A DNA stretch of 64,000 nucleotides, taken from positions 62,001-126,000 of the forward strand of contig FOBR01000005.1 in assembly GCA_900109895.1 (NCBI GenBank). Direction: 5' to 3'. Below are positions 1 to 64,000 of this stretch, piece after piece. The notes under the pieces are model-generated. The model worked only from the letters and a program-made list of their open reading frames with translations, did not search any database and had not been told where the DNA came from. The translations under genes and the position numbers were made by a program. The stretch is from a bacterium A37T11. GTDB taxonomy: Bacteria; Bacteroidota; Bacteroidia; Sphingobacteriales; Sphingobacteriaceae. Position 1 is the stretch's first letter. Every line of letters begins with the position of its first letter.

Positions 1-451
1 GTTCGGCTGCTTTAGCCAGGAATTGTGCAGATTTAATACCATAAGTTATGCGCCCTCCTTTATATAAAGGAATGGATACATTGGCCATGCCAAACATCGC
101 TTCCTTGACATTGGGCACACTGCTTCCGCTATTATCGTCGTCTGATGCATCATCAGTGTTATTATCACTTTCATTTAAATGCAGATTGGGCTTATTCATA
201 CGCAGGTATTGGCCGCTCAATGAAATGTCAGGCAGGCGGTCATTTTTGGCATTGGTGACTGCTGCTTCTGCCTCTGCTTTTTTGGCTAGAGTAATTTTGA
301 GATCTTTACTGTTTTCCAGGCTCAGGCCGATAGCTTCTTTTAGGGGAAGGTGCCGTACTTCCTGGCCATTGGACAATCGTGGTATACCAATGGCAAGCGA
401 TAAGAGGATGAATACGTGTATTCCCTTACTTTTGTACTTCTGATACTTCAT
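1..451 (-). CDS. TolC-family outer-membrane efflux protein (N-terminal part, cut by window edge)
   Basis: The reading frame starts at an ATG at 449-451 on the minus strand and stays open for 150 codons to the window edge, so the C-terminal part is missing. It opens with a signal peptide (hydrophobic FILLSLAIGIPRL, then NGQ), followed by HLPLKEAIGLSLENSKDLKI and a stretch rich in Ala, Lys and Asn, typical of the first helical hairpin of TolC-type channels. An acidic Asn/Asp/Ser insertion follows around residues 93-108, then SIPLYKGGRI, a common TolC-family motif in Bacteroidota. Its start overlaps the last 26 bases of the tetR gene upstream, so the two are probably co-transcribed and translationally coupled. 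TolC proteins form the outer-membrane exit duct of RND or ABC efflux pumps; partner pump genes would lie beyond the left edge. Confidence 0.82.
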   Translation of the reverse strand, partial: MKYQKYKSKGIHVFILLSLAIGIPRLSNGQEVRHLPLKEAIGLSLENSKDLKITLAKKAEAEAAVTNAKNDRLPDISLSGQYLRMNKPNLHLNESDNNTDDASDDDNSGSSVPNVKEAMFGMANVSIPLYKGGRITYGIKSAQFLAKAAE

Positions 452-1070
452 GGGATAAATAGGTGGTAAACATTATTTTTAATACATTTTTTAATTTTTC
501 AATGACTTCATTTTTAAAAGTCTTGTCATCATCCTGAATAATTTGATAGCTCTGGCAAAGGTGATATCGGTTGGCAATAGCCTGCTTAGCTGTCCCGATC
601 AGGATGGTAGTTAATAGCCCAATATCTGCATCCTTCTTGAATATACCTTTTTTTTGCCCGCTGCTTACGGCAAGTTTAATGACCTGCGAATTTCTCTTTT
701 TTAATTCAGTGATCATTTTATACACAAAATCGTCACTTATGGATACCGACTCGCGTGCCATAAGGATATGAAAATCTCTGTTTTTCATGAGTTTGTCAAA
801 TATATACTCAGTCAAACGTTTTAAAAGTTCGATTTCATTTTCATATTTATCGCGTATGATCTCCGCCAGTTCTTTGCGGGTATTGGTGCCATGCAAGTCA
901 AAAATAGCTTCCAGAAGTTTTTCTTTTGATCCGAAATAATAAGACACCATGGCAATATTGATATCCGCATGTTTAGCAATATCCCGCACAGAAGTCCTGT
1001 CATAACCATTTTGGGCAAAAAGCTCCAACGCTTTATCCATGATCTGAAGTTGCTTTTCTGTATACTTCAT
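426..1070 (-). CDS. TetR/AcrR-family transcriptional regulator
   Basis: This 214-residue protein has the length and layout of TetR repressors. A helix-turn-helix lies at about residues 25-50, with TSVRDIAKHADINIAMVSYY followed by FGSKEKLLEAIFD, the classic TetR recognition helix and the start of helix 4. The C-terminal two thirds is a helical ligand-binding and dimerisation domain with no recognisable ligand signature. It is the first gene of a minus-strand unit with the TolC-type gene, which it overlaps by 26 bases. A long palindrome just upstream (1098-1138) is very probably its own operator, so it likely represses itself and the efflux genes until an inducer binds. Confidence 0.92.
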   Translation of the reverse strand: MKYTEKQLQIMDKALELFAQNGYDRTSVRDIAKHADINIAMVSYYFGSKEKLLEAIFDLHGTNTRKELAEIIRDKYENEIELLKRLTEYIFDKLMKNRDFHILMARESVSISDDFVYKMITELKKRNSQVIKLAVSSGQKKGIFKKDADIGLLTTILIGTAKQAIANRYHLCQSYQIIQDDDKTFKNEVIEKLKNVLKIMFTTYLSHEVSEVQK

Positions 1071-1097
1071 TTTTGGAAATTTTCCTTTTCAGCGTGC

Positions 1098-1138
1098 AAA
1101 ACTAAACAAATGTTTAATTTAAACAAGCGTTTAGTTTT
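1098..1138. promoter_or_regulatory. Probable TetR operator: 41-bp near-perfect palindrome with two nested sites
   Basis: The outer arms AAAACTAAAC and GTTTAGTTTT are exact inverted complements around a centre at 1118. Inside are two 14-bp sites of the form TAAAC-N4-GTTTA, at 1103-1116 and 1120-1133, each a palindrome in its own right. The element begins 28 bases upstream of the tetR start codon, where a promoter is expected. Two tandem palindromic half-sites fit cooperative binding of two TetR dimers, as known for QacR-type regulators; the assignment to this TetR is inferred from position. Confidence 0.75.
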
Positions 1139-1254
1139 AAGGGTTATTCTTTCTTACGAAGGGATGATAAATGAGGTTAATAGTGGCTTTTTAGAATATT
1201 ATTTTGTCGTTTAATGATCAAAAATAGGGCCTGGATGTTTATTGTTAATTTAAT

Positions 1255-1262
1255 TACCTTTG
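1255..1262 (+). promoter_or_regulatory. Bacteroidota -7 promoter element (TACCTTTG)
   Basis: TACCTTTG matches the TAnnTTTG consensus and ends 26 bases before the ATG at 1289. No good -33 TTG is seen at the usual spacing, so the call rests on the -7 element and its position. Confidence 0.45.
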
Positions 1263-1288
1263 TCCCCAGTTAAAAAATAGGGAAGGGG

Positions 1289-1963
1289 ATGAAGTATAAA
1301 ATACGGTATTTTTTGATGATCTTGGGGGTTTGTAGTCTTTGCGGATGTTTTGACATCGTAGAGGAGATCAATCTGGCAGCCGATGGGAGCGGGCAGATGA
1401 TCGTTACCCTCAACCTGAGCCAAAGCCGCTCTAAGGTAGCCTCCGTTTTGCTGCTGGATAGTGTAAATGGCTATAAAATTCCTAAGCCAGCTGAAATCCG
1501 TAATCACCTTGAACAATTGGCCTCCAGATTAGGTAAAATGCCAGGTATTAGCCAAGTGAATTATACTTCAGACTTTACCAATTATATCGCCAACATCCGC
1601 TTTTCCTTTGCCAGCGTAACTAGTCTTAACCAAATAAGTCAGGTCATCTTTAAGGAATTGAAAATACCTCATACTGATGCAACTTCGTATAAATTTGACG
1701 CTGGAGCGCACATTTTCTCGCGCAATTATGCACATATGGCACAGGCATCAGCATCTTTTAATAAACTTAAGGCTAAAGACCAAGCGCTTTTTAAAGGAGC
1801 AGCTTATACCAGTATATACCGATTTAGTGTTCCGGTGGTATCTGTGAGCAACAAACAGGCAAAAATTTCGCCTTCTAAGAAGGCGGTGATGCTCCGTACA
1901 GAACTGCTTGACCTTATCCAAGGCAATGCCACTATCAACAATCGTATTCAATTAGCAAATTAA
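1289..1963 (+). CDS. Putative lipoprotein of unknown function
   Basis: This 224-residue protein begins with a lipoprotein signal peptide: a hydrophobic stretch and the lipobox-like CSLCGC, with the lipidated cysteine near residue 20. The mature part starts FDIVEEINLAADGSGQMIV, a repeated beta-strand pattern, and has no catalytic motif that I recognise. It is the first of three closely spaced plus-strand genes for exported proteins (5 bases to the next), which suggests an operon and a shared envelope role. The start is supported by the signal peptide and by a -7 promoter element at 1255-1262. Function unknown. Confidence 0.75.
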   Translation: MKYKIRYFLMILGVCSLCGCFDIVEEINLAADGSGQMIVTLNLSQSRSKVASVLLLDSVNGYKIPKPAEIRNHLEQLASRLGKMPGISQVNYTSDFTNYIANIRFSFASVTSLNQISQVIFKELKIPHTDATSYKFDAGAHIFSRNYAHMAQASASFNKLKAKDQALFKGAAYTSIYRFSVPVVSVSNKQAKISPSKKAVMLRTELLDLIQGNATINNRIQLAN

Positions 1964-1968
1964 TTAAC

Positions 1969-3774
1969 ATGACTAAGTATTTCCTGTGGGCTATGGCCCT
2001 TTTTTCTAGTTCACACTTGGCTGCGCAAGATCTCGCCTCGCATATTCCGGCAGACGCTTTTGCGGTGGCAACGATAAGAAGCAACCAGTTTTTTACGCTC
2101 ATGCCCTTGGCTGAGTTTGACCAATCGGAAGTGGGCAAACGAATAATAAAAAATATCAGTGAGATGGCCAAAGGACCTTATCAGAGTATAGCCGATCTGG
2201 GCATCAACCTGAACAGTGCTTCCTATTTGTTCAGCCGGATGACCGATAGCATTACCTACTATGGGCTGATGGTGCCATTGGCAGATGCAGCTAAATGGGA
2301 TCAGCTCTATCAAAAGTCTGGGAATGTATATACTAAAAGCGGAGATCTTCGTTCCTTGTCCCTTCCCGATAAGGAATTTAGTTTGGTGTGGAATGACCAC
2401 GCGCTGGTAATACTCAAAGGAAGTTTAAAGAGTAATTATTTTGAACAAAAAGATGTTGCTAGTCGTTATGGTCTGAAAAATACCAACTATGGCGATTACT
2501 ATCCATCAGCTGATACATCCGCAGTTGCCAACGATACGACGGGTGCTGATACGACTTCGGCCGACCATTATTACGATGATTACAATAAAAAGGCTGCACA
2601 GGATGATTCCCTTAAAACAAGACTTACAGCTGAATGGGTTCAAAAGGAAATTATCACCTTGTTATATCAGCCCAATGGCTCATCTATCCTATCGAACGGA
2701 TCCTTTAAGAGAAGCATCCCAAAAAAGGCGGTGGCAACAGTTTGGTTGCGCAATTTGGATGAAATTTATAAAAGTTTTGTACCGGATATCTATACGGCGA
2801 TGTTAGGGGTAAAAAAAGGTAGCTTTTTTACTGGATTAGGCAGTATCAATGCCAGCCTGATTATAGATCACGACAAGGTACAGATCGTTTCTGAAGCCGG
2901 TGTAAGCAAAGAGCTGGCCGCCAGCTATCGTAAAATGTACAAACGCAAGCTCAATAAAAAGTTTTTGAAATATATAGACAGCGATAAGGCGGTAGGTATG
3001 CTTTCGCTTTCGCTCAATTCTCAGGCCTATTTGGAGGAATTGCCCAAGTTGGTACATCAAACCTACTCGCGGCTTGTACCGGTATATGGCCATGAAATTG
3101 ATCTGGGTGCATTGATATTTTCGCTCCTATTGGATGAAAAGGGGCTGGGCCAGGTAGTAAAAGGTGATGGGCTGATGTTGTTGAATGGCATCAGCGAACG
3201 GGAGGTGACCTATACTGACTACGAATATGATCAAGATTATAACAGCAAGGAAGTTCAAAAGAAAAAAATAGAGCAAATTCCCGATTTTCTGGCCATGTTC
3301 TCTTCAGATGATAGCCGGTTATTTGAAAAACTGCTGGATTACGGCGTATTTAGGAAAACAGTAATTCACGCGGATGGATTATATACCCTACCTGTAGGAA
3401 AATCGCCTTTTCCACTTCACTTTCTGATCAAAGATAAAATCGTGTTTGTAGGCACTTCACTGCAGGATATCCAACGCATACAAAAAGGTCAGACCTGGGG
3501 AAAGGTGTCATCCAAAGACCGGACAGTGCTTACCAAAAATAATATGGCATTGTTGTTGAAAACCAGTAAGGCCCCTGCTTTATTAAGTAATATTCCAGCA
3601 GCATCTGCCAGCGGATTGGATCGCTGGAAACGGTTAGCAGCAGGTATGGGCGATTTTTCCATATCTACCACCCGGTTCAAAGGTAATAAGATTGGAGGGG
3701 TGTTCAACGCAGATGTGCCGAGTAGTGATGTCAATGGGCTGAAATACCTGATCCGTTTAGTTAATCAGTGGTGA
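1969..3774 (+). CDS. Exported protein of unknown function (DUF4836-like appearance)
   Basis: The product has 601 residues, with a signal peptide ending near HLAAQ (about residue 19) and no lipobox or later membrane segment, so it is probably periplasmic. The start of the mature protein, HIPADAFAVATIRSNQFFTL, resembles the opening of DUF4836-type proteins (a Pro-x-Asp-Ala then strand pattern), but this is weak evidence. A low-complexity Asp/Thr/Tyr-rich insertion lies near residues 173-212, probably an exposed loop. It sits 5 bases after the lipoprotein gene and overlaps the next gene by 4-7 bases, pointing to one operon of envelope proteins. Its function cannot be deduced from sequence alone. 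Confidence 0.72.
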   Translation: MTKYFLWAMALFSSSHLAAQDLASHIPADAFAVATIRSNQFFTLMPLAEFDQSEVGKRIIKNISEMAKGPYQSIADLGINLNSASYLFSRMTDSITYYGLMVPLADAAKWDQLYQKSGNVYTKSGDLRSLSLPDKEFSLVWNDHALVILKGSLKSNYFEQKDVASRYGLKNTNYGDYYPSADTSAVANDTTGADTTSADHYYDDYNKKAAQDDSLKTRLTAEWVQKEIITLLYQPNGSSILSNGSFKRSIPKKAVATVWLRNLDEIYKSFVPDIYTAMLGVKKGSFFTGLGSINASLIIDHDKVQIVSEAGVSKELAASYRKMYKRKLNKKFLKYIDSDKAVGMLSLSLNSQAYLEELPKLVHQTYSRLVPVYGHEIDLGALIFSLLLDEKGLGQVVKGDGLMLLNGISEREVTYTDYEYDQDYNSKEVQKKKIEQIPDFLAMFSSDDSRLFEKLLDYGVFRKTVIHADGLYTLPVGKSPFPLHFLIKDKIVFVGTSLQDIQRIQKGQTWGKVSSKDRTVLTKNNMALLLKTSKAPALLSNIPAASASGLDRWKRLAAGMGDFSISTTRFKGNKIGGVFNADVPSSDVNGLKYLIRLVNQW

Positions 3775-5075
3775 AAAAATTTTTTGGTTGGTTTTTCTTG
3801 ATTTTACTGTTGCTGGGACTGCTTACTTACAGTTGGCTGGAGTATAGACAGTACAGATCATACCAGACACAGATCCACCCCAAGGCTGAAACCCTGGTCA
3901 GGATACAGTTGGATGGCATTATCAAAAGCATGTTGGGCAATATATCCGGCAATCTGGGGTACGTTAGGAACCATTGGAAAACAAAAAAAGGCCAGGGAAT
4001 ATTTCAGCAGGTAAAAAGCAGTGGTTTGTTGTGGCCAGCCAATATTTACATGTATACAGTAGTTGGGGTTTCTGATACTTGGTTTTCCTCGCTGAAAGTG
4101 AAGAATGTTACCGCATTTAAAGCATTTATAAAAGGGCTTCCCGGCCATTGGCAGGAGCAGGAAAACAAAGACGGATTGTCACAGTTTGCATCTCAAGATG
4201 GCCGTTACCTGGTGATGTTCTCTACCAGCCGGGTGGTATTGGCGTTAGCTTACCATAGGTTGGACCAGGTGGCGGGCAAGGTGTGCTCTGATATATTATT
4301 GAAAAAAACTATTCCGGTTTCAGAAAGTATATTTGCTAAAGCACTAAAGGCCGATCATCATCATATAATGGGGTCTGCCCCTAACATGGACGCTTCGATG
4401 CAGTTTGAAAGCGGGACTATCTCCATTACCGCTTCTTATCGGGGCAACCTGGTTAAAGGCACAGACAGCTTAAGGCCCCGACGATTTGACAACAACAGTT
4501 TGCTGAAGATATGGCTGGATGCAGATATTCATCGGCTGACGGAGCGCTATGCAGCTGTGCTGAATCAAAAAGGGATCCCTGTAGATACCTTAAACCGTTA
4601 TTATGGTGGCTATTTGGTAGCTGAATGGAAAGACAACACTCTATTGCAAAGAGATACGGTTGTGAGCTACAGCTATAATGATAATTTTGAGAAGACCGAA
4701 CAAGTCATGGTAAGAGAGGATACGGTGCCCGAATTCTACCTTGGCATGAAGGCGTCGCCCCATTTGCTTGGATACCTTCCACAACGGTTAATTTATCAGT
4801 TACACAGTGGTCATCACGAGGATCTGCTGTATACAGGAACCGGCTTACGATTTTCAGATGAGCGGATGGTAAACCTGACAGCCGATTTCTTTTATATGTA
4901 TGCCGATGTGGGAAGAATAAGAAAAGCGGCTAATGTATCTTACTTGCCTGAATTCTCCCAAGCAATAAAGGATGTGGAGTTTCGTGCCCAGCAGAAGACA
5001 GATAATGTATTCATGGAGGGGAATATAACGTTGCAGGATCCGAAAGTGAACAGTCTGTTGCAATTGTTCCGCTGA
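3768..5075 (+). CDS. Membrane-anchored or exported protein of unknown function
   Basis: The protein has 435 residues and starts with two consecutive GTG codons (3768 and 3771) that overlap the stop of the preceding gene; the second gives the classic GTGA overlap. The N-terminus is KKFFGWFFLILLLLGLLTYSW, a single uncleaved hydrophobic anchor or signal peptide, and the rest looks periplasmic. No enzyme motif is evident. The theme (large, beta-rich exported domain) is like the 601-residue protein before it, and the two may be distantly related, but I could not show this by eye. It is the third gene of the 1289-5075 operon. Confidence 0.7.
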   Translation: MVKKFFGWFFLILLLLGLLTYSWLEYRQYRSYQTQIHPKAETLVRIQLDGIIKSMLGNISGNLGYVRNHWKTKKGQGIFQQVKSSGLLWPANIYMYTVVGVSDTWFSSLKVKNVTAFKAFIKGLPGHWQEQENKDGLSQFASQDGRYLVMFSTSRVVLALAYHRLDQVAGKVCSDILLKKTIPVSESIFAKALKADHHHIMGSAPNMDASMQFESGTISITASYRGNLVKGTDSLRPRRFDNNSLLKIWLDADIHRLTERYAAVLNQKGIPVDTLNRYYGGYLVAEWKDNTLLQRDTVVSYSYNDNFEKTEQVMVREDTVPEFYLGMKASPHLLGYLPQRLIYQLHSGHHEDLLYTGTGLRFSDERMVNLTADFFYMYADVGRIRKAANVSYLPEFSQAIKDVEFRAQQKTDNVFMEGNITLQDPKVNSLLQLFR

Positions 5076-5093
5076 CTAAATATCGTATATTTG
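5064..5093 (+). promoter_or_regulatory. Promoter of the VOC gene (TTG-N19-TATATTTG)
   Basis: A -33 TTG at 5064-5066 and a -7 TATATTTG at 5086-5093 are separated by 19 bases, a close match to the Bacteroidota promoter. The -7 element ends only 5 bases before the ATG at 5099, so the transcript should begin at or next to the start codon. Confidence 0.7.
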
Positions 5094-5098
5094 TATTT

Positions 5099-5491
5099 AT
5101 GAAACGATTTCTTCAAGGGGTTCATCACCTGGCTATTATCTGTTCTGATTATGTGCGTTCTAAAAAATTTTACACAGAAATATTGGGTTTTGAAGTGTTA
5201 AAGGAAGTATATCGCCAAGAGCGTGATTCCTATAAGCTCGATCTGTCTATGAATGGCCAGTATGTCATTGAGCTTTTTTCCTTTGCAACACCGCCCCCGC
5301 GGCCTTCCCGTCCTGAGGCATGTGGCTTGCGTCATTTAGCTTTTAAGGTCTCTGATGTGGCGGGCGCAAAGAAGGCCCTGGAATCATGTGGGGTAGTGGT
5401 AGAAGATATCCGTATTGACCCATACACCAACAGACGATTTACCTTTTTTTCAGATCCGGATGGGTTGCCACTGGAGCTTTATGAAATTTAG
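5099..5491 (+). CDS. VOC-family (glyoxalase/bleomycin-resistance fold) protein, GloA2/YaeR-like
   Basis: The 130-residue product is one complete VOC unit. It has the opening VHHLAIICSDYVRSKKFYTE, then LGFEVLKE, GLRHLAFKVSDV in the second half, and the terminal DPDGLPLELYEI, which carries the last metal-ligand glutamate. The His of HHLA, the Glu of VIELF, the His of LRHLAF and the final Glu form the four-ligand metal site of the family. The length and the PPPRPSRPEACGLRHLAF segment resemble the YaeR/SMU1112c group, whose substrate is not settled. It has its own promoter and converges on ubiA, whose stop is 3 bases away. Confidence 0.85.
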   Translation: MKRFLQGVHHLAIICSDYVRSKKFYTEILGFEVLKEVYRQERDSYKLDLSMNGQYVIELFSFATPPPRPSRPEACGLRHLAFKVSDVAGAKKALESCGVVVEDIRIDPYTNRRFTFFSDPDGLPLELYEI

Positions 5492-5494
5492 TTG

Positions 5495-6346
5495 CTATAA
5501 TACCCAAATGTCCAATAAAAAGAATACAGCAAAAACAACAGAGGCTATACCATTTGTAGTCATAAAAGCCCTGTTAACACGGCGGAGGTCTGTTGGACTC
5601 ACGATGCGATGCTGATAAACCAACAGCAAGCAGTAGAATGCCACCCCAATACTATAAAACCAGCTTAAGTGGATATAAAAGGCCGGAAGGATAACAAATA
5701 CTGCCGATAATACGTGTAATAGGGATGATAGTTGCAGAGCTCCTTTCTTGCCGAGCCAGGCAGGAATGGAATTAAGTCCATTCTCACGGTCAAATTCTTC
5801 ATCCTGCAATGCATAAATAATATCAAAACCACTCACCCAGCACAACACAGCAAGGGTATAAAATACTGGGACTATATTAAAATGGCCGGTGACGACCAGG
5901 TATGCTCCCAAGGGAGCCAAGCCGAGCCCCAAGCCCAATACCAAATGGCATAATGGTGTGAATCGCTTGGTATAGCTGTAACCAAGTATGACGGCAAGCG
6001 CTACCGGTGAAAGGTAAAAACACGTGCGATTTATAAACCAGGTGGCTGTGATAAACAACGCGCAATTAATTAGGGTAAATGCCAGGGCCTGCGATGCGCT
6101 TATGCGGCCTGCAGGTATGTCGCGCATGGAAGTACGTGGGTTTATAGCATCTATATCGCGGTCCAGGTAGCGGTTAAACGCCATGGCGGCATTCCGTGCG
6201 CAGACCATGCAAAGGAGCATAAGCCCTAATTGTTGCCAGTGAAAAACATGCGTAGTGGTCGTAACTGCCAAGAAAAACCCAATAAAGGCAAAGGGCAACG
6301 CAAAGATGCTGTGTGCAAATAATACAAGGGAAAAATATTTTTTCAT
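5495..6346 (-). CDS. UbiA-family prenyltransferase, probably for menaquinone synthesis
   Basis: A 283-residue integral membrane protein with about eight or nine hydrophobic segments. The first Asp-rich prenyl-diphosphate motif is seen in AMAFNRYLDRDIDAINPRT (N-x3-D-x3-D) and the second in ALQDEEFDRENGLNSIP (D-x3-D). This fits the 4-hydroxybenzoate-type UbiA branch. Because Bacteroidota use menaquinone rather than ubiquinone, the enzyme is more likely the MqnP-type prenyltransferase of the futalosine route than a true UbiA; that is inference. It lies 8 bases after engB on the same strand, so the two are co-transcribed, and the menaquinone methyltransferase gene stands just across the divergent promoter. 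Confidence 0.85.
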   Translation of the reverse strand: MKKYFSLVLFAHSIFALPFAFIGFFLAVTTTTHVFHWQQLGLMLLCMVCARNAAMAFNRYLDRDIDAINPRTSMRDIPAGRISASQALAFTLINCALFITATWFINRTCFYLSPVALAVILGYSYTKRFTPLCHLVLGLGLGLAPLGAYLVVTGHFNIVPVFYTLAVLCWVSGFDIIYALQDEEFDRENGLNSIPAWLGKKGALQLSSLLHVLSAVFVILPAFYIHLSWFYSIGVAFYCLLLVYQHRIVSPTDLRRVNRAFMTTNGIASVVFAVFFLLDIWVL

Positions 6347-6354
6347 TTTTGTGG

Positions 6355-6972
6355 TTACACTGATTGTTTTACCGCTACAAATTTACCATTTATTTCATCA
6401 ATGGTGGTTAAGACATCTTCTACCCCCATCTTGGTCTCTGCAGAGGTTAAAAATTGAGTGGGGATTTCTTCAAACCATTGCAACAGTTCTTTTTTGAACA
6501 GGCTGATATGTTTATCTGATTTGAGTTTGGAATGCTTATCTGCTTTTGTAAAAACGAGCATAAACGGGATGCCTTTTTCCCCTAGCCAGCAACAAAATTC
6601 AAGATCAATTTTCTGTGGTTCCAGCCGGCTGTCAATTAGCACAAACACGCATTGCAGATTTTCGCGCATAGTAAGGTAGCGGCGAATAAATTTTTCCCAA
6701 TCAGCCCTGTTACTGCGGGAGGTTTTGGCGTAGCCATAACCGGGTAAGTCTACCAAAAACCAATTACCATTGATCAGAAAATGGTTGATAAGTTGCGTTT
6801 TTCCGGGTGTTTGCGACGTTTTTGCTAAGCCTTTTCTACTAGTAAGCGCGTTGATGAGGGATGATTTGCCCACATTAGAGCGACCTATAAAAGCGTATTC
6901 GGGGAGTTTTGGCTCAGGAAGCTGATCAACCCTGGTATTACTGCATACAAACTCCGCACTATTTATTACCAT
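6355..6972 (-). CDS. engB: Ribosome biogenesis GTPase EngB (YihA/YsxC)
   Basis: The protein shows all G motifs of the small TRAFAC GTPase EngB: G1 GRSNVGKSS, G3 DLPGYGYAKTS, G4 FTKADKHSK, and the switch I segment SQTPGKTQLINHF. EngB is needed for assembly of the large ribosomal subunit. The frame is open upstream to 6996, but I choose the ATG at 6972 (MVINSAEF, 205 residues): a -7 promoter element TAACTTTG at 6985-6978 lies downstream of the longer start and only 5 bases before this ATG. The gene is followed by ubiA on the same strand and is divergent from ubiE. Confidence 0.95.
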   Translation of the reverse strand: MVINSAEFVCSNTRVDQLPEPKLPEYAFIGRSNVGKSSLINALTSRKGLAKTSQTPGKTQLINHFLINGNWFLVDLPGYGYAKTSRSNRADWEKFIRRYLTMRENLQCVFVLIDSRLEPQKIDLEFCCWLGEKGIPFMLVFTKADKHSKLKSDKHISLFKKELLQWFEEIPTQFLTSAETKMGVEDVLTTIDEINGKFVAVKQSV

Positions 6973-6977
6973 AATTG

Positions 6978-6985
6978 CAAAGTTA
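6978..6985 (-). promoter_or_regulatory. -7 promoter element of engB (TAACTTTG)
   Basis: On the minus strand TAACTTTG matches TAnnTTTG and is followed by CAATT and the ATG at 6972. This places the transcription start at or beside the start codon. No TTG is seen at the -33 position. Confidence 0.5.
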
Positions 6986-7036
6986 ATGATTAGCACCCAG
7001 CTTTCCGCTTTTCGCCTTAAGCTTTCCGCTTTTTAC

Positions 7037-7044
7037 TATCTTTG
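7037..7044 (+). promoter_or_regulatory. -7 promoter element of ubiE (TATCTTTG)
   Basis: TATCTTTG ends 5 bases before the ATG at 7050. It is preceded by two copies of AGCTTTCCGCTTTT (6999-7012 and 7020-7034), the second directly abutting the promoter region. The block CCGCTTTTTACTATCTTTG is almost the same as that before the DUF6089-type gene at 12368. Confidence 0.55.
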
Positions 7045-7049
7045 CCAGC

Positions 7050-7781
7050 ATGTCTGACACAGTTACTCCATACGGTGATCCCACGGCGGCAAAAAAAGAG
7101 CAGGTGGCCACGATGTTTAACAACATATCGGGTACGTACGATTTTTTAAATCATTTTATGTCCCTGGGTATTGATACGATCTGGCGGAAAAAGGCTATTC
7201 GTTCTTTAAAGGATCTGCAACCGCGGTTTATATTGGATGTTGCTACTGGAACCGGTGATTTTGCATTTGAGGCGCTCAAGTTACTGAAGCCCGAAAAGAT
7301 CACTGGTGTCGATATTTCGCAGGGGATGCTGGATGTGGCAAGAGAAAAGATTGCGAAGAGGCGGTTGCAGGACAAATTTGAGGTACGTTTAGGTGATTCG
7401 GAAGGCCTTCCGTTTGCGGATGATAGCTTCGACGCTGTAACAGTAGCTTTTGGCGTACGTAATTTTGAGAATCTACAAAAAGGGATGGATGATATTTACC
7501 GAGTTCTTAAGCCGGGTGGCCGGGTGGTGGTCCTTGAATTCTCCAAACCAAAGAATTTTCCGGTAAAGCAACTTTATCGATTTTATTTTAATCGCATTAC
7601 CCCCTGGATCGGCCGGGTATTTTCTAAGGACGGCAGGGCGTATTCCTACCTTCCAGAATCGGTTGCCCAGTTTCCGGATGGTGCAGCTTTTGAGGCAGTG
7701 TTAAGTAAAGCTGGATTTACAATGACGCGCAGCCGGCCGCAAACATTTGGCATCTGCAGCATATACTTAGGTACCAAATAA
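7050..7781 (+). CDS. ubiE: Demethylmenaquinone methyltransferase
   Basis: A 243-residue class I SAM-dependent methyltransferase of the UbiE/MenG family. It has NNISGTYDFLNHFMSLGID near residue 25 (typical YDxxNxxxS), the SAM-binding LDVATGTGDFAFEALK near residue 63, the VRLGDSEGLPFADDSFDAVT acidic loop, and VAFGVRNFENLQKGM plus KPGGRVVVLEFSKP. It carries out the last C-methylation of menaquinone. Its stop overlaps the start of porT (TAATG), a pairing common in Bacteroidota. The mRNA is expected to be nearly leaderless. Confidence 0.95.
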   Translation: MSDTVTPYGDPTAAKKEQVATMFNNISGTYDFLNHFMSLGIDTIWRKKAIRSLKDLQPRFILDVATGTGDFAFEALKLLKPEKITGVDISQGMLDVAREKIAKRRLQDKFEVRLGDSEGLPFADDSFDAVTVAFGVRNFENLQKGMDDIYRVLKPGGRVVVLEFSKPKNFPVKQLYRFYFNRITPWIGRVFSKDGRAYSYLPESVAQFPDGAAFEAVLSKAGFTMTRSRPQTFGICSIYLGTK

Positions 7782-8524
7782 TGAAAAGAACGGCTGTTTT
7801 CTTATTTTTTGTTGCAATAGTAATGCCGTATAAAGGTAATTGCCAGCGATGGGGGGGAGGGGTAGACAATCAGCCGTTGCATTTTGGTTTCTTGTTTCAG
7901 TATGTATATGCCGGATATAAGATGGGATTAAATGGAAACTGGCAAAACAGCCAGTTGGGAAGGTTGAAATCAATTACTGCTCCGGTTTCAGGCGGTTGGG
8001 GGCTGGGATTGCTGGCCGATGCAAAGATACAGGAACATGTTAATCTTCGCTTCACGCCAACCTTAATATTTAGTAATCGTAGGGTTCATTATGAATTCGC
8101 TGACACTACCTACATCAAGGGAAATGATGAAACCTTACTGGGCGAGTCCAATTTTTTAAAATCGCCTATCTTCGATCTGCCACTAACTCTAAAATTATCA
8201 TCTGACAGGCGTAGAGATTATAAGATTTATATGCTGGGTGGAGCAAAATATTCGTTTGAGGTCATTTCCCAAACGGAAGACAAGCAAGAGATTGCCAACC
8301 CGGGTAGTATGGCGCTTATTAGCAAACGCGGTTATTTTTCATTTGAAGCCGGCTTGGGGGTGGAATTGTTTCTGCAATATTTTAAATTAACACCGGAAAT
8401 TAAATTTTCCCAAAGCTTTCATAACATGCTGGGAAATTCAGTTCACGGTGCCAATAACCCTTTCCAGACGCCCATTGATAAATTATTTTTAAGAAGTTTT
8501 CAATTCAGTTTGTTTTTTGAATAA
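7781..8524 (+). CDS. porT: PorT-like outer-membrane protein of the type IX secretion system
   Basis: A 247-residue protein with a signal peptide (cleavage after about GNCQ) and a series of amphipathic strands ending in the terminal Phe-Glu pattern FQFSLFFE, as expected of an outer-membrane beta-barrel. LHFGFLFQYVYAGYKM and the downstream FLKSPIFDLPLTLKLSSDR are the PorT-type signatures of a small barrel needed for type IX secretion and gliding. The start overlaps the ubiE stop by one base; ubiE-porT adjacency is common in the phylum and supports the call. The other T9SS genes are not in the window except for gliding gene gldC at 44130. Confidence 0.75.
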   Translation: MKRTAVFLFFVAIVMPYKGNCQRWGGGVDNQPLHFGFLFQYVYAGYKMGLNGNWQNSQLGRLKSITAPVSGGWGLGLLADAKIQEHVNLRFTPTLIFSNRRVHYEFADTTYIKGNDETLLGESNFLKSPIFDLPLTLKLSSDRRRDYKIYMLGGAKYSFEVISQTEDKQEIANPGSMALISKRGYFSFEAGLGVELFLQYFKLTPEIKFSQSFHNMLGNSVHGANNPFQTPIDKLFLRSFQFSLFFE

Positions 8525-8558
8525 ACTGACTTAAATCCGTAAATCATATTCGTAAATC

Positions 8559-9314
8559 ATGAAAACTGTATTTATAACAGGGGCAAGTTCAGGTATTGGA
8601 GAGGCCTGCGCAGATGTGTTTGCAAGGGAAGGTTGCCGGTTGATACTTTCGGCCAGGCGCGCAGACCGTTTGAAAGCACTTTCGGACAGGCTAACGCGTG
8701 ATCATGGAACAGAAGTATACCCACTAGAGCTCGATGTAAAGGATAAGAGCGCGGTTTTTGCCGCTATTGAAGGGTTGCCCTCTGCCTGGAACACCATTGA
8801 TATACTGGTCAACAACGCAGGCCTGAGTCAAGGACTTGATCCGTTGCAAAAAGGCGATCCAGATGATTGGGACCGGATGATCGATACCAATATCAAAGGA
8901 TTGCTTTATGTTACCCGTGCGGTATGCCCAGGGATGGTAGCACGAAAAAGCGGCCAGATCATCAACATTGGCTCTATAGCCGGTAAGGAAGTTTATCCCA
9001 ATGGGAATGTATATTGTGCCACAAAGCACGCCGTGGACGCTTTGACAAAAGGGATGCGTATGGACATGCTGCCTTATGGTATCCGCGTTACGGCTATCCA
9101 TCCGGGGGCTGTAGAGACCGAATTTTCGGTGGTTCGTTTTAAAGGAGACGGTGAGCGAGCCAAGAAGGTATATGACGGATTTGAGCCGTTGCATGCTTTG
9201 GATATAGCCGAAGCGGCCTGGTTTACCGCCTCAAGACCTCCGCATGTCACCATCAACGACCTGCTTATCATGCCCACAGCCCAAGCCAGTGCCTCGCTTT
9301 TCAATAAGCAATAG
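8559..9314 (+). CDS. Short-chain dehydrogenase/reductase (YdfG-like)
   Basis: A 251-residue classical SDR. It has the cofactor motif TGASSGIGEA near residue 7, an Arg pair (SARRADR) typical of NADP preference, DILVNNAGLSQG, the catalytic Ser in INIGSIAGKEVYP and the YCATKHAVDALTK Tyr-x3-Lys. The run VETEFSVVRFKGD and the terminal domain resemble YdfG-type 3-hydroxy acid or serine dehydrogenases, so reduction or oxidation of a small hydroxy acid is plausible; the substrate is not determined. It lies 34 bases after porT, with a short run of CGTAAATC repeats in between. Confidence 0.88.
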   Translation: MKTVFITGASSGIGEACADVFAREGCRLILSARRADRLKALSDRLTRDHGTEVYPLELDVKDKSAVFAAIEGLPSAWNTIDILVNNAGLSQGLDPLQKGDPDDWDRMIDTNIKGLLYVTRAVCPGMVARKSGQIINIGSIAGKEVYPNGNVYCATKHAVDALTKGMRMDMLPYGIRVTAIHPGAVETEFSVVRFKGDGERAKKVYDGFEPLHALDIAEAAWFTASRPPHVTINDLLIMPTAQASASLFNKQ

Positions 9315-9399
9315 GCAGCTGGCAGAAAGCTTTCCGCTTAAAACACATTTTCCCATCTTTTTAGCGTATATTTGCGCTATTTAATTAGTTTTGCTTGGT

Positions 9400-9407
9400 T
9401 ATCTTTG
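9400..9407 (+). promoter_or_regulatory. -7 promoter element before the YqeY-like gene (TATCTTTG)
   Basis: TATCTTTG lies 26 bases before the ATG at 9434. A second match, TATATTTG at 9367-9374, lies 33 bases further upstream, so two start sites are possible. Neither has a clear -33 TTG at the usual distance. Confidence 0.4.
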
Positions 9408-9433
9408 TAACAAGCGTATAATTTTATTGAATA

Positions 9434-9886
9434 ATGGCACTGCAACAACAAGTAGATCAAGATATTAAACAAGCGATGCTTGCCAAAGACCAAGCCCGGC
9501 TGCGAGGGCTGCGGGCAATTAAGGCAGCTTTGTTGCTGGCAAATACGGAAAAGGGGGCATCTGAGGGCCTTACGGAAGAAGCCGAAGTCAAAGTGCTGCA
9601 GAAACTGGCAAAGCAACGGAAAGAGTCCGGTGAAATTTACCAGCAGCAAAACAGGCCTGATCTTTATCAAATAGAAAAGGAAGAGCTGGATGTTATTGAA
9701 AGCTTTCTTCCTAAACAACTAAGCCCTGAAGAGGTGGAGATGGCTATAAAAGGGGTGATAGCGGAGACAGGCGCTTCAGGTATTAAAGAATTGGGAAAGG
9801 TGATTGGAGTAGCTAACAAAAGTTTGGCAGGGAAGGCAGATGGCCGCACTATTTCTGAGGTAGCCAAACGTTTGCTTACGTCCTAA
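9434..9886 (+). CDS. GatB/YqeY domain-containing protein
   Basis: A 150-residue stand-alone YqeY domain, the length usual for the family. Recognisable segments are QVDQDIKQAMLAKDQARLRGLRAIKAA at the N-terminus, EIYQQQNRPDLYQIEKEELD in the middle (helical, charged), FLPKQLSPEEVE and the Gly-rich GASGIKELGKVIGVANKSL. The same domain forms the tail of the GatB subunit of Glu-tRNA(Gln) amidotransferase, where it helps to bind tRNA; the role of the free form is unclear. It starts a long plus-strand series of genes. Confidence 0.93.
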   Translation: MALQQQVDQDIKQAMLAKDQARLRGLRAIKAALLLANTEKGASEGLTEEAEVKVLQKLAKQRKESGEIYQQQNRPDLYQIEKEELDVIESFLPKQLSPEEVEMAIKGVIAETGASGIKELGKVIGVANKSLAGKADGRTISEVAKRLLTS

Positions 9887-9935
9887 CCCACTCACCGAAC
9901 TAATAATTTCAAAAAGAATCGTTTAAAAACAATTT

Positions 9936-10700
9936 ATGGAGTTTGCCATTAAAGAAGAAAAAGGATTTAAATATATTGATGAGGGTGAAGGGGAAGTACT
10001 TTTGTTGCTGCATGGCTTGTTAGGTGAATTAAGTAATTGGGATGGGGTGATAAATGAATTTAAGTCGGAGTATCGGGTCATTGTTCCGGTCTTGCCCGTT
10101 TATGAAATGCCCATTTTGCTTACTGGTGTAAAATCTTTAACAAAACATGTGTCCAAATTTATAAAACATCTGAAGTTGGACAAATTCTTTCTGGTTGGCA
10201 ATTCACTTGGAGGCCATATTGCACTGATGTATGCCATCAATAAAAGTCATCAGGAAAAAATAAAGGCCATGGTACTGGCAGGTAGTTCAGGGCTGTATGA
10301 GAATTCATTTGGGGGTTCTTTTCCCCGGAGGGAAAGCTATGATTATATCAAAGAAAAGACAGAATTTACATTTTATAAGCCAGAAACTGCTACAAAAGCG
10401 CTGGTAGACGAGGTTTTTGCTACACTCAATAACCGGGAACGGGTTATCCGGGTGATTGCGATAGCTAAATCGTGCATACGCCATAACATGGCAAGTGAAT
10501 TAATAAAGATAAAGATTCCCGTTGGGCTGATTTGGGGTAGAAATGACCGTGTGACCCCGCCTGAAGTGGCAGAAGATTTTCATGAGCGGCTGCCAAATTC
10601 AGAATTGCATTGGGTGGACGAATGTGGACATGCGCCTATGATGGAACAGCCGGAAATATTTAATGGGCTGTTCAGGCAGTTTTTAGATAAGTTCAAGTAA
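9936..10700 (+). CDS. Alpha/beta hydrolase
   Basis: A 254-residue cytosolic alpha/beta hydrolase. The oxyanion-hole segment is LLLLHGLLGELSNW, the nucleophile elbow is VGNSLGGHIAL (Ser near residue 89), the acid is in WGRNDRVTPPEVA and the catalytic His in DECGHAPMMEQPE near the C-terminus. The triad is therefore complete. The overall pattern is of the MhpC/esterase group, but the substrate is not evident. It is followed within 40 bases by the CBS protein and NAD kinase genes. Confidence 0.9.
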   Translation: MEFAIKEEKGFKYIDEGEGEVLLLLHGLLGELSNWDGVINEFKSEYRVIVPVLPVYEMPILLTGVKSLTKHVSKFIKHLKLDKFFLVGNSLGGHIALMYAINKSHQEKIKAMVLAGSSGLYENSFGGSFPRRESYDYIKEKTEFTFYKPETATKALVDEVFATLNNRERVIRVIAIAKSCIRHNMASELIKIKIPVGLIWGRNDRVTPPEVAEDFHERLPNSELHWVDECGHAPMMEQPEIFNGLFRQFLDKFK

Positions 10701-10739
10701 CGTTAGGAAGATGGTTGTCGTCTTTATAAAAAATAGCTT

Positions 10740-11399
10740 ATGACAACTGGTGAAATTATATCTGATACAAGTTATGCAGCAAATTCATTGGATCTGGTAG
10801 CCGTGCTATCAGACCGGATGTCTGAGCATAAATTGACGCAGCTACCTATAGTTGATGCGTTGAATTACGTTGGTTTGGTATCCGAAGATGATTTGATAGG
10901 CATTGATAATTCGGTAGTCCTGAACGAAGCGGGCATATTATTAAGGCCGATATTTATTCATGATGACCAACACGTATATGATGCATTGCGGTTGTTTAAT
11001 ATGCACCACCTCGAGATACTCCCAGTCCTTGATAACCAGAATCGGTATTTAGGCGTTATTAAAATAGCTGATCTTATGAATGCCTTGGCGGTAGTTACAG
11101 CGGTAGAGGTGGCTGGAGGTATAATTGTGTTGGAGATAGGTAATCGCGATAACGCGCTTTCACAAATTGCAAAAATAGTAGAATCGGCCAATGCCCAAGT
11201 GTTAAGCAGTTATGTGAGGGCCTTTCCAGATTCAACAAAACTGGAAGTGACGCTTAAAGTAAACCGTTTAGAAATATCTGACATTGTGGCGGCCTTTGTA
11301 CGTTATGACTATGTAATTATTAATACCTATAATGATATTAGGGAATACGATAGCACCCGCGAACGCTACGACCATCTAATGCATTTTTTAAACATATGA
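10740..11399 (+). CDS. CBS-domain protein with an ACT-like C-terminal domain
   Basis: A 219-residue protein with a tandem CBS pair at about residues 1-125 (seen in HKLTQLPIVDALNYVGLVSE and MHHLEILPVLDNQNRYLGVI). The C-terminal 85 residues, starting GGIIVLEIGNRDNALSQIAK, look like an ACT-type ferredoxin fold (beta-alpha-beta with a Gly-rich first turn). CBS pairs usually bind adenine nucleotides, so it may act as an energy or nucleotide sensor. Its stop overlaps the NAD kinase start by 4 bases (ATGA), so the two proteins are produced together and may be linked functionally. Confidence 0.88.
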   Translation: MTTGEIISDTSYAANSLDLVAVLSDRMSEHKLTQLPIVDALNYVGLVSEDDLIGIDNSVVLNEAGILLRPIFIHDDQHVYDALRLFNMHHLEILPVLDNQNRYLGVIKIADLMNALAVVTAVEVAGGIIVLEIGNRDNALSQIAKIVESANAQVLSSYVRAFPDSTKLEVTLKVNRLEISDIVAAFVRYDYVIINTYNDIREYDSTRERYDHLMHFLNI

Positions 11400-12295
11400 T
11401 AGCTGATAGTCTTAAAATAGCTGTTTATGGGCAGGAATTTCAGCTAATTTACGTACAGTATCTACAAGTGCTTTTTGACAGGCTAAAAGTTGCTGATACG
11501 GAGATTTGGGTTTATAAACCATTTTACGAATTTTTCCGTAGCTATCTGAAGGGCGAATTTAACGTTAAGACCTATGTTGGTAAAACCGACCTTCCTACCG
11601 ATACTGCTTTTATGTTAAGCCTTGGTGGTGATGGTACAATGCTGGCAGCGGTAGCCATCATTGCTGACTCGGGTATACCGGTAACGGGAATAAACTTGGG
11701 CAGGCTTGGGTTTTTGGCTAGCATTAATAAGGATGATATTGTGCCGGCAATCGATAGTTTGCTGTTAAAAGAATTTACCATACAGCAGCGATCCCTGATA
11801 CAGGTAAAAGCTGCTGATCAAATCTTGTTTGGGGGCCAGAATGTAGCGCTTAATGATATTACGATCCTAAAGCGTGATACTTCGGCCATGATCACGGTGC
11901 ATGCCTATCTGAATAAAGAATTATTGAACGCTTATTGGGCCGACGGATTGATCATAGCGACACCAACTGGCTCAACGGCCTATTCCTTGAGCTGTGGGGG
12001 GCCTATTATCATGCCGGGATCCGGTAATTTTGTAATCACGCCCATTTCTCCGCACAATCTTAATGTACGGCCTATGGTGATCTCTGACGGATTTGAGCTT
12101 GATATTATGATCGAAAGCCGCAGCGACAAATTTTTACTTTCCTGCGATTCCAGGACGGAATCGCTGGATACAGGTACGGAGATCCATATTACCCGCGCTC
12201 CATTTAATATAAACCTCATCCGGCTGAAACAGGAAAGTTATTTTAATACTTTGCGGCAAAAACTGCTTTGGGGTCTGGATACACGAAATTATTAA
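11396..12295 (+). CDS. nadK: NAD kinase
   Basis: A 299-residue polyphosphate/ATP-NAD kinase, which phosphorylates NAD to NADP. The diagnostic LSLGGDGTMLAA is near residue 77, followed by GINLGRLGFLASIN, then LNDITILKRDTSAMI (the NAD-contacting ND), DGLIIATPTGSTAYSLSCGG and the beta-rich C-terminal domain ending near SYFNTLRQKLLWG. All catalytic and nucleotide-binding segments are intact and the length is normal. It overlaps the CBS gene by 4 bases (ATGA). Confidence 0.97.
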   Translation: MIADSLKIAVYGQEFQLIYVQYLQVLFDRLKVADTEIWVYKPFYEFFRSYLKGEFNVKTYVGKTDLPTDTAFMLSLGGDGTMLAAVAIIADSGIPVTGINLGRLGFLASINKDDIVPAIDSLLLKEFTIQQRSLIQVKAADQILFGGQNVALNDITILKRDTSAMITVHAYLNKELLNAYWADGLIIATPTGSTAYSLSCGGPIIMPGSGNFVITPISPHNLNVRPMVISDGFELDIMIESRSDKFLLSCDSRTESLDTGTEIHITRAPFNINLIRLKQESYFNTLRQKLLWGLDTRNY

Positions 12296-12338
12296 CTTTC
12301 CGTTTTATAGTGCCTTAGGCGGATTACCGCTTTTCTAC

Positions 12339-12346
12339 TATCTTTG
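12339..12346 (+). promoter_or_regulatory. -7 promoter element of the first DUF6089-type gene (TATCTTTG)
   Basis: TATCTTTG ends 21 bases before the TTG start at 12368. Upstream, ACCGCTTTTCTAC (from 12326) closely matches the sequence in front of the ubiE -7 element. Confidence 0.5.
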
Positions 12347-12367
12347 CCTTTCAAGATATAGCTGGAA

Positions 12368-13159
12368 TTGACGTATAAGTTTTTTTTGTGTTTTTTGGCA
12401 CTGGCCCTTTACGGATGCAAGTTGATGGCTCAAAAGTGGGAATTTGGGGGCCAAGCAGGTACTTCTGGTTATATGGGAGACCTTAACCCTTCCAATCCTG
12501 TTAATTTTAATGACTGGATGGTAGGAGCTTTCGCCAAGTATAATTTTAATACAACCTGGGGCGTGCGGGCAAATATTCAGCGATTGAATATTTATGGGGA
12601 TGATAAATCATCGGGAAATGCCTGGTTTCGAAGCCGGGGACTACAGTTTTATTCGTCTCTTTGGGAGCTATCTGCAGTAGCAGAGTTTGATTTTTTCAAG
12701 ATCATTGATTGTAATCGTGGTAAAAGATACTGGCAGCCCTATGTTTTTGCCGGAATTGGGACAACGGTTTATGATCCCAAAGTACGCTCTGGCAATGAGG
12801 TTTACCATTTACGCAATTATGCAACAGAACAAGATAAGCCGCATTATGGCAATTTAAGTATGGTGTTGCCATTTGGGGTTGGAATTAAATATAAACCAAA
12901 AGGCTCATGGGTCTACGGGCTGGAGGTAGGCTACCGGATAACGAATACAGACTATCTGGATGATGTTAGCGGTTATTATCCCGACATAGCTCCGCAGGAT
13001 GATGTAATTACTGCCCAGTTGGCCAACCCCGGAGATGTGGCTACCTGGCTGGATCGTGCTGGCACAAGGCGTGGAGATGGGCATCCCCGAGACACCTATA
13101 TGCAATTCAATGTCCGCATCTCATATATACTATTTAGTGGAGGTTGTCCAATTTGGTAA
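12368..13159 (+). CDS. Outer-membrane beta-barrel protein, DUF6089 family
   Basis: A 263-residue protein that must start at TTG (12368): the next in-frame ATG would remove the signal peptide FFLCFLALALYGCKLMAQ. The mature part begins KWEFGGQAGTSGYMGDLNPS, the hallmark of DUF6089 proteins, and continues with RANIQRLNIYGDD, LWELSAVAEFDFFKI, YVFAGIGTTVYDPK and a final beta strand ISYILFSGG. It is most likely a small outer-membrane barrel. The family is common in Bacteroidota directly before uppS-bamA, and its function is unknown. A second, related gene follows at 13214. Confidence 0.82.
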   Translation: MTYKFFLCFLALALYGCKLMAQKWEFGGQAGTSGYMGDLNPSNPVNFNDWMVGAFAKYNFNTTWGVRANIQRLNIYGDDKSSGNAWFRSRGLQFYSSLWELSAVAEFDFFKIIDCNRGKRYWQPYVFAGIGTTVYDPKVRSGNEVYHLRNYATEQDKPHYGNLSMVLPFGVGIKYKPKGSWVYGLEVGYRITNTDYLDDVSGYYPDIAPQDDVITAQLANPGDVATWLDRAGTRRGDGHPRDTYMQFNVRISYILFSGGCPIW

Positions 13160-13213
13160 GATTTAACGATTTAAGTACAGGTTTTGTGAAATGAATATTA
13201 AATAAACATACGA

Positions 13214-14098
13214 ATGTACCACCGATTCCTTTTCTTAATCATCTTTTCTGCGGCTATTTTCAGCGTAAAAGGCCAGATCCATGAATTTGGGGTAATAGCA
13301 GGGCCTATGGGCTATTCAGGCGATTTAGCCAATTTTGGAAATTCTTTATTTAAAGTTGGTGGAAAGGCAAACGATAAATTTCTGGCTTTTGACAATTTGG
13401 GAATAAATGCTTTTTACAAATATAATTTTGATGAAAAAAGCACTTCTTTTTTTGTCAGGAACGCGGGTATCCGTGCCAATTTGCTATACGGAAAACTAAG
13501 CGGTGGGGCTGTAGGTCCAGGTGAACGGTTCAGTAACATCCGCGATTTGCATTTTTTTACCAATGTTTTTGAACTGTCTGCTGTTTATGAATTAAACTTT
13601 TTTAAGTTCCAGATTGCCAAAAAACAGCATTTTGCACTATATGTTTTTGGAGGGCTTGGTGCCATGAGTTACAATCCAAAGGCTTATTTACCCGGCGATA
13701 ACAATGACAGCGAACCTCAAAAGCTCAAAGATTATCCAACCGAAGGAGTTGATCGCAAGAGTACTTTGGCCTATACGATTCCCATGGGTGGTGGGATAAA
13801 ATGGAAGCCTGAAGGAGCACGTAATCCATGGACATTTGGCCTAGAAATTTCTGGCAGAATTACCACGGACAATCTGGATGATGTACACCAGGCATATCCT
13901 GCTTATCTTGCCAACCCCGCTTCCTCAACCGACGAATTTGCCCCCCGTTTTCTTGCCAACCCAAAGGCATCTGATCCAATGCAGGCACAATCTGTAGCAG
14001 GGTATGCCAGGGGCAATCAATATCTATTTGATATGTATAAGTTAGTAGGTGTGCGTGTATCTTACACCCTCTTTCGCTGCGATTGCCCATCATGGTAA
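13214..14098 (+). CDS. Outer-membrane beta-barrel protein, DUF6089 family (second copy)
   Basis: A 294-residue paralogue of the preceding protein. After a signal peptide ending at VKGQ it has IHEFGVIAGPMGYSGDLANF, matching the first copy's EFGGQAGTSGYMGDLN. It then shows VFELSAVYELNFFKFQ, LYVFGGLGAMSYNPKAY, TIPMGGGIKWKP, and ends VRVSYTLFRCDCPSW, whose Cys-Pro-x-Trp ending also matches the first copy (GGCPIW). The two genes thus arose by duplication and have diverged in their loops. They are followed by uppS, bamA and ompH genes, so a part in outer-membrane assembly is plausible but unproven. Confidence 0.82.
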   Translation: MYHRFLFLIIFSAAIFSVKGQIHEFGVIAGPMGYSGDLANFGNSLFKVGGKANDKFLAFDNLGINAFYKYNFDEKSTSFFVRNAGIRANLLYGKLSGGAVGPGERFSNIRDLHFFTNVFELSAVYELNFFKFQIAKKQHFALYVFGGLGAMSYNPKAYLPGDNNDSEPQKLKDYPTEGVDRKSTLAYTIPMGGGIKWKPEGARNPWTFGLEISGRITTDNLDDVHQAYPAYLANPASSTDEFAPRFLANPKASDPMQAQSVAGYARGNQYLFDMYKLVGVRVSYTLFRCDCPSW

Positions 14099-14212
14099 AA
14101 AGGGTGGCAGCTTTCCGCTTTTTCACTTAATTCTAGTATCTTTACGCCCTTAAATGTAAAAGTGGAATGATTTACTTAATGGATATACGGACAATCAGTT
14201 TGGATATAGACA

Positions 14213-14953
14213 ATGGATTTGAAAGAACAAATTGATCCAAATAAACTTCCGGCACATGTTGCCATCATCATGGATGGCAATGGTCGCTGGGCAAAAGAAA
14301 AGGGCAAACTTCGTGTTTTCGGGCATAAAAATGGTGTAAGTGCTGTGCGGGATACCGTCGAGGGTGCTGTGGAAATTGGCATTCGCTATTTAACGATGTA
14401 TACTTTTTCAACTGAAAATTGGAATAGGCCCAAGCTTGAAGTGGCTGCTTTAATGGAATTGCTAGTAGCCACGATCAGCAAAGAAACCAAGAATCTTATG
14501 AAGAATGGGGTACGTTTAAACGCAATTGGCGATTTGAAACAATTGCCGAACCGTTGTTATGAGCAATTAAAAATCGCTATGGACAAAACGGCCTCTAATT
14601 CAAATTGTGTGCTTACACTGGCATTAAGTTACAGTTCCCGTTTAGAAATTGTTCAAGCAACGCGTTTATTGGCTGATAAAGTATTAAAAGGGGAATTTAG
14701 TAGTGAAAATATTAATGAAGAGACTTTTGCAAATGCCCTCACTACACACGGATTGCCTGATCCGGAATTATTAATACGCACCAGCGGTGAGCAGCGTATC
14801 AGTAATTTCCTATTATGGCAGCTAGCCTATACTGAATTGTATTTTACGGATAAAATGTGGCCCGATTTTCGAAAAGCAGATCTTTTTGAAGCAGTTTTGG
14901 ATTTTCAAAAGCGGGAACGACGATTTGGGCTTACTGGCGAACAGCTCACGTAA
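14213..14953 (+). CDS. uppS: Isoprenyl transferase (undecaprenyl diphosphate synthase)
   Basis: A 246-residue cis-prenyltransferase that makes the C55 lipid carrier for cell-wall and surface polysaccharides. HVAIIMDGNGRWAKEKGK near residue 17 carries the catalytic Asp and the diphosphate-binding Asn-Gly-Arg, YLTMYTFSTENWNRP the substrate groove, and PDPELLIRTSGEQRISNFLLWQ the C-terminal site, where Arg-Thr-Ser-Gly-Glu binds isopentenyl diphosphate. Everything is intact. It is followed by bamA 70 bases downstream, as in many Bacteroidota, linking cell-wall lipid supply with outer-membrane assembly. Confidence 0.97.
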   Translation: MDLKEQIDPNKLPAHVAIIMDGNGRWAKEKGKLRVFGHKNGVSAVRDTVEGAVEIGIRYLTMYTFSTENWNRPKLEVAALMELLVATISKETKNLMKNGVRLNAIGDLKQLPNRCYEQLKIAMDKTASNSNCVLTLALSYSSRLEIVQATRLLADKVLKGEFSSENINEETFANALTTHGLPDPELLIRTSGEQRISNFLLWQLAYTELYFTDKMWPDFRKADLFEAVLDFQKRERRFGLTGEQLT

Positions 14954-15023
14954 TATTTGTAATATTTCTTTTAACAAAATTTAACAACTGTTTGAATTAC
15001 TTTAGCGGCGATAAAAATATTCG

Positions 15024-17582
15024 ATGAAGCACCTTTTCTTATTTATATGTTTTACGTTATTCTGGTCTGGACTGTCCTTGGCACAAATTGCGCCTGGCAG
15101 ACCCGCCCCGAAAGATGGCGAATTTAGTTTTTTAAGCCCTAAAGAATACATTATTGGCGGGGTCACCATCAGTGGTACGAAATTTTTAGATAACGACGTA
15201 TTGATCACGATCTCTAAACTTGGAAAGGGAGAGCGTATCGAAGTGCCGGGAGATGCCACTTCAGCGGCTATTAAAAATTTATGGGGACAGGGTTTGTTTG
15301 ATGATGTGCAGTTAAGCGTTGATTACGTTAAAGGCGATTCCATTTTTTTTAACATCCATGTGGTGGAACGGCCCAGGCTTACCCGTATAGATATAAACGG
15401 GCTGAGTAAAGGTCAAACAACAGATATTAAGAAAAAATTAAGCGAAAATACCGGAAAGATTATCAACGAAAATTTACTGAATACAACTAAACGGACTATT
15501 ACGACATTCCTGGGAGAAAAGGGCTATCTTTTTCCGGATATCCAGATATCTCAACTAAATGACAGCATCGAAAAAAATAATAAGATCTTATTGGTAAATG
15601 TTGATCGCAATCATAAAGTGCGTCCCAATAAAATTAGGTTTACGGGAAACAAGGTTTTTTCGCAGCATAAATTGCGGAAGTATTTTAAAAAATTACATCA
15701 GCGTGCCTGGTTCCGTATATTCGGGCCCGGTAAATTTACCGATGCCAAATATAAAGAAGCAAAAGAAACGTTGATCTCCAATCTTCAGAAACGCGGGTAT
15801 AGGGATGCTGAAATTCTCAAAGACACGGTTTATAAATACGATAATAAACATGTAAATATCGATTTGGACATCTATGAAGGCCGCCGATATTATTTCGGGA
15901 ATATCACCTGGCAAGGAAATGCAAAATATTCAGATTCTGTATTAAGTTTAATTTTGGGTATTGAGAAAGGACAGATATTTAGTGAGGAGGACTTGAACAC
16001 AAAGTTGAAAGGACCTACTAAAAACGGATCTGACGTATCAACCTTATACTTGGATGATGGCTATCTAACCTTTGATATAACTCCGGTACAAACTAAAATT
16101 TATGGCGATACCATCGATCTGGCCTTGCGCATTACCGAGGGGCCGCAGTATACCATCAATAAGGTGCTGATAAAAGGAAATGATATTACAAACGACAGGG
16201 TAGTCCGTAGGGAGATTCAAACAAAGCCTGGACAAAAGTTTTCAAAGTCTGCCATTATGCGCAGTACCAGGCAAATAGCACAATTGGGTAATTTTGATGA
16301 ACAAAAGACAAATCCATCACCTACCAATATCAACCCTCAAGAGGGTACGGTAGATATTGAATACAATGTGGCAGAAAAACCTTCAGACCAGGTAGAGTTA
16401 TCCGGAGGTTTTGGGGCGGGGCACATTATTGGAACACTGGGATTGACTTTTAATAACTTTTCAACCAGCAATCTCTTTAACAAAAGTGCTTGGAAACCAT
16501 TGCCAAAAGGTGACGGCCAAAAATTGAGTATTCGTGGACAAACCAGTGGCAAGCAATATAGCTCATACAGTTTTTCGTTTTCAGATCCTTGGTTCGGGGG
16601 TAAAAAGCCCATTTATTTTGGATTGAGTGCGTTCACTTCCTCCTCTTCGTATGGTGGGTTTGATTACTATACCGGAAAGCAGATTGCCGCAGATGCCGAC
16701 TTGCAACGTATTCGGATGAACGGGATTTCAGTTACCTTAGGGAAACGCCTGCAATGGCCGGATAACTGGTTTCAGTTAAATTATACGGTCAGTGTTGAAC
16801 AATACAAACTGCAAAACTGGACAGGCTTTTTGTTTGACAATGGTACGGCCTATAACCTGAACCTAACGCAAGAACTTAGTCGTAATTCGGTTGATGCCCC
16901 CATATATCCAACTTCAGGAGTAAATTTGAAATTTACCATACAGGTTACCCCACCCTACTCGCTATTCAATAAAATCAATTACCGTACCGCATCGGATGAG
17001 AAGCGGTATAAATGGACAGAGTATCATAAATGGAAATTTGACTCTGAATGGTACCAGACTATTTTTGGAAAATTGGTTTTAAAATCGCAGGCACGTTTCG
17101 GATTTCTGGGAACCTATAGTAATGAGACGGGACAATCAGCATTTGAACGGTTTAAACTGGGAGGAGATGGAATGCAGGGATTTGACTTTTTACAAGGATC
17201 AGAAATTATCGCCATGAGAGGATACTCTAACAGCGCTGTTATACCAGACGGTTCTAATCCAAGTATTGCACGGAACTCAGGAAGTCCACTCTATACCAAA
17301 TATCAGCTCGAACTAAGGCATCCGGTTATGCTGAATGACCAGGCAACTGTATTTATGTTAGCCTTTGCAGAAGCCGGTAACACTTGGAATCGTTTTCAGG
17401 ATTTCAACCCTTTCAAGGTAAGGCGGTCTATCGGCCTTGGTGCCCGAATATTCCTTCCGATCTTTGGTTTATTGGGTATTGATTATGGCCATGGCTTTGA
17501 TCCGGTACCTGGTATTCCCAACGGCCAGTGGCGACAGAATTTCACGTTTAGTATCATGCAGCAAATGGGTGGCTTCAATTAG
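15024..17582 (+). CDS. bamA: Outer-membrane protein assembly factor BamA
   Basis: An 852-residue Omp85 protein with signal peptide (SGLSLAQ). Five POTRA-like domains span residues 40-430, seen in repeated patterns such as ERPRLTRIDINGLSKG, NKIRFTGNKVFSQHKLRKYF and GPQYTINKVLIKGND. The 16-stranded barrel follows, with SFSFSDPWFGGKKPIYFG (the lid-lock region), GFDFLQGSEIIAMRGYSN (the conserved loop 6 with Arg-Gly-Tyr) and a final strand ending NFTFSIMQQMGGFN. It inserts barrel proteins into the outer membrane. Two OmpH/Skp chaperones follow, as expected. Confidence 0.97.
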   Translation: MKHLFLFICFTLFWSGLSLAQIAPGRPAPKDGEFSFLSPKEYIIGGVTISGTKFLDNDVLITISKLGKGERIEVPGDATSAAIKNLWGQGLFDDVQLSVDYVKGDSIFFNIHVVERPRLTRIDINGLSKGQTTDIKKKLSENTGKIINENLLNTTKRTITTFLGEKGYLFPDIQISQLNDSIEKNNKILLVNVDRNHKVRPNKIRFTGNKVFSQHKLRKYFKKLHQRAWFRIFGPGKFTDAKYKEAKETLISNLQKRGYRDAEILKDTVYKYDNKHVNIDLDIYEGRRYYFGNITWQGNAKYSDSVLSLILGIEKGQIFSEEDLNTKLKGPTKNGSDVSTLYLDDGYLTFDITPVQTKIYGDTIDLALRITEGPQYTINKVLIKGNDITNDRVVRREIQTKPGQKFSKSAIMRSTRQIAQLGNFDEQKTNPSPTNINPQEGTVDIEYNVAEKPSDQVELSGGFGAGHIIGTLGLTFNNFSTSNLFNKSAWKPLPKGDGQKLSIRGQTSGKQYSSYSFSFSDPWFGGKKPIYFGLSAFTSSSSYGGFDYYTGKQIAADADLQRIRMNGISVTLGKRLQWPDNWFQLNYTVSVEQYKLQNWTGFLFDNGTAYNLNLTQELSRNSVDAPIYPTSGVNLKFTIQVTPPYSLFNKINYRTASDEKRYKWTEYHKWKFDSEWYQTIFGKLVLKSQARFGFLGTYSNETGQSAFERFKLGGDGMQGFDFLQGSEIIAMRGYSNSAVIPDGSNPSIARNSGSPLYTKYQLELRHPVMLNDQATVFMLAFAEAGNTWNRFQDFNPFKVRRSIGLGARIFLPIFGLLGIDYGHGFDPVPGIPNGQWRQNFTFSIMQQMGGFN

Positions 17583-17613
17583 GCATTGGATTTGAGGGGT
17601 GTATATTTATTAA

Positions 17614-18183
17614 ATGATAAAATTGAAGGTAATGAAAAAATTAGGTAAGATATACAGGGCAGCAAGCTTAATCGTTGTTGTTTTTAGTTTCACCACCATT
17701 ACGGCATTTGCCCAGCGACTGGCCTATGTTGACAGTGAATATATTCTAAAGCAAATTCCGGAATATGCTTCAGCCCAAAAGCAAATTGACGCGCTATCCG
17801 TGCAATGGCAAAAAGAGGTGGACAGCCGTTTTGCAGATATTGAGAAAATGTATAAATCGTATCAACAGGATCAAGTTTTACTCAGCGAAGAAATGCGACG
17901 TCAGCGAGAGAACGCCATTGTACAAAAAGAAAAGGAAGCGAAAGACTTTCAAAAGCTTAAATTTGGTTTTGAAGGCGATTTGTTCAAGGAACGCCAAAAG
18001 TTGATTAAGCCCATCCAAGATCGGGTCTCTAAAGCTATACAATCCATTGCAACGGATCAGGGACTTGATATAGTGTTAGATAAAGGAAGCGAAGTAACTT
18101 TTCTCTTTGCAAACCCACGCTTGGATAAAAGTAATGATGTCATTACTAAGTTGGGTTATAAGCCCGGAACTGTTGCAAAATAG
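17614..18183 (+). CDS. OmpH/Skp-family periplasmic chaperone (first copy)
   Basis: A 189-residue protein with a signal peptide ending TAFAQ. The mature part starts RLAYVDSEYILKQIPEYASA, the family opening, then has a long charged coiled coil (the tentacle helices: EKMYKSYQQDQVLLSEEMR, EKEAKDFQKLKFG) and returns to the beta core in GLDIVLDKGSEVTFLFANPR. Skp proteins trap unfolded outer-membrane proteins and hand them to BamA, encoded 31 bases upstream. The start could also be the internal ATG at 17632 (MKKLGK), which keeps the signal peptide. Confidence 0.92.
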   Translation: MIKLKVMKKLGKIYRAASLIVVVFSFTTITAFAQRLAYVDSEYILKQIPEYASAQKQIDALSVQWQKEVDSRFADIEKMYKSYQQDQVLLSEEMRRQRENAIVQKEKEAKDFQKLKFGFEGDLFKERQKLIKPIQDRVSKAIQSIATDQGLDIVLDKGSEVTFLFANPRLDKSNDVITKLGYKPGTVAK

Positions 18184-18272
18184 CAAAGACTTACCTATTA
18201 TTGTAATAATAAAAAGGGTATAAATAAAAAATAATTCGAACGAAAGCACATTAATAAAACAATTTAATTTTA

Positions 18273-18869
18273 ATGAAACATTTAATAAAAGCAGCTGTTG
18301 TGGCAGCGATGGTATTTTTTACAGGCAGTGTAACAATGGCCCAACAAAAATTAGGACATTTAAATACACAAGAAATTTATCAATACTTACCGGATGTAAA
18401 AACGGCAACAGATGCCTATCAGGCATTCGCTAAGACAAAACAAGATGAGCTAGAGCAAATGGGAGCTGAAGCTCGTAAAAAATACGCCGCATTTCAGGAA
18501 AAACAACAAAGCAGAAGTGAAGCTAATAAAGCAACAGTAGATCCAGAACTTCAGGCAATGGATACTGAACTAACCGGCTTGCAAACGCGTATTCAGGAAG
18601 CACAACAGAAAGCGCAACAGGATGTGCAACAAAAACAACAAGAGTTGTTTTTGCCAATTCAAACCAAGATTGATAATGCCATTAAAGCGGTTGCCAAAGA
18701 AAAGGGTTATACCTATGTATTTGATTCAGCATCTCCAGAAGTGAAATATTTTGAAGGAGGAGATGATTTGTTGGCAGATGTGAAAACCAAATTGGGGATT
18801 GCTGCTAACGCAAAACCCGTGATAACCCCACAAGGGTCAGGTGCGGGTGCCTCTCCTACATCAAAATAA
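18273..18869 (+). CDS. OmpH/Skp-family periplasmic chaperone (second copy)
   Basis: A 198-residue paralogue of the gene before it. After the signal peptide (SVTMAQ) it begins KLGHLNTQEIYQYLPDVKTA, then forms a Gln/Lys-rich coiled coil (EAQQKAQQDVQQKQQEL) and a core strand YTYVFDSASPEVKYFEGGDD. The C-terminus adds a low-complexity Gly/Ala/Ser/Pro tail (QGSGAGASPTSK) absent from the first copy. It ends the uppS-bamA-ompH run; a strong terminator lies 52 bases downstream. Confidence 0.93.
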   Translation: MKHLIKAAVVAAMVFFTGSVTMAQQKLGHLNTQEIYQYLPDVKTATDAYQAFAKTKQDELEQMGAEARKKYAAFQEKQQSRSEANKATVDPELQAMDTELTGLQTRIQEAQQKAQQDVQQKQQELFLPIQTKIDNAIKAVAKEKGYTYVFDSASPEVKYFEGGDDLLADVKTKLGIAANAKPVITPQGSGAGASPTSK

Positions 18870-18920
18870 GAAATTGTGATGCGCATAAGATATGCGTTAG
18901 ATAACACTTAATTAAGAATT

Positions 18921-18955
18921 AAAATACCTCTTAAATTTCAAGAGGTATTTTTTTT
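18921..18955 (+). terminator. Rho-independent terminator after the bamA-ompH run
   Basis: A perfect 12-bp stem, AAAATACCTCTT with AAGAGGTATTTT, encloses a 7-base loop and is followed directly by T residues (eight T in a row with the end of the stem). It is placed right after the second ompH gene. Confidence 0.88.
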
Positions 18956-19038
18956 GAACTATTTATTTGACAATATATAGTATTTTTTTTCTATTTTTAT
19001 CAAAAAAATTACAATTGTAGACATTAATTATATCAGAA

Positions 19039-19425
19039 ATGGAAAATGAGAATCCTTTTACAGCACCGGTATCAACACCAGATAATGGAAAAACGGTTGG
19101 AATTATTTCTTATTTAACGATCATCGGATGGCTGATCGCTTATTTTGCCTACCATAAAGATAACAAAACCGAATTAGGCAGTTATCAGTTGAGGCAAACC
19201 CTGTTGCTATACATTGCGGCAGCTATTATTGCAATAATCCTCCGGATTATCAGCGGTTTGTTGCTATTTTCTGGTGGATTCGAACTTGTCATCATACTTA
19301 ATTATGGGGTACAGATCGCTATGTTTATTTTCTGGATCATTGGCTTTATTGGTGCCCTTAATGGTACTAAAAAACCAATTCCGCTCATTGGCGATAGGGC
19401 ACAAACAATGTTTATTAGTATTTAA
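19039..19425 (+). CDS. Small membrane protein, DUF4870-like
   Basis: A 128-residue protein with three or four hydrophobic segments. A short polar N-terminus is followed by GIISYLTIIGWLIAYFAYH, then KTELGSYQLRQTLLLYIAAA, a further long hydrophobic segment, and a C-terminal IPLIGDRAQTMF. The pattern of 'SYLTIIGWLIAY' and 'FHLRQ/YQLRQ' is that of DUF4870/Tic20-like proteins, of unknown function. It stands alone between the terminator of the ompH genes and nuoH. Confidence 0.75.
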   Translation: MENENPFTAPVSTPDNGKTVGIISYLTIIGWLIAYFAYHKDNKTELGSYQLRQTLLLYIAAAIIAIILRIISGLLLFSGGFELVIILNYGVQIAMFIFWIIGFIGALNGTKKPIPLIGDRAQTMFISI

Positions 19426-19577
19426 TCGCCTATAAAAAATTAATTTAAGTAGCAATCCGGCAAATGGAAAGTTTTCGTTATTGTTTTAGAATCATTCAAA
19501 ATAAAAACGCTATATCATTTAATATTTCATGCCGATTGTTTAAGTTTGCACCCGACTAATTTTATAGAGATACTACA

Positions 19578-20651
19578 TTGATTTTTTATCTGACATATAT
19601 ACTTAGTGGGGCATTGCTATTTGGGTTTATTGCGGCATTTACCTTGTTTGCAGTATATGCAGAGCGAAAGGTAGCGGGTTTTGTTCAAGACCGGCTCGGT
19701 CCTATGGAAACAGGTAAATTCGGTACATTACAAACCCTGGCTGATATTCTTAAATTAATACAAAAAGAATTTATCACTCCAGGGCTTGCTGATGCCAGGC
19801 TTTTTACGGTAGCACCAGTAGTCATTTTTATGGCAGTATTCATGGGATTTGCCGCGATGCCATGGGCTCCCGGATTAGTTCCTTCTAATTTAAATTTGGG
19901 TTTATTTTTTGTATTGTCAGTTATTTCTGTTGAAGCGATTGGCATTTTGATGGCAGGGTGGGGTTCTAATAATAAATTTTCCCTACTCGGTGCCATGAGG
20001 GCAGTGGCACAGATTATATCTTATGAAATACCGGCTGGGATGGCCCTAATCTCCGCGATTATGATAGCGCAAAGTCTGAATTTACAAGAAATTGCCGTTA
20101 ATCAGGGTATACTTTCAAAAGAATCTCTACGTTTTCTAGGTATTTGGGAAGTGGCAGATACGGGTGGTTTTCTATCCTGGAATATTTTTCAGGCCCCCCA
20201 CCTCCTGTTGGCCTATGCTATATATTTTGTAGCATCATTAGCTGAATGCAACCGGGCACCATTTGATATTCCGGAAGCTGAATCAGAACTGGTGGGTGGC
20301 TATCATACCGAATACGGAGGGCTGCGTTTTGCTTTTATGATGCTTTCAGAATATGCGCTCATGTTTTTAACCGCGATGATTGGAGTGGTGTTGTTTCTGG
20401 GGGCCTGGAATAGCCCATTACCAACTATCGGAAGTTTCAAACTGGCAGAATGGACTACAGGAACTATATGGGGTATGTGCTGGATATTGCTAAAAACGCT
20501 TAGTATTGTAGGCGTCCAGATCTGGATACGTTGGACGTTGCCGCGCCTTCGTGCAGATCAATTAATGAGCTTTTGCTGGAAGGTACTTACTCCCCTGGCT
20601 TTTCTATCCATGGCGATTTCAGGGATATGGCGTGTGTTTGTAATGAATTAG
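19578..20651 (+). CDS. nuoH: NADH-quinone oxidoreductase subunit H
   Basis: A 357-residue integral membrane protein with about eight helices. It has the NuoH quinone-site signatures VYAERKVAGFVQDRLGPMETG near residue 26 and SLAECNRAPFDIPEAESELVGGYHTEYGG near residue 218. The gene begins at TTG (19578); no ATG in frame would keep the first helix. It is the first gene of a compact nuoHIJKLMN run and encodes the subunit that holds the quinone-binding site between the arms of complex I. Genes nuoA-G are not next to it. A -7-like TAAGTTTG at 19541-19548 is a candidate promoter. Confidence 0.96.
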   Translation: MIFYLTYILSGALLFGFIAAFTLFAVYAERKVAGFVQDRLGPMETGKFGTLQTLADILKLIQKEFITPGLADARLFTVAPVVIFMAVFMGFAAMPWAPGLVPSNLNLGLFFVLSVISVEAIGILMAGWGSNNKFSLLGAMRAVAQIISYEIPAGMALISAIMIAQSLNLQEIAVNQGILSKESLRFLGIWEVADTGGFLSWNIFQAPHLLLAYAIYFVASLAECNRAPFDIPEAESELVGGYHTEYGGLRFAFMMLSEYALMFLTAMIGVVLFLGAWNSPLPTIGSFKLAEWTTGTIWGMCWILLKTLSIVGVQIWIRWTLPRLRADQLMSFCWKVLTPLAFLSMAISGIWRVFVMN

Positions 20652-20661
20652 CTCTATAGAG

Positions 20662-21225
20662 GTGTTTAAGTTAGTGATCCATGCTTTTCTGACGGCGATT
20701 AAGGGGTTAAGCCTTACTCTCAAGCATTTATTTGCTGCTTCACACACCCGAGAGGGCTTGGATATTCGAAGCGAAGATTATTTCTCAGGCCAGCAAGGGG
20801 TAACCACCATCCAGTACCCCCACCAGGAACTGCCTATTCCGGAAGTGGCCCGTTATCAGCTGGATGTAGAAATGGACGATTGTATTGTATGTGACCTCTG
20901 CGCAAAAGCTTGCCCGGTTGACTGTATTTCCATTGAATCAATTAAGGCCACCGGAACCATTGGTAAAACATCGGATGGCAGTACAAAACGTTTGTATGCA
21001 GCCAAGTTTGATATTGATATGGCCAAATGCATGTATTGTGGGCTTTGTACAGTGGTTTGCCCTACGGAATGTATTACCATGACTAACCAATATGACCGCA
21101 GCATGCCCGATTTAAAAGGGATGCTTTACCAATTTGCGGACATGACCGATGAAGAAGTGGCTGAAAAACGTAAGGAATTGGCCGAATTTCAGGCTGGAAA
21201 ACAGGAAGGCAAGCAACCATTATGA
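20662..21225 (+). CDS. nuoI: NADH-quinone oxidoreductase subunit I
   Basis: A 187-residue ferredoxin-like subunit with two complete 4Fe-4S motifs, CIVCDLCAKACPVDC and CMYCGLCTVVCPTEC, carrying clusters N6a and N6b that pass electrons towards quinone. The start is GTG at 20662, 10 bases after nuoH. The stop overlaps the start of nuoJ (ATGA type). NuoI has an amphipathic N-terminus that docks on NuoH. Confidence 0.97.
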   Translation: MFKLVIHAFLTAIKGLSLTLKHLFAASHTREGLDIRSEDYFSGQQGVTTIQYPHQELPIPEVARYQLDVEMDDCIVCDLCAKACPVDCISIESIKATGTIGKTSDGSTKRLYAAKFDIDMAKCMYCGLCTVVCPTECITMTNQYDRSMPDLKGMLYQFADMTDEEVAEKRKELAEFQAGKQEGKQPL

Positions 21226-21770
21226 CTGCTGAATTGCTGATTTTTTATGTACTGGCTGCTTCAGCCTTGGTTTCTGCACTGTTAGTGGTTAGTATGAAAA
21301 ACCTGGCAAGGGCATTATTCCTATTGTTTGTGACCCTATTTTCGGTGGCGGGCCTCTTTATTTTCTGCCTCGCCGATTTTATAGCGCTTACCCAGATAAT
21401 GGTTTATGTAGGAGGGGTCCTGGTGTTAATGCTATTTGCCTTTATGCTTTCAAACAAAGAATTGCTAAATGATCTTCAAAAAGGGTTAACCGGCTTTTTT
21501 GCTTTACCCAGGTGGCAGGCATTGATTATAACCGCAGGCATGGGCTTTATACTTATTCACATGGCAATAAACATGGGCTCAAATCTTCCAAAATGGGTGA
21601 CTGAAGCTGCCCGGGAAGGAAAAATTTTTACCCCAACCGACCATACAGAAAAACACATAGGTCTGCAACTGATGACCCGCTACTTATTGCCTTTTGAATT
21701 AATATCATTGGTGCTACTGATGGCCTTAATGGGAGCAGCCCATTTAACAAGAAAGGAACCAAAACCATGA
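21222..21770 (+). CDS. nuoJ: NADH-quinone oxidoreductase subunit J
   Basis: A 182-residue membrane subunit with five hydrophobic segments. The conserved middle helix is seen in DFIALTQIMVYVGGVLVLMLFAFML, where the pi-bulge Tyr-Val-Gly-Gly is typical of NuoJ. The C-terminal part has a longer hydrophilic loop (GKIFTPTDHTEKHIGLQ) before the last helix. Overlaps of 4 bases with nuoI and nuoK show tight translational coupling. Confidence 0.95.
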   Translation: MTAELLIFYVLAASALVSALLVVSMKNLARALFLLFVTLFSVAGLFIFCLADFIALTQIMVYVGGVLVLMLFAFMLSNKELLNDLQKGLTGFFALPRWQALIITAGMGFILIHMAINMGSNLPKWVTEAAREGKIFTPTDHTEKHIGLQLMTRYLLPFELISLVLLMALMGAAHLTRKEPKP

Positions 21771-22072
21771 TAACGCTGTCCCATTTTATGGTTTTAAGCG
21801 CAGCTTTATTCAGTATTGGTTTGTACGGAGTGCTATCAAGAAGGAACGCCGTATTAATTTTGGCGGGTATTGAGCTAATGATAAACGCGGCGATTCTAAA
21901 TCTGGTTGCTTTTGGAAAGTTTGATAAGGTACACGATGCGGGGCAGGTATTTGCCCTATTTGCCATTGTACTGGCCGCGGCGGCAGTCGCGGTGGCTCTG
22001 GCCATAATTCTTCAGGTGTACAAATATTATAAAACGATCAATCCGGAAGATATCCGGCAATTAAAAGATTAA
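21767..22072 (+). CDS. nuoK: NADH-quinone oxidoreductase subunit K
   Basis: A 101-residue protein with three hydrophobic helices and the two conserved membrane Glu residues, in ILAGIELMINAAILN and, following it, the region ALFAIVLAAAAVAVALA. NuoK is the smallest antiporter-like subunit and takes part in proton transfer. It overlaps nuoJ by 4 bases and is followed by nuoL 12 bases later. Confidence 0.96.
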   Translation: MITLSHFMVLSAALFSIGLYGVLSRRNAVLILAGIELMINAAILNLVAFGKFDKVHDAGQVFALFAIVLAAAAVAVALAIILQVYKYYKTINPEDIRQLKD

Positions 22073-22084
22073 GGTAAAAACGGA

Positions 22085-24136
22085 TTGGAACAGCTGCAAC
22101 ATCACAACTTTTCTATACTGGCTGCGCTCCTGGCCGCAGGTATGCCCTTACTTTCTTTCTGTTGGTCTGCCCTTAGAGGTAAACAGCAAAAAAGCGGTTA
22201 TACGGCTATTATGGCCATAGCGATAAGCATGATCTGTTCCATCTATCTTTTCTCCAGGTATTGGAATAAGGAAGAACTGAACGAGCAGGTCACTTGGTTT
22301 CGCATAGGTGACCATTCGTTTATGGCCGGAATACTACTAAACAACCTTTCGGTATTGATGCTTGTGCTCATATCATCCATTGCATTGCTCGTGCACATCT
22401 ATTCAACCGCTTACATGAAAGGCGATCCAGGTATCCATCGTTACTGGATGTATTTGAGTCTATTTTGTGCAGCCATGCTGGGCTTAGTGATGGCCGATAA
22501 TTTGTTGCTCATGTATATGTGCTGGGAGCTTGTTGGGTTTGCCTCTTACCTGCTCATTGGTTTTTGGTTTACCAAAGAATCGGCCGTGCAGGCCAACAAA
22601 AAGGCATTCATAATAAATCGGATTGGCGATCTGGGCTTTTTAACAGGCATTGCATTGATCTACGCGCAGTTTGGAACATTGGATATTAAGCCCCTTTTTT
22701 CAAATGAGCCATTATGGAGCGTATCAGAAGTCGTTAGTGGAAATTGGCTGGGAGCGGGGCACCAAATACCGGCCGTTTGGCTTACTGTAGCCGGCTTGGC
22801 ATTTTTTGTGGGAGCAATAGCTAAGTCAGCACAGTTTCCCCTGCATACCTGGCTGCCCGATGCCATGGAAGGCCCCACATCCGTATCCTCGCTAATTCAT
22901 GCCGCTACCATGGTGGCAGCGGGCGTGTTCTTGCTGGCGCGCGTTTTTCCATTATTCAATGAAACGGTGCTGACAATCATGGCCATCATTGGGTCTTTTA
23001 CAGCACTGATGGCGGCAACCATTGCATTGACACAACATGATCTGAAAAAAATACTGGCCTTTTCAACCATCTCTCAGCTCGGATTTATGATTTCGGCCGT
23101 TGGTATAGGCATACCAGGTATAGCCATGTTCCATTTAGTTACGCATGCCATCTTTAAATGTTTATTGTTCCTGGCGGCAGGAGTGGTCATCCACGAAATG
23201 CAGCATGCTAACCAAAAAAGTCAGCCAGGTTCAGACCCGCAGGACATTAGGCAAATGGGAGGGCTGAAAAGATATATGCCCATAACTACTACGGTGGCCA
23301 TTGTGGGCGCCATGGCACTGTCAGGGCTGCCATTAACTTCAGGATACCTTTCCAAGGACGCGCTTTTGATCAGTGCCTTTGAGTGGGCTGACCTGCGCTT
23401 TGGACCTACGATAATCATCCCAATATCGTTGCTTATCAGCAGCGTGCTTACCAGCTTTTACATAGCAAGGCTCATTATTAAAGTATTTTTCGGGAAACAG
23501 CGTATCTATCCTGGCAATCCGGAGAAATTGGATATTCGGGAGGCCTTTCCGGCGATGCTGATACCGATGATTATTTTAGGATTGGCCGCCTTATTTCCCT
23601 TTTTTTCGGCCAACCCACTGGTATTTGAACATAGTTGGTTGCTGGAAGGTTTTGACAGGCCCGAAACCTTAGAACGCATGAACCTGTACCACACCATGGT
23701 TCCTGCAGCTGTCAATTTATTAGGTATCTCGGTCATATATATAGCTTGGCGATGGTATGCAGAGAACACGTACCCACTCAAAACCAGCGGGTTTTTATAT
23801 CGTTTTTCCTATTTCCAGTGGTACATAGACCGGTTGCAGACAGATTATCTGGTCAGACCTGTAATGCTATTCTCAGCAGCTTGCGCTAGTTTTGACCGCA
23901 AGGTGCTTGATGGATTTATAAATGTTGTAAAAAATGCCGGACTATGGTTGGCCCGGCTGGCTGCCTGGGTTGATCAATATATAGTTGATGGGCTGGTAAA
24001 CGGCATCGCTGGCCTGGCCTTTTGGCTGGGCAACGTATTACGGCGCTCACAAAATGGGCGGGTTCAATACTACATGCTCAGCATGTTTATAATTGTCTTA
24101 ATGGTATGGCTGTTTAATTTTATAGTTCACGCATGA
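22085..24136 (+). CDS. nuoL: NADH-quinone oxidoreductase subunit L
   Basis: A 683-residue antiporter-like subunit with many helices, the length usual for NuoL. It has MYMCWELVGFASYLLIGFW (the conserved Glu), KSAQFPLHTWLPDAMEGPTSVSSLIHAATMVAAG (the conserved Lys and His) and the long amphipathic C-terminal lateral helix. The start is TTG (22085); the first ATG lies at residue 20, inside the first helix, so the TTG start is preferred. The stop overlaps the start of nuoM (ATGA). Confidence 0.97.
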   Translation: MEQLQHHNFSILAALLAAGMPLLSFCWSALRGKQQKSGYTAIMAIAISMICSIYLFSRYWNKEELNEQVTWFRIGDHSFMAGILLNNLSVLMLVLISSIALLVHIYSTAYMKGDPGIHRYWMYLSLFCAAMLGLVMADNLLLMYMCWELVGFASYLLIGFWFTKESAVQANKKAFIINRIGDLGFLTGIALIYAQFGTLDIKPLFSNEPLWSVSEVVSGNWLGAGHQIPAVWLTVAGLAFFVGAIAKSAQFPLHTWLPDAMEGPTSVSSLIHAATMVAAGVFLLARVFPLFNETVLTIMAIIGSFTALMAATIALTQHDLKKILAFSTISQLGFMISAVGIGIPGIAMFHLVTHAIFKCLLFLAAGVVIHEMQHANQKSQPGSDPQDIRQMGGLKRYMPITTTVAIVGAMALSGLPLTSGYLSKDALLISAFEWADLRFGPTIIIPISLLISSVLTSFYIARLIIKVFFGKQRIYPGNPEKLDIREAFPAMLIPMIILGLAALFPFFSANPLVFEHSWLLEGFDRPETLERMNLYHTMVPAAVNLLGISVIYIAWRWYAENTYPLKTSGFLYRFSYFQWYIDRLQTDYLVRPVMLFSAACASFDRKVLDGFINVVKNAGLWLARLAAWVDQYIVDGLVNGIAGLAFWLGNVLRRSQNGRVQYYMLSMFIIVLMVWLFNFIVHA

Positions 24137-25728
24137 GTTTATTATCCCTGCTTATCTTCCTACCCTTGCCGGGAGCAATCCTGATCCTGCTGCTGCCTCA
24201 AAGCCGTCAAGTTGCCTATAAATACATAGCTTTATTGGTAAGCCTTCTCCAGTTAATACTTAGCGGATTTCTCTACGCCTGGTTCAATCCGGCATCAGCG
24301 GGCATTTCGAAACAGGGACTGTACCAATTTGTTGAACAATTACCTTGGATCAGGTTGGATTTGGGCAGTTTGGGCAAGCTGGAGATTGATTATATGGTGG
24401 GTATTGATGGGCTTTCCTTGCCTTTTTTATTCCTTACTGCCTTAGTGATGACGGTTGCCGTGATCGCTTCCTGGAATATGAACAAGAGCCTTAAAGGTTA
24501 TTTTTCATTGTTGCTATTGCTTAATATAGCCGTGATGGGTGTGTTTTCAGCACTCGACTTTTTTCTGTTCTACGTCTTTTATGAATTGATGCTGCTGCCA
24601 CTCTATTTCCTGATTGGTATATGGGGCGGTGTTCGCCGGGAATATGCTGCCATCAAGTTTTTCCTGTATACGTTATTTGGTTCAGTATTTATGTTATTGG
24701 TGATCATCGGACTTTATTTTTCAGTCACCAATCCCGCTACCGGAGCCCATAGCTTTAATATGCTTTATATGATGGATGCTGGTAATTTTGCCCCAGGGGC
24801 ATTATTTTCGCCAGGTACAGCACAATCAATCTTTGGCATACCAGCCCGCCTTTTAGGTTTCATTGTTTTGTTTGTTGCCTTTGCCATTAAAGTACCTATT
24901 GTACCACTGCATACCTGGCTGCCCGATGCGCACGTGGAAGCTCCGACCCCGGTATCCATCATACTGGCCGGAATACTGCTTAAGGTTGGGGGTTACGGAA
25001 TTTTAAGGGTGTGTTTTAGTATATTTCCCGATGCTGCTCTTCAGTCTGCATGGTGGTTGGGACTGATCGGCGTGATTTCCATTTTGTACGGTGCCATGAA
25101 CGCACTGGCCCAGAAAGACTTGAAACGACTGATTGCCTACTCTTCCATATCACATATGGGTTTTGTGCTATTGGGAATGGCCTCCATGACAACCGAAGGC
25201 ATTGGAGGGGCTATGTATCAAATGATCAGCCATGGCTTTTTATCGACTATGCTGTTTTTTCTTGTAGGCGTGCTATATGACCGAGTGCATGACCGCTATA
25301 TTTATAATTTCAGAGGCTTAGCCAATGTAATGCCGGGATATACCGTGTACACAGCCATCGCTTTTTTTGCGTCACTGGGTCTTCCTGGGTTTTCAGCATT
25401 TATAGCAGAAGCTTTTTCCCTCATCGGAGCCTTTCGGTCTGAAAGTGTAAACGGTTTACTTCCACGGTGGATGGCAATGGCTGGTTCCTTGGGCATCCTG
25501 CTCAGTGCTGCTTATTTTCTTTGGACATTGCAGCGAATGTTTTTTGGACAAACCCGATTAAAAGGAGGAGATGAATGGGTGAAGCAGTTGACACCTATTA
25601 GTCCGCGTGAAACGATCGTTTTGGTACCTATGCTGGTCTTTGCACTATTATTGGGACTGATGCCTGGATTGGTGTTTGAAAAGATTAACGCTTCATTGTT
25701 AGCTATTGTTGATTTGGTGACTAAGTAA
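24133..25728 (+). CDS. nuoM: NADH-quinone oxidoreductase subunit M
   Basis: A 531-residue antiporter-like subunit. It shows FYVFYELMLLPLYFLIGIWGG (the conserved Glu), KVPIVPLHTWLPDAHVEAPTPVSIILAGILLKVGGYG (Lys and His), the second Lys in ALAQKDLKRLIAYSSISHMGF, and LPGFSAFIAEAFSLIGAF. It overlaps nuoL by 4 bases and is 13 bases from nuoN. Confidence 0.98.
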   Translation: MSLLSLLIFLPLPGAILILLLPQSRQVAYKYIALLVSLLQLILSGFLYAWFNPASAGISKQGLYQFVEQLPWIRLDLGSLGKLEIDYMVGIDGLSLPFLFLTALVMTVAVIASWNMNKSLKGYFSLLLLLNIAVMGVFSALDFFLFYVFYELMLLPLYFLIGIWGGVRREYAAIKFFLYTLFGSVFMLLVIIGLYFSVTNPATGAHSFNMLYMMDAGNFAPGALFSPGTAQSIFGIPARLLGFIVLFVAFAIKVPIVPLHTWLPDAHVEAPTPVSIILAGILLKVGGYGILRVCFSIFPDAALQSAWWLGLIGVISILYGAMNALAQKDLKRLIAYSSISHMGFVLLGMASMTTEGIGGAMYQMISHGFLSTMLFFLVGVLYDRVHDRYIYNFRGLANVMPGYTVYTAIAFFASLGLPGFSAFIAEAFSLIGAFRSESVNGLLPRWMAMAGSLGILLSAAYFLWTLQRMFFGQTRLKGGDEWVKQLTPISPRETIVLVPMLVFALLLGLMPGLVFEKINASLLAIVDLVTK

Positions 25729-25741
25729 AAAGGGATAATTC

Positions 25742-27247
25742 ATGAAGCAACTTGTGCCAGATATTACCAATCAACTGGATACCCTAGTTAACGGGTTTTC
25801 TGGTATTGTACCGGAATTGGTGCTGGCTGTTACTTTTTTGATGGTTATCTTTTGCGGATTATTTCTGGGCAAACGTTGGTCCCAACTTTCTTTTTATATT
25901 TCTTTAGCTGGTATCATAGTTTCGGCCATTCCTTCGTATATTTTGCTTCGCCAGCCTACTGATACGGCCACTTCTCTTTTTTCAGGAATGATCGTTACAG
26001 ACCGCACCGGTCTTTATGGCCGCTTGCTCATCGCCCTGGTATGTGGTTTATTCGGTATTTTTGTCCAGTCAAATAAGGCTTTTCGTTCGCATCCCAAGAA
26101 ATTGGACGACTTGTATGCCATCCTCCTTTGTATCCAAATCGGGCTTAATTTCATGGTGCTGTCTATTCACTGGCTCATGGCCTTCATCTCCATTGAAATG
26201 GTTTCTATGGGGTCTTATTTGTTAGTTGGATACTTGGGCAAAGATGCCAGGCAAACAGAAGCCTCCCTCAAGTATGCACTTTTTGGCGCAGCTTGCTCTG
26301 CCGTTATGCTTTACGGCTTATCACTAATCTATGGATTTACGGGAAGTTTGGATTTTACGGATTCAGCACATTTAAAGCAATTACTTGATACAGATCCTCT
26401 GTTTTTGTTGTTGGCTATGTTGTTTGTTTTTACAGGTGTTGGCTTTAAACTATCTTTTGTTCCTTTCCATTTTTGGACGCCGGATGTTTATCAAGGAGCG
26501 CCTACACCAGTAACCGCATTTTTATCGACAGCACCAAAAATTGCAGGCATGATTTTATTGACTCGGATATTGATTGCCTGGCCTGCTGCGGGTTTTGAAT
26601 TTCCGAAGACGCTGCAGAACCTATTCATAGCCGCAGCTATTGCAACCATGCTTTTGGGTAACTTGGCCGCACTGAGGCAACAGGTCATTAAACGCATGAT
26701 GGCCTATTCTTCCATTGGTCATACCGGATTCTTGATGATGGCCATCCTGGCCTATCCGCAAAACGCTTATCAGGTGCTGTTTTTCTATTTGCTGGTCTAT
26801 TCGGTGATGAATATGCTGGTTTTTATGATAGTGGATTCCATAGAAAATTGGACATCAGCAATCGGGCTGGCTGACTACCGTGGTCTTGGTAAAATTTATC
26901 CAATTTCTTTCTTCTGCCTGGTAGTCGTGCTTATTTCACTGACGGGTTTGCCCCCCACGGGAGGATTCATGGCCAAACTGATGATTTTCTCATCCGTATA
27001 TGCTTCATGGCAGGCAGGAGGAGGCATCGGATTGTTACTTTTACTTATTACCGGTGCATTAACTACAGTCATTTCTCTATTCTTCTATTTCAAAGTTCCC
27101 TTACAGGCATTTCTTAAAGAACGTATTACAGAAATTCCGGCAATGACAAAAGAAAAACTAAATTTTATGGGTTGGATAGCAGTATTTTTGACGGCTGCCA
27201 TTCTTCTCCTTGGTATTTATCCGCAGTGGTTTTTGCCAAATTTTTAA
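25742..27247 (+). CDS. nuoN: NADH-quinone oxidoreductase subunit N
   Basis: A 501-residue antiporter-like subunit. Conserved sequences are HWLMAFISIEMVSMGSYLLVGY, KLSFVPFHFWTPDVYQGAPTPVTAFLSTAPKIAG, and LRQQVIKRMMAYSSIGHTGF with LTGLPPTGGFMAKLMIF. It is the last gene of the nuoHIJKLMN run. The ammonium transporter gene follows 65 bases later. Confidence 0.98.
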   Translation: MKQLVPDITNQLDTLVNGFSGIVPELVLAVTFLMVIFCGLFLGKRWSQLSFYISLAGIIVSAIPSYILLRQPTDTATSLFSGMIVTDRTGLYGRLLIALVCGLFGIFVQSNKAFRSHPKKLDDLYAILLCIQIGLNFMVLSIHWLMAFISIEMVSMGSYLLVGYLGKDARQTEASLKYALFGAACSAVMLYGLSLIYGFTGSLDFTDSAHLKQLLDTDPLFLLLAMLFVFTGVGFKLSFVPFHFWTPDVYQGAPTPVTAFLSTAPKIAGMILLTRILIAWPAAGFEFPKTLQNLFIAAAIATMLLGNLAALRQQVIKRMMAYSSIGHTGFLMMAILAYPQNAYQVLFFYLLVYSVMNMLVFMIVDSIENWTSAIGLADYRGLGKIYPISFFCLVVVLISLTGLPPTGGFMAKLMIFSSVYASWQAGGGIGLLLLLITGALTTVISLFFYFKVPLQAFLKERITEIPAMTKEKLNFMGWIAVFLTAAILLLGIYPQWFLPNF

Positions 27248-27312
27248 TTTTCTATTAAAACATGTGCTATTTTTTGCGTTAATTTGCTGTCCTATTATAA
27301 TATTTATTAAAC

Positions 27313-28626
27313 ATGGAAGCAAAAAAATCATTTATTCCTATTATTTTCTTGTTATGTATCGTAGTACTGGCTCTTTTTAATCCAGGTTTACCACTTTCTG
27401 GTCAGGAAACCGAAATTTCCGGTGCAGATGTGGCCTGGATGCTTACATCCACCGCTTTGGTCCTGATCATGACCCCAGGACTTGCCTTTTTTTATGGAGG
27501 CATGGTTAGTAAAAAGAATGTGATTTCTACCATGTTGCAAAGTTTTATCTGTATGGCAGTCGTGGCGGTACTATGGGTGGTTTTTGGTTTCAGCCTGGTA
27601 TTTGGTGATTCTATAGGTGGAATTATTGGTAATCCGGGCACTTATTTCATGTTTAAAAATGTTATTGGCGGGCATACATGGCCCGGAGCACCCACCATAC
27701 CACTTTCACTTTTTGCCATGTATCAGCTAAAATTTGCGATCATTACACCAGCCTTAATTACAGGTGCCTTTGCAGAACGAATCCGGTTTACCTCCTATGT
27801 GTTGTTTATTTGTCTGTTCTTTGTTTTTATCTATGCACCTTTGGCACATGCCACCTGGCATCCCGATGGCATCCTGGCTAAGCTTGGAGTTCTTGATTTT
27901 GCGGGTGGTACCGTTGTACATATGTCGGCAGGTATTACCGCGTTGGCATCCGCCATTTATTTGAAACAAGGCACTAAAAACGGGGGGCACAATCCCGCGC
28001 GTATAACCTATGTACTCATTGGAACAGGTTTACTGTGGTTTGGTTGGATTGGATTTAATGCCGGATCAGCATTTGGTGCCAATAGTCTTGCCGCATCCGC
28101 GTTGGCCACAACCAGTGCGGCTTCCGGAGCGGCAGCATTGGCCTGGATATTTTTTGAAGCAGCACTCGGTAAAAAGCCTACAGCTATGGGGGCATGCATC
28201 GGTATCGTTGTTGGGTTAGTGGCTATCACGCCGGCGGCAGGATTTGTTACCGTTCCCCATTCCCTGATCATTGGAGTTGTCGCGGCAATTATTTGCCGTT
28301 TGGTAGTGGCCTGGCGCACACGTTCTAAAGTTGATGACACTTTAGATGTATTTCCTTGCCATGGTGTTGGCGGCATGGTAGGTATGTTACTAACAGGTGT
28401 TTTTGCTACCCATACCATCAACGCTTTAGTGACCACGGATGGGCTGTTTTTCGGACAAACAGGCCTTTTTACCATTCATCTTATAGCACTGGTTGGAGCA
28501 GCCATCTTTACTTTTGTCATGGCTTTTATCCTGTTAAAGATCACCGACCTCATTAGTAAGCTAAGAGTGAGTGCGGAGGAGGAAGAGATTGGATTGGATA
28601 TCTCCCAGCACGGCGAAAAACTTTAG
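27313..28626 (+). CDS. amtB: Ammonium transporter (Amt/Rh family)
   Basis: A 437-residue transporter with a leading hydrophobic segment that looks like a cleavable signal peptide and then eleven helices. It has VAWMLTSTALVLIMTPGLAFFYGGMVSKKN, FAGGTVVHMSAGITALASA (one of the pore His residues), LLWFGWIGFNAGSAFGAN, and FPCHGVGGMVGMLLTGVFA (the second His). The signature residues of the pore are all present. A glnB/glnK PII gene, which usually accompanies amtB, is absent on both sides. It moves ammonium across the inner membrane. Confidence 0.97.
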   Translation: MEAKKSFIPIIFLLCIVVLALFNPGLPLSGQETEISGADVAWMLTSTALVLIMTPGLAFFYGGMVSKKNVISTMLQSFICMAVVAVLWVVFGFSLVFGDSIGGIIGNPGTYFMFKNVIGGHTWPGAPTIPLSLFAMYQLKFAIITPALITGAFAERIRFTSYVLFICLFFVFIYAPLAHATWHPDGILAKLGVLDFAGGTVVHMSAGITALASAIYLKQGTKNGGHNPARITYVLIGTGLLWFGWIGFNAGSAFGANSLAASALATTSAASGAAALAWIFFEAALGKKPTAMGACIGIVVGLVAITPAAGFVTVPHSLIIGVVAAIICRLVVAWRTRSKVDDTLDVFPCHGVGGMVGMLLTGVFATHTINALVTTDGLFFGQTGLFTIHLIALVGAAIFTFVMAFILLKITDLISKLRVSAEEEEIGLDISQHGEKL

Positions 28627-28755
28627 GGTCTGTCTTTAAAAGCACTTGGTGCCCCACAGTCAGTATAAAAGATGACTACGGTTATTTTTTCCTAATATTT
28701 TGGTGCGTTTATTTGCAGGTAAATCAGGATGTGAATGAATGTAAACTGATTTGTC

Positions 28756-28763
28756 TATATTTG
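28756..28763 (+). promoter_or_regulatory. -7 promoter element of the acyl-ACP desaturase gene (TATATTTG)
   Basis: TATATTTG ends 7 bases before the ATG at 28771, so transcription should start at or next to the start codon. No TTG lies at the usual -33 distance. Confidence 0.5.
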
Positions 28764-28770
28764 TAGCCAT

Positions 28771-29766
28771 ATGCAAGAAACAATGCAACCAATTAATGAG
28801 GGATCAAGAAAAGAGGTCATGCGGTATCTGGAGCCATTCATGTTAAACGAAATGAGTGAGTACCTGAAGCCGGTGGAAGAGATGTGGCAACCAGCCGATT
28901 TTTTGCCGGATGCCTCCCGATCTACTTTTTTTGAAGAAATAAAAGATCTTCAGGAAAGTGCTAATGAATTACCTTATGATCTTGTCGCTGTTTTAATAGG
29001 AGACACCCTCACCGAGGAGGCCTTGCCCACCTATGAATCTTGGTTAACCATGGTAGATGACGTGGAGAAGAATGAGCAGGGAGGATGGATGAAATGGACG
29101 CGTGCCTGGACTGCAGAAGAAAACCGCCATGGCGATCTTTTAAATAAATACCTGTTCCTGTCCGGAAGAGTCAATATGCGCGAATTTGAGATCTCTGCCC
29201 AATACCTCATTAAAGACGGATTTGATATTGGAACCGGTAGTGATCCTTATCGGAATTTTATATATACTTCCTTCCAGGAGCTTGCTACCAACGTATCACA
29301 TCGGCGGGTTGCGGGGCTTTCCAAACAATCAGGTGATAAATTATTGGCTAAAATGTGTGGCGTCATCGCCTCAGACGAGGCTCGTCATGCAAAAGCATAC
29401 ATCAGTTTTATTAAGCATGCCATCAAAGTTGATCCAAATGAGGTATTGTTGGCGTTTGAAGATATGATGCGTAAAAAAATCGTCATGCCAGCACACCTCT
29501 TAAGAGAGTCCGGAGAGCCGCAAGGAGAAGTTTTTGCCCACTTTTCAGATGCAGCGCAGCGTTTAGGCGTATATACAGCACTTGACTATGTTGACATATT
29601 GAAAGAACTGCTTAAAGATTGGAAGGTAGAAAAGCTAAGCGACCTCAATGAAGCCGGCGAAAAGGCCAGGGATTACCTGGTTAAACTACCTGACCGATTG
29701 ATCCGCATCGCCGATCGAATGAAAAATCCGTTAAAGGAATATAAATTTAAATGGATCTACGGATAA
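28771..29766 (+). CDS. Acyl-ACP desaturase (fatty-acid desaturase type 2)
   Basis: A 331-residue soluble diiron protein with the ferritin-like fold. The two metal-binding Glu-x-x-His motifs are in WTAEENRHGDLLNKY and ASDEARHAKAYISF, and earlier Glu ligands lie in LIGDTLTEEALPTYESWL. The length matches acyl-ACP desaturases, which put a double bond in acyl chains carried by ACP and so tune membrane fluidity. The mRNA appears close to leaderless. A radical SAM gene follows 6 bases after. Confidence 0.92.
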   Translation: MQETMQPINEGSRKEVMRYLEPFMLNEMSEYLKPVEEMWQPADFLPDASRSTFFEEIKDLQESANELPYDLVAVLIGDTLTEEALPTYESWLTMVDDVEKNEQGGWMKWTRAWTAEENRHGDLLNKYLFLSGRVNMREFEISAQYLIKDGFDIGTGSDPYRNFIYTSFQELATNVSHRRVAGLSKQSGDKLLAKMCGVIASDEARHAKAYISFIKHAIKVDPNEVLLAFEDMMRKKIVMPAHLLRESGEPQGEVFAHFSDAAQRLGVYTALDYVDILKELLKDWKVEKLSDLNEAGEKARDYLVKLPDRLIRIADRMKNPLKEYKFKWIYG

Positions 29767-29772
29767 GGGAAC

Positions 29773-30738
29773 ATGGCGACGTTGCTGGATACAGGCCAAA
29801 AGCCCTATAATCATTACGGGGCTCACCTTCGTCAGAAATATGATGGAAAGCGCGTATTTAAAATCATCGTCGACGGAAATTTTACCTGCCCAAACCGCGA
29901 TGGCAGCAAGGGCTATGGAGGCTGTGCCTATTGTAATGTAGACTCTTTTACGCCCGAATCTGCACGGAGCATGCCCACTATCCGGCAGCAGGTGGAAGAA
30001 GGGATTGAGCGTGCGGTAAAAGGATATGCCGCCGAAAAATTTATCATCTATTTCCAGCCCAACACCAATACATACGCCCCAGTTCATTACCTCAAAGCGA
30101 TGTATGACGAAGCGCTGAATGTTGCTCCCGAGCATGTAGTGGGATTGTCTGTCGGTACCCGTCCTGATTGCATCGACTTTGAAAAGATAGCCCTGCTTGA
30201 AAGTTATACCGACCGGTATGACGTCGATCTGGAAATGGGCATGGAATCTATTTACAACGACACGCTTAACCGTATCAACCGGGGTTGCTCACACGAGGAA
30301 TTGGAGAACGCATTACAGTTAGTAAAAAATAGTCCTCTGGATATCTGTGTGCACACCATTTTTGGATTTCCCTGGGAGACCCGTGAGATGATGTTAAGAT
30401 ATGCCGACGAGATCAACCGCTTTCCGCAGATAAAATTTGTCAAGCTGCATCACCTGCACATTGTAGAAGGATCCATTATGGGAGTTCAGTACAAGCGCGA
30501 ACCCTTTCATGTATTCAGCCTGGAAGAATATACCGACTTTTTATGTGCATTTATTCCGCTGTTGCGGTCAGATATAGTAATCCAACGTTTATTTGGCTTG
30601 GCGGATTACGATCTACTGATCGCACCAAACTGGGGAAAGAACAAATCATCCATCCAGACGTATATTGATAAAAAACTCGAAAGGAGAGGAGCAGTCCAAG
30701 GTTCCAATTATCGTCAACCGATCAGCAAACTTGCCTGA
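29773..30738 (+). CDS. Radical SAM protein, TIGR01212/YhcC family
   Basis: A 321-residue protein whose N-terminus FKIIVDGNFTCPNRDGSKGYGGCAYCN (key cysteines C-x9-C-x2-C) holds a 4Fe-4S cluster with the spacing of the YhcC/TIGR01212 family rather than the usual Cys-x3-Cys-x2-Cys. Further family motifs are YFQPNTNTYAP, VGLSVGTRPDCID, LEMGMESIYNDTLNRINRG and HTIFGFPWET. The reaction is unknown; the family is often suspected to modify tRNA or a small molecule. It lies 6 bases from the desaturase and is followed 5 bases later by the hydrolase gene. Confidence 0.95.
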   Translation: MATLLDTGQKPYNHYGAHLRQKYDGKRVFKIIVDGNFTCPNRDGSKGYGGCAYCNVDSFTPESARSMPTIRQQVEEGIERAVKGYAAEKFIIYFQPNTNTYAPVHYLKAMYDEALNVAPEHVVGLSVGTRPDCIDFEKIALLESYTDRYDVDLEMGMESIYNDTLNRINRGCSHEELENALQLVKNSPLDICVHTIFGFPWETREMMLRYADEINRFPQIKFVKLHHLHIVEGSIMGVQYKREPFHVFSLEEYTDFLCAFIPLLRSDIVIQRLFGLADYDLLIAPNWGKNKSSIQTYIDKKLERRGAVQGSNYRQPISKLA

Positions 30739-30743
30739 AAAAC

Positions 30744-31847
30744 ATGAAAATGTTCATAATTATTTTTACGATCATCGTCCTGCTGATTGCGCTGGTCGTC
30801 TATCTGTTCATGCAACTACCTTCATTCGGAAAAAAGCCTTCAGGAGAACGTCTTCGACGAATCGAACAATCCCGCTATTATAAGAATGGCAAGTTTCAGA
30901 CCCGTCCGGATATTGATAAAACCCCCAAAACAGCCTCATTGTTTCGGATCATTCCAGAACTTCTCAATCATCATCCACGTGTACGACCTTCAAAACCCTT
31001 GCCCGTCATACGGTCAGACCTAAAGGCTGTTGTCAATGATGGCATCGTTATAACCTGGTTTGGCCATTCATCTTATCTCATTCAATTACGCGGAACAAAC
31101 ATACTGGTGGACCCTGTCTTTGGCCAAAGGCCATCCCCAGTAAACTTTATGGGGACTAAACGATTTGATGGCACACAAGTATTCACGGCCGCTGGCATGC
31201 CGGTCATCGACCTACTGATACTAAGTCACGATCATTACGACCATTTGGATTACGAAACGATCCTGAAGCTGAAACCCAAAATTAAGCAAATACTTACGCC
31301 ACTGGGAGTGGGTTCGCACCTTGAATATTGGGGTTACAACCCCGCCATCATCCATGAAGTAGATTGGTGGGATGAATTTGAGTTCGGGAAAATCAAGTTT
31401 ACCGCCACTCCCGGCATTCATTTTTCAGGACGTGGGTTAAACCAAAACAAAACATTTTGGTCCTCATTTGTCATGGAGACCGGCGGCACGCGGATTTTTC
31501 TGGGTGGAGACTCCGGATATGGTGAACACTACAAGGCCCTTGGTAATAAATTTGGCCCATTTGAACTCGCCATCATCGAATGCGGCCAATACAACAAACT
31601 TTGGCCAGACATCCACCACATGCCCGAGCAAACAGCACAAGCTGCAGTTGATCTGAAAGCCAAAGTTCTGCTCCCGGTGCACTGGGCTAAATTTGCCCTG
31701 AGCCAGCACCCATGGGACGAACCTATCAAGCGATTAATAGTTAAAGCCAATGAACTAGGGCTACTGGTTACCACCCCTATTATTGGAGAAAAAATTGTAG
31801 TAAACGAAACCTATCCCACTACACAATGGTGGGAAAGCATTCATTAA
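30744..31847 (+). CDS. MBL-fold hydrolase, UlaG/NAPE-PLD-like, membrane-anchored
   Basis: A 367-residue protein that starts with one hydrophobic helix (FIIIFTIIVLLIALVVYLFM), an anchor or signal. The metal site is intact: LSHDHYDHLD provides His-x-His-x-Asp-His, and GVGSHLEYWG, GGDSGYGEHY and LLPVHWAKF provide the other ligands. The opening ITWFGHSSYLIQLRGTNILVDPVFG is typical of the lactonase/phospholipase-D branch (UlaG, NAPE-PLD). The substrate may be a lipid or a lactone. The last 4 bases overlap the end of aguA on the other strand. Confidence 0.92.
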   Translation: MKMFIIIFTIIVLLIALVVYLFMQLPSFGKKPSGERLRRIEQSRYYKNGKFQTRPDIDKTPKTASLFRIIPELLNHHPRVRPSKPLPVIRSDLKAVVNDGIVITWFGHSSYLIQLRGTNILVDPVFGQRPSPVNFMGTKRFDGTQVFTAAGMPVIDLLILSHDHYDHLDYETILKLKPKIKQILTPLGVGSHLEYWGYNPAIIHEVDWWDEFEFGKIKFTATPGIHFSGRGLNQNKTFWSSFVMETGGTRIFLGGDSGYGEHYKALGNKFGPFELAIIECGQYNKLWPDIHHMPEQTAQAAVDLKAKVLLPVHWAKFALSQHPWDEPIKRLIVKANELGLLVTTPIIGEKIVVNETYPTTQWWESIH

Positions 31848-32887
31848 ACCGCCGGTTCTTGTTGGCTAAGACAGTGAAAACTTCCCAACCCCCAAATAAT
31901 CACTGCGCTATCTATACCAACCACTTTGCGATCAGGGAAGCAAGTTTGGATAATATTTAATGCCTTATCGTCTTTCGCGCACCGATAGGTAGGAACGATG
32001 ACCGATTGGTTTGCTATATAAAAATTGGCATAGGAGGCAGGCAAACGCTGGCCCTCTATATAGATAGGTTCAGGCATGGGCAATTCAATGATATCCAGCA
32101 AACTGCCATTTTCCAATTTCATTTCCTGAAGCTGGGCCAGATTATTTTGCAAGATCTCATAATTGGAATCCGACTTATTATCTTCGACAACCGTCAGTAC
32201 CGTATGCTCGTTGACAAAACGCACGGTGTCATCCACATGCCCATCGGTATCATCCCCCACGATGCCATCATCAACCCAAAGTATCTGTGACACCCGGTAA
32301 AAATTTTTGAGGTAGCTCTCAATCTCAGATTGTGTCAGGTGAGGATTCCGGTTTTTGTTAAGCAAGCAACTTCTGGAGGTCAGCAAAGCACCATTTCCAT
32401 TAAACTCTACCGAACCACCTTCCATAATAATACCAGGATACATCACCTTTAAATCCAAAGCTTTCCCAACCAGCGTAGGAATGACATCATCCAGATCATA
32501 AGGAGGGTATTTCCCACCCCAGGCATTAAACCCCCAGTCCAGTACGACTTTTTTGTCAATGGCTGCATCTTTATTTACCAGAAAAGCAGGGCCATGGTCA
32601 CGGCACCAAGCATCGTTCGTTGGATGAAAATAAAATTCCACTTGACCAAGTCGGGCATTGGTTTTTGATAAATGCTCAAGCGCAAATGCTTTCATGTGCT
32701 CATCTTTCACATTGATCCGCACTTTTTCCCCAAGAGAAAGCTCCGCCACAAACTGCGCATACGCCGGATATATTTGCTGGATGAGCCCAGGCCATGAATC
32801 TTCCTTATGTGGCCAACTCAGCCAAGTAGCTTCATGTTTTTCCCATTCAGCTGGAAATCGGTAACCCGATAAATCAAAAGCATTCAT
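31844..32887 (-). CDS. aguA: Agmatine deiminase
   Basis: A 347-residue peptidyl-arginine-deiminase-fold enzyme that turns agmatine into N-carbamoylputrescine. It starts MNAFDLSGYRFPAEWEKHEA with the family motif EATWLSWPHKEDSWP, then NDAWCRDHGPAFLVNK, MEGGSVEFNGNGALLTS, VGDDTDGHVDDTVRFV and the nucleophile Cys in LGSFHCLSQQEP at the C-terminus. The usual GGG before the Cys is GLG here. I use the ATG at 32887 rather than the TTG at 32890. It is one base-step from aguB (TAATTGATG), so both are made together. Confidence 0.95.
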   Translation of the reverse strand: MNAFDLSGYRFPAEWEKHEATWLSWPHKEDSWPGLIQQIYPAYAQFVAELSLGEKVRINVKDEHMKAFALEHLSKTNARLGQVEFYFHPTNDAWCRDHGPAFLVNKDAAIDKKVVLDWGFNAWGGKYPPYDLDDVIPTLVGKALDLKVMYPGIIMEGGSVEFNGNGALLTSRSCLLNKNRNPHLTQSEIESYLKNFYRVSQILWVDDGIVGDDTDGHVDDTVRFVNEHTVLTVVEDNKSDSNYEILQNNLAQLQEMKLENGSLLDIIELPMPEPIYIEGQRLPASYANFYIANQSVIVPTYRCAKDDKALNIIQTCFPDRKVVGIDSAVIIWGLGSFHCLSQQEPAV

Positions 32888-32890
32888 CAA

Positions 32891-33766
32891 TTAATCTTCG
32901 TCTAAAAACCGTTTCGTTATTGGCTGATAACTATCAATCCGCCGGTCCCTCAAAAATGGCCAATGCTTACGGAAATAATCAGATTCTGATAGGTCAATAT
33001 CGGTCACAGCTGTTTCCTCAGCGTCATGCGAAGCCAGGTAAAGCAATTTGCCCTGGGCGTTGGTCACAAAACTTCCGCCCCAAAATTTCATGGCTCCGTC
33101 CTGCTCAAACCCTACGCGGTTCACGCTGATCACCGGCACCCCATTTGCCACCGCATGTGAGCGTTGGATAGTTTGCCAGGCATTGTATTGATCTTGATTA
33201 GTCTCGGCATCCTGATTGGTGTCCCAGCCAATGGCGGTCGGGTAAAAGAGGAGTTCTGCACCCATCAGGGCTGTGATCCTGGAGGCTTCAGGGTACCATT
33301 GGTCCCAACAAATTAACACTCCGATTGTTGCAAACTTGGTTTTAAAGATCTTATAACCCAAATCACCGGGCGTAAAATAAAACTTCTCATAAAAAGCCGG
33401 ATCATCAGGAATGTGCATCTTTCGATATTTACCCAAATAACTACCATCCGCATCGATCACGGCGGTCGTATTATGATAAATCCCCGCTGTGCGCTTTTCA
33501 AACAATGAAGCAATGATCACCACGCCCAGTTCAGCAGCTATTGGTGCCAGTGCATCCGTAGATGGACCTGGAATAGATTCAGCCAGGTCGAAGTTATTAT
33601 AATCCTCCACATCACAAAAGTAGAGTGAGGTAAACAGTTCCTGCAAACAAACAATTTGCGCCCCGGCTGCGGCAGCCACCTTTATCTGGTCAATGGCTTT
33701 TTCCAGATTGGTACCCTTATCGGCCACACAACTCATTTGCACAGTTCCTATTTTAATTATAGACAT
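32891..33766 (-). CDS. aguB: N-carbamoylputrescine amidase
   Basis: A 291-residue member of the nitrilase superfamily with the catalytic Glu in VCLQELFTSLYF, Lys in KYRKMHIPDD and Cys in GVLICWDQWYPEASR. The motif IGWDTNQDAETNQDQYNAWQ is typical of the AguB branch. It converts the aguA product to putrescine. I start at the ATG at 33766 (MSIIKIGTVQMSC): the frame extends to 33805 but the extra residues are AT-rich and unlike other family members. It follows rpoN on the same strand by 57 bases. Confidence 0.95.
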   Translation of the reverse strand: MSIIKIGTVQMSCVADKGTNLEKAIDQIKVAAAAGAQIVCLQELFTSLYFCDVEDYNNFDLAESIPGPSTDALAPIAAELGVVIIASLFEKRTAGIYHNTTAVIDADGSYLGKYRKMHIPDDPAFYEKFYFTPGDLGYKIFKTKFATIGVLICWDQWYPEASRITALMGAELLFYPTAIGWDTNQDAETNQDQYNAWQTIQRSHAVANGVPVISVNRVGFEQDGAMKFWGGSFVTNAQGKLLYLASHDAEETAVTDIDLSESDYFRKHWPFLRDRRIDSYQPITKRFLDED

Positions 33767-33823
33767 TTTAATAGTTAATTTCTGAATTATTAATTTATAT
33801 ATCATTCATAATCCATCATTCAA

Positions 33824-35305
33824 TTAAAGTTGTTTTCTAAGCCTAGCTACCGGAATATTCATAGCCTCCCGGTATTTCGCCACCGTCCTGCGGGCAATAC
33901 TATAACCCTTTTCTTTCAAGATCTCCGTAAGTTTCTCATCGGCCAGTGGACGGCGTTTGTCCTCTTTGGAAATGCATTCTTCCAGTATCTTCTTCACTTC
34001 CTTATTAGACACCTCCTCGCCGCTGTCCGTTTGTATGGCTTCGGAGAAGAAAGATTTGAGCAAAAAGGTACCAAACTCCGTTTGCACATACTTGGAGTTT
34101 GCCACACGCGACACCGTAGAAATATCCATGTCTATTTTATCGGCAATATCTTTCAGGATCATAGGTCTAAGCGTACGCTCGTCACCAGTCAGGAAATAGT
34201 CGTACTGATAGTTCATGATAGCGTTCATCGTCTTTAACAAAGTTTGCTGGCGTTGTTTTATTGCGTCAATAAACCATTTGGCCGAATCCAGCTTTTGCTT
34301 CACAAACTGCACTGCTTCCTTCATTTTGCGGTCTTTTTGAGCAGCTTTATCATAATGGTCAAACATTTCCTGATAAGAACGGCTCACACGCAATTCAGGC
34401 GCGTTCCTTGAATTCAGCGTCAGCACCAAAATACCGTCGTTGTTGGTGATGTGAAAATCGGGGATGATGTGCAATTGCTTGCCCGATACGGTACCCGAGT
34501 CACCCGGTTTGGGATTCAATTTCAAGATTTCATTGATAATTCCTTTTAGCTCAGCAGAATCGATTCCAAGCACCCGTTCCAGTTTGTCGTAATGCTTTCG
34601 GGTAAACTCTTCCAGGTAATTTTCAACCACCTGCATCGCCTTTTTGATGATGATGTTATCCGTATCTTTTTTACGCAGCTGTATCAGCAAGCATTCCTGC
34701 AAATCGCGGGCACCCACCCCTGCAGGATCGAAATATTGGATCACACGCAGCATATTCTCCACCTCATCTTCAGTGGCCATCACATTCTGGGAAAAGGCCA
34801 GGTCATCTATCAGAGAGGTAATCGGGCGTCTTAAATAGCCATCATCATCCAAGCTCCCGATGATCTGCTGGCCGATCAACGAATCCTTTTCACTCAGATT
34901 CAGCAAATCGAGTTGTTGTTGCAAGCTTTCAAAAAAAGAGCTCTGAACTGCAATGGGTATTTCTTTCCGGTCCTCATCGTCATCACTATTTACATTAGAG
35001 CTGTTGCCATAATCATAATCGTTGACTGAATCATCCTGAAGATAGTCGTCCACATTGAATTCATCCGTATCCGACGATTGGTCGTCCGCATTGTAATTAT
35101 CATCATCCGGATCCCGATCCGGGTATTGTTCCACTGGCTCATTCATATTGGCCAAGCTCATATCTTCCAATGCGGGATTTTCTTCCAGTTCTTCCTTAAT
35201 GCGCGTATCTAATGATACAGTAGGCACCTGCAACAATTTAATAAATTGTATTTGTTGTGGTGATAGCTTTTGCAATAACTTTTGTTGCAGACTTTGTTTT
35301 AACAT
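33824..35305 (-). CDS. rpoN: RNA polymerase sigma-54 factor
   Basis: A 493-residue sigma-54, starting at the ATG at 35305 (MLKQSLQQKLLQKLSPQQIQ, Gln-rich region I). A long Asp/Asn-rich linker (about residues 55-125) is region II, much expanded in Asp. Region III has the core-binding and DNA-binding parts, with DISTVSRVANSKYVQT and the signature ARRTVAKYREAMNIP (RpoN box) at the C-terminus. It recognises -24/-12 promoters and needs an AAA+ activator. It heads a minus-strand run with aguB and aguA. Confidence 0.97.
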   Translation of the reverse strand: MLKQSLQQKLLQKLSPQQIQFIKLLQVPTVSLDTRIKEELEENPALEDMSLANMNEPVEQYPDRDPDDDNYNADDQSSDTDEFNVDDYLQDDSVNDYDYGNSSNVNSDDDEDRKEIPIAVQSSFFESLQQQLDLLNLSEKDSLIGQQIIGSLDDDGYLRRPITSLIDDLAFSQNVMATEDEVENMLRVIQYFDPAGVGARDLQECLLIQLRKKDTDNIIIKKAMQVVENYLEEFTRKHYDKLERVLGIDSAELKGIINEILKLNPKPGDSGTVSGKQLHIIPDFHITNNDGILVLTLNSRNAPELRVSRSYQEMFDHYDKAAQKDRKMKEAVQFVKQKLDSAKWFIDAIKQRQQTLLKTMNAIMNYQYDYFLTGDERTLRPMILKDIADKIDMDISTVSRVANSKYVQTEFGTFLLKSFFSEAIQTDSGEEVSNKEVKKILEECISKEDKRRPLADEKLTEILKEKGYSIARRTVAKYREAMNIPVARLRKQL

Positions 35306-35463
35306 ACCTTTATTTACTACGGACAAACTTATTGAATAATACCTACCCAAGAGCAAGCCCTTCCTGACAACAAAAATATGACAAATTATTTGTTCATATG
35401 AAATATTTGGCACAATTTAGGTGCGGATATTTTAATTGGTTCAATCATTCAACTATTTTAACT

Positions 35464-35871
35464 ATGGGTTTTTTTAAAGAATTTAAAGAATTTGCCATGC
35501 GTGGCAACGTTATTGACTTAGCAGTAGGTGTGGTCATTGGCGGTGCTTTTGGTAAAATTGTCAGCTCTTTGGTGGACGATATCATCATGCCTCCAATTGG
35601 GTTTATTACCGGTGGGGTTGACTTCTCTTCCTTGAAATATGTTATTAAACCAGCGGATGAGGCAAATAAAATTGCCGAAGTATCTATTAAGTATGGCAAC
35701 TTTATCAATGTCTTTATCCAGTTTGTCATTGTGGCATTTGCCATATTTTTGGTCGTTAAACTGATCAATTCATTGAAAAGAGAAAAGGAGGTAGCTCCTG
35801 CTGCACCTGCCCCTCCAACGAAAGAAGAAACGTTGCTAACCGAAATCCGTGATCTCTTAAAAGCAAAATAA
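35464..35871 (+). CDS. mscL: Large-conductance mechanosensitive channel
   Basis: A 135-residue MscL. It starts at the ATG at 35464 ([20 protein letters not shown]), the canonical N-terminal helix and first membrane segment [20 protein letters not shown], then [12 protein letters not shown] (periplasmic loop) and a second membrane segment with [20 protein letters not shown]. The frame is open further upstream to 35398, but nothing there looks like MscL. It relieves osmotic downshock by opening a large pore. The C-terminal part has a Pro/Ala linker and the helix [13 protein letters not shown]. Confidence 0.97.
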
Positions 35872-35967
35872 TTACGTGTCTGAAAAAAAGATTTGTTTTT
35901 TGCTAACAAAGCCTTACCTTTGCGCTTCCGTTTTTGATTTAGAAAAGATTTAGATATATATATTGTC

Positions 35968-36126
35968 ATGAAAAGAACATTTCAACCCTCGCAGCGCAAA
36001 AGAAGGAATAAACATGGTTTCAGAGAACGCATGAGCACCGCGAATGGACGTAGGGTTTTAGCATCCAGAAGGGCCAAAGGCAGAAAACGCTTATCGGTAT
36101 CTGACGAACGCAGGCATAAGGCTTAA
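35968..36126 (+). CDS. rpmH: 50S ribosomal protein L34
   Basis: A 52-residue, very basic protein that begins [18 protein letters not shown] and continues [19 protein letters not shown], the universal L34 sequence. It is followed 29 bases later by rnpA, the usual order. An inverted repeat lies in that gap. Confidence 0.98.
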
Positions 36127-36130
36127 TTCA

Positions 36131-36155
36131 TTTTGCCGGCATCAGTCCAGCAAAA
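36131..36155 (+). promoter_or_regulatory. Inverted repeat in the rpmH-rnpA gap, ending at the rnpA start
   Basis: TTTTGCCGG (36131-36139) and CCAGCAAAA (36147-36155) pair over 9 bases with one G-U pair and a 7-base loop. The right arm ends on the base before the rnpA ATG, so the hairpin would cover the A-rich stretch that normally aids initiation in this phylum. This could lower RnpA synthesis relative to L34. Confidence 0.5.
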
Positions 36156-36569
36156 ATGAAACAATATACATTTAAGAAGGAAGAACGGCTTTGCAATAAG
36201 CGGCTTTTAGGCCAATTATTTCAAAGCGGTTCTTTTTTTATGCGTTATCCTTTCCGGGTTGGGTACCATTTTCATGAGGGCTTGGGTGTGCCCGCCCAAG
36301 TGGTCATTGCAGTACCCAAAAAGCGCTTTAAACGGGCTGTAGACCGCAATCTTCTGAAACGAAGAATACGTGAGGCCTATCGCCTGCAAAAAGAAGAATT
36401 GTTATATCAAGATCTGCGCCAGCAGCATCCTGATAAAGGACTGTTATTATCATTACAGTATATCGGCAAAGAAATACACGATTATGCTTATATTGTCAGC
36501 AAAATGCATGATGTATTGAATCAATTAACCCATGAGCTTCGGAAAATACCTGATGCGAAAGTTGATTAA
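36156..36569 (+). CDS. rnpA: Ribonuclease P protein component
   Basis: A 137-residue basic protein. It has [19 protein letters not shown] near the N-terminus, the RNA-binding helix [25 protein letters not shown] (the RNR motif), and ends in a helical tail. It assists the RNA in maturing tRNA 5' ends. Its last 17 bases overlap the start of yidD. Confidence 0.96.
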
Positions 36570-36786
36570 CCCGCTGTTTGGGGGCTTGTTTTTCGTGTTG
36601 ATCCGGGCATACCAGTTACTGATATCGCCACTGTTCCCATCCTCCTGCCGTTATACTCCCACTTGTTCGCAGTATGGCATAGAAGCGATACGAAAATACG
36701 GGCCCTTTAAAGGAGGTTGGCTTACCATAAAACGTATAGCCAGGTGTCATCCCTGGGGTGGTCACGGGCATGATCCGGTACCTTAA
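36553..36786 (+). CDS. yidD: Membrane protein insertion efficiency factor YidD
   Basis: A 77-residue protein: one amphipathic N-terminal helix ([26 protein letters not shown]) then the conserved [16 protein letters not shown] and [14 protein letters not shown], both family hallmarks. The ATG at 36553 is preferred over the upstream one at 36532. It overlaps rnpA. The yidC gene that often follows is absent here; tsaB comes next. Confidence 0.94.
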
Positions 36787-36836
36787 TTGATGATGAATAA
36801 TAGATTATGAAGGTGGATAATAAATTATTTTAGTGA

Positions 36837-37523
36837 ATGATATTGCAAATAGAAACATCTACACAAATTTGCTCAGTGTCTCTCTCAGATAAAGGGGAGC
36901 CCATTGCATTACGTCAACTCGAAGGATCCAATGTCCACGCCAGTAGGTTAACCGTACTGATCAGCGAACTAATGGCCGAAGGTGGTTTTTCATTTCACCA
37001 ATTGGATGCCGTGGCGGTAAGTATGGGGCCAGGATCTTACACCGGGTTACGTATAGGTGTCTCTACAAGCAAAGGGTTGTGTTACGCATTAGACCTGCCG
37101 CTTGTTGCTGTTCCCACCCTGGAATCTATGGCAGCAGGGTTTAAAATAGGCTATACAGGCCAAATCGATGCAAAAACCTTACTGTTGCCCATGATCGATG
37201 CCAGGCGAATGGAGGTCTATATGGCTGTCTTTAATGACCAGCTTGAATCAGTCCAGGAAACGACAGCTACCATTGTGGATGATAACACGTTTAAAGCAAT
37301 GGCAGAAACCAACAAACTACTTCTTTTTGGCGATGGTGCCGACAAGTTTGAACAGCTGTTTCGTGCTGCGGTAAATATGCAAGTGTTCCCTGACTTCAAA
37401 ACTTCTGCATCCCATATGAACGAATTGGCATATAAACGATTTCAAGCCCGGCAGTTCGAAAATCTCGCGTACTTTGAACCCTATTATCTAAAAGATTTTG
37501 TGCCCACCACGCCTAAGCGCTGA
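36837..37523 (+). CDS. tsaB: tRNA threonylcarbamoyladenosine biosynthesis protein TsaB
   Basis: A 228-residue ASKHA-fold protein. ILQIETSTQICSVSL at the N-terminus and VAVSMGPGSYTGLRIGVSTSKGLCYALDLPLVAVPTLES near residue 62 are the family hallmarks. TsaB partners with TsaD to make the t6A base next to the anticodon of tRNAs reading ANN. The stop is back to back with that of the M14 peptidase gene on the other strand. Confidence 0.96.
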   Translation: MILQIETSTQICSVSLSDKGEPIALRQLEGSNVHASRLTVLISELMAEGGFSFHQLDAVAVSMGPGSYTGLRIGVSTSKGLCYALDLPLVAVPTLESMAAGFKIGYTGQIDAKTLLLPMIDARRMEVYMAVFNDQLESVQETTATIVDDNTFKAMAETNKLLLFGDGADKFEQLFRAAVNMQVFPDFKTSASHMNELAYKRFQARQFENLAYFEPYYLKDFVPTTPKR

Positions 37524-39011
37524 CTATTGCACGTAATTTCTGTATTCGTCTGTAGGTTCCTTTGACAAATCTATCAAGTACCCATTGATCACGGCATACA
37601 CCGGTTTTCCATTACGTGCTAAAAAGAAATTAGCCTCGCTACCCAAATGTAGGCTGGCTCCTGGCAAGGAGCCTTTGTTGAATAGCAACAGAGGGATGTT
37701 GTGGTGCCGGTTGGAGGGCATGGTTAGCAATTTAGCTGCATAAAAACCTTGGCGTAATAGTTCAATGGCCTTAACCCGCGACAGTGCGTTTATATTTGGA
37801 AAAGCACTTGGATAAACTTTTCCTCCCATAAATTCCAACCCTTCAGCTTTTAACTCAACATAGCCAAAATCATCCAATAAATCGCCAATGTCTTCCATGT
37901 GCGAGCGCACATAATACAAGCCGCTATCCGTGGTGTACTCATCCCGGCGGATGGCCACATCCATCGTATATTTCGTAGAATTGATCTGGTAGCGCAAACC
38001 ACGGATCATTAAATCAGACAAGCGGGAGTCATTGAACGGGATCTTTTCATATTCTGCAGCATCATATTGGGTATAACTACTGCTGGCAATCTCTAACAGC
38101 GCATTTAGAATGATCATGAAATTGAGCTTCCGGATGTACTGCTTTTCAGGATCACCTTTGTACGCGCCCGATTCAATGAGAACCGTGCTGGCACCCCATT
38201 TCTGGAAATTATCCCCAAAACCACGGGGAGTGTGCGTATCATCATAACGCGCCACCCCGCCCGGAATATAACTTTGCAACAAACGGTTCATGCCCACAAT
38301 GAGCTGCATGGCCCCGCGTCGCACATCGTTTACTTCACGCTCATAATTGTAAGCCGGTGCCAGCAAAGAAATTGTGGTAGGCTGGGCAGTTCCAGGCACG
38401 TTGTGATAGATGTTGTGGTCGTGCAGGTTAAAACCATAAGCAGGTTTTATACGCTCCGCTGCCCCTTTTAGCAGCTTACCTTCAGGAGTCATGGTGGCCC
38501 TTGCATCCCGGTTCAGGTCAATATCCATCGCATTACGGCGGTTAAAAATTTCTGTACCGTCCGGATTTACCATGGGGATGAAATGCAGCTCTGTTTTCGT
38601 ACGGAGCAGCTTCCTGATGGAATCAAAGCCATCTCCATGGCCTTCCAAAAAATTAAAGAGATCCATGAGCGCCATGGTAGCAGTTGGCTCGTTTCCATGC
38701 ATCTGCGACCATAACATAACCTTTTTATCTCCCTGTCCATAACTTAACTCATAAATAGCCCTTCCTTGTACAGAAGCACCCAATGAGTCTACTTTAAATA
38801 ATTTCGTTCCCTTTCGCTTTAATATGAGCGGCTCGATGTCGGCATGCTTAAACCGGCGATGGGTAATAGAAGGTTCCCGGTATTTTTCAAAGGCTCTATC
38901 CAGCATAGCCGTGTCGGGTTTTGGCATTTGTACACTTACATGGCTTCCTGCATGGCGGCAGGAAGCTGCACATATCATCAGCAAAAATGGATAATAGTTG
39001 CGCTTTCTCAT
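37524..39011 (-). CDS. M14-family zinc carboxypeptidase, putative lipoprotein
   Basis: A 495-residue peptidase. The N-terminus MRKRNYYPFLLMICAASCRH carries a lipobox (CAASC), so a lipoprotein is likely. The zinc site is complete: His-x-x-Glu in WSQMHGNEPTATMALMDL and the later His in YGFNLHDHNIYHNVP; LNRDA gives the substrate Arg, and the catalytic Glu is in TVLIESGAYKG. The C-terminal ~150 residues form an extra domain. It heads the group followed by LD-carboxypeptidase on the same strand, so a role in recycling wall or external peptides is plausible. Confidence 0.88.
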   Translation of the reverse strand: MRKRNYYPFLLMICAASCRHAGSHVSVQMPKPDTAMLDRAFEKYREPSITHRRFKHADIEPLILKRKGTKLFKVDSLGASVQGRAIYELSYGQGDKKVMLWSQMHGNEPTATMALMDLFNFLEGHGDGFDSIRKLLRTKTELHFIPMVNPDGTEIFNRRNAMDIDLNRDARATMTPEGKLLKGAAERIKPAYGFNLHDHNIYHNVPGTAQPTTISLLAPAYNYEREVNDVRRGAMQLIVGMNRLLQSYIPGGVARYDDTHTPRGFGDNFQKWGASTVLIESGAYKGDPEKQYIRKLNFMIILNALLEIASSSYTQYDAAEYEKIPFNDSRLSDLMIRGLRYQINSTKYTMDVAIRRDEYTTDSGLYYVRSHMEDIGDLLDDFGYVELKAEGLEFMGGKVYPSAFPNINALSRVKAIELLRQGFYAAKLLTMPSNRHHNIPLLLFNKGSLPGASLHLGSEANFFLARNGKPVYAVINGYLIDLSKEPTDEYRNYVQ

Positions 39012-39032
39012 GATTGCAAAGATAACGGATCA

Positions 39033-40085
39033 TCAGGAGAAAATGTTTTCAGTAAAAGAAAATGAACCACGTGCAGCATCCATTCGTATAGAAGCACCCA
39101 CCGGAAGGATGAATTGCTCGCTGATATGGCCGATCATTGCTCCCTGGTACGCCGGGATGCCAAGTGGCTTTATATAGTCATCCAATATCTCGTCAAAGGA
39201 AAGTGTGCCATATCCTGCTTCAGGTTTACAGTCGGTACATTGGCCAAAAATAAATCCCTTGATCTGGTGGAGCGCTCCGCTCAATTTTAACTGGCTAAAC
39301 ATCCGCTCCACGCGGTACAAATCTTCTTCCACCTCCTCCAAAAACAAAATGCTGTCTGTAAAATCGGGATAATACGGAGAACCTGCTATACCGGTAAGTA
39401 CAGACAAGTTACCCCCCAGCAGCCGCCCTTCAGAAACGCCGGGTGTGATCGTTAACGTCCGGTTCTCCCGCGCTATCAGATAGTTTCCCTTCTCTACCGG
39501 ATTTTCATAAGTCATGGCCTGCCGCTCAAAAAATAGCCGATTAAATTGATCAACCACCCGCAATGGCCAGGAGCTGATGCCTACCGGTCCATGAAACGTG
39601 ATAAGTCCCGTTTTGACATAAATAGCATTCAGCAACGCCGTGATGTCGCTATAGCCGATGAATATTTTAGGATGCTTCCTGATCAGATCATAGTCCAGCT
39701 TGTCCAGTAAACGGGCCGCGCCAGATCCGCCCCGCATGCAGACGATAGCCTTCACCTCCGGATCGGCAAACATAACGTGCAGGTCAGCAAGTCTTTCTTC
39801 ATCACGCCCAGCCAGCTGGCCATACCTGCTGTGCACATGCCCGCCCCACTTCACCCTCAGGCCCATGGCCTCAAATGTTTCCTGGGCCAATTTAAACGGC
39901 ACTTCCTCTACAATAAGGGAAGAGGGGCATACCATACCCACTGTATCGCCCTTTTTTAGCGCCGGCGGCAATACCAGCGGAAGTCGTTTAGGGCTGGCCG
40001 GTAACCATTCAGCATGGCTGGCGCCCAATAATGGAGCGCCCAGTATTCCCATACCTATATGGCGTAAAAAGTTTCTTTTGTCCAT
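39033..40085 (-). CDS. LD-carboxypeptidase (S66 family)
   Basis: A 350-residue serine peptidase that cleaves the L-D bond in cell-wall tetrapeptides. It shows KKGDTVGMVCPSSLI, the nucleophile in CMRGGSGAARLLDKLDYDLI, FIGYSDITALLNAIY and the catalytic Glu/His in LFLEEVEEDLYRVERM and GAMIGHISEQFILPVG. The N-terminus MDKRNFLRHIGMGILGAPLLG looks like a Tat or Sec signal, so it is probably exported. It lies 8 bases after the dihydroorotase gene on the same strand. Confidence 0.93.
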   Translation of the reverse strand: MDKRNFLRHIGMGILGAPLLGASHAEWLPASPKRLPLVLPPALKKGDTVGMVCPSSLIVEEVPFKLAQETFEAMGLRVKWGGHVHSRYGQLAGRDEERLADLHVMFADPEVKAIVCMRGGSGAARLLDKLDYDLIRKHPKIFIGYSDITALLNAIYVKTGLITFHGPVGISSWPLRVVDQFNRLFFERQAMTYENPVEKGNYLIARENRTLTITPGVSEGRLLGGNLSVLTGIAGSPYYPDFTDSILFLEEVEEDLYRVERMFSQLKLSGALHQIKGFIFGQCTDCKPEAGYGTLSFDEILDDYIKPLGIPAYQGAMIGHISEQFILPVGASIRMDAARGSFSFTENIFS

Positions 40086-40093
40086 AAGCGCAT

Positions 40094-41428
40094 TTACCGA
40101 TTAAAGGTTAAACGATGTCCATTGCCATTCTCTATGATCCGCCCATTCTGGTATGCCAGCTGTCCAGATACAATCGTATGTGTTACCGACGAGCGGAAAG
40201 TATGCCCCTCAAATGGAGACCAGCCACATTTAGACAAAATGTTGCTTCGTTCTACCAAATAAGGCTTATTCAAGTCGACGAGTACCAAGTCGGCAAAATA
40301 CCCTTCACGCAAAAAACCGCGTCGGTCTATTTGAAAACAGGTGGCCGTGTTATGCGCCGTTTTCTCCACCACCTGTTCCAGCGTCAACTTGCCTTCGTGA
40401 TACATGTCTAGCAGCGCCTGCAGGGCAAACTGTACCAGAGGGCCACCCGAAGGCGCCTGTAAATAAGGGAGTGACTTTTCTTCCCAGGTATGCGGAGCAT
40501 GGTCCGTGGCGATGACATCGATGTGCCCATCCAGCACCGCTGCCAGGATTCCTTCCCGGTCTACTGCAGTCTTGACCGCCGGGTTCCATTTAATCAAATT
40601 GCCTTTTGTGGCGTAGTCCGCATTTGCAAACCACAAGTGGTGTATGCATGCTTCAGCAGTTATCCTTTTTTCTTCCAGTGGAATGCCAGCTTCAAATAAC
40701 CCTGTTTCCATAGCGGTTGAAATATGCAAGACGTGAAGGCGCGCCCCATATTTCTTCGCCAGGGCCACCGCTTTTGAAGAAGAAAGATAACAAGCTTCTG
40801 CTGAACGGATATGAGGGTGCATATCCGGGGTAATGGCATCCCCATACAATTCCTTATAATATTCCAGGTTTCGCAGGATGGTGGGTTCGTCCTCACAATG
40901 CGTTGCAATCAGCATCGGCGAATTTGCAAAAATGCCTTCAAGCGTCCGTTCATCATCCACCAGCATGTTGCCTGTAGAGGAACCCATAAATACTTTAATG
41001 CCACAAACCTTTTCCGGATCGGTCTTTAACACTTCATCCAGGTTGTCGTTCGCAGCCCCCATAAAAAAAGAATAATTAGCTGCAGAAGTACGGGCAGCAA
41101 TGGCGTATTTATCTTCCAGCAGATGCTGGGTCAGCGTGTTGGGCACCGTATTGGGCATCTCCATAAAACTGGTGGTGCCCCCTGCTACAGCAGCCCGGCT
41201 TTCGTGCCAAATGTCTGCCTTATGGGTCAGCCCTGGCTCCCTAAAATGCACCTGGTCATCAATCAGGCCAGGCAGCAAATATAAACCTTCGGCGTTAATC
41301 TCCCGGTCAGACGGCCAATCGATGTGGTCGGCAATCATTTCAATGATACCCTGATTGATAAACACATCAGCAGTAAAAATCTTTCCCTCGTTGACCAGCG
41401 TAGCTGCTTTAATTAAGATAGATGGCAT
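40094..41428 (-). CDS. pyrC: Dihydroorotase
   Basis: A 444-residue amidohydrolase, the third step of pyrimidine synthesis. It begins MPSILIKAATLVNEGKIFTA and has GLYLLPGLIDDQVHFREPGL near residue 50. The first His of the usual His-x-His zinc pair is Gln59; I recall this variant in other Bacteroidota dihydroorotases. It continues with FMEMPNTVPN, ATHCEDEPTI, LHISTA and VIATDHAPHTWEEK (the catalytic Asp). The ATG at 41428 is chosen because a clear promoter lies at 41464-41494, downstream of the longer open start. Confidence 0.95.
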   Translation of the reverse strand: MPSILIKAATLVNEGKIFTADVFINQGIIEMIADHIDWPSDREINAEGLYLLPGLIDDQVHFREPGLTHKADIWHESRAAVAGGTTSFMEMPNTVPNTLTQHLLEDKYAIAARTSAANYSFFMGAANDNLDEVLKTDPEKVCGIKVFMGSSTGNMLVDDERTLEGIFANSPMLIATHCEDEPTILRNLEYYKELYGDAITPDMHPHIRSAEACYLSSSKAVALAKKYGARLHVLHISTAMETGLFEAGIPLEEKRITAEACIHHLWFANADYATKGNLIKWNPAVKTAVDREGILAAVLDGHIDVIATDHAPHTWEEKSLPYLQAPSGGPLVQFALQALLDMYHEGKLTLEQVVEKTAHNTATCFQIDRRGFLREGYFADLVLVDLNKPYLVERSNILSKCGWSPFEGHTFRSSVTHTIVSGQLAYQNGRIIENGNGHRLTFNR

Positions 41429-41463
41429 GTATCCTTCAATTTTTTTTAACAAAACAATAGCAC

Positions 41464-41494
41464 CAAACATAGCAATTGCATTGTTGAAATACAA
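41464..41494 (-). promoter_or_regulatory. Promoter of pyrC (TTG-N20-TATGTTTG)
   Basis: On the minus strand, TTG (41494-41492) and TATGTTTG (41471-41464) are separated by 20 bases, a good match to the Bacteroidota consensus. The transcript would start about 30 bases before the ATG at 41428. Confidence 0.65.
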
Positions 41495-41602
41495 GGAAAG
41501 CAGCTATCCATTAAAAATATTAAGTTTTTAGTTTGCTTTTATAAAACATTCACCTACATTTAACCGTTAATTTATATAGATTCTAATTTAGTAGATCAAA
41601 AT

Positions 41603-42346
41603 ATGGAAACTTCAGGAAGAAGAAAATTTTTGCGCAATACGCTGGCACTGGCCGCTACCGCAACATTAGGAACCAATGCGCTGGCTGCAGCCACTCTTAA
41701 AGGCGGCAAGAAAAAGGAACCAGCAAATAATCAAGACGGAAATGTAGCCTATGCATTTGCCCAAATAGCATTGCCCTATGCTTACAATGCATTGGAACCC
41801 CACATTGATGCCTTGACTATGGATATTCACTATACCAAGCACCACGCTACCTATGTTAAAAATGTCAATGAAGCCATTGTTGCTGAAAAAGTAACCTATA
41901 CCACCCCCGAAGAATTCTTTTCAAACGCAACCAAGCTTTCTGCCAAAATACGCAATAACGCAGGTGGCGCCTGGAATCACAATTTCTTTTGGGAAAATCT
42001 GGCACCAGCAAAAGGGCAGGCTCCAACTGGAAAATTATTGGAAGCCATCAATGGTTCATTTGGATCATTAGACAAGTTTAAGGAAGAATTTGCTAAAGCC
42101 GGAACAGGGCGCTTTGGCTCAGGCTGGGCCTGGCTGGTAGATAACAACGGCAAATTGGAAATTGGTTCTACACCCAATCAAGATAATCCACTGTTTGAGG
42201 ATTCAGCATTCAAAGGCAAACCCCTGCTGGGTTTAGATGTATGGGAGCATGCTTATTACCTGCATTACCAAAACAAACGGCCTGATTATATTACTGCCTG
42301 GTGGAATGTCGTTAACTGGGATACCGTTGCTAAACGCCTCGGATAG
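41603..42346 (+). CDS. Superoxide dismutase (Fe/Mn type) with Tat-like signal
   Basis: A 247-residue protein. The N-terminal [20 protein letters not shown] has the twin-arginine motif Arg-Arg-x-Phe-Leu-Arg and an Ala-rich core, ending near NALAA, so a folded, metal-loaded enzyme may be exported. The catalytic part is complete: [25 protein letters not shown] (first His ligands), [25 protein letters not shown] and [17 protein letters not shown] (Asp and His ligands). It removes superoxide in the periplasm or at the surface. Confidence 0.93.
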
Positions 42347-42367
42347 CTAGTCTTCCCCCGTATTTCG

Positions 42368-42375
42368 TATCTTTG
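42368..42375 (+). promoter_or_regulatory. -7 promoter element of the DEAD-box helicase gene (TATCTTTG)
   Basis: TATCTTTG ends 6 bases before the ATG at 42382; the transcript should start at or next to the start codon. This also argues against the TTG start at 42373, which would lie inside the promoter. Confidence 0.55.
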
Positions 42376-42381
42376 CGCCCT

Positions 42382-43728
42382 ATGGCAGAAAGGTTCGAAG
42401 ATTTTAAGCTCAATAAGCAATTGCTAATGGCCGTTGCTGAAGCAGGTTATGCCGAGCCCACACCCATCCAAAAAAAGGCCATTCCTCCCATTTTGGCCGG
42501 GCAGGATGTAATGGGCATTGCCCAAACTGGCACGGGCAAGACGGCTGCCTACGTTTTGCCCCTGCTCATGCAGTTAAAATACGCCCAAGGCGAGGCACCC
42601 CGCGCACTGATCATATCTCCTACGCGCGAGCTGGCCATGCAAATCGAAGAAAATATTCGCGCATTTGCGCTTTATACCGATCTTCGTACAGTCATTCTCT
42701 ACGGAGGGTTAGGACCAAAAAGCCAAAAAGAAGCGCTTGAAAAAGGAACAGACATCCTGGTGGCCACCCCAGGCCGTTTTCTGGATCTCTACCTGGAAGG
42801 TCATATCAATACCCGGTCACTAAAATTCCTGGTTATGGATGAAGCCGATAAAATGATGGATATGGGCTTTATCTCAAAGATCCACCGCATCCTTGAAGTG
42901 GTTCCGCGCAAACGGCAGAATTTGTTATTCTCTGCCACAATGAGCGAACTCGTACGCAAAATTGCGGGCGATTTTTTGGCTTTCCCTACCGTGATCGAAG
43001 TATCTGAACAGGCAACGCCTGCACAGACCATTGAACAGCAAGTATACCTAGTGCCCAACCTCAAAACCAAAATCCATCTGCTGCAGCATTTGTTAAAAGA
43101 CGATGAGGCCTTTTCAAGACTCATCATCTTTTGCAAGACCAAGGCATCTGCTGACCAGGTATATCATTACCTGCAACGGAGATATGGTGAAGAACAAGTG
43201 CGCGTTATCCATGCCAACAAAGGGCAAAATACACGGATCAATGCGATCAATGCCTTTAAAGATGGACAAGTACGTATCCTGGTCGCTACCGATGTGGCAG
43301 CTCGGGGATTGGATGTAAGTATGGTGAGCCACGTCATTAATTTTGACGTTCCTATTGTCACGGAAGACTACGTTCACCGCATCGGTCGTACGGGCAGGGC
43401 CTACCAAAGTGGAGTAGCCATCACATTTTGTCATGAAGGCGAAAAATATTACCTAAAGAAAATTGAAAAACTAATCCGCCAGCGTATTCCGGAATTTCCT
43501 TTACCATCCGCCGTTTTTGTGGAAGACACTGGTTATGATGAAAAGCAAGCCATAGCTAAACAGATCGACGAACAGAAGCGCAAAGATAATCCGGAATTCA
43601 AAGGGGCCTTTCATGATAAGAAAGCATCCAATAGTAAGGCTTCGGCTCAAAAAAGCACCCGACCAGCGAAAGGCAGCAAGTCATTGGCCGGTAAAAAGAA
43701 ACCAAAAACCGGCACAAAACACAGATGA
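42382..43728 (+). CDS. DEAD/DEAH-box RNA helicase (RhlE-like)
   Basis: A 448-residue DEAD-box ATPase starting MAERFEDFKLNKQLL. Motifs in order: Q motif EPTPIQKKAIPPIL, I AQTGTGKT, Ia PTRELAMQ, Ib TPGR, II DEAD, III SAT, IV IIFCKT, V ATDVAARGLD and VI HRIGRTGRA. The C-terminal 60 residues form a Lys/Ser-rich basic tail (RNA binding). It unwinds RNA in ribosome assembly or mRNA decay. Its stop overlaps the start of a small membrane protein gene. Confidence 0.96.
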   Translation: MAERFEDFKLNKQLLMAVAEAGYAEPTPIQKKAIPPILAGQDVMGIAQTGTGKTAAYVLPLLMQLKYAQGEAPRALIISPTRELAMQIEENIRAFALYTDLRTVILYGGLGPKSQKEALEKGTDILVATPGRFLDLYLEGHINTRSLKFLVMDEADKMMDMGFISKIHRILEVVPRKRQNLLFSATMSELVRKIAGDFLAFPTVIEVSEQATPAQTIEQQVYLVPNLKTKIHLLQHLLKDDEAFSRLIIFCKTKASADQVYHYLQRRYGEEQVRVIHANKGQNTRINAINAFKDGQVRILVATDVAARGLDVSMVSHVINFDVPIVTEDYVHRIGRTGRAYQSGVAITFCHEGEKYYLKKIEKLIRQRIPEFPLPSAVFVEDTGYDEKQAIAKQIDEQKRKDNPEFKGAFHDKKASNSKASAQKSTRPAKGSKSLAGKKKPKTGTKHR

Positions 43729-43976
43729 AAAAAATACGTATCACCCCATTAAATGTCGCATCCGCCTGCTGGCTTTGCTGGATAGCATGGCGAACCATGC
43801 ACGAAAACATGCCTTGGCCTACATTTGGGCGTTTATTAGCTGTAGTGCTGCTGTTCATGATTGCCGATCAGATTTTCCGGTTTATGCTCCGCGGCAACAA
43901 CAAACGGCTTTGGTACATAGAAGGTGGTTTCCTTATCTTTGCAGCCATCATTATTTGGATCATTAAATTGGTTTGA
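43725..43976 (+). CDS. Small membrane protein of unknown function
   Basis: An 83-residue product that overlaps the helicase stop by 4 bases (ATGA), so it is translated with it. It has two strong hydrophobic segments, RLLAVVLLFMIADQIFRFML and GGFLIFAAIIIWIIKL, plus a Trp/Cys-rich N-terminal one (ACWLCWIAWRTM). The loop FMLRGNNKRLWYIE is basic. I do not recognise the family. The coupling with an RNA helicase is intriguing but not explained. Confidence 0.7.
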   Translation: MKKIRITPLNVASACWLCWIAWRTMHENMPWPTFGRLLAVVLLFMIADQIFRFMLRGNNKRLWYIEGGFLIFAAIIIWIIKLV

Positions 43977-44004
43977 TTTACGATTTACGATTTTGATGGT
44001 ATAC

Positions 44005-44054
44005 ACATTAAAATCTTATATACCTTAATAAGGTGTTTCCATTTTAATGTTTTT
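44005..44054 (+). terminator. Nested stem-loop with T run after the helicase-small membrane protein unit
   Basis: Outer arms ACATTAAAAT (44005-44014) and ATTTTAATGT (44041-44050) pair perfectly. Inside is a second perfect palindrome ACCTTA-A-TAAGGT (44022-44034). The outer right arm runs into five T. This could be a terminator for the upstream genes, though the AT-rich stem is weak; the inner palindrome could also be a regulator site for gldC. Confidence 0.4.
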
Positions 44055-44129
44055 ATTGGCATAAGTACATTATTACACGTAGAAGTCCAAGCATTCTCAA
44101 TATTCATTACTTTGTACTCAATACTATAA

Positions 44130-44477
44130 ATGAAAAAAGCTGAAATAAAACTAACAATTGAACTGGACGACGAAAACGTCCCTGAAAATATCACCTGGGA
44201 GTCCTCAGATGGGAAAACTTCTGAAGCACTCCCTGCCAAGGCACTTATGCTAGCGCTTTGGGACCATCAATACAAAAATACCCTGCGCATCGATCTTTGG
44301 ACCAAAGAAATGCCCTTGGACGAAATGGCCAGGTTTTTCTATGAAACATTGCAAACCATGGGGGATACGTTTATCCGGGCCGCAGGCGGCGATAAAATAG
44401 CGGAGGCGGTCATCGGAGACTTGCGTGACTATTGTGACCACTTTGCCGAGAAAATGGATGTAGCAGTGAAGAAATAA
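44130..44477 (+). CDS. gldC: Gliding motility protein GldC
   Basis: A 115-residue soluble protein: KKAEIKLTIELDDENVPENI at the N-terminus, ESSDGKTSEALPAKALMLALWDHQYKNTLRIDLWTKEMPLDEM in the middle and MGDTFIRAAGGDKIAEAVIGDL, all characteristic of GldC. GldC assists gliding in flavobacteria, and the gene is kept in many non-gliding Bacteroidota. gldB, its usual neighbour, is not seen. It converges with mnmD across an inverted repeat. Confidence 0.88.
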   Translation: MKKAEIKLTIELDDENVPENITWESSDGKTSEALPAKALMLALWDHQYKNTLRIDLWTKEMPLDEMARFFYETLQTMGDTFIRAAGGDKIAEAVIGDLRDYCDHFAEKMDVAVKK

Positions 44478-44497
44478 TTTGATCTTTTCACCGAAGC

Positions 44498-44535
44498 AAT
44501 TTCCTTTGACTGTTCCCTGTTGTCCAAAGGAAATT
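44498..44535. repeat. Inverted repeat between convergent gldC and mnmD
   Basis: AATTTCCTTTG (44498-44508) and CAAAGGAAATT (44525-44535) are perfect inverted complements with a 16-base loop. It lies at the convergence of the two genes, and the right arm takes in the mnmD stop. There is no T run on either side, so a standard terminator is uncertain; a bidirectional stem-loop that stops or protects both mRNAs is plausible. Confidence 0.5.
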
Positions 44536-45211
44536 AAGCGAGATACCCCTTAACAGCCCTGAGCATTTCACGTTTACCCGGCGCTCCGGGTAGTTTTTCA
44601 ATGGTAAACCCTAGTGCTTTGAGGCTGCGCTTTAACTGGCCGGTAATGGCGTAAGTCACAAAGGTCCCGCCGGGTTTCAAAAATCGGCAAACATGCTTCA
44701 GGACTTCATCTGTCCACATTTCAGGTTGATGGGAGGTGCCGAAGGCATCAAAATAGAGAAGATCGAATAAACCTTCCTGGGTAAATTCCAGTACCCGGAC
44801 AGGAACAATTCCCAGGTTTAAGCCAGGTTGGATAAGTACTGGTTTATCTAATGCAGCGGGATAGTCACGAAGGAAGGCCTCCCAAAGCACCGGATCCACA
44901 TAATCGCCATAGTTTGGCGCCTTCAATAACCCCTCATCCAGGGGATGGGCCTCTATCCCACAATAATCCAGCTGAATACCATTATCTAAGCAATAAGCTG
45001 CGCTTAGTAAAAAATTAAGGCCTGTCCCAAATCCAACTTCCAGTACTGATATTTTTTCGGACCGGGAATGTATTTCCAAAAAATGAATTAATCCCGCCTG
45101 CAGGAACACATGCCGGCTCTCCTGCACTGCGCCGTGCGTGGAATGATAATGCTCACCAATAAGCTCATTAAAAAGCGTGTAAGAACCATCTTCTGTCAGA
45201 ACAAGCCGCAT
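44534..45211 (-). CDS. mnmD: tRNA (5-methylaminomethyl-2-thiouridine)(34)-methyltransferase MnmD
   Basis: A 225-residue stand-alone methyltransferase corresponding to the MnmC2 half of MnmC. It has MRLVLTEDGSYTLFNELIGEHYHSTHGAVQES (family opening), the SAM site VLEVGFGTGLNFLLSA, FDLLYFDAFGTSHQPEMW and LKPGGTFVTYAITGQLKRSLKALGF. It completes the wobble-base modification mnm5s2U on tRNAs for Lys, Glu and Gln. It lacks the MnmC1 oxidase domain, as in other Bacteroidota. Confidence 0.93.
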   Translation of the reverse strand: MRLVLTEDGSYTLFNELIGEHYHSTHGAVQESRHVFLQAGLIHFLEIHSRSEKISVLEVGFGTGLNFLLSAAYCLDNGIQLDYCGIEAHPLDEGLLKAPNYGDYVDPVLWEAFLRDYPAALDKPVLIQPGLNLGIVPVRVLEFTQEGLFDLLYFDAFGTSHQPEMWTDEVLKHVCRFLKPGGTFVTYAITGQLKRSLKALGFTIEKLPGAPGKREMLRAVKGYLA

Positions 45212-45243
45212 TCAATCAAAAATCGTAAATCTAAAACCGTAAA

Positions 45244-45747
45244 TCAATAAACCTTCGCACCCCGCGACAGCCAAACACCCCAAGCCTTATTGTATGCGTG
45301 TATTTCAGAAGTCTGTATATTGTCAAACGTATAAACAGGATTACCTTCGTTTACCCACTCAAAGATGCCCCCATACAGATTATATACATGTTTATAACCG
45401 GCCCTAATCAATTTCTCACCAATACGTTCTGCCCGGTTTCCTACAGCGCAATACACCACGATCGTTGAATCCAGCGGGATGTCATACACTTTGCGCATAT
45501 CAAACCAAATGCAGCCCACATGCCTGGCATATTTCAGGTGGCTTACTTCAAATTCGTCCGTTTCACGAACATCCAACACATAAGCCCCCTTTTTTTCCAT
45601 GCGCTTTAACGCACTAACAGATACCAGCGGCACGCTATGATGGTATAAGCTATCCAAATGGAAACCAAATTCAGGGTTCAAAGTTTTTATACTATCCTGC
45701 TGCAAAAAAGGCAAGGCCAGGACTAATGAGAACATCCATGCGAACAT
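45244..45747 (-). CDS. Exported rhodanese-like domain protein
   Basis: A 167-residue protein with a signal peptide (MFAWMFSLVLALPF, then LQQDS) and one rhodanese domain. LKRMEKKGAYVLDVRETDEFEVSHLKYARHVG leads to the active-site loop VYCAVGNRAERIGEKLIRAGYKHVYNLYGGI, with the Cys nucleophile present. A sulfur-transfer or oxidant-handling role outside the cytoplasm is likely. It lies 32 bases upstream of mnmD on the same strand, with GTAAATC repeats in between. Confidence 0.88.
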   Translation of the reverse strand: MFAWMFSLVLALPFLQQDSIKTLNPEFGFHLDSLYHHSVPLVSVSALKRMEKKGAYVLDVRETDEFEVSHLKYARHVGCIWFDMRKVYDIPLDSTIVVYCAVGNRAERIGEKLIRAGYKHVYNLYGGIFEWVNEGNPVYTFDNIQTSEIHAYNKAWGVWLSRGAKVY

Positions 45748-45841
45748 GGGGCCAAAACTAGAAAAAATAGTTTTAATAAGCCTTAGCGTTACCTGGAAAT
45801 TTCTCCACAGGATTTTACAACCATAACTATAATCCGAGGCG

Positions 45842-45849
45842 TAAATTTG
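45842..45849 (+). promoter_or_regulatory. -7 promoter element (TAAATTTG) before the exported protein gene at 45882
   Basis: TAAATTTG matches TAnnTTTG and ends 32 bases before the ATG at 45882. The -33 TTG is not clear. Confidence 0.45.
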
Positions 45850-45881
45850 CCTTATAACTATTTTTGGCCGAATTTAGCCGG

Positions 45882-46775
45882 ATGAACCGACATAACACAA
45901 TCAAAAGCTTAGGCATCATCGCCTGTTTAACCACCGCTTTTATCCAGCAGGACGTTCCCTTTAGTAACAGGCAGGCTCTTGGAAAAATACAGGATCCAGA
46001 GCTGAATGAATTGTCGGGCATCACCGCTTCCATGCACAATCCACAAAACTATTGGGTACATAATGACAGCGGTGATAAGGCCCGGATCTTTTTAATAAAT
46101 GACTCCGCACAACGCATAGCTACTTATTACCTGTCCGGAATTATTGCCCATGACTGGGAAGATATCGGCCGCAGGCAGCATCAAGGCAAAGCGCAGTTGC
46201 TGATTGGGGATATCGGGGATAATTTGGCAAAACGGTCCTGTATACAACTACATGTACTGGACGAACCACTGCTCAGGCCGCTTGCCAAAAAGCCATATTC
46301 AGATACCATCCCGGCAGCAACCATCAGCACATACGTGCTAAAATACGCAGACGGGCCGCGCGATGCCGAATCCTTTTTTTACGATGAGTCAGACCAGCAA
46401 TTATACATACTAAGCAAGCGTGATCTGCAAGCCGGCGTTTACAGTACCCCCTTACCCGGCGCTCCAAACCGTGATACACTGATCCTGCATAAAAGAACAA
46501 CCATTCCCCATACCTTTATTACCTCAGCAGATCTTTCATCCGATGGTACAGAACTACTCGTAAAAGACCTATTGCACGTTTATTATTGGAAACGCAAACC
46601 CGGAGAAACCATCGTCCACATGTTGGCCCGTCCGGCCATCAGCCTTCCTTATAAAGCCGAGCCGCAAGGCGAAGCCATTGCTTTTTTGACAGACGGATCC
46701 GCTTATGTCACGATCAGCGAGGAAGTATTAGGTTTGCCAGCGATTTTATATCGGTATAGAAGGATAGGCTTTTAA
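45882..46775 (+). CDS. Exported protein of unknown function, possibly beta-propeller
   Basis: A 297-residue protein; I start at the ATG at 45882 (MNRHNTIKSLGIIACLTTAFI, a signal peptide) rather than the TTG at 45864. The mature part has ELNELSGITASMHNPQNYWVHNDSGDKARIFLIN, IIAHDWEDIG, LLIGDIGDNLAKR and YADGPRDAESFFYDESDQQLYILSKRD. The repeats of strand-Asp motifs hint at a beta-propeller with one acidic face. Homologues with the 'HNDSGD' and 'DWEDI' motifs occur in Bacteroidota as uncharacterised proteins. No enzyme activity can be assigned. Confidence 0.7.
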   Translation: MNRHNTIKSLGIIACLTTAFIQQDVPFSNRQALGKIQDPELNELSGITASMHNPQNYWVHNDSGDKARIFLINDSAQRIATYYLSGIIAHDWEDIGRRQHQGKAQLLIGDIGDNLAKRSCIQLHVLDEPLLRPLAKKPYSDTIPAATISTYVLKYADGPRDAESFFYDESDQQLYILSKRDLQAGVYSTPLPGAPNRDTLILHKRTTIPHTFITSADLSSDGTELLVKDLLHVYYWKRKPGETIVHMLARPAISLPYKAEPQGEAIAFLTDGSAYVTISEEVLGLPAILYRYRRIGF

Positions 46776-46862
46776 AAAGAACCGGAATTTATTTATTGAA
46801 CATTTTTATTTTGGGTATTTTTTTTCTACTATTGTTCCGTATTTCAGTTATACAACCAAATT

Positions 46863-47444
46863 GTGAAAACTACCGGGCGATACCATCTTTTCAACGATGA
46901 AGCTTTGGTTCCTTTGTTATACAAAGGAGACCATGAAGCTTTTACGGAAATTTATAATCGTTATTTAAGCCTGCTGTACCGCCATGCCTATAAAGTATTG
47001 AATGATTCAGAAGCCTGTAACGATGTCGTGCAAGAAGTATTTGTCACTTTATGGGCCAAGCGTGAAAGCCTATCTCTCACCGGCACCCTCTCTGCCTATC
47101 TTTATACCATGGTGCGCAACAGGGTACTCGATCAAGTCAGCCATCAGCAGGTTGTTGAAAAATACATCGGATCCATACGCGATTTTGCCAACCAAGGCAG
47201 CTGGACCACCGATGAACGGATGCGGGAAAAAGAATTGTTGGCCATCATCGAAGCCGAAAAGGCAAAGCTGCCTCCACGCACCCGCGAGTTGTTTGAATTA
47301 AACCGGGAGCAGAACCTCAGTTACAAAGAAATCGGACAGCAATTAAATATTTCAGAAAAAACCGTCAAAAAGCAAGTGCATAATGCACTAAAGGCATTAC
47401 GCATTAAACTTAGCTCCTTCCTAACTATATTTCCCTTTTTGTAG
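46863..47444 (+). CDS. ECF sigma-70 factor (FecI-type) of the PUL
   Basis: A 193-residue ECF sigma with a GTG start at 46863. Region 2 is at residues 20-95 (LLYKGDHEAFTEIYNRYLSLLYRHAYKVL, then VVQEVFVTLWAKRESL) and region 4 at about 130-185 (LPPRTRELFELNREQNLSYKEIGQQLNISEKTVKKQV). In Bacteroidota such sigmas pair with a FecR and a SusC that has an STN domain; both are found downstream (49592 and 50923). Signalling from the outer membrane to this sigma should switch on the PUL. Unusually, an oxidoreductase gene separates it from fecR. Confidence 0.95.
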   Translation: MKTTGRYHLFNDEALVPLLYKGDHEAFTEIYNRYLSLLYRHAYKVLNDSEACNDVVQEVFVTLWAKRESLSLTGTLSAYLYTMVRNRVLDQVSHQQVVEKYIGSIRDFANQGSWTTDERMREKELLAIIEAEKAKLPPRTRELFELNREQNLSYKEIGQQLNISEKTVKKQVHNALKALRIKLSSFLTIFPFL

Positions 47445-47502
47445 GTGTTTTTTAAAACCGTCAGACTTTTTTCATTTACTAGTACTCCTTTAACATAGTT
47501 TC

Positions 47503-47511
47503 GCCGTCTAA
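47503..47511 (+). repeat. Spacer motif GCCGTCTAA before the FAD gene (first copy)
   Basis: GCCGTCTAA is followed 7 bases later by the ATG at 47519. The same nine bases precede the fecR ATG by 6 bases (49577-49585). Both spacers also carry an ACT-rich block (TACTAGTACTCC here, TACTACTCCC at the second). Confidence 0.6.
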
Positions 47512-47518
47512 AGGATAT

Positions 47519-49540
47519 ATGAACTTAAAGCAATTTTTTTTCTATTTCCAGGTGTGTGCATGGACGATTATGCTATCGGCCTATGCCCATCCCTCATCAG
47601 CGCAAAACAAATTTAATACCCTCGACGCAGACATCTGCATTTATGGCAGTACCTCTGCGGGGGTTATTGCAGCCTATACAGCTGCCAAAGCAGGGAAAAA
47701 AGTGATTCTGATCGATCCGGGCCACCGTTTAGGAGGAATGAGTAGTGGGGGATTAGGACAAACGGATATAGGCAATAAATATGTAGTAAAAGGGCTTGCG
47801 CTTGATTTTTACCGAAAAGTGGGCCAGCATTACGGAAAATTTGAACGTTGGATATTTGAACCGCATGTTGCTGATAGTATCTTTCAAGCCTATATGCGCG
47901 CATGCCCATCAACCATATTATTTGATCATGTACTCACGTCCGTTGATAAAAAAGATCGTCGAATTACCAGTATCCATCTCCGAAAAACAACAGACAATAA
48001 AAAGGCCACGTCGGTCCACGCAAAAGAATTTATCGATTGTTCTTACGAAGGTGACCTGATGGCCATGTCTGGTGTGTCTTATGCTGTAGGCCGCGAAAAT
48101 AATAGTCAATACCAGGAAACAATCAATGGGGTACAGCTAATGACCAAACATCAGTTTCCGGATGGTATAGATCCATATAATGTACCGGGGGATTCCTCCA
48201 GTGGCCTGGTGTGGGGAATTAGTAAAAACACCTTGTTGCCAAATGGTACAGGAGATAAAAAAGTGCAAGCCTATAATTTCAGGCTCACACTAACCAATGT
48301 ACCCGAAAACCGAATCCCGATTGAAAAGCCTGATAATTACGACCCCACGCATTATGAACTATTAAAACGGCTGAAGGAAAAGTCGCCATGGAAACAGTTG
48401 TCGGATGTGTTTGGGTGGAGTATAATGCCGAACGGGAAGACAGACATTAATAACAGTGGGGGGTTCTCAACCGATATGATCGGTATGAACTGGGACTATC
48501 CCAATGCTGGTTACGAGCAACGGCAGCAAATTATCAAAGCCCACGAAGACTATACAAAAGGCCTGCTGTACTTTTTAGGTCATGACCCTGCTGTGCCGGG
48601 CGCCATCCGGGAGGAAATGCTGCAGTGGGGTTACCCCAGAGATGAATACCAGGATAATCATCACTGGACCCCGCAATTGTATATCCGTGAAGCAAGAAGA
48701 ATGATCGGTGAGCTGGTCATGACCCAGCACCATTGCCAGGGAAGTGAAGTGGTCACGGACGATGTGGGCTACGCCGCCTATACCATGGACTCGCATAACT
48801 GCGACCGGCTGGTGGTCAATGGTATGGTCAAAAATGAAGGCGACGTCCAGGTTGGTGGTTTCCCCCCGTTTCCCATAGCTTACCGGGCCATTATCCCGCA
48901 ACGAACAGAAGTGGGCAACCTGCTGGTGCCCGTATGTTTATCCGCTACCCATATTGCCTATGGTTCTATACGGATGGAACCCGTCTTTATGGTGTTGGGA
49001 CAGTCAGCCGCAATAGCCGCATGCCTGGCTATTAAGCACAGAAAATCTGTACAGGACGTATCTCCAGATGCCATAAAAGCGCAACTTCGGCAAAATCCGA
49101 AAGGTGACGGGCGGACCGCCGATGTCTGGATAGATAGCCGCGACAGCACCCAGGTAAGTTATACAGGCACATGGAAAGAAGTAAAGCAAGGAGGTTATGG
49201 ATCAGCATTCCGCGTGAGTTCCGATGTTGCTTCCTTCAGTAGCGCCCGGTTCACTCCCAAAGGACTGGCTGCGGGCAAATACAGCATTTACAGTTATTAT
49301 CCCAAACTAAAAGCAGGTAGTTCAAAAATGGAATACGTGCTTTCAGACGGAAAAATACGAACACGGAAAGAGATAGACCTGCATCAGGTACACATTGAAG
49401 GGCAAACCTCCGGCGACTGGCTTTACATCGGAGATATGAATGTGGATGCCAATACCCAAAGTTTTGTGGAAATCACAAATTCCGGGGCTGATGGGGCGGT
49501 TGCTGCCAACGCCGTTTTATTTGTGCCCAAGATAAAATAA
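47519..49540 (+). CDS. FAD-dependent oxidoreductase with golvesin-like C-terminal domain (PUL)
   Basis: A 673-residue exported protein (signal peptide ending HPSSAQ). The N-terminal 480 residues form an FAD-binding fold: DICIYGSTSAGVIAAYTAAKAGKKVILI and the sequence RLGGMSSGGLGQTDIGN, with PF12831-type features downstream (IDCSYEGDLMAMSGVSYAVGREN, RAIIPQRTEVGNLLVPVCLSATHIAYGSIRMEP). The C-terminal ~130 residues, after IDSRDSTQVSYTGTWKEV, form a beta-sandwich of the golvesin C-terminal type, thought to bind or anchor to polymer. Such proteins are often mislabelled xanthan lyase. The substrate may be a sugar of the PUL polysaccharide. It lies within the sigma/fecR pair and shares spacer motifs on both sides. 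Confidence 0.85.
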   Translation: MNLKQFFFYFQVCAWTIMLSAYAHPSSAQNKFNTLDADICIYGSTSAGVIAAYTAAKAGKKVILIDPGHRLGGMSSGGLGQTDIGNKYVVKGLALDFYRKVGQHYGKFERWIFEPHVADSIFQAYMRACPSTILFDHVLTSVDKKDRRITSIHLRKTTDNKKATSVHAKEFIDCSYEGDLMAMSGVSYAVGRENNSQYQETINGVQLMTKHQFPDGIDPYNVPGDSSSGLVWGISKNTLLPNGTGDKKVQAYNFRLTLTNVPENRIPIEKPDNYDPTHYELLKRLKEKSPWKQLSDVFGWSIMPNGKTDINNSGGFSTDMIGMNWDYPNAGYEQRQQIIKAHEDYTKGLLYFLGHDPAVPGAIREEMLQWGYPRDEYQDNHHWTPQLYIREARRMIGELVMTQHHCQGSEVVTDDVGYAAYTMDSHNCDRLVVNGMVKNEGDVQVGGFPPFPIAYRAIIPQRTEVGNLLVPVCLSATHIAYGSIRMEPVFMVLGQSAAIAACLAIKHRKSVQDVSPDAIKAQLRQNPKGDGRTADVWIDSRDSTQVSYTGTWKEVKQGGYGSAFRVSSDVASFSSARFTPKGLAAGKYSIYSYYPKLKAGSSKMEYVLSDGKIRTRKEIDLHQVHIEGQTSGDWLYIGDMNVDANTQSFVEITNSGADGAVAANAVLFVPKIK

Positions 49541-49576
49541 AAAATTAATTTTTTACTACTCCCTTTTTGGGATATA

Positions 49577-49585
49577 GCCGTCTAA
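49577..49585 (+). repeat. Spacer motif GCCGTCTAA before fecR (second copy)
   Basis: GCCGTCTAA ends 6 bases before the fecR ATG at 49592, as in the spacer before the FAD gene. TACTACTCCC precedes it. Confidence 0.6.
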
Positions 49586-49591
49586 CAATAT

Positions 49592-50722
49592 ATGAACAAC
49601 GAGGAGATACGGATTTTACTAAGTAAATATCAAGCTGGGACGCTTTCGGATGAAGAACGGGCGATCCTTGAAAGCTGGTATTTAAGTACAGTAAAAAACG
49701 CATCGGTCACTATCAGCGATCAAGATCTTCAGTTCAATTTAAAGGCAGTCGAAAAAGTAATTATCTCCGGAACCAGGCCGGGAAGGCCCAGTTCGAGAAG
49801 TCTCTGGGTGTCTGCTGCTTTGATTCTGTTGATAGGGACAGGTCTTTTATTTGTCGTATCAAAGAAGGTAAAGCCGGAATCGGTCAAGGAAGAAATAGTC
49901 TATGTGGCCCCAGGCCGCGACCAAGCAACCCTCAAGCTATCAAATGGCAAAAAGATCGATCTGAATGGAGAGAAAAAAGGGATTGTAGTTGCCAATAATG
50001 AAATAGCTTATAATGATGGGAGTAAAGTCGAAGAAACTAAGTCTACCCATTTTGAATTATCTACCCCAAAAGGCGGGCAATACCGAGTAGTGCTGCCTGA
50101 TGGGACCAAAGTATGGTTAAATGCGGCTTCATCGTTGCGATATCCGGCTACATTTGATCCGGACAAACGTGAAGTTGAACTGGTCTTTGGTGAAGCCTAC
50201 TTTGAAGTTGCAAGCAGAGCACAATCTGCTAATTTGCCGCCATTCATCGTAAAAAGCAATGGTTTAGAGACCATTGTATTGGGCACAGCCTTTAATATTT
50301 CTGCGTATAAAGAGGATGCGCAATCGGCCATTACACTCGTAAATGGAAAAGTAAAGGTGTCCGCAAATACAGGAAAGAAAAACGAAGTGATACTTAAACC
50401 TGGCCAGGAAACTGTAGAGACTAATAGGGGGCTTGTGACGCGAGATGCAGATATTCCGTCGGTGATAGGCTGGAAAGAAGGGCTATTTAAGTTTAACGAA
50501 ACAGAATTACAGGCGGTTATGAACCAGCTGAGCCGCTGGTATAATTTAGAAGTGGAATATAGAGGTACAATTAAGGAAACCTACATATATGGGGTCATCA
50601 AACGCAACAAGCCATTAGATGAAGTATTAAACATCCTTAAAGAAGGGGGTGTTAACGTTAAAATTGAATCTAGCAGTAACGGTACAGCAAAAAAAGTAAT
50701 CGTATATCCGGCTATTTTATGA
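49592..50722 (+). CDS. FecR-family anti-sigma factor of the PUL
   Basis: A 376-residue inner-membrane protein. The cytoplasmic N-terminal 65 residues (NNEEIRILLSKYQAGTLSDEERAILESWY) bind the sigma; one helix follows (VSAALILLIGTGLLFVVS); then the FecR domain (RVVLPDGTKVWLNAASSLRYP, VELVFGEAYFEV, LGTAFNISAY, TLVNGKVKV) and a DUF4974-type C-terminal part (LQAVMNQLSRWYNLEVEY). It relays the signal from the STN domain of SusC to the ECF sigma. Confidence 0.95.
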   Translation: MNNEEIRILLSKYQAGTLSDEERAILESWYLSTVKNASVTISDQDLQFNLKAVEKVIISGTRPGRPSSRSLWVSAALILLIGTGLLFVVSKKVKPESVKEEIVYVAPGRDQATLKLSNGKKIDLNGEKKGIVVANNEIAYNDGSKVEETKSTHFELSTPKGGQYRVVLPDGTKVWLNAASSLRYPATFDPDKREVELVFGEAYFEVASRAQSANLPPFIVKSNGLETIVLGTAFNISAYKEDAQSAITLVNGKVKVSANTGKKNEVILKPGQETVETNRGLVTRDADIPSVIGWKEGLFKFNETELQAVMNQLSRWYNLEVEYRGTIKETYIYGVIKRNKPLDEVLNILKEGGVNVKIESSSNGTAKKVIVYPAIL

Positions 50723-50922
50723 TAATAAACCAATTATTTACATAAACAACTATTATGAGCATGATATTACAAACCTGAAGGATCCGGAAATAAGGGACTG
50801 ACATAAAAAAACCGGATAGTGCGGTAACACTACCCGGCAAATTGCTTGGGCCAGACCATACACATTGCAGTAAAGCAATACGAGAATCAACATTTTAGAT
50901 GTAACCCAAACGGTACAAACAT
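50723..50922 (+). promoter_or_regulatory. fecR-susC leader region with a hairpin
   Basis: The 200 bases between fecR and susC carry no gene. At 50812-50837 is a hairpin: CCGG-A-TAGTG, loop CGGTAA, CACTA-C-CCGG, preceded by seven A. It may be a leader RNA structure for susC; on the minus strand it would look like a terminator with a T run. No clear TAnnTTTG is seen. Confidence 0.5.
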
Positions 50923-53900
50923 ATGAATTTTAACGCATGTGTTCAAGGCATCGTTATACGAACGCCTTTAACCATTAAATTGCTACTAATTATGAAGTTG
51001 GCAGTTTTATTAACTGTATTCACCATTTTACAGGCTGCTGCCGCCAGTTATGCCCAGCGTATAACGTTGAAAGTAACGAATATGCCACTGTCAAAAGCAA
51101 TGGACCAGGTGTATGCGCAGAGTGGCTATCAGGTTTTTTTGAATGGTAAGGATGTGGCACAGGCAAAAGTAACTGCAAATTTGTTGAATGCCAGCATCGA
51201 AGAAGCGATGGACAAGCTGTTGGATGGCCTTTCGCTGAGTTGGAAACTTAAAGACAATACCATCATTATAAAGCAAAAAGCCGCGCCTATGAAATTGCCT
51301 GCAATGACTAAGCCCGTAGAAGAAGACTGGCAACAGAAGGAGGTTCGGGGAAAAGTAACTGACCAGGCGGGGCAGCCAGTGGCTGGTGTGACGATACGGA
51401 TGAAATCAGGGCTGAATGGTGCCACCACAGACAGCTTGGGAAATTATCGCTTACCAATAGATCATGCAAATGATGTATTGACCTTTTCAATGGTGGGTTT
51501 TAAAGTTCAGGAAATACCGGTAAATAACCGCCAACGGATTGATGTAACGCTTGAAGAAGAAAAATCAGATCTGGACGAAGTGGTGGTAGTGGCCTTTGGT
51601 ACGCAAAAAAAGAAAGAAGTAGTCGGTTCTATTACCACGATAACACCCTCAGAACTTAAAATACCATCCAGCAATTTGACCACCGCTTTGGCAGGCAGGT
51701 TAGCGGGGGTAATTGCCTATCAGCGAAGTGGCGAACCAGGGGCTGACAATGCCGATTTTTTTATTCGTGGTGTAACCACTTTTGGATACAAGAAAGATCC
51801 GCTCATCCTGATCGATGGCATCGAACTAACCACTACAGACCTATCTCGCATGCAGGTGGATGACATTGCCAGTTTTTCTATCTTAAAAGACGCCACCTCT
51901 ACAGCACTTTATGGCGCCAGAGGGGCCAACGGGGTCATCCTGATCACCACCAAAGAAGGGGTAGAAGGCAAAGCCAAAGTATCCCTAAGACTAGAAAATT
52001 CCATTTCATCTGCCACCAACAATGTAGAATTTACAGACCCAATAACGTATATGCGGTTGGGTAATGAAGCCGTACTGACACGGAATCCGCTGGGCCAATT
52101 TCCATACCCGGAAGAAAAGATTGATAACACCATCGCCGGGACTAATCCCTATGTATATCCTGCTACCGATTGGCGTAAAACGCTATTTAAAGACTATACC
52201 ATGAACCAGCGTGGCAATTTCAACGTAACAGGAGGAGGGAAAGTAGCACAATATTACCTCGCAGCCACGATGAACAGAGACAACGGTGTGCTCAAAGTAG
52301 ACAAGCGAAATAATTTTAATAATAACATCCGGCTCAATACCTACTCCATGCGTTCAAATGTAACCATCAATTTAACCAATACCACGCAGGTAGCCGTGAG
52401 GCTGTCGGGTACATTTGATGGCTATAACGGACCATTGGATGGGGGTACGGGCATGTATAAAAAAGTAGCCTACTCAAATCCAGTTCTTTTTCCGGCCTAT
52501 TACCCAGTAGATGATGCCAACAAGTTTGTCCAGCACATCATGTTTGGCAACTATGGTGATGGTGGGTACATCAACCCCTATGCTGATATGGTCAAAGGAT
52601 ACAAAGAATACACACGTTCAAACATACTGGCGCAATTTGAAGTAAAACAAAATCTGGATTTTGTGACAAAGGGGCTTTCGCTACAGGCATTGTTCAATAC
52701 CACGCGTACCAATTATTTTGACGTAAGGCGTTTTTATAATCCGTTTTGGTATACACTGGGTAACTATGATAAATACACCAATCAATTTACAACCACACTC
52801 TTAAATCCCAATGGTGGTACAGAATATCTGAGTTATTCAGAAGGATTGAAGCAGATCACGGCTACCACCTATATACAGGGAACATTAAATTACAACCGTA
52901 CATTCTCGGAAAAACACACAGTAGGGGCCTTGTTGGTATACCTCATGAACGACCAGTTAAAAGCCAATGCCGGGTCGTTACAACTTTCATTGCCGCGTCG
53001 AAACCTGGGAATCTCCGGACGTTTGTCTTATGGATATGACAACCGCTATTTCTTTGAATACGATTTTGGTTACAACGGTACAGAACGTTTTTCAAAAGCG
53101 CATCGGTTTGGTTATTTTCCGTCGGTAGGCGCCGCATGGACCATATCCAATGAACCTTTCTTTAAACCATGGGCCAATACCGTGACCAACCTGAAAATTC
53201 GGGGCACCTATGGCAAGGTGGGTAACGATGCCATTGGTAATGAAGATGAACGGTTTCTCTATCTGGCGGATGTAAATATGAACGACGCAACCCGAACTTC
53301 AGTTTTCGGCACTGACTTAAACTATGGCCGTTCAGGCATTTTTATCAATCGTTATGGCAATGATCAGATCACGTGGGAAGAAGCATTGAAAACGAACATA
53401 GGTTTTGAATTGAGCCTATGGAACAAGCTAAATATTCTTTTAGATCTTTATAAAGAAAAACGGAGCAATATTCTGATGAATAGGGCGAGCATTCCAGCTT
53501 CCATGGGTTTGTTGAACAATGCCGATATACAGGCCAATTTAGGAAAGGCAAGTGCGAAAGGATTTGACTTGTCTGTAGACTACAACCAAACCATTAACAA
53601 CGATTGGTGGGTGCAGGCCCGGGCGAATTTAACCTATGCCACGAACAAATTTGAAGAATATGATGAACCAGACTATTCCGATACCTATTTATCACATGTA
53701 GGACAACCGATAAATCAGAAATGGGGTTATATCGCAGAACGGCTGTTTGCAGATGATGCAGACGTAAAGAATTCGCCGCCACAGAGCTTTGGCGAGTACG
53801 GTGCCGGCGACATCAAATATCATGACGTGAACGGTGATGGGCAGATCACCACACGAGACAGGGTGCCGATCGGCTACCCAACATCACCTGAGATTGTGCA

Positions 53901-54363
53901 CGGATTTGGATTCTCGTTTGGCTATAAAAGCTTGGATGTTTCGGCATTTTTTCAGGGTTTGTCCCGTGAATCTTTCTGGGTGGACGCCGATTCCACAGCT
54001 CCATTTGTGAATGATCGAGCGCTCTTAAAGGTATATGCTGACGATCATTGGTCTGAACAAAACCGTGATCTATATGCAATATGGCCTCGATTAAGCGCCC
54101 GTCCAATTGCCAACAATACCCTTATTAGCACTTGGTTTATGCGCAATGGCGCCTTTCTTCGGTTAAAGAATGTCGAGGTGGGCTATACGCTCCCTGCTAA
54201 ATTAACCAAGCGTATCGCTATAGAAAAAGCGCGACTTTACGTTAACGGGATGAATTTATTCTTATGGAGCCGATTTAAACTATGGGATGTGGAGATGGGT
54301 GGTAATGGTTTAGGTTACCCACTGCAGCGGGTGATCAATATGGGTGTTCAACTATCTTTTTGA
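50923..54363 (+). CDS. SusC/RagA TonB-dependent outer-membrane transporter with STN domain (PUL)
   Basis: An 1146-residue transporter. The signal peptide ends SYAQ; an STN (secretin/TonB short N-terminal) domain at about 45-115 (LKVTNMPLSKAMDQVYAQSGYQ) contacts FecR; a carboxypeptidase-regulatory-like domain (EVRGKVTDQAGQPVAGVTIR) at about 140-210; the plug with VVVAFGTQKKKEVVGSI and SILKDATSTALYGARGANGVI (TonB-dependent receptor features); then the 22-stranded barrel ending GVQLSF. It brings oligosaccharides into the periplasm with SusD. The frame is open for MNFNACVQGIVIR upstream of MKLAVLLT; both starts keep the signal peptide. Confidence 0.97.
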   Translation: MNFNACVQGIVIRTPLTIKLLLIMKLAVLLTVFTILQAAAASYAQRITLKVTNMPLSKAMDQVYAQSGYQVFLNGKDVAQAKVTANLLNASIEEAMDKLLDGLSLSWKLKDNTIIIKQKAAPMKLPAMTKPVEEDWQQKEVRGKVTDQAGQPVAGVTIRMKSGLNGATTDSLGNYRLPIDHANDVLTFSMVGFKVQEIPVNNRQRIDVTLEEEKSDLDEVVVVAFGTQKKKEVVGSITTITPSELKIPSSNLTTALAGRLAGVIAYQRSGEPGADNADFFIRGVTTFGYKKDPLILIDGIELTTTDLSRMQVDDIASFSILKDATSTALYGARGANGVILITTKEGVEGKAKVSLRLENSISSATNNVEFTDPITYMRLGNEAVLTRNPLGQFPYPEEKIDNTIAGTNPYVYPATDWRKTLFKDYTMNQRGNFNVTGGGKVAQYYLAATMNRDNGVLKVDKRNNFNNNIRLNTYSMRSNVTINLTNTTQVAVRLSGTFDGYNGPLDGGTGMYKKVAYSNPVLFPAYYPVDDANKFVQHIMFGNYGDGGYINPYADMVKGYKEYTRSNILAQFEVKQNLDFVTKGLSLQALFNTTRTNYFDVRRFYNPFWYTLGNYDKYTNQFTTTLLNPNGGTEYLSYSEGLKQITATTYIQGTLNYNRTFSEKHTVGALLVYLMNDQLKANAGSLQLSLPRRNLGISGRLSYGYDNRYFFEYDFGYNGTERFSKAHRFGYFPSVGAAWTISNEPFFKPWANTVTNLKIRGTYGKVGNDAIGNEDERFLYLADVNMNDATRTSVFGTDLNYGRSGIFINRYGNDQITWEEALKTNIGFELSLWNKLNILLDLYKEKRSNILMNRASIPASMGLLNNADIQANLGKASAKGFDLSVDYNQTINNDWWVQARANLTYATNKFEEYDEPDYSDTYLSHVGQPINQKWGYIAERLFADDADVKNSPPQSFGEYGAGDIKYHDVNGDGQITTRDRVPIGYPTSPEIVHGFGFSFGYKSLDVSAFFQGLSRESFWVDADSTAPFVNDRALLKVYADDHWSEQNRDLYAIWPRLSARPIANNTLISTWFMRNGAFLRLKNVEVGYTLPAKLTKRIAIEKARLYVNGMNLFLWSRFKLWDVEMGGNGLGYPLQRVINMGVQLSF

Positions 54364-54385
54364 CGAAAAATATAAACAGACAGAA

Positions 54386-56275
54386 ATGAAAAGATTAAGA
54401 AATGGGTTAATGGTGCTGTTGATGAGCGGGAGCTTATTTTCCTGCCATTACCTGGATATCGTGCCAGACAATATTGCTACGATGGAATATGTGTTTCGTA
54501 TGCGAAGCACCACAGAACAATACTTGTTTACCCTATATAGTTATCTGCCTAAATTTACCGATACCTATGTATATCCCACTATACTTGGGGGCGACGAAAT
54601 ATGGGCTAATGATTATAATGTCAATTTGAGTACACCGGCATGGCAAATCGCTAAGGGTTTCCAAAACATTACCGATCCCTACTCCAATTACTGGGGCGGG
54701 GGCAACGGTGGGCGTGGGCTATATGTGGCCATCCGCGATTGCAACACATTTCTGGAGCACATTCATGAAGTGCCAGACATGGACGATTATGAAAAAAATC
54801 GCTGGGCCGCCGAAGCCAAATTTTTAAAGGCGTACTATCATTTTTTTCTGATGCGGATGTATGGCCCCATTGTATTGGTCAAACAAAACCTGCCCATTAC
54901 CACTTCACCAGAAGGAGTTAAATCATTGCAGGCTCCGATTGATTCATGTGTGAACTACATAACCGGATTGCTTGATTCGGCTACAACCGATCTCCCAGAG
55001 CGTATTGTGGCCGAAGCGACAGAACAAGGCCGGATAACCAAAGCCATAGCAAAGGCCGTGAAGGCACAGGTGCTGGCACTTTCTGCCAGCCCATTATTCA
55101 ATGGAAATCCGGATTATGCCACGATCACTTCCAACGGGATAAAATTATTTGGCGAGGGGTATGATGCCAGCAAGTGGGAGCGCGCGGCCATTGCGTGTAA
55201 AGAAGCCATAGACGAGGCAGTAATTGCAGGACATCAAATATACTACTATAATGGAGCTTTTCTGCCTTTTCCAGGATCCCCGGCTACCCTTACGGAAATG
55301 AGTGTGCGAAGCGCGGTTTGTGAAAAGTGGAATTCGGAGGTCATATGGACCAGTACCAATAACCGGGCTAGCACGCTCCAGTCGGAAAATTTGCCGCGTT
55401 TGTATACTGGGGACAAGCAAACAGGTGCACTATCTTCATTTGGTGTACCCCTAAAAATAGCCGAGCAGTTCTATACCAGTAATGGTGTCCCGATCAATGA
55501 AGATAAAACTTGGGATTATAACGCACGGTATGGAATACGTACGGCTACTTCTGCCGATGCACTCAGGATAAGTCCCAATTATAAAACGGCAAATCTAAAT
55601 TTTGACCGCGAGACACGGTTTTATTCCGACCTCGGATTTGATGGAGGGCGGTGGTTTGGCCAAGGGCGCTTTAATGACGCAGACAATGTGTATGTTCAGG
55701 CTAAGTTAGGTCAGATTGCAAACAACCATGCCTGGGCCTATTCCATGACGGGCTATTGGGCCAAAAAACTCGTAAATCCACAATCAGTATCATCCGCAAC
55801 TGAAATCACCATTCAATCATATCCCTGGCCCATTATTCGGCTTTCGGATATATATTTGCTCTATAGTGAGGCGCTTAATGAATGGCAAGGACCAAGCGAA
55901 GAAGCCTATAAATGGATCGATCTGGTGCGCGCTCGCGCCGGACTAAAAGGTGTTACAGAGTCGTGGGCCAATTATTCCATCAACCCCAATGCGCCACAAA
56001 GCAAAGCAGGATTTCGAAGTATTATTCACCGCGAACGGTTAATCGAACTTGCTTTTGAAGGAAGCCGGTTTTGGGATCTTCGCCGCTGGAAAGAAGCCGA
56101 ACAAGTGCTGAATCAGCCGATAACCGGATGGACAGTCACCGGAAAAACGGAAGACGCCTATTATCAGTTGAAATATATCTACAATCAGAAATTCGAAAAA
56201 AGAGACTATTTATGGCCACAGAAGGAAGAAGACCTGATTGAGAATAACCTGTTGCTGCAAAACCCAGGGTGGTAA
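54386..56275 (+). CDS. SusD/RagB surface glycan-binding lipoprotein (PUL)
   Basis: A 629-residue lipoprotein: MKRLRNGLMVLLMSGSLFSCHYLDIVPD carries the lipobox at residue 20 (LFSC). The alpha-helical SusD fold shows AAEAKFLKAYYHFFLMRMYGPIVLV, AKAVKAQVLALSASPLFNG, IIRLSDIYLLYSEALNEW, and RSIIHRERLIELAFEGSRFWDLRRW, all typical. It forms the lid over SusC and binds the polysaccharide. The start at 54386 is chosen over 54344, which lies within susC. Confidence 0.96.
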   Translation: MKRLRNGLMVLLMSGSLFSCHYLDIVPDNIATMEYVFRMRSTTEQYLFTLYSYLPKFTDTYVYPTILGGDEIWANDYNVNLSTPAWQIAKGFQNITDPYSNYWGGGNGGRGLYVAIRDCNTFLEHIHEVPDMDDYEKNRWAAEAKFLKAYYHFFLMRMYGPIVLVKQNLPITTSPEGVKSLQAPIDSCVNYITGLLDSATTDLPERIVAEATEQGRITKAIAKAVKAQVLALSASPLFNGNPDYATITSNGIKLFGEGYDASKWERAAIACKEAIDEAVIAGHQIYYYNGAFLPFPGSPATLTEMSVRSAVCEKWNSEVIWTSTNNRASTLQSENLPRLYTGDKQTGALSSFGVPLKIAEQFYTSNGVPINEDKTWDYNARYGIRTATSADALRISPNYKTANLNFDRETRFYSDLGFDGGRWFGQGRFNDADNVYVQAKLGQIANNHAWAYSMTGYWAKKLVNPQSVSSATEITIQSYPWPIIRLSDIYLLYSEALNEWQGPSEEAYKWIDLVRARAGLKGVTESWANYSINPNAPQSKAGFRSIIHRERLIELAFEGSRFWDLRRWKEAEQVLNQPITGWTVTGKTEDAYYQLKYIYNQKFEKRDYLWPQKEEDLIENNLLLQNPGW

Positions 56276-56307
56276 TACATATGCAAAAATTATTGATTGA
56301 AAAGAAT

Positions 56308-57504
56308 ATGAAATCACGTCTTATATATGGGGCCCAGCTAGCACTACTGTTAGTGGGCGCCTGTTCGGAGGAAAAGCTTAAACCGCAAACAAACGGCGAC
56401 AAGGCTCCCGCAGCAGTTACCAATTTACGGGTTGAAAATGGAGCGGGTAAGGCAAAGATCACCTATGACGTACCAAATGATCCTACACTATTCTATGTAA
56501 AAGCCGAATATGAAAACAGGCCTGGGCATAAAATGGAAGCCATAGCTACCTACTATAATAACAGCATTGTTCTGGAAGGGTTTAACAATACGGATGAACG
56601 GGAAGTAAAGTTATATTCCATAAGCAGGGCTGAGGTCCGGTCTGAGCCAATAACTGTAAAAGTAAAGCCATTAACAGCACCCATTCAATCTACCCTGGCT
56701 TCCCTGGAACCGATAGCCGATTTTGGAGGTATCTCTGTAAAGTACGAAAATGCCGACACCGCCAATATTGCCATCGGGGTATTAACACGGGGACAGAGAG
56801 AGGAGCCCATTCAGTCAGACATGTATTATACAGCGGAGGCTGTGGGTGAATTTGCATCACGGGGTTTTAATGATACGGAACAGTGGTTTGGCTTGTATGT
56901 ACGCGATCAGTGGCAAAATTATTCAGATACGGTATGGCACCGTCTAAAGCCGTTATTTGAACAACAAATGGATAAGAAGAAGTTTGTGGGCTTGAAGCTA
57001 CCTACCGACGCTTCCACATTTGGATCAACGACGCTAGCAAACCTTTGGAATGATGTTGTCAGTGGGGGATCTAGCTCGACCAAAACATGGTATCGCTCTG
57101 TCAACGGGGCAGGAATTCCTCACTGGATCACTTTTGATATGGGTGTTACTGCTAAGCTAAGCCGGTTTGTGGAAGTTCCCCGTGGCGCATTTGATGAACA
57201 AAATTTGCTTTACGCTGCGGGTGACCCTCAATTATTTGAAGTCTGGGGAACTACCCAATATAATCCGGATGGAAGTTTTAATGGCTGGACTAAATTGATG
57301 GACTGTGAAGTGGTAAAATCTTCAGGGCTGCCAATAACCCTCAATTCCAACGACGATATTTTACGCGCTCAGGAAGGACATCAATTTAAATTTCCCATTG
57401 ATGCACCCCCAGTAAGGTACATTCGCTTGAAATTCTTGCAGACATTCGGTAACTCTGATTATAGCTGGATGGCAGAAATCACCTTTTTTGGCCAATTACA
57501 ATAA
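56308..57504 (+). CDS. Surface lipoprotein with DUF4959, DUF5126 and DUF5000-like domains (PUL)
   Basis: A 398-residue lipoprotein with the lipobox LLVGAC and CSEEKLKP afterwards. DUF4959-like N-terminal part (APAAVTNLRVENGAGKAKITYDVPND) is followed by a fibronectin-like middle domain and a C-terminal DUF5000-like, discoidin-type carbohydrate-binding part (ITFDMGVTAKLSRFVEVP, FEVWGTTQYNPDGSF, PVRYIRLKFLQTFG). It resembles the SGBP-type proteins that often follow SusD and probably assists in catching the glycan. Confidence 0.85.
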   Translation: MKSRLIYGAQLALLLVGACSEEKLKPQTNGDKAPAAVTNLRVENGAGKAKITYDVPNDPTLFYVKAEYENRPGHKMEAIATYYNNSIVLEGFNNTDEREVKLYSISRAEVRSEPITVKVKPLTAPIQSTLASLEPIADFGGISVKYENADTANIAIGVLTRGQREEPIQSDMYYTAEAVGEFASRGFNDTEQWFGLYVRDQWQNYSDTVWHRLKPLFEQQMDKKKFVGLKLPTDASTFGSTTLANLWNDVVSGGSSSTKTWYRSVNGAGIPHWITFDMGVTAKLSRFVEVPRGAFDEQNLLYAAGDPQLFEVWGTTQYNPDGSFNGWTKLMDCEVVKSSGLPITLNSNDDILRAQEGHQFKFPIDAPPVRYIRLKFLQTFGNSDYSWMAEITFFGQLQ

Positions 57505-57506
57505 AT

Positions 57507-58196
57507 ATGAAAAACATGAAGATGCAAATGAATTATATGTGCTGGTGGCTACTCTTAGGAGTATTTGTGGCCGCCTGTGATAAGGCCGATGAAAATTACA
57601 AAAAGTACATTCCCAATGGGGAAACCGTCTATCCGGCCAAAGTCGATTCCTTAAAAGCAAATCCTGGGAAGAACCGCATCCAACTATACTGGCTCCTCAA
57701 ATCCGACTCCCGTATTACCAAGACCAAAGTATTTTGGAACAATAAACAGGATTCGCTTGAACTAAGCGTCACGTCTAAAAACCCGATTGATACATTCCGT
57801 ACATTGCTTACTAACTTGGCTGAAGGTCCTTATATATTCCAAGTATATACCTATAATCCCGAAAATGCACGGTCTGTTAAATCGGAAGTGAATGGCGAAG
57901 TTTACGGTGAGGCCTATGAATCATTCCTGATCAACCGAACACTTCGCAGCATCACGGCAAATGCAGGCACTGTCACTTTAAAATGGGATCAGGCAGACCC
58001 GCGTTCGCCCGGTGTCCTCCTTAACTTTAAAGATCAAAATGGCTTGGCACAAGAAGTGCTCGTGCCATCGACAGAAGGAACTACGATTTTAAATACCGTT
58101 CCACAAACAGGAAGTATGAGCTTCAGAACGCTTATTCTTCCAGTTTCCAATGCGATAGATACACTAAAGGCCCCGGAATTGAATGTGGATTTTTAG
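57507..58196 (+). CDS. DUF4998-like surface lipoprotein (PUL)
   Basis: A 229-residue lipoprotein with the lipobox FVAAC near residue 24. The mature part has NYKKYIPNGETVYPAKVDSLKANPGKNRIQLYWLL, the DUF4998 opening, and two fibronectin-III-like domains rich in Trp/Tyr and beta strands. It lies 2 bases after the DUF4959-type gene. Pairs of DUF4959 and DUF4998 genes are frequent in PULs; the second is thought to serve glycan binding at the surface. Confidence 0.83.
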   Translation: MKNMKMQMNYMCWWLLLGVFVAACDKADENYKKYIPNGETVYPAKVDSLKANPGKNRIQLYWLLKSDSRITKTKVFWNNKQDSLELSVTSKNPIDTFRTLLTNLAEGPYIFQVYTYNPENARSVKSEVNGEVYGEAYESFLINRTLRSITANAGTVTLKWDQADPRSPGVLLNFKDQNGLAQEVLVPSTEGTTILNTVPQTGSMSFRTLILPVSNAIDTLKAPELNVDF

Positions 58197-58206
58197 AATT
58201 GGTAAA

Positions 58207-58246
58207 ATCCAATATTAGGTTTAAAAAAGTTTACCTAATTTTGGAT
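58207..58246 (+). promoter_or_regulatory. Long inverted repeat before the alginate-lyase-family gene
   Basis: ATCCAATATTAGGT (58207-58220) and ACCTAATTTTGGAT (58233-58246) pair over 14 bases with one mismatch and a 12-base loop. The palindrome ends 26 bases before the lyase ATG. It could be an operator or an RNA stem that lowers readthrough from the upstream lipoprotein gene. Confidence 0.5.
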
Positions 58247-58272
58247 AACCATATAAACAAATTTGGCTGTAT

Positions 58273-59481
58273 ATGATGAGAAATTCGATGATCAGCTTTT
58301 GTGTAATTTTAAGTTGTTTGGTGAGTGCTTCTTTCGCAAAAGCCACAGAACCACCAAACACCTTTTTAACACGTGGCGACCTCTTGCTAAGCAACAAAAA
58401 AAAGATTGCATCCGGAGATGCTGTGTTGAGTGCAGCTTTAACTGCATTGCAGCAAGAGGCAGATAAGGCTTTAAATAATGGTCCGTATACGGTAACTTCT
58501 AAAAGTATACTTCCCGCCAGCGGCGACAAACACGATTATATGAGCGTAGGGCCCTACTGGTGGCCGGATAAAAGCAAACCCGATGGTTTGCCCTATATAC
58601 GCAAAGATGGAAAGGTTAATCCGGAGCGGTTTGATATTCCGGATGCGGATCAGCTGAAGAAGCTTACCAACGATGTCCAAGTGTTGGCAGTCACGTATTA
58701 TTATACCGGCAAAGCGGTATATGCCATTAAAGCCTCCCGTCTCCTTAAAACCTGGTTTTTGAATGCCGATACCCGGATGAATCCCAATTTAAACTATGGC
58801 CAGGCGATACCGGGTATTACCGAGGGGCGTGGCATCGGGCTGATCGACTCCAGGGCTTTTGTAGAAATGCTGGATGTCATCCCGCTTTTGTCAGGAATCC
58901 CTGAGTGGAAGGACACCGATACGAAAGCACTACAGCAATGGTTTAAAGCATTTGCAGACTGGATGCAGGAAAGTCCTTTGGGTATCGACGAATCGGATGA
59001 ACACAATAATCACGGTACGTTTTATGATTGCCAATTGATCGGATATGGCCTCTTTACAGGGGATACGGCCCTGGCAACGCAAGTATTAAAGAATAATAGT
59101 TACGCCCGCATCGAAAGCCAACTTGACACTGACGGAAAGCAACCTTTAGAACTGGCAAGAACACGTCCGTGGAATTATACAACGATGAACCTGCGTGGCT
59201 TTTTTACGATTGCCCGCTTGGCAGAGAACGTGCATACCGATCTTTGGCATTATACTACCCCAACTGGGAAAAGCATCCGCAAAGCACTAGTTTGGATGCT
59301 GCCTTACGGAACCGGGCAAAAAGATTTTCCCTATAAAAGCATTGAACCGGTAAACACCGATGGTTTTCAGCAATTGATCCGGACAGCTTCACAGGTTTAT
59401 CCGGATATCAGTTCCAAACAGTGGGTAGTGGATGATAAAAAGCTTCCACCTTTCTTCCTGCTAACAGAGCGGATGCTGTGA
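58273..59481 (+). CDS. Alginate-lyase-family protein (PF05426-like) (PUL)
   Basis: A 402-residue exported enzyme (signal peptide ending SASFAKA). It has the family features DYMSVGPYWWPDKSKPDGLPYI and NLNYGQAIPGITEGRGIGLIDSRAF, and the catalytic-region motif EHNNHGTFYDCQ, an (alpha/alpha) barrel fold of the PF05426 class. These lyases (PL5, PL38 and relatives) cleave uronic-acid chains such as alginate or glucuronan by beta-elimination; which chain cannot be told here. It is the last gene of the PUL and the only polysaccharide-cutting enzyme in it. The start could be either of two adjacent ATGs (58273 or 58276). Confidence 0.88.
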   Translation: MMRNSMISFCVILSCLVSASFAKATEPPNTFLTRGDLLLSNKKKIASGDAVLSAALTALQQEADKALNNGPYTVTSKSILPASGDKHDYMSVGPYWWPDKSKPDGLPYIRKDGKVNPERFDIPDADQLKKLTNDVQVLAVTYYYTGKAVYAIKASRLLKTWFLNADTRMNPNLNYGQAIPGITEGRGIGLIDSRAFVEMLDVIPLLSGIPEWKDTDTKALQQWFKAFADWMQESPLGIDESDEHNNHGTFYDCQLIGYGLFTGDTALATQVLKNNSYARIESQLDTDGKQPLELARTRPWNYTTMNLRGFFTIARLAENVHTDLWHYTTPTGKSIRKALVWMLPYGTGQKDFPYKSIEPVNTDGFQQLIRTASQVYPDISSKQWVVDDKKLPPFFLLTERML

Positions 59482-59517
59482 TGGAAAGTCATAAACTAAA
59501 AGCCAATATCCAAACCC

Positions 59518-60276
59518 CTATGCCTGATCCGTTGGTCTTACCACTATTTCATTGATGGCAACGCGTCTTGGGTTGGTCACAATAAAGGCGATGGCTTCGG
59601 CAATGTCTTCGGCATGGAGCCATTCAATCTCGCCAAACCGCGCTTGGAAACCTTCCCGCAGCCCGTCTTTTTGTTCAAATAATTCCGTAGCTGTGGCGCC
59701 TGGTTCAACTACTGAAAAACGGACGGATCGTTTGGTGAACTCCTGCCTCCATGCTTCGGTGGCTGCTGTCACCGCAAACTTTGTGGCGTTGTAAACAGCC
59801 ACTTGCGCTGCAGCAAATCGGCCTGCCACCGAAGAGATGTTGACCACGTCAACTACTTTGCGCGGGCTTGTAGCCACTGCCTCGACCAGGTGGGGCAGTG
59901 CCGCTTTGGTGATATACATCAGGCCCCGCAGGTTGATATCCACCATTTGGTCCCATTCCTTCAAGGGTGATTCGAGCGAAGGCCCGTTTAGCATAACCCC
60001 TGCGGAGTTTATGAGCGTATCGAGCCGGCCATATTGGGCGATGGTTTGGGCGACAGCCCCGGCAGCTTCGTTAGCCGAGGAAAGGTCAGCTTCTATCGAA
60101 AAAGCCGTTCCGCCTGCATCCTGTATCTTTTTTTCCAGTGTTTTAAGCCGGTCAGCCCTTCGTGCCACAAGCACGACTTTTGCACCCGCTGCAGCCAGAC
60201 GGATCGCTGCTGCCTGGCCTATACCACTCGAAGCCCCGGTTACCAGGGCAACGGTATTATTGAGTTGTTCAGACAT
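59518..60276 (-). CDS. Short-chain dehydrogenase/reductase
   Basis: A 252-residue classical SDR: VALVTGASSGIGQAAAIRLAAAGAKVVLVARRADRL at the N-terminus, LINSAGVMLNGP (NAG-type), the catalytic Ser in VVNISSVAGRFA and YNATKFAVTAATEAW (Tyr-x3-Lys). It has the NADP-type Arg after the Rossmann strand. It lies on the minus strand, convergent with the PUL; it is 25% or so like the SDR at 8559 by eye, but from a different branch. The substrate is unknown. Confidence 0.9.
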   Translation of the reverse strand: MSEQLNNTVALVTGASSGIGQAAAIRLAAAGAKVVLVARRADRLKTLEKKIQDAGGTAFSIEADLSSANEAAGAVAQTIAQYGRLDTLINSAGVMLNGPSLESPLKEWDQMVDINLRGLMYITKAALPHLVEAVATSPRKVVDVVNISSVAGRFAAAQVAVYNATKFAVTAATEAWRQEFTKRSVRFSVVEPGATATELFEQKDGLREGFQARFGEIEWLHAEDIAEAIAFIVTNPRRVAINEIVVRPTDQA

Positions 60277-60317
60277 AAAAATATAAATTAACTGCTAATA
60301 TAAGGATTTAATTCACT

Positions 60318-61355
60318 TTAAAACAACAGCGCATGCTGGCTGGCGGTAAACAAATCCCGGAATACCCGGTTTAGCTCACTGCCCGGATGTACGGCTTTCA
60401 TTCCTGCCAATGGATAGAGTCTGGTGATCCAGGAGCGGACGCCCCAGGCTAGTTGCCTGCTAATCCGCGAGACTGCAGCAATTGTATCATCCGGGATGTC
60501 GCCGGGGGAGAGCAGGGCTTCCCAAGAAATATCTGCAGCTTCATAAAAAGCCGCTCTCAACTGGTTAACCGAGTCAGTTGCCTCCTTAAGCAGGGTAGCG
60601 GGCAATTCCGCATCGGTACATAGTTCCAGAAAATGTAAGCCCATGCCCAGCGTATTAACGGCCAGCGTAGCTTCAGCAAACTGGAGGAACGGATAATGGT
60701 ATATCGGTTGTGGCAATATAGCCTGGTTGGCGCTTATTTCAAAACAGCGCTCCGGTGGCAGTAATACCTTATCTGCCCGGAAAGAATGACTTGCTGTCGC
60801 TCTCAACCCCATGCTATCCCAATTAGGGATTATCTGTATCTCTTCCCGCAAAAACAAGAACGATTTTATCAGCGGTTCACCCCGTTCATTTAATAAAGAT
60901 CTTCCTTCAGTTGTCAGCTGGCAGTTTGCCGTGAACACCGTATTGTGGGGTGCACCCGTTGCAAAATCCCATTCACCACTCACCAAATAACCCGCATCCG
61001 TCTGTTCGGCATTGCCTGATTCTTTGCCGCTCCCTCCAAAACAAACTTTCGGATTGCTAAACAAAGCAGCAGCAAGTTGCGGATTTAAATAACCTACAAA
61101 CAAGTTGGCACCGGCACACAAAGTGACTGTCCAACCAAGGCTTCCATCCACTCGTGCCAGCGCTTCTTCTGCCCGTAAGCCTTCCGGAAGTCCGAGTTCA
61201 AGTCCCCCATAGTTGAGGGGCACAAATAGGTTGAACCAGCGCTCATCCACAATTATGTCAAGCTGTGCCGGAGTTAATTGCCCAGCACTTTCCGCCTTCA
61301 GACTTTCGGCCCGCAACAGGGCCTTGAACCCATTTATCCCATTCCATATCTCCAT
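60318..61355 (-). CDS. Acyl-CoA-dehydrogenase-like flavoprotein
   Basis: A protein of about 345 residues with the layout of the acyl-CoA dehydrogenase or flavin-monooxygenase (HsaA-type) group. The N-terminal helical domain has WFNLFVPLNYGGLELGLPEG, the middle domain FGGSGKESGNAEQTDAGYLVSGEWDFATGAPHNTVFTANC, and the C-terminal helical domain LAWGVRSWITRLYPL. The usual catalytic Glu cannot be placed by eye. The start at 61355 (MEIWNGINGF) is chosen over 61397 on similarity to family starts. It is 21 bases from the hydrolase. Confidence 0.78.
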   Translation of the reverse strand: MEIWNGINGFKALLRAESLKAESAGQLTPAQLDIIVDERWFNLFVPLNYGGLELGLPEGLRAEEALARVDGSLGWTVTLCAGANLFVGYLNPQLAAALFSNPKVCFGGSGKESGNAEQTDAGYLVSGEWDFATGAPHNTVFTANCQLTTEGRSLLNERGEPLIKSFLFLREEIQIIPNWDSMGLRATASHSFRADKVLLPPERCFEISANQAILPQPIYHYPFLQFAEATLAVNTLGMGLHFLELCTDAELPATLLKEATDSVNQLRAAFYEAADISWEALLSPGDIPDDTIAAVSRISRQLAWGVRSWITRLYPLAGMKAVHPGSELNRVFRDLFTASQHALLF

Positions 61356-61418
61356 GACCGCGCCAATATACGAATTGATTGGCGCTGGAAAGATCAAAAA
61401 ACCTTAAGAGGTCTCTGA

Positions 61419-62240
61419 TCAGGACTTAATAAAACTCAAAATATCGGCGTTTATCGTATCAGCCTCGGTGGTTGGCATGCCATGTGGAAAGCCTGGATAC
61501 GTGATTAATTTTCCATTTTTCAATAGCTTGGCCGATTTCACGCCCGCATTCAGATAAGGCACGATTTGGTCGTCTTCCCCGTGCAATACCAGTACGGGGA
61601 TGTCCACTGCCTTCAGATCCTCAGTAAAATCAGTTTCAGAAAATGCCTTAATACATTCATAATGCGCCAGAATACTACCCATCATTCCCTGTCTCCACCA
61701 ATTTCGTTGCACACCTTCTTTAACCGTTGCACCCTCCCGGTTATATCCGTAAAACGGAAAAGTAATATCGATATAAAATTGCTGGCGGTTGTGGAGTGTC
61801 TGCTCCCTTATCCCGTCAAATACTTCAATAGGCACACCATCCGGATTTTTTTCGCTCTTTACCATCACTGGCGGAACCGCGCTTACCAAAACAGCCTTGG
61901 CCACCCGGTCTTTGCCATACTTGTTTACATAACGGATCACCTCGCCACCGCCGGTTGAATGCCCCACGTGTATCGCATCCCTTAAATCCAGGTGTTCGGC
62001 TAACGCAGCTACATCGGCCGCATAGGTTTCCATTTCGTGTCCGCTGGAAGTTTGGGTTGAACGACCGTGACCCCTTCTGTCATGGGCTATAACCCGGTAG
62101 CCTTTTTGCAGAAAAAATAGCATTTGGGCATCCCAATCGTCACTAGATAAAGGCCAGCCATGATGAAAAACAATGGGCTGACCCTTTCCCCAATCTTTGT
62201 AATACAATTCGGTGCCGTCTTTTAATGTTAATATACTCAT
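61419..62240 (-). CDS. Alpha/beta hydrolase, non-heme haloperoxidase type
   Basis: A 273-residue enzyme. It has the group's opening GTELYYKDWGKGQPIVFHHGWPLSSDDWDAQ, the motif YRVIAHDRRGHGRSTQ, the nucleophile in VGHSTGGGEVIRYV, Asp in LHGEDDQIVPYLNAG and His in PGFPHGMPTTEAD. The set is typical of cofactor-free haloperoxidases/arylesterases. These use a serine triad with peracid formation. The natural substrate is unknown. It is the upstream member of three genes for small-molecule redox on the minus strand. Confidence 0.92.
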   Translation of the reverse strand: MSILTLKDGTELYYKDWGKGQPIVFHHGWPLSSDDWDAQMLFFLQKGYRVIAHDRRGHGRSTQTSSGHEMETYAADVAALAEHLDLRDAIHVGHSTGGGEVIRYVNKYGKDRVAKAVLVSAVPPVMVKSEKNPDGVPIEVFDGIREQTLHNRQQFYIDITFPFYGYNREGATVKEGVQRNWWRQGMMGSILAHYECIKAFSETDFTEDLKAVDIPVLVLHGEDDQIVPYLNAGVKSAKLLKNGKLITYPGFPHGMPTTEADTINADILSFIKS

Positions 62241-62300
62241 ATTTTTGAAATTTTTAATGGTAAATAACAGTAGTTAGTATATTGTGCCGATGCTAAGGCA

Positions 62301-62909
62301 CTAAAAATATTTTTTTTCTACATTTACCTTCTCCCGCACATTATCCATGTAATCACCGGCCGGAACCACACCACTATTCCCCCTGATTATCATCCGACTT
62401 GGCTTCTTTAAGTACGCTTCTGATTTAGTGAGCAATTTAACCACGTTAATGTCCAGTTTTTCCTGGGGGTTGTCGATTTTGTTTATTACGATGCGTAAAA
62501 TGTTCTTTTCATCCACCACCTGCTCATCATAGTTACTGCTGATGATCTCGTCATCTATCATAAACAGGGTGGGTCCTGCATTCAGATTCGTGTATTTACG
62601 TTTAAGTTGGTTTAAAGAGATAAAAGATGGCGCATACTCGCTTTTCGTGGTGATCAATATGCGTGCATCGTAAGTACAACCATTTAGCGTGGTATCTCTT
62701 TTCACCACTTTAAAGTCGGCGATCTTATATGGTTCTATCGTTGACTGGTCCAATTTCATATTCAGTACCAACTGTCCATTAACAAAAACAGCCACTTTAT
62801 GGCCAACCGGCTCTGTCGGGTAGACCACGTCAATACTTTCCAAACCACTATTCTGGGCAAAACAACAAAACGAAAACAGCCCCATTGCTAAAATTAACAC
62901 CTTTTTCAT
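62301..62909 (-). CDS. Exported protein of unknown function
   Basis: A 202-residue protein starting at the ATG at 62909 (MKKVLILAMGLFSFCCFAQ, signal peptide). The mature part is beta-rich with LESIDVVYPTEPVGHKVAVFVNGQLV, KRDTTLNGCTYDARILITTKS and a helical charged C-terminus. No known family is recognised. An upstream open extension to 62957 is not supported. Confidence 0.68.
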   Translation of the reverse strand: MKKVLILAMGLFSFCCFAQNSGLESIDVVYPTEPVGHKVAVFVNGQLVLNMKLDQSTIEPYKIADFKVVKRDTTLNGCTYDARILITTKSEYAPSFISLNQLKRKYTNLNAGPTLFMIDDEIISSNYDEQVVDEKNILRIVINKIDNPQEKLDINVVKLLTKSEAYLKKPSRMIIRGNSGVVPAGDYMDNVREKVNVEKKYF

Positions 62910-63013
62910 AATAACTAAGTTTATTTCTTTAAAAACCCTCAATGATAATGCCAACAACTCACTTTATAAGAAGCAGCATTTTAATAGCAAGGCTGTACCA
63001 GAAGCGCCTGTAC

Positions 63014-63307
63014 TTAATCAATAACCCCTTCAAAATGTTCCACAATCGGAAAAGGATCATAATAATGATGCAAAAGTTTTTTCCATTCCAAATATTCAGC
63101 TGACTCCCTAAAACCGATGGTATGGTCTTCTAATGTTTCCCACTCAACCAGCAGCAAGTATTTATCTGGCTGTTCTATGCATTTGGACAGCGAATGCTTC
63201 CTGTATCCAGCTATCGAGCTGATATAGGCTCCTGCTGTTTTAAAGTCCTTTTCAAAGTTTGCCTGGAGTTCCTTTTTGACATATAATATGGCTGCTTCGG
63301 TGATCAT
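63014..63307 (-). CDS. ABM-domain protein (antibiotic-biosynthesis-monooxygenase-like)
   Basis: A 97-residue protein of the dimeric alpha-beta barrel fold: MITEAAILYVKKELQANFEKDFKTAGAYISSIAGYRKHSLSKC with the family's PDKYLLLVEWETLEDHTIGFRES. A Trp-Glu-Thr pattern is typical of ABM. Members act as monooxygenases or stress-related binding proteins. It lies 21 bases after the XRE-type regulator. Confidence 0.88.
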   Translation of the reverse strand: MITEAAILYVKKELQANFEKDFKTAGAYISSIAGYRKHSLSKCIEQPDKYLLLVEWETLEDHTIGFRESAEYLEWKKLLHHYYDPFPIVEHFEGVID

Positions 63308-63328
63308 GATTATTATTTTAGTGAATGA

Positions 63329-63742
63329 TTATTTCTTCTTCTTAGTTTTCCTTTTGTAGTCTTCGACGAATTTTTGGATTTTTTTAACCAGTTCTGGGTT
63401 AGGTATGTCTTTAACTCCTCCATTTTCATCTTTTATTTGTATATATAGTTCAGCACCGTCATTTATAAGCCGTTTAAATTCTTTCTGAGCAGCCTTTGCT
63501 AAACCTGTATTAATTCGATTATTTGAAAGAAGCAACTCTGAATTATCTATTTCTAAAAGATCACCAATCTTGTCTAGTTGTTTTATAGAAGGTTGGAAAA
63601 AATTCGTATTCCATTTACTTACCGTGGTTCTATTTACTTCTAAATAAAATGACAATAAAAGTGAGGAGGCGCCAGCCATTTTTGTGGCTTTTTTTATGTT
63701 GTTAATATCGTTTTCTTCTCCTTTATTTTGTTTTTTAGCCAC
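63329..63742 (-). CDS. XRE-type helix-turn-helix regulator
   Basis: A 137-residue protein with a GTG start at 63742. The helix-turn-helix is at about residues 22-70 (ASSLLLSFYLEVNRTTVSKWNTNFFQPSIKQLDKIGDLLEI), like phage-type and XRE repressors. The C-terminal part is Lys-rich and helical (KKIQKFVEDYKRKTKKKK). It may control the divergent gene past 63900, given the two palindromes and promoter between. Confidence 0.82.
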   Translation of the reverse strand: MAKKQNKGEENDINNIKKATKMAGASSLLLSFYLEVNRTTVSKWNTNFFQPSIKQLDKIGDLLEIDNSELLLSNNRINTGLAKAAQKEFKRLINDGAELYIQIKDENGGVKDIPNPELVKKIQKFVEDYKRKTKKKK

Positions 63743-64000
63743 TTAATGAAAATATTAACTTGATAATCAGTAAATTAATAAATATGTTTATTTTTCTTTA
63801 AAAAAAAGTTGCTTACAACTACATTTTAATTTATATTTGCCTATGTTATAGTTGAATGAACTATAGCCATTATTAAAATATTTGTCCATTTGGACATACA
63901 CAGTCTCGTCACCGAAAACGACCAACTTTCATCGACGCGAGGCCATCAGGGAGTTCCTTGCCCAAATTTTTTGTAAATTTGCAGGGAATAGGGCAAAGGC
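63743..64000. other. Intergenic region at the right edge with a promoter and small palindromes
   Basis: The 258 bases have no clear gene. A plus-strand promoter is seen: TTG at 63809-63811 and TATATTTG at 63832-63839 with a 20-base spacer. Two small palindromes lie just downstream: TATAGTT-GAATG-AACTATA at 63847-63865 and TGTCC-ATTT-GGACA at 63883-63896. The last ~95 bases (63901-64000) are richer in GC than the rest and contain another TAAATTTG at 63974-63981. On the minus strand the frame 63929-64000 is open and could be the tail of a gene outside the window, but support is weak. Confidence 0.45.

Follow-up and report, generated by a model that had tools for sequence, protein, structure and literature searches.

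A FAD oxidoreductase gene between the sigma and FecR genes of an otherwise ordinary Bacteroidota PUL

The 64,000-nucleotide stretch of DNA analysed here (the window) belongs to contig C20 of the 5.09 Mb genome of bacterium A37T11 and includes, at positions 46863-59481, an ordinary Bacteroidota PUL built of known parts, whose one oddity is its local gene order: a FAD-dependent oxidoreductase gene lies between the genes of the ECF sigma factor and the FecR-type anti-sigma factor. The explanation that we hold, as a whole and with good confidence, is that this ordinary PUL is of mosaic origin and that the FAD gene came in by insertion between the members of a native sigma/FecR pair. It draws on the gene order, the rarity of the position, the placement of the genes in trees, two matching leader elements and conserved catalytic residues, from which a signalling route, a promoter role, a substrate and two enzyme activities are proposed below.

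Gene content and predicted signalling

All eight genes are co-directional on one strand (+), and the content and order given in the original prediction were confirmed gene by gene by the ORF listing and by Pfam/NCBIfam searches. The first gene (46863-47444) encodes a 193-residue ECF sigma factor of the Bacteroidota type with a hydrophobic C-terminus (TIGR02985, 150 bits in the NCBIfam profile search). It is followed after 74 nt by the FAD gene (47519-49540), whose 673-residue product carries a Sec-type signal peptide, as read by eye, a full-length match to PF12831 (E 1e-108; profile positions 1-416 of 416) and a golvesin C-terminal domain (Golvesin_C, E 3e-13); its dinucleotide-binding glycine motif reads GSTSAG at residue 43, the third position not being Gly. 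Another 51 nt downstream begins the gene for the 376-residue FecR-type anti-sigma factor (49592-50722; Pfam FecR and FecR_C), and behind it lie those for a SusC-type TonB-dependent transporter of 1146 residues with an STN signalling domain (50923-54363; TIGR04056 and STN matches) and a SusD-type surface glycan-binding lipoprotein (54386-56275; Pfam match, start re-set to an internal ATG). Two further lipoproteins are recognised by Pfam: one combines DUF4959, DUF5126 and DUF5000 in a single protein (56269-57504), with a predicted lipobox followed by CSEEK and an internal ATG that may be the true start, and the other matches DUF4998 (57507-58196). The last gene (58273-59481) encodes a secreted, PL38-like polysaccharide lyase of 402 residues (PF05426).

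The set that defines a sigma/FecR-controlled SusCD PUL, namely ECF sigma factor, FecR, STN-bearing SusC and SusD, is thus complete, and the domain matches bear out the predicted SusC/D uptake locus with sigma/FecR signalling; with such PULs of Bacteroidota the window locus also shares the lipoproteins and a secreted carbohydrate-active enzyme. By this likeness, substrate passing SusC would cause the STN domain to signal to FecR and so release the sigma factor, while glycan binding at the cell surface would fall to SusD and the two lipoproteins. The usual order, in which FecR directly follows sigma, is customary rather than strictly defining, and it is this order that the FAD gene violates.

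Position of the FAD gene and its leader

In the larger loci compared, mostly from other genomes, sigma and FecR were adjacent in 65 of 65 cases (counted as FecR genes with a same-strand sigma gene within 4 kb), whereas in the window the FAD gene separates them. Within the window's own 5.09 Mb genome there are 80 FecR-domain genes, about 70 of which have a sigma gene no more than 350 nt upstream, and an extra ORF splits the pair at three places: the window locus and loci L278 and L286. The extra ORFs at the latter two (L278:1840-3381 and L286:1980-3173) encode AAA-ATPases, matching PF09820 with PDDEXK_9 and AAA_14, respectively. Elsewhere in the same genome, a single 860-residue ORF lies directly upstream of a FecR gene (L073:3595-6174, minus strand; G000:C16:55495-58074) and joins ECF sigma domains, a hydrophobic signal-peptide-like stretch and a melibiase-like domain just under the Pfam cut-off; it is possibly a sigma-glycosidase fusion, or may contain an internal start.

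Seen from the side of the oxidoreductase, the arrangement is also unusual, as the original prediction had maintained. Among 103 long-form FAD genes, drawn from the window's family and from other families, only that of the window lies between sigma and FecR, a count that depends on sampling, many of the relatives being viewed with 1.5 kb flanks only; 54 of the 103 stand directly behind SusD, and the usual order in 20-kb maps is sigma, FecR, SusC, SusD, FAD. Locus L343, considered as a second sigma-FAD case, was rejected: its sigma factor is long and of a distant type, with no FecR behind it. The prediction had named FAD genes lying always outside the pair in homologous loci as the observation that would tell against its idea; that is what the neighbourhood comparison found in every relative examined, and a meaning of the position as part of a conserved signalling unit is not supported. 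Given the preference for the place behind SusD, the single exception in the window and the adjacency of the other pairs, the FAD gene is a frequent passenger of PULs that has changed its place here.

The FAD and FecR genes have similar leaders. Two 26-nt stretches share the pattern CTCCYTT-N12-CCGTCTA: CTCCTTT-N12-CCGTCTA at 47485-47510, ending 8 nt before the FAD start codon, and CTCCCTT-N12-CCGTCTA at 49559-49584, ending 7 nt before that of FecR. With no mismatch allowed, these are the only matches in the 5.09 Mb genome, a figure obtained with a pattern derived from the two copies themselves; the fairer measure is the alignment of the two leaders, whose score was equalled by 3 of 2000 shuffles and by 48 of 3081 pairs of other FecR leaders. 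Taken alone, the match is only moderately significant. Words such as CGTCT and TGTCTTA are, in addition, enriched in the sigma-FecR gaps of this genome, and are what ECF-type -10 elements would lead one to expect. Both copies are probably promoters of the window sigma factor and, since its leader matches that of FecR, the FAD gene is probably driven by the same sigma factor. A generic promoter scan gave matches at chance level, and housekeeping promoters sought by the pattern TTTG/TANNTTTG were set aside, the sole match in the PUL lying within SusC on the opposite strand.

Proposed mosaic origin

When transport-module maps were compared across 46 loci, the closest SusC/SusD/DUF4959 module was found in four Chitinophaga species (L192, L193, L194 and L211), with identities to the window proteins of 66-69% for SusC, 67-73% for SusD and 61-69% for the DUF4959-type lipoprotein. 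These loci likewise contain a golvesin-type FAD gene, but there it is the last gene, behind a GDSL esterase; unlike the window locus they show no PF05426 lyase, and their sigma and FecR are only about 30% like those of the window. In the FAD tree, the window gene falls in a clade of 25 (support 100*) made of its own family's genes, which follow SusD, and the FADs of the Chitinophaga module form a clade apart, of 8 rows with 4 distinct sequences (100*). The nearest relatives of the window sigma factor are the resident sigma genes of L285 and L271 together with the module-linked L198/L200, and those of its FecR include the FecR of the resident pairs L271, L285 and L172, both trees being weakly supported (85-94). 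The GC content of the FAD gene (47.1%) is close to that of its neighbours (42-46%), so that base composition gives no sign of a recent foreign origin.

These placements suggest a mosaic in which the SusC/SusD/DUF4959/DUF4998 module has its best match in Chitinophaga and the FAD gene would come from the PUL-associated clade of the window's own family, where it is normally the gene behind SusD. Because sigma and FecR are nearest to the same resident pairs, the FAD gene most likely entered an intact sigma/FecR pair.

That the inserted gene might be neutral, with no link to the glycan that is taken up, we regard as unlikely. It would agree with the placing of the window FAD in a different clade from the FADs linked to the same module in Chitinophaga, and with the uptake of unrelated AAA-ATPase ORFs into the sigma-FecR gap at two other places in the genome; however, the 673-residue frame is intact, other lineages (Chitinophaga, L205) likewise combine FAD genes with this module, and the leader resembles that of FecR. 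A deletion between two neighbouring PULs, with sigma left from a sigma-FecR-SusC-SusD-FAD locus and FecR and the remainder from a second, would suit the usual place of FAD at the end of a PUL, behind which a further sigma gene at times begins (L295, L341). Yet the sigma factors of the nearest FAD loci (L122-L124) are only 27-28% identical to that of the window, which, like FecR, is nearest to the same resident pairs and is also near the module-linked L198/L200; such a fusion seems quite improbable, and less likely than insertion into an intact pair. Very little probability remains for the FAD protein as a functional part of the switch, for instance as a redox input gating FecR, its position then reflecting its role: the tight packing between sigma and FecR and the shared leader element speak for this, but no relative examined has FAD at this position, and the protein, which bears a Sec signal peptide, falls in a clade that consists of ordinary PUL enzymes encoded behind SusD. 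It is just as doubtful that insertion at the FecR leader gave the FAD gene its own sigma-dependent promoter, so that the induced switch would yield a redox enzyme first, whose product or redox state would feed back on FecR.

Lyase, oxidoreductase and the predicted substrate

In relatives the transport module is paired with GH36, GH115, GH20, GH2 and other enzymes, so that a substrate assignment from SusC/D type was rejected and only the lyase speaks to the substrate. It matches PF05426 with E 2e-88 (297 bits in Pfam) and aligns over about 320 residues with BoPL38 (8bdq, E 3e-66) and with 3nfv (E 1.5e-83). The catalytic residues of BoPL38 are H243 and Y298 (PMC13169297), to which H247 and Y302 of the window lyase correspond; beside the catalytic Tyr, BoPL38 has His297 and the window lyase Asn. 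Characterised members of PL38 differ in substrate, using alginate, glucuronan or hyaluronan (PMC13027841). The family match and both conserved residues uphold the predicted assignment to a uronic-acid-cutting family, and the enzyme probably cuts an acidic polysaccharide, which may be of the alginate, glucuronan or hyaluronan type. BoPL38 is housed in an alginate PUL together with PL6 and PL17 (PMC11381880), whereas the window PUL has one PF05426 lyase and the genome no second gene of this type, an observation that speaks against an alginate pathway of the PL17 type. GH88/105-type genes lie at other sites, in line with the expectation of a single lyase with partner enzymes elsewhere. The lyase would cut the imported uronic-acid oligosaccharide, probably in the periplasm, and the GH88/105-type enzymes would complete its breakdown. 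Its closest relative found in the window's family, at 54% identity, is the PF05426 domain of a 1084-residue protein from a SusC/SusD locus (L052:11665-14916), in which it is joined to a PL8 lyase.

A search of solved structures with the FAD protein sequence returned no relative, and nothing direct was found in the literature on PF12831 enzymes in PULs. An AlphaFold model based on nine sequences reached a pLDDT of just 56, and the fold search recovered nothing more specific than the general FAD fold of the type known from urocanate/fumarate reductase and Thi4; this poor model was set aside. In two distant loci (L127:9290-19593 and L130:9191-19433), golvesin-type and short FAD genes stand beside a DUF7133-cytochrome c protein, a KDPG-type aldolase and a galactonate dehydratase, neighbourhoods that fit a periplasmic sugar oxidation feeding an aldonate pathway. 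By analogy the exported window enzyme probably, or at least plausibly, oxidises the released sugar or uronate, a role carried over from those loci, since the window PUL has no cytochrome, galactonate dehydratase, KDPG-type aldolase or other aldonate-pathway gene. In two other families, the golvesin-type FAD family is present at a strict cut-off in 127 of 222 genomes and in 42 of 246, respectively. Several small-genome members of another family (G646-G677) carry the FAD match within open frames of about 1170-1230 residues, which may be fusions.

In summary, the locus illustrates how PULs are assembled as mosaics, with transport module, regulator pair and enzymes having different nearest relatives, and how the sigma-FecR gap can take in a gene without destroying the pair. 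The shared leader element is a site at which the action of one ECF sigma factor of Bacteroidota can be tested, and the golvesin-type FAD family, for which no characterised member was found, is more worth pursuing than this single position.

Follow-up and report, generated by a model that had tools for sequence, protein, structure and literature searches.

The window, a stretch of 64,000 nucleotides from the genome of the bacterium A37T11, contains genes for an ECF sigma factor, an FAD-dependent oxidoreductase, a FecR anti-sigma factor, a SusC-like transporter and a SusD-like protein, arranged in this order on one strand and assigned by their Pfam and NCBIfam domains. The sigma gene (46863..47444, + strand) begins with GTG, and its product carries the Pfam domains Sigma70_r2 and r4_2 and matches NCBIfam TIGR02985 (Sig70_bacteroi1) with 150 bits against a cut-off of 126.4. 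It is followed by the FAD gene (47519..49540, +), which encodes an oxidoreductase with a C-terminal golvesin-type domain (PF12831, E 1.2e-108; PF25275, E 3.1e-13) and, as read by eye, may specify a signal peptide at its N-terminus. Next come fecR (49592..50722, +; PF04773 and PF16344) and, downstream of it, the gene of a susC-like TonB-dependent transporter (50923..54363, +; TIGR04056, 984.7 bits). Spacers of 74 nt and 51 nt separate sigma from the FAD gene and the FAD gene from fecR, respectively.

With sigma, FecR, SusC and SusD domains in order on the + strand, the locus resembles the Sigma/FecR-regulated SusCD loci (PULs) of Bacteroidota that use a TIGR02985 sigma factor. It differs from them in that fecR does not adjoin sigma, the FAD gene lying between the two, and in having two candidate sigma-type promoter sites instead of one. 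The FecI/FecR/FecA system of Escherichia coli likewise combines a sigma factor, a membrane anti-sigma factor and a TonB-dependent transporter; there, fecIR is described as having its own mRNA and FecI as acting at fecA (PMC9249621). In the window, by contrast, the candidate sites stand before the FAD gene and fecR, and none was found before susC.

The genome holds 80 FecR matches above the cut-off. In 72 of these loci, fecR lies directly behind a sigma gene without an intervening gene, 70 of them recognized by an automatic test (less than 400 nt) and two by eye (L065, where the chosen start overlaps sigma, and L053, whose sigma gene was missed by the search). An intervening gene separates sigma from fecR in three loci, namely the window, L078 and L086. 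Upstream of the remaining five fecR genes (L031, L034, L058, L068 and L083), no sigma gene was seen within 1.0-2.2 kb by a search that is not fully sensitive.

Paired elements on either side of the FAD gene

The original prediction drew attention to a 9-mer shared by the sequences before the FAD gene and before fecR, accompanied by an ACT-rich block. We confirm that these shared elements are real and find them more orderly than first reported. The 9-mer, GCCGTCTAA, occurs at 47503-47511 and 49577-49585, its sole two copies on both strands of the window, and the ACT block lies at 47477-47488 on the FAD side and at 49554-49563 on the fecR side. Two further features had gone unremarked. Both spacers contain ACTCC-N16-CGTCTAA (47484-47511 and 49558-49585), the distance from ACTCC to CGTCTAA being 16 nt in either copy, and ATATATGAAC crosses the start codons of both the FAD gene and fecR.

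By itself, the 9-mer is expected 0.22 times in the window, and at least two copies were found in 4 of 100 shuffles. The two-part pattern ACTCC-N16-CGTCTWA has two matches in the 5.09-Mb genome, which are exactly the two spacers, compared to one match for a reversed control. Had the 9-mer been common before unrelated start codons, insertion by spacer duplication would have lost its footing; in fact GCCGTCTAA-N3..12-ATG has four matches in the genome versus six for the control, and the other two fall within long open reading frames, so that the 9-mer is no common feature ahead of start codons.

We compared the spacers by local alignment (+2/-2, gap -4/-1). The FAD spacer and the fecR spacer score 45 against each other, a value reached by none of 2000 mononucleotide shuffles; when the remaining 79 FecR upstream regions are paired with one another, 18 of 3081 comparisons reach it. 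No likeness beyond that of shuffles was detected in the 201 bases before the spacers or in the first 240 coding bases after them. Outside the two blocks, the copies are alike in the leader and in A/T stretches and unlike in the 11-nt gap between the blocks, where they agree by eye at 3 of 11 positions, the level expected by chance.

A related single spacer in Parapedobacter tibetensis

The best ortholog pair found for sigma (66%) and fecR (46%) belongs to Parapedobacter tibetensis (locus L148). When its sigma and fecR genes are compared with the frames from all 80 FecR loci, those of the window are the best hits, and in the other direction the P. tibetensis genes top the lists too. In P. tibetensis, fecR stands directly after sigma, across a single spacer and with no gene in between, the arrangement expected of a relative if a gene entered the window's pair and the spacer was duplicated. 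This is the one close ortholog spacer found. The susC genes of the two loci (50923-54363 in the window and 8028-11493 in L148) are 29% alike overall and 42% over the first 300 residues. With so low an overall value, orthology is limited to the regulator pair, which seems to be combined with different transporters in the two organisms.

The P. tibetensis spacer reads CTAGTACTCCCTTT...TCGTCTTAAGGATATATG and scores 55 against the FAD spacer and 50 against the fecR spacer. The other 79 spacers of the A37T11 genome score at most 40 against any of these three spacers, with best values of 37 against the FAD side and 33 against the fecR side. The 8-nt leader before the FAD start codon, AAGGATAT (47511..47518, +), has the same letters as the leader of P. 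tibetensis fecR; full identity is seen in 5 of 6555 leader pairs, 3 of these among Chitinophaga loci. Because it is the FAD spacer and its leader that match the P. tibetensis spacer best, the FAD gene has apparently adopted the start region that once belonged to fecR. The alignments support the view that both copies are homologous to an ancestral-like spacer.

That the FAD gene was inserted into a sigma-fecR pair, as originally proposed, is well supported by these comparisons, since 72 of the 80 FecR loci adjoin a sigma gene, the ortholog pair lacks the insert, and FAD genes elsewhere are not so placed (0 of 54 loci, described below). The accompanying claim, that the second copy arose by duplication of the spacer rather than by renewed selection for the same promoter, is probable but not proven, because the copies share mainly their functional part and the 11-nt gap agrees only as by chance. 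On balance, we think it likely that each copy is a bipartite promoter of the ECF sigma factor encoded just upstream, present once in the relative and twice around the FAD gene through spacer duplication.

A different history would leave the promoters in place and dispense with the duplication: both sites would serve one sigma factor, the second having been rebuilt by selection before fecR (or before the FAD gene). The restriction of the likeness mainly to functional parts, the poor agreement in the gap and the want of common flanking sequence are what such an origin would leave behind. It accounts less readily for the fact that either copy is closer to the P. tibetensis spacer than any of the 79 others is, also outside the blocks. 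The FAD-side leader agrees with that of P. tibetensis, and the fecR-side copy shares with that species a stretch rich in A and T; as such runs are common in these spacers, this last likeness carries little weight. We regard independent origin of the second site as less likely than duplication.

A two-block motif and its reading as a promoter

A single motif fitted to all 79 other fecR upstream regions was largely made up of a run of T and a block of purines (LLR 162, versus 51-58 for two shuffled sets). We discarded it, since it blends the specificities of many sigma factors, and trained the motif instead on relatives of the window's sigma factor. From 39 sigma loci, 27 were used. Those dropped were two in which fecR was not found (L203 and L209), two duplicates (L201 and L215), one without an ATG (L212), one with a distant fecR (L216) and six that by eye were near-identical to retained rows (L151, L156, L157, L158, L208 and L218). 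The fecR starts were chosen by rule as the first ATG. With the window left out, these 27 sigma-fecR spacers yielded CTAccCCCt-N11-A.CtGtCTt at a log-likelihood of 163.0 (60 starts), whereas four mono-shuffled sets, each fitted from 20 starts, reached 60.6-63.7. In 26 of the 27 best sites the gap is 11, a regularity due in part to the gap weights being learned in the fit itself.

When the window is scanned with this motif, the site before fecR ranks first (score 18.35), with the -35-like block CTACTCCCT at 49556..49564 (+) and the -10-like block AGCCGTCTA at 49576..49584 (+). The site before the FAD gene ranks 13th and scores 9.2-9.7 as a whole; its -35-like block GTACTCCTT lies at 47482..47490 (+), where ACTCC occupies 47484-47488, and its -10-like block CGCCGTCTA at 47502..47510 (+). 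Sigma, susC, susD and the three genes that follow lack a motif site in front of them; upstream of the susC-like gene the best score is 3.8, short of the 5.65 that marks the 95% level of shuffled spacers.

Refitting on 26 spacers without P. tibetensis gave a log-likelihood of 133.9. Under this refit, none of 2000 dinucleotide shuffles of its spacer reached the fecR site, and 26 of 2000 reached the FAD site, a marginal result; with a flat gap prior, the best placement in the FAD spacer is another one. We also scored 27 further loci picked by FecR similarity, a set without the window (L118), L119 and L123 but with near-duplicates retained (L141 and L146 give the same site). Here 14 loci score at least 6, versus 19% of shuffles, which were drawn from all 30 rows, and 13 score below 6; the learned spacing is kept by 8 of the 14 under a flat prior over 13 gaps. 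Across 70 sigma-fecR spacers in this genome, the motif score tends to be higher the closer the sigma factor is to that of the window (Spearman 0.43, p 1.7e-4), as expected if each sigma factor reads its own spacer. This tracking is modest: only 15 of the 70 lie above the 95% shuffle mark, and L084 and L014, whose sigma factors are among the most similar, score about 1 or less.

As an alternative to insertion, the original prediction had allowed for a conserved element of translation or RNA processing, here one acting on the two mRNAs. Both copies do lie 6-7 nt before an ATG and share the context ATATATG. Across the 27 related spacers, however, the distance from the blocks to the ATG varies from 7 to 81 nt while the spacing of the blocks stays constant, and for this reason we favor a promoter over a ribosome-binding or start-context element. 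In addition, three spacers showed no better folding than their shuffled versions (z 0.78, 0.08 and 2.01), and the pattern does not recur before other starts of the genome. A role in translation or RNA processing is therefore very improbable.

The promoter reading draws on two blocks at constant spacing and on a -10 of the CGT type, CGTC being present in both copies (47505-47508 and 49579-49582). In Flavobacterium psychrophilum, a -10 box with CGT has been read as a mark of ECF recognition; motif SM6 of that species has CGT in its -10 region and is tied to an ECF sigma/anti-sigma pair, as in the window (PMC9723704). SM6 is described before type IX secretion and other genes, unlike the window's sites, and the comparison with it covers the -10 region (PMC9723704). 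In Bacteroides thetaiotaomicron, by contrast, a 2025 study proposes a different -10, TGTT, for two ECF sigma factors (PMC12596196). For PUL24 of the same species, the sigma-dependent 5' end has been proposed to map to where the anti-sigma gene ends (PMC11501099), which speaks against a general rule. A search of the window's two spacers for a sigma-70 consensus found nothing.

The putative promoter would comprise a -35-like TACTCC(C) and a -10-like CGTCTAA, separated by 16 nt counted from ACTCC. In relatives, a single promoter of this kind between sigma and fecR would allow the sigma factor to drive the gene of its own anti-sigma factor and the genes downstream. In the lineage of the window, an FAD gene of a type often found behind susD would have landed directly behind the spacer and its start context, and fecR would bear the second copy of the promoter. 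Once freed, the sigma factor would start two transcripts, one at the FAD gene reading towards fecR and one at fecR itself. As no + strand terminator-like site was found between the FAD gene and fecR, the latter would be fed from both starts.

We infer that these starts lie within a few bases of the ATGs, which would make the mRNAs almost leaderless. Such starts are unusual in the phylum and count against the promoter reading: about 3.7% of 5' UTRs are reported to be under 10 nt in B. thetaiotaomicron (PMC7366714), and a leaderless share of 5.5% is given for F. psychrophilum (PMC9723704). Yet a similar closeness is found in P. tibetensis and in Chitinophaga. In four Chitinophaga loci (L154, L155, L156 and L158), the fecR ATG follows the -10-like block after only a few bases (7 nt in both L154 and L155), which suggests almost leaderless anti-sigma mRNAs in another family.

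A 2020 study of B. thetaiotaomicron stated that none of the alternative ECF sigma factors of this species had a known promoter motif at the time (PMC7366714). In our literature search, which covered titles and the openings of abstracts, no description of the spacer motif or of a gene between sigma and fecR was found. Dozens of sigma/FecR pairs are possible in a Bacteroidota genome, as the 80 FecR matches here illustrate, and CTAccCCC with tGTCTTa at constant spacing is a concrete candidate motif for one sigma clade. If both sites are promoters, the doubled site would be a natural pair of differing predicted strength for one sigma factor.

Genes between sigma and fecR, and the settings of FAD relatives

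A relative of the FAD gene is present in 107 of 399 genomes of the family (E 1e-150). We examined 54 such loci outside the window (29, and 25 new), with flanks of about 1-1.5 kb on each side; some are neighbors in one cluster, and two are paralogs in this genome. Within these flanks, none of the 54 lies between sigma and fecR. A susD-like frame is found upstream of the FAD gene in 27 of the 54 (9 of 29 and 18 of 25); the others often adjoin another FAD gene. The motif score before the first ATG is at most 4.8 in 8 of 9 FAD relatives scored, against the 95% shuffle mark of 5.65. The ninth, L095, could be scored only at an internal ATG (5.7), and later second ATGs give 7.2 in L096 and 5.7 in L097. 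About 1.2 kb downstream of L115, one of the paralogs in this genome, lies a sigma gene.

The other two intervening genes of the genome both encode AAA-type ATPases, of family PF09820 in L078 (from G000:C8:39242-42100) and PF13173 in L086 (from G000:C24:233904-236800). By eye, they look as if they sit behind a TAnnTTTG sequence resembling a housekeeping box. At neither locus does the stretch after sigma resemble the stretch before fecR: the alignments score 13 and 19, values reached by 740 and 661 of 1000 shuffles. An intervening gene alone therefore does not bring a second copy of the spacer.

These ATPase genes, together with the direct repeats flanking the FAD gene, could also call to mind a mobile element that brought the FAD gene in, its ends or target-site duplication being left as the repeats. 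This is highly unlikely. A Pfam scan of the nine genes from 45864 to 59481 identified no transposase, and among the repeats of at least 14 nt listed for 46776-51000 none, direct or inverted, pairs the two spacers. Moreover, the repeat equals a putative promoter found in a relative that lacks the insert, no repeat of this kind is seen at the two ATPase loci, and the core pattern occurs nowhere else in the genome. A chance match, conceivable for the 9-mer alone given its recurrence in window shuffles, is extremely unlikely for a two-part pattern of equal spacing that occurs exactly twice in the genome, both times before the starts of neighboring genes, and has a related spacer in P. tibetensis.

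If the duplicated promoter is real, it would show how a gene can settle between a sigma factor and its inhibitor and leave their feedback intact, and the window would be a modest case of a gene joining a sugar-uptake regulon. A broader proposal, which we offer as speculative and think improbable, is that the sigma-fecR promoter is a landing site for gene recruitment, where an inserted gene would inherit the promoter and the near-leaderless start, and where the locus would be kept only if the promoter is doubled.

Two other loci from relatives touch on these arrangements. In L252 (5816-9528; G131:C6:61815-65527), a susCD pair is followed by two tandem FAD genes, and the orthologous sigma-fecR pair lies on this contig as well, about 27 kb away. 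In L199, from an uncultured Mucilaginibacter, about 5.4 kb (about 6590-11955) separates sigma from the next fecR found, and the intervening stretch opens, by eye, with an ABC-transporter permease-like gene. The fecR gene of L199, whose pairing with that sigma is uncertain, has a CTACGCCC...CCGACTA site.
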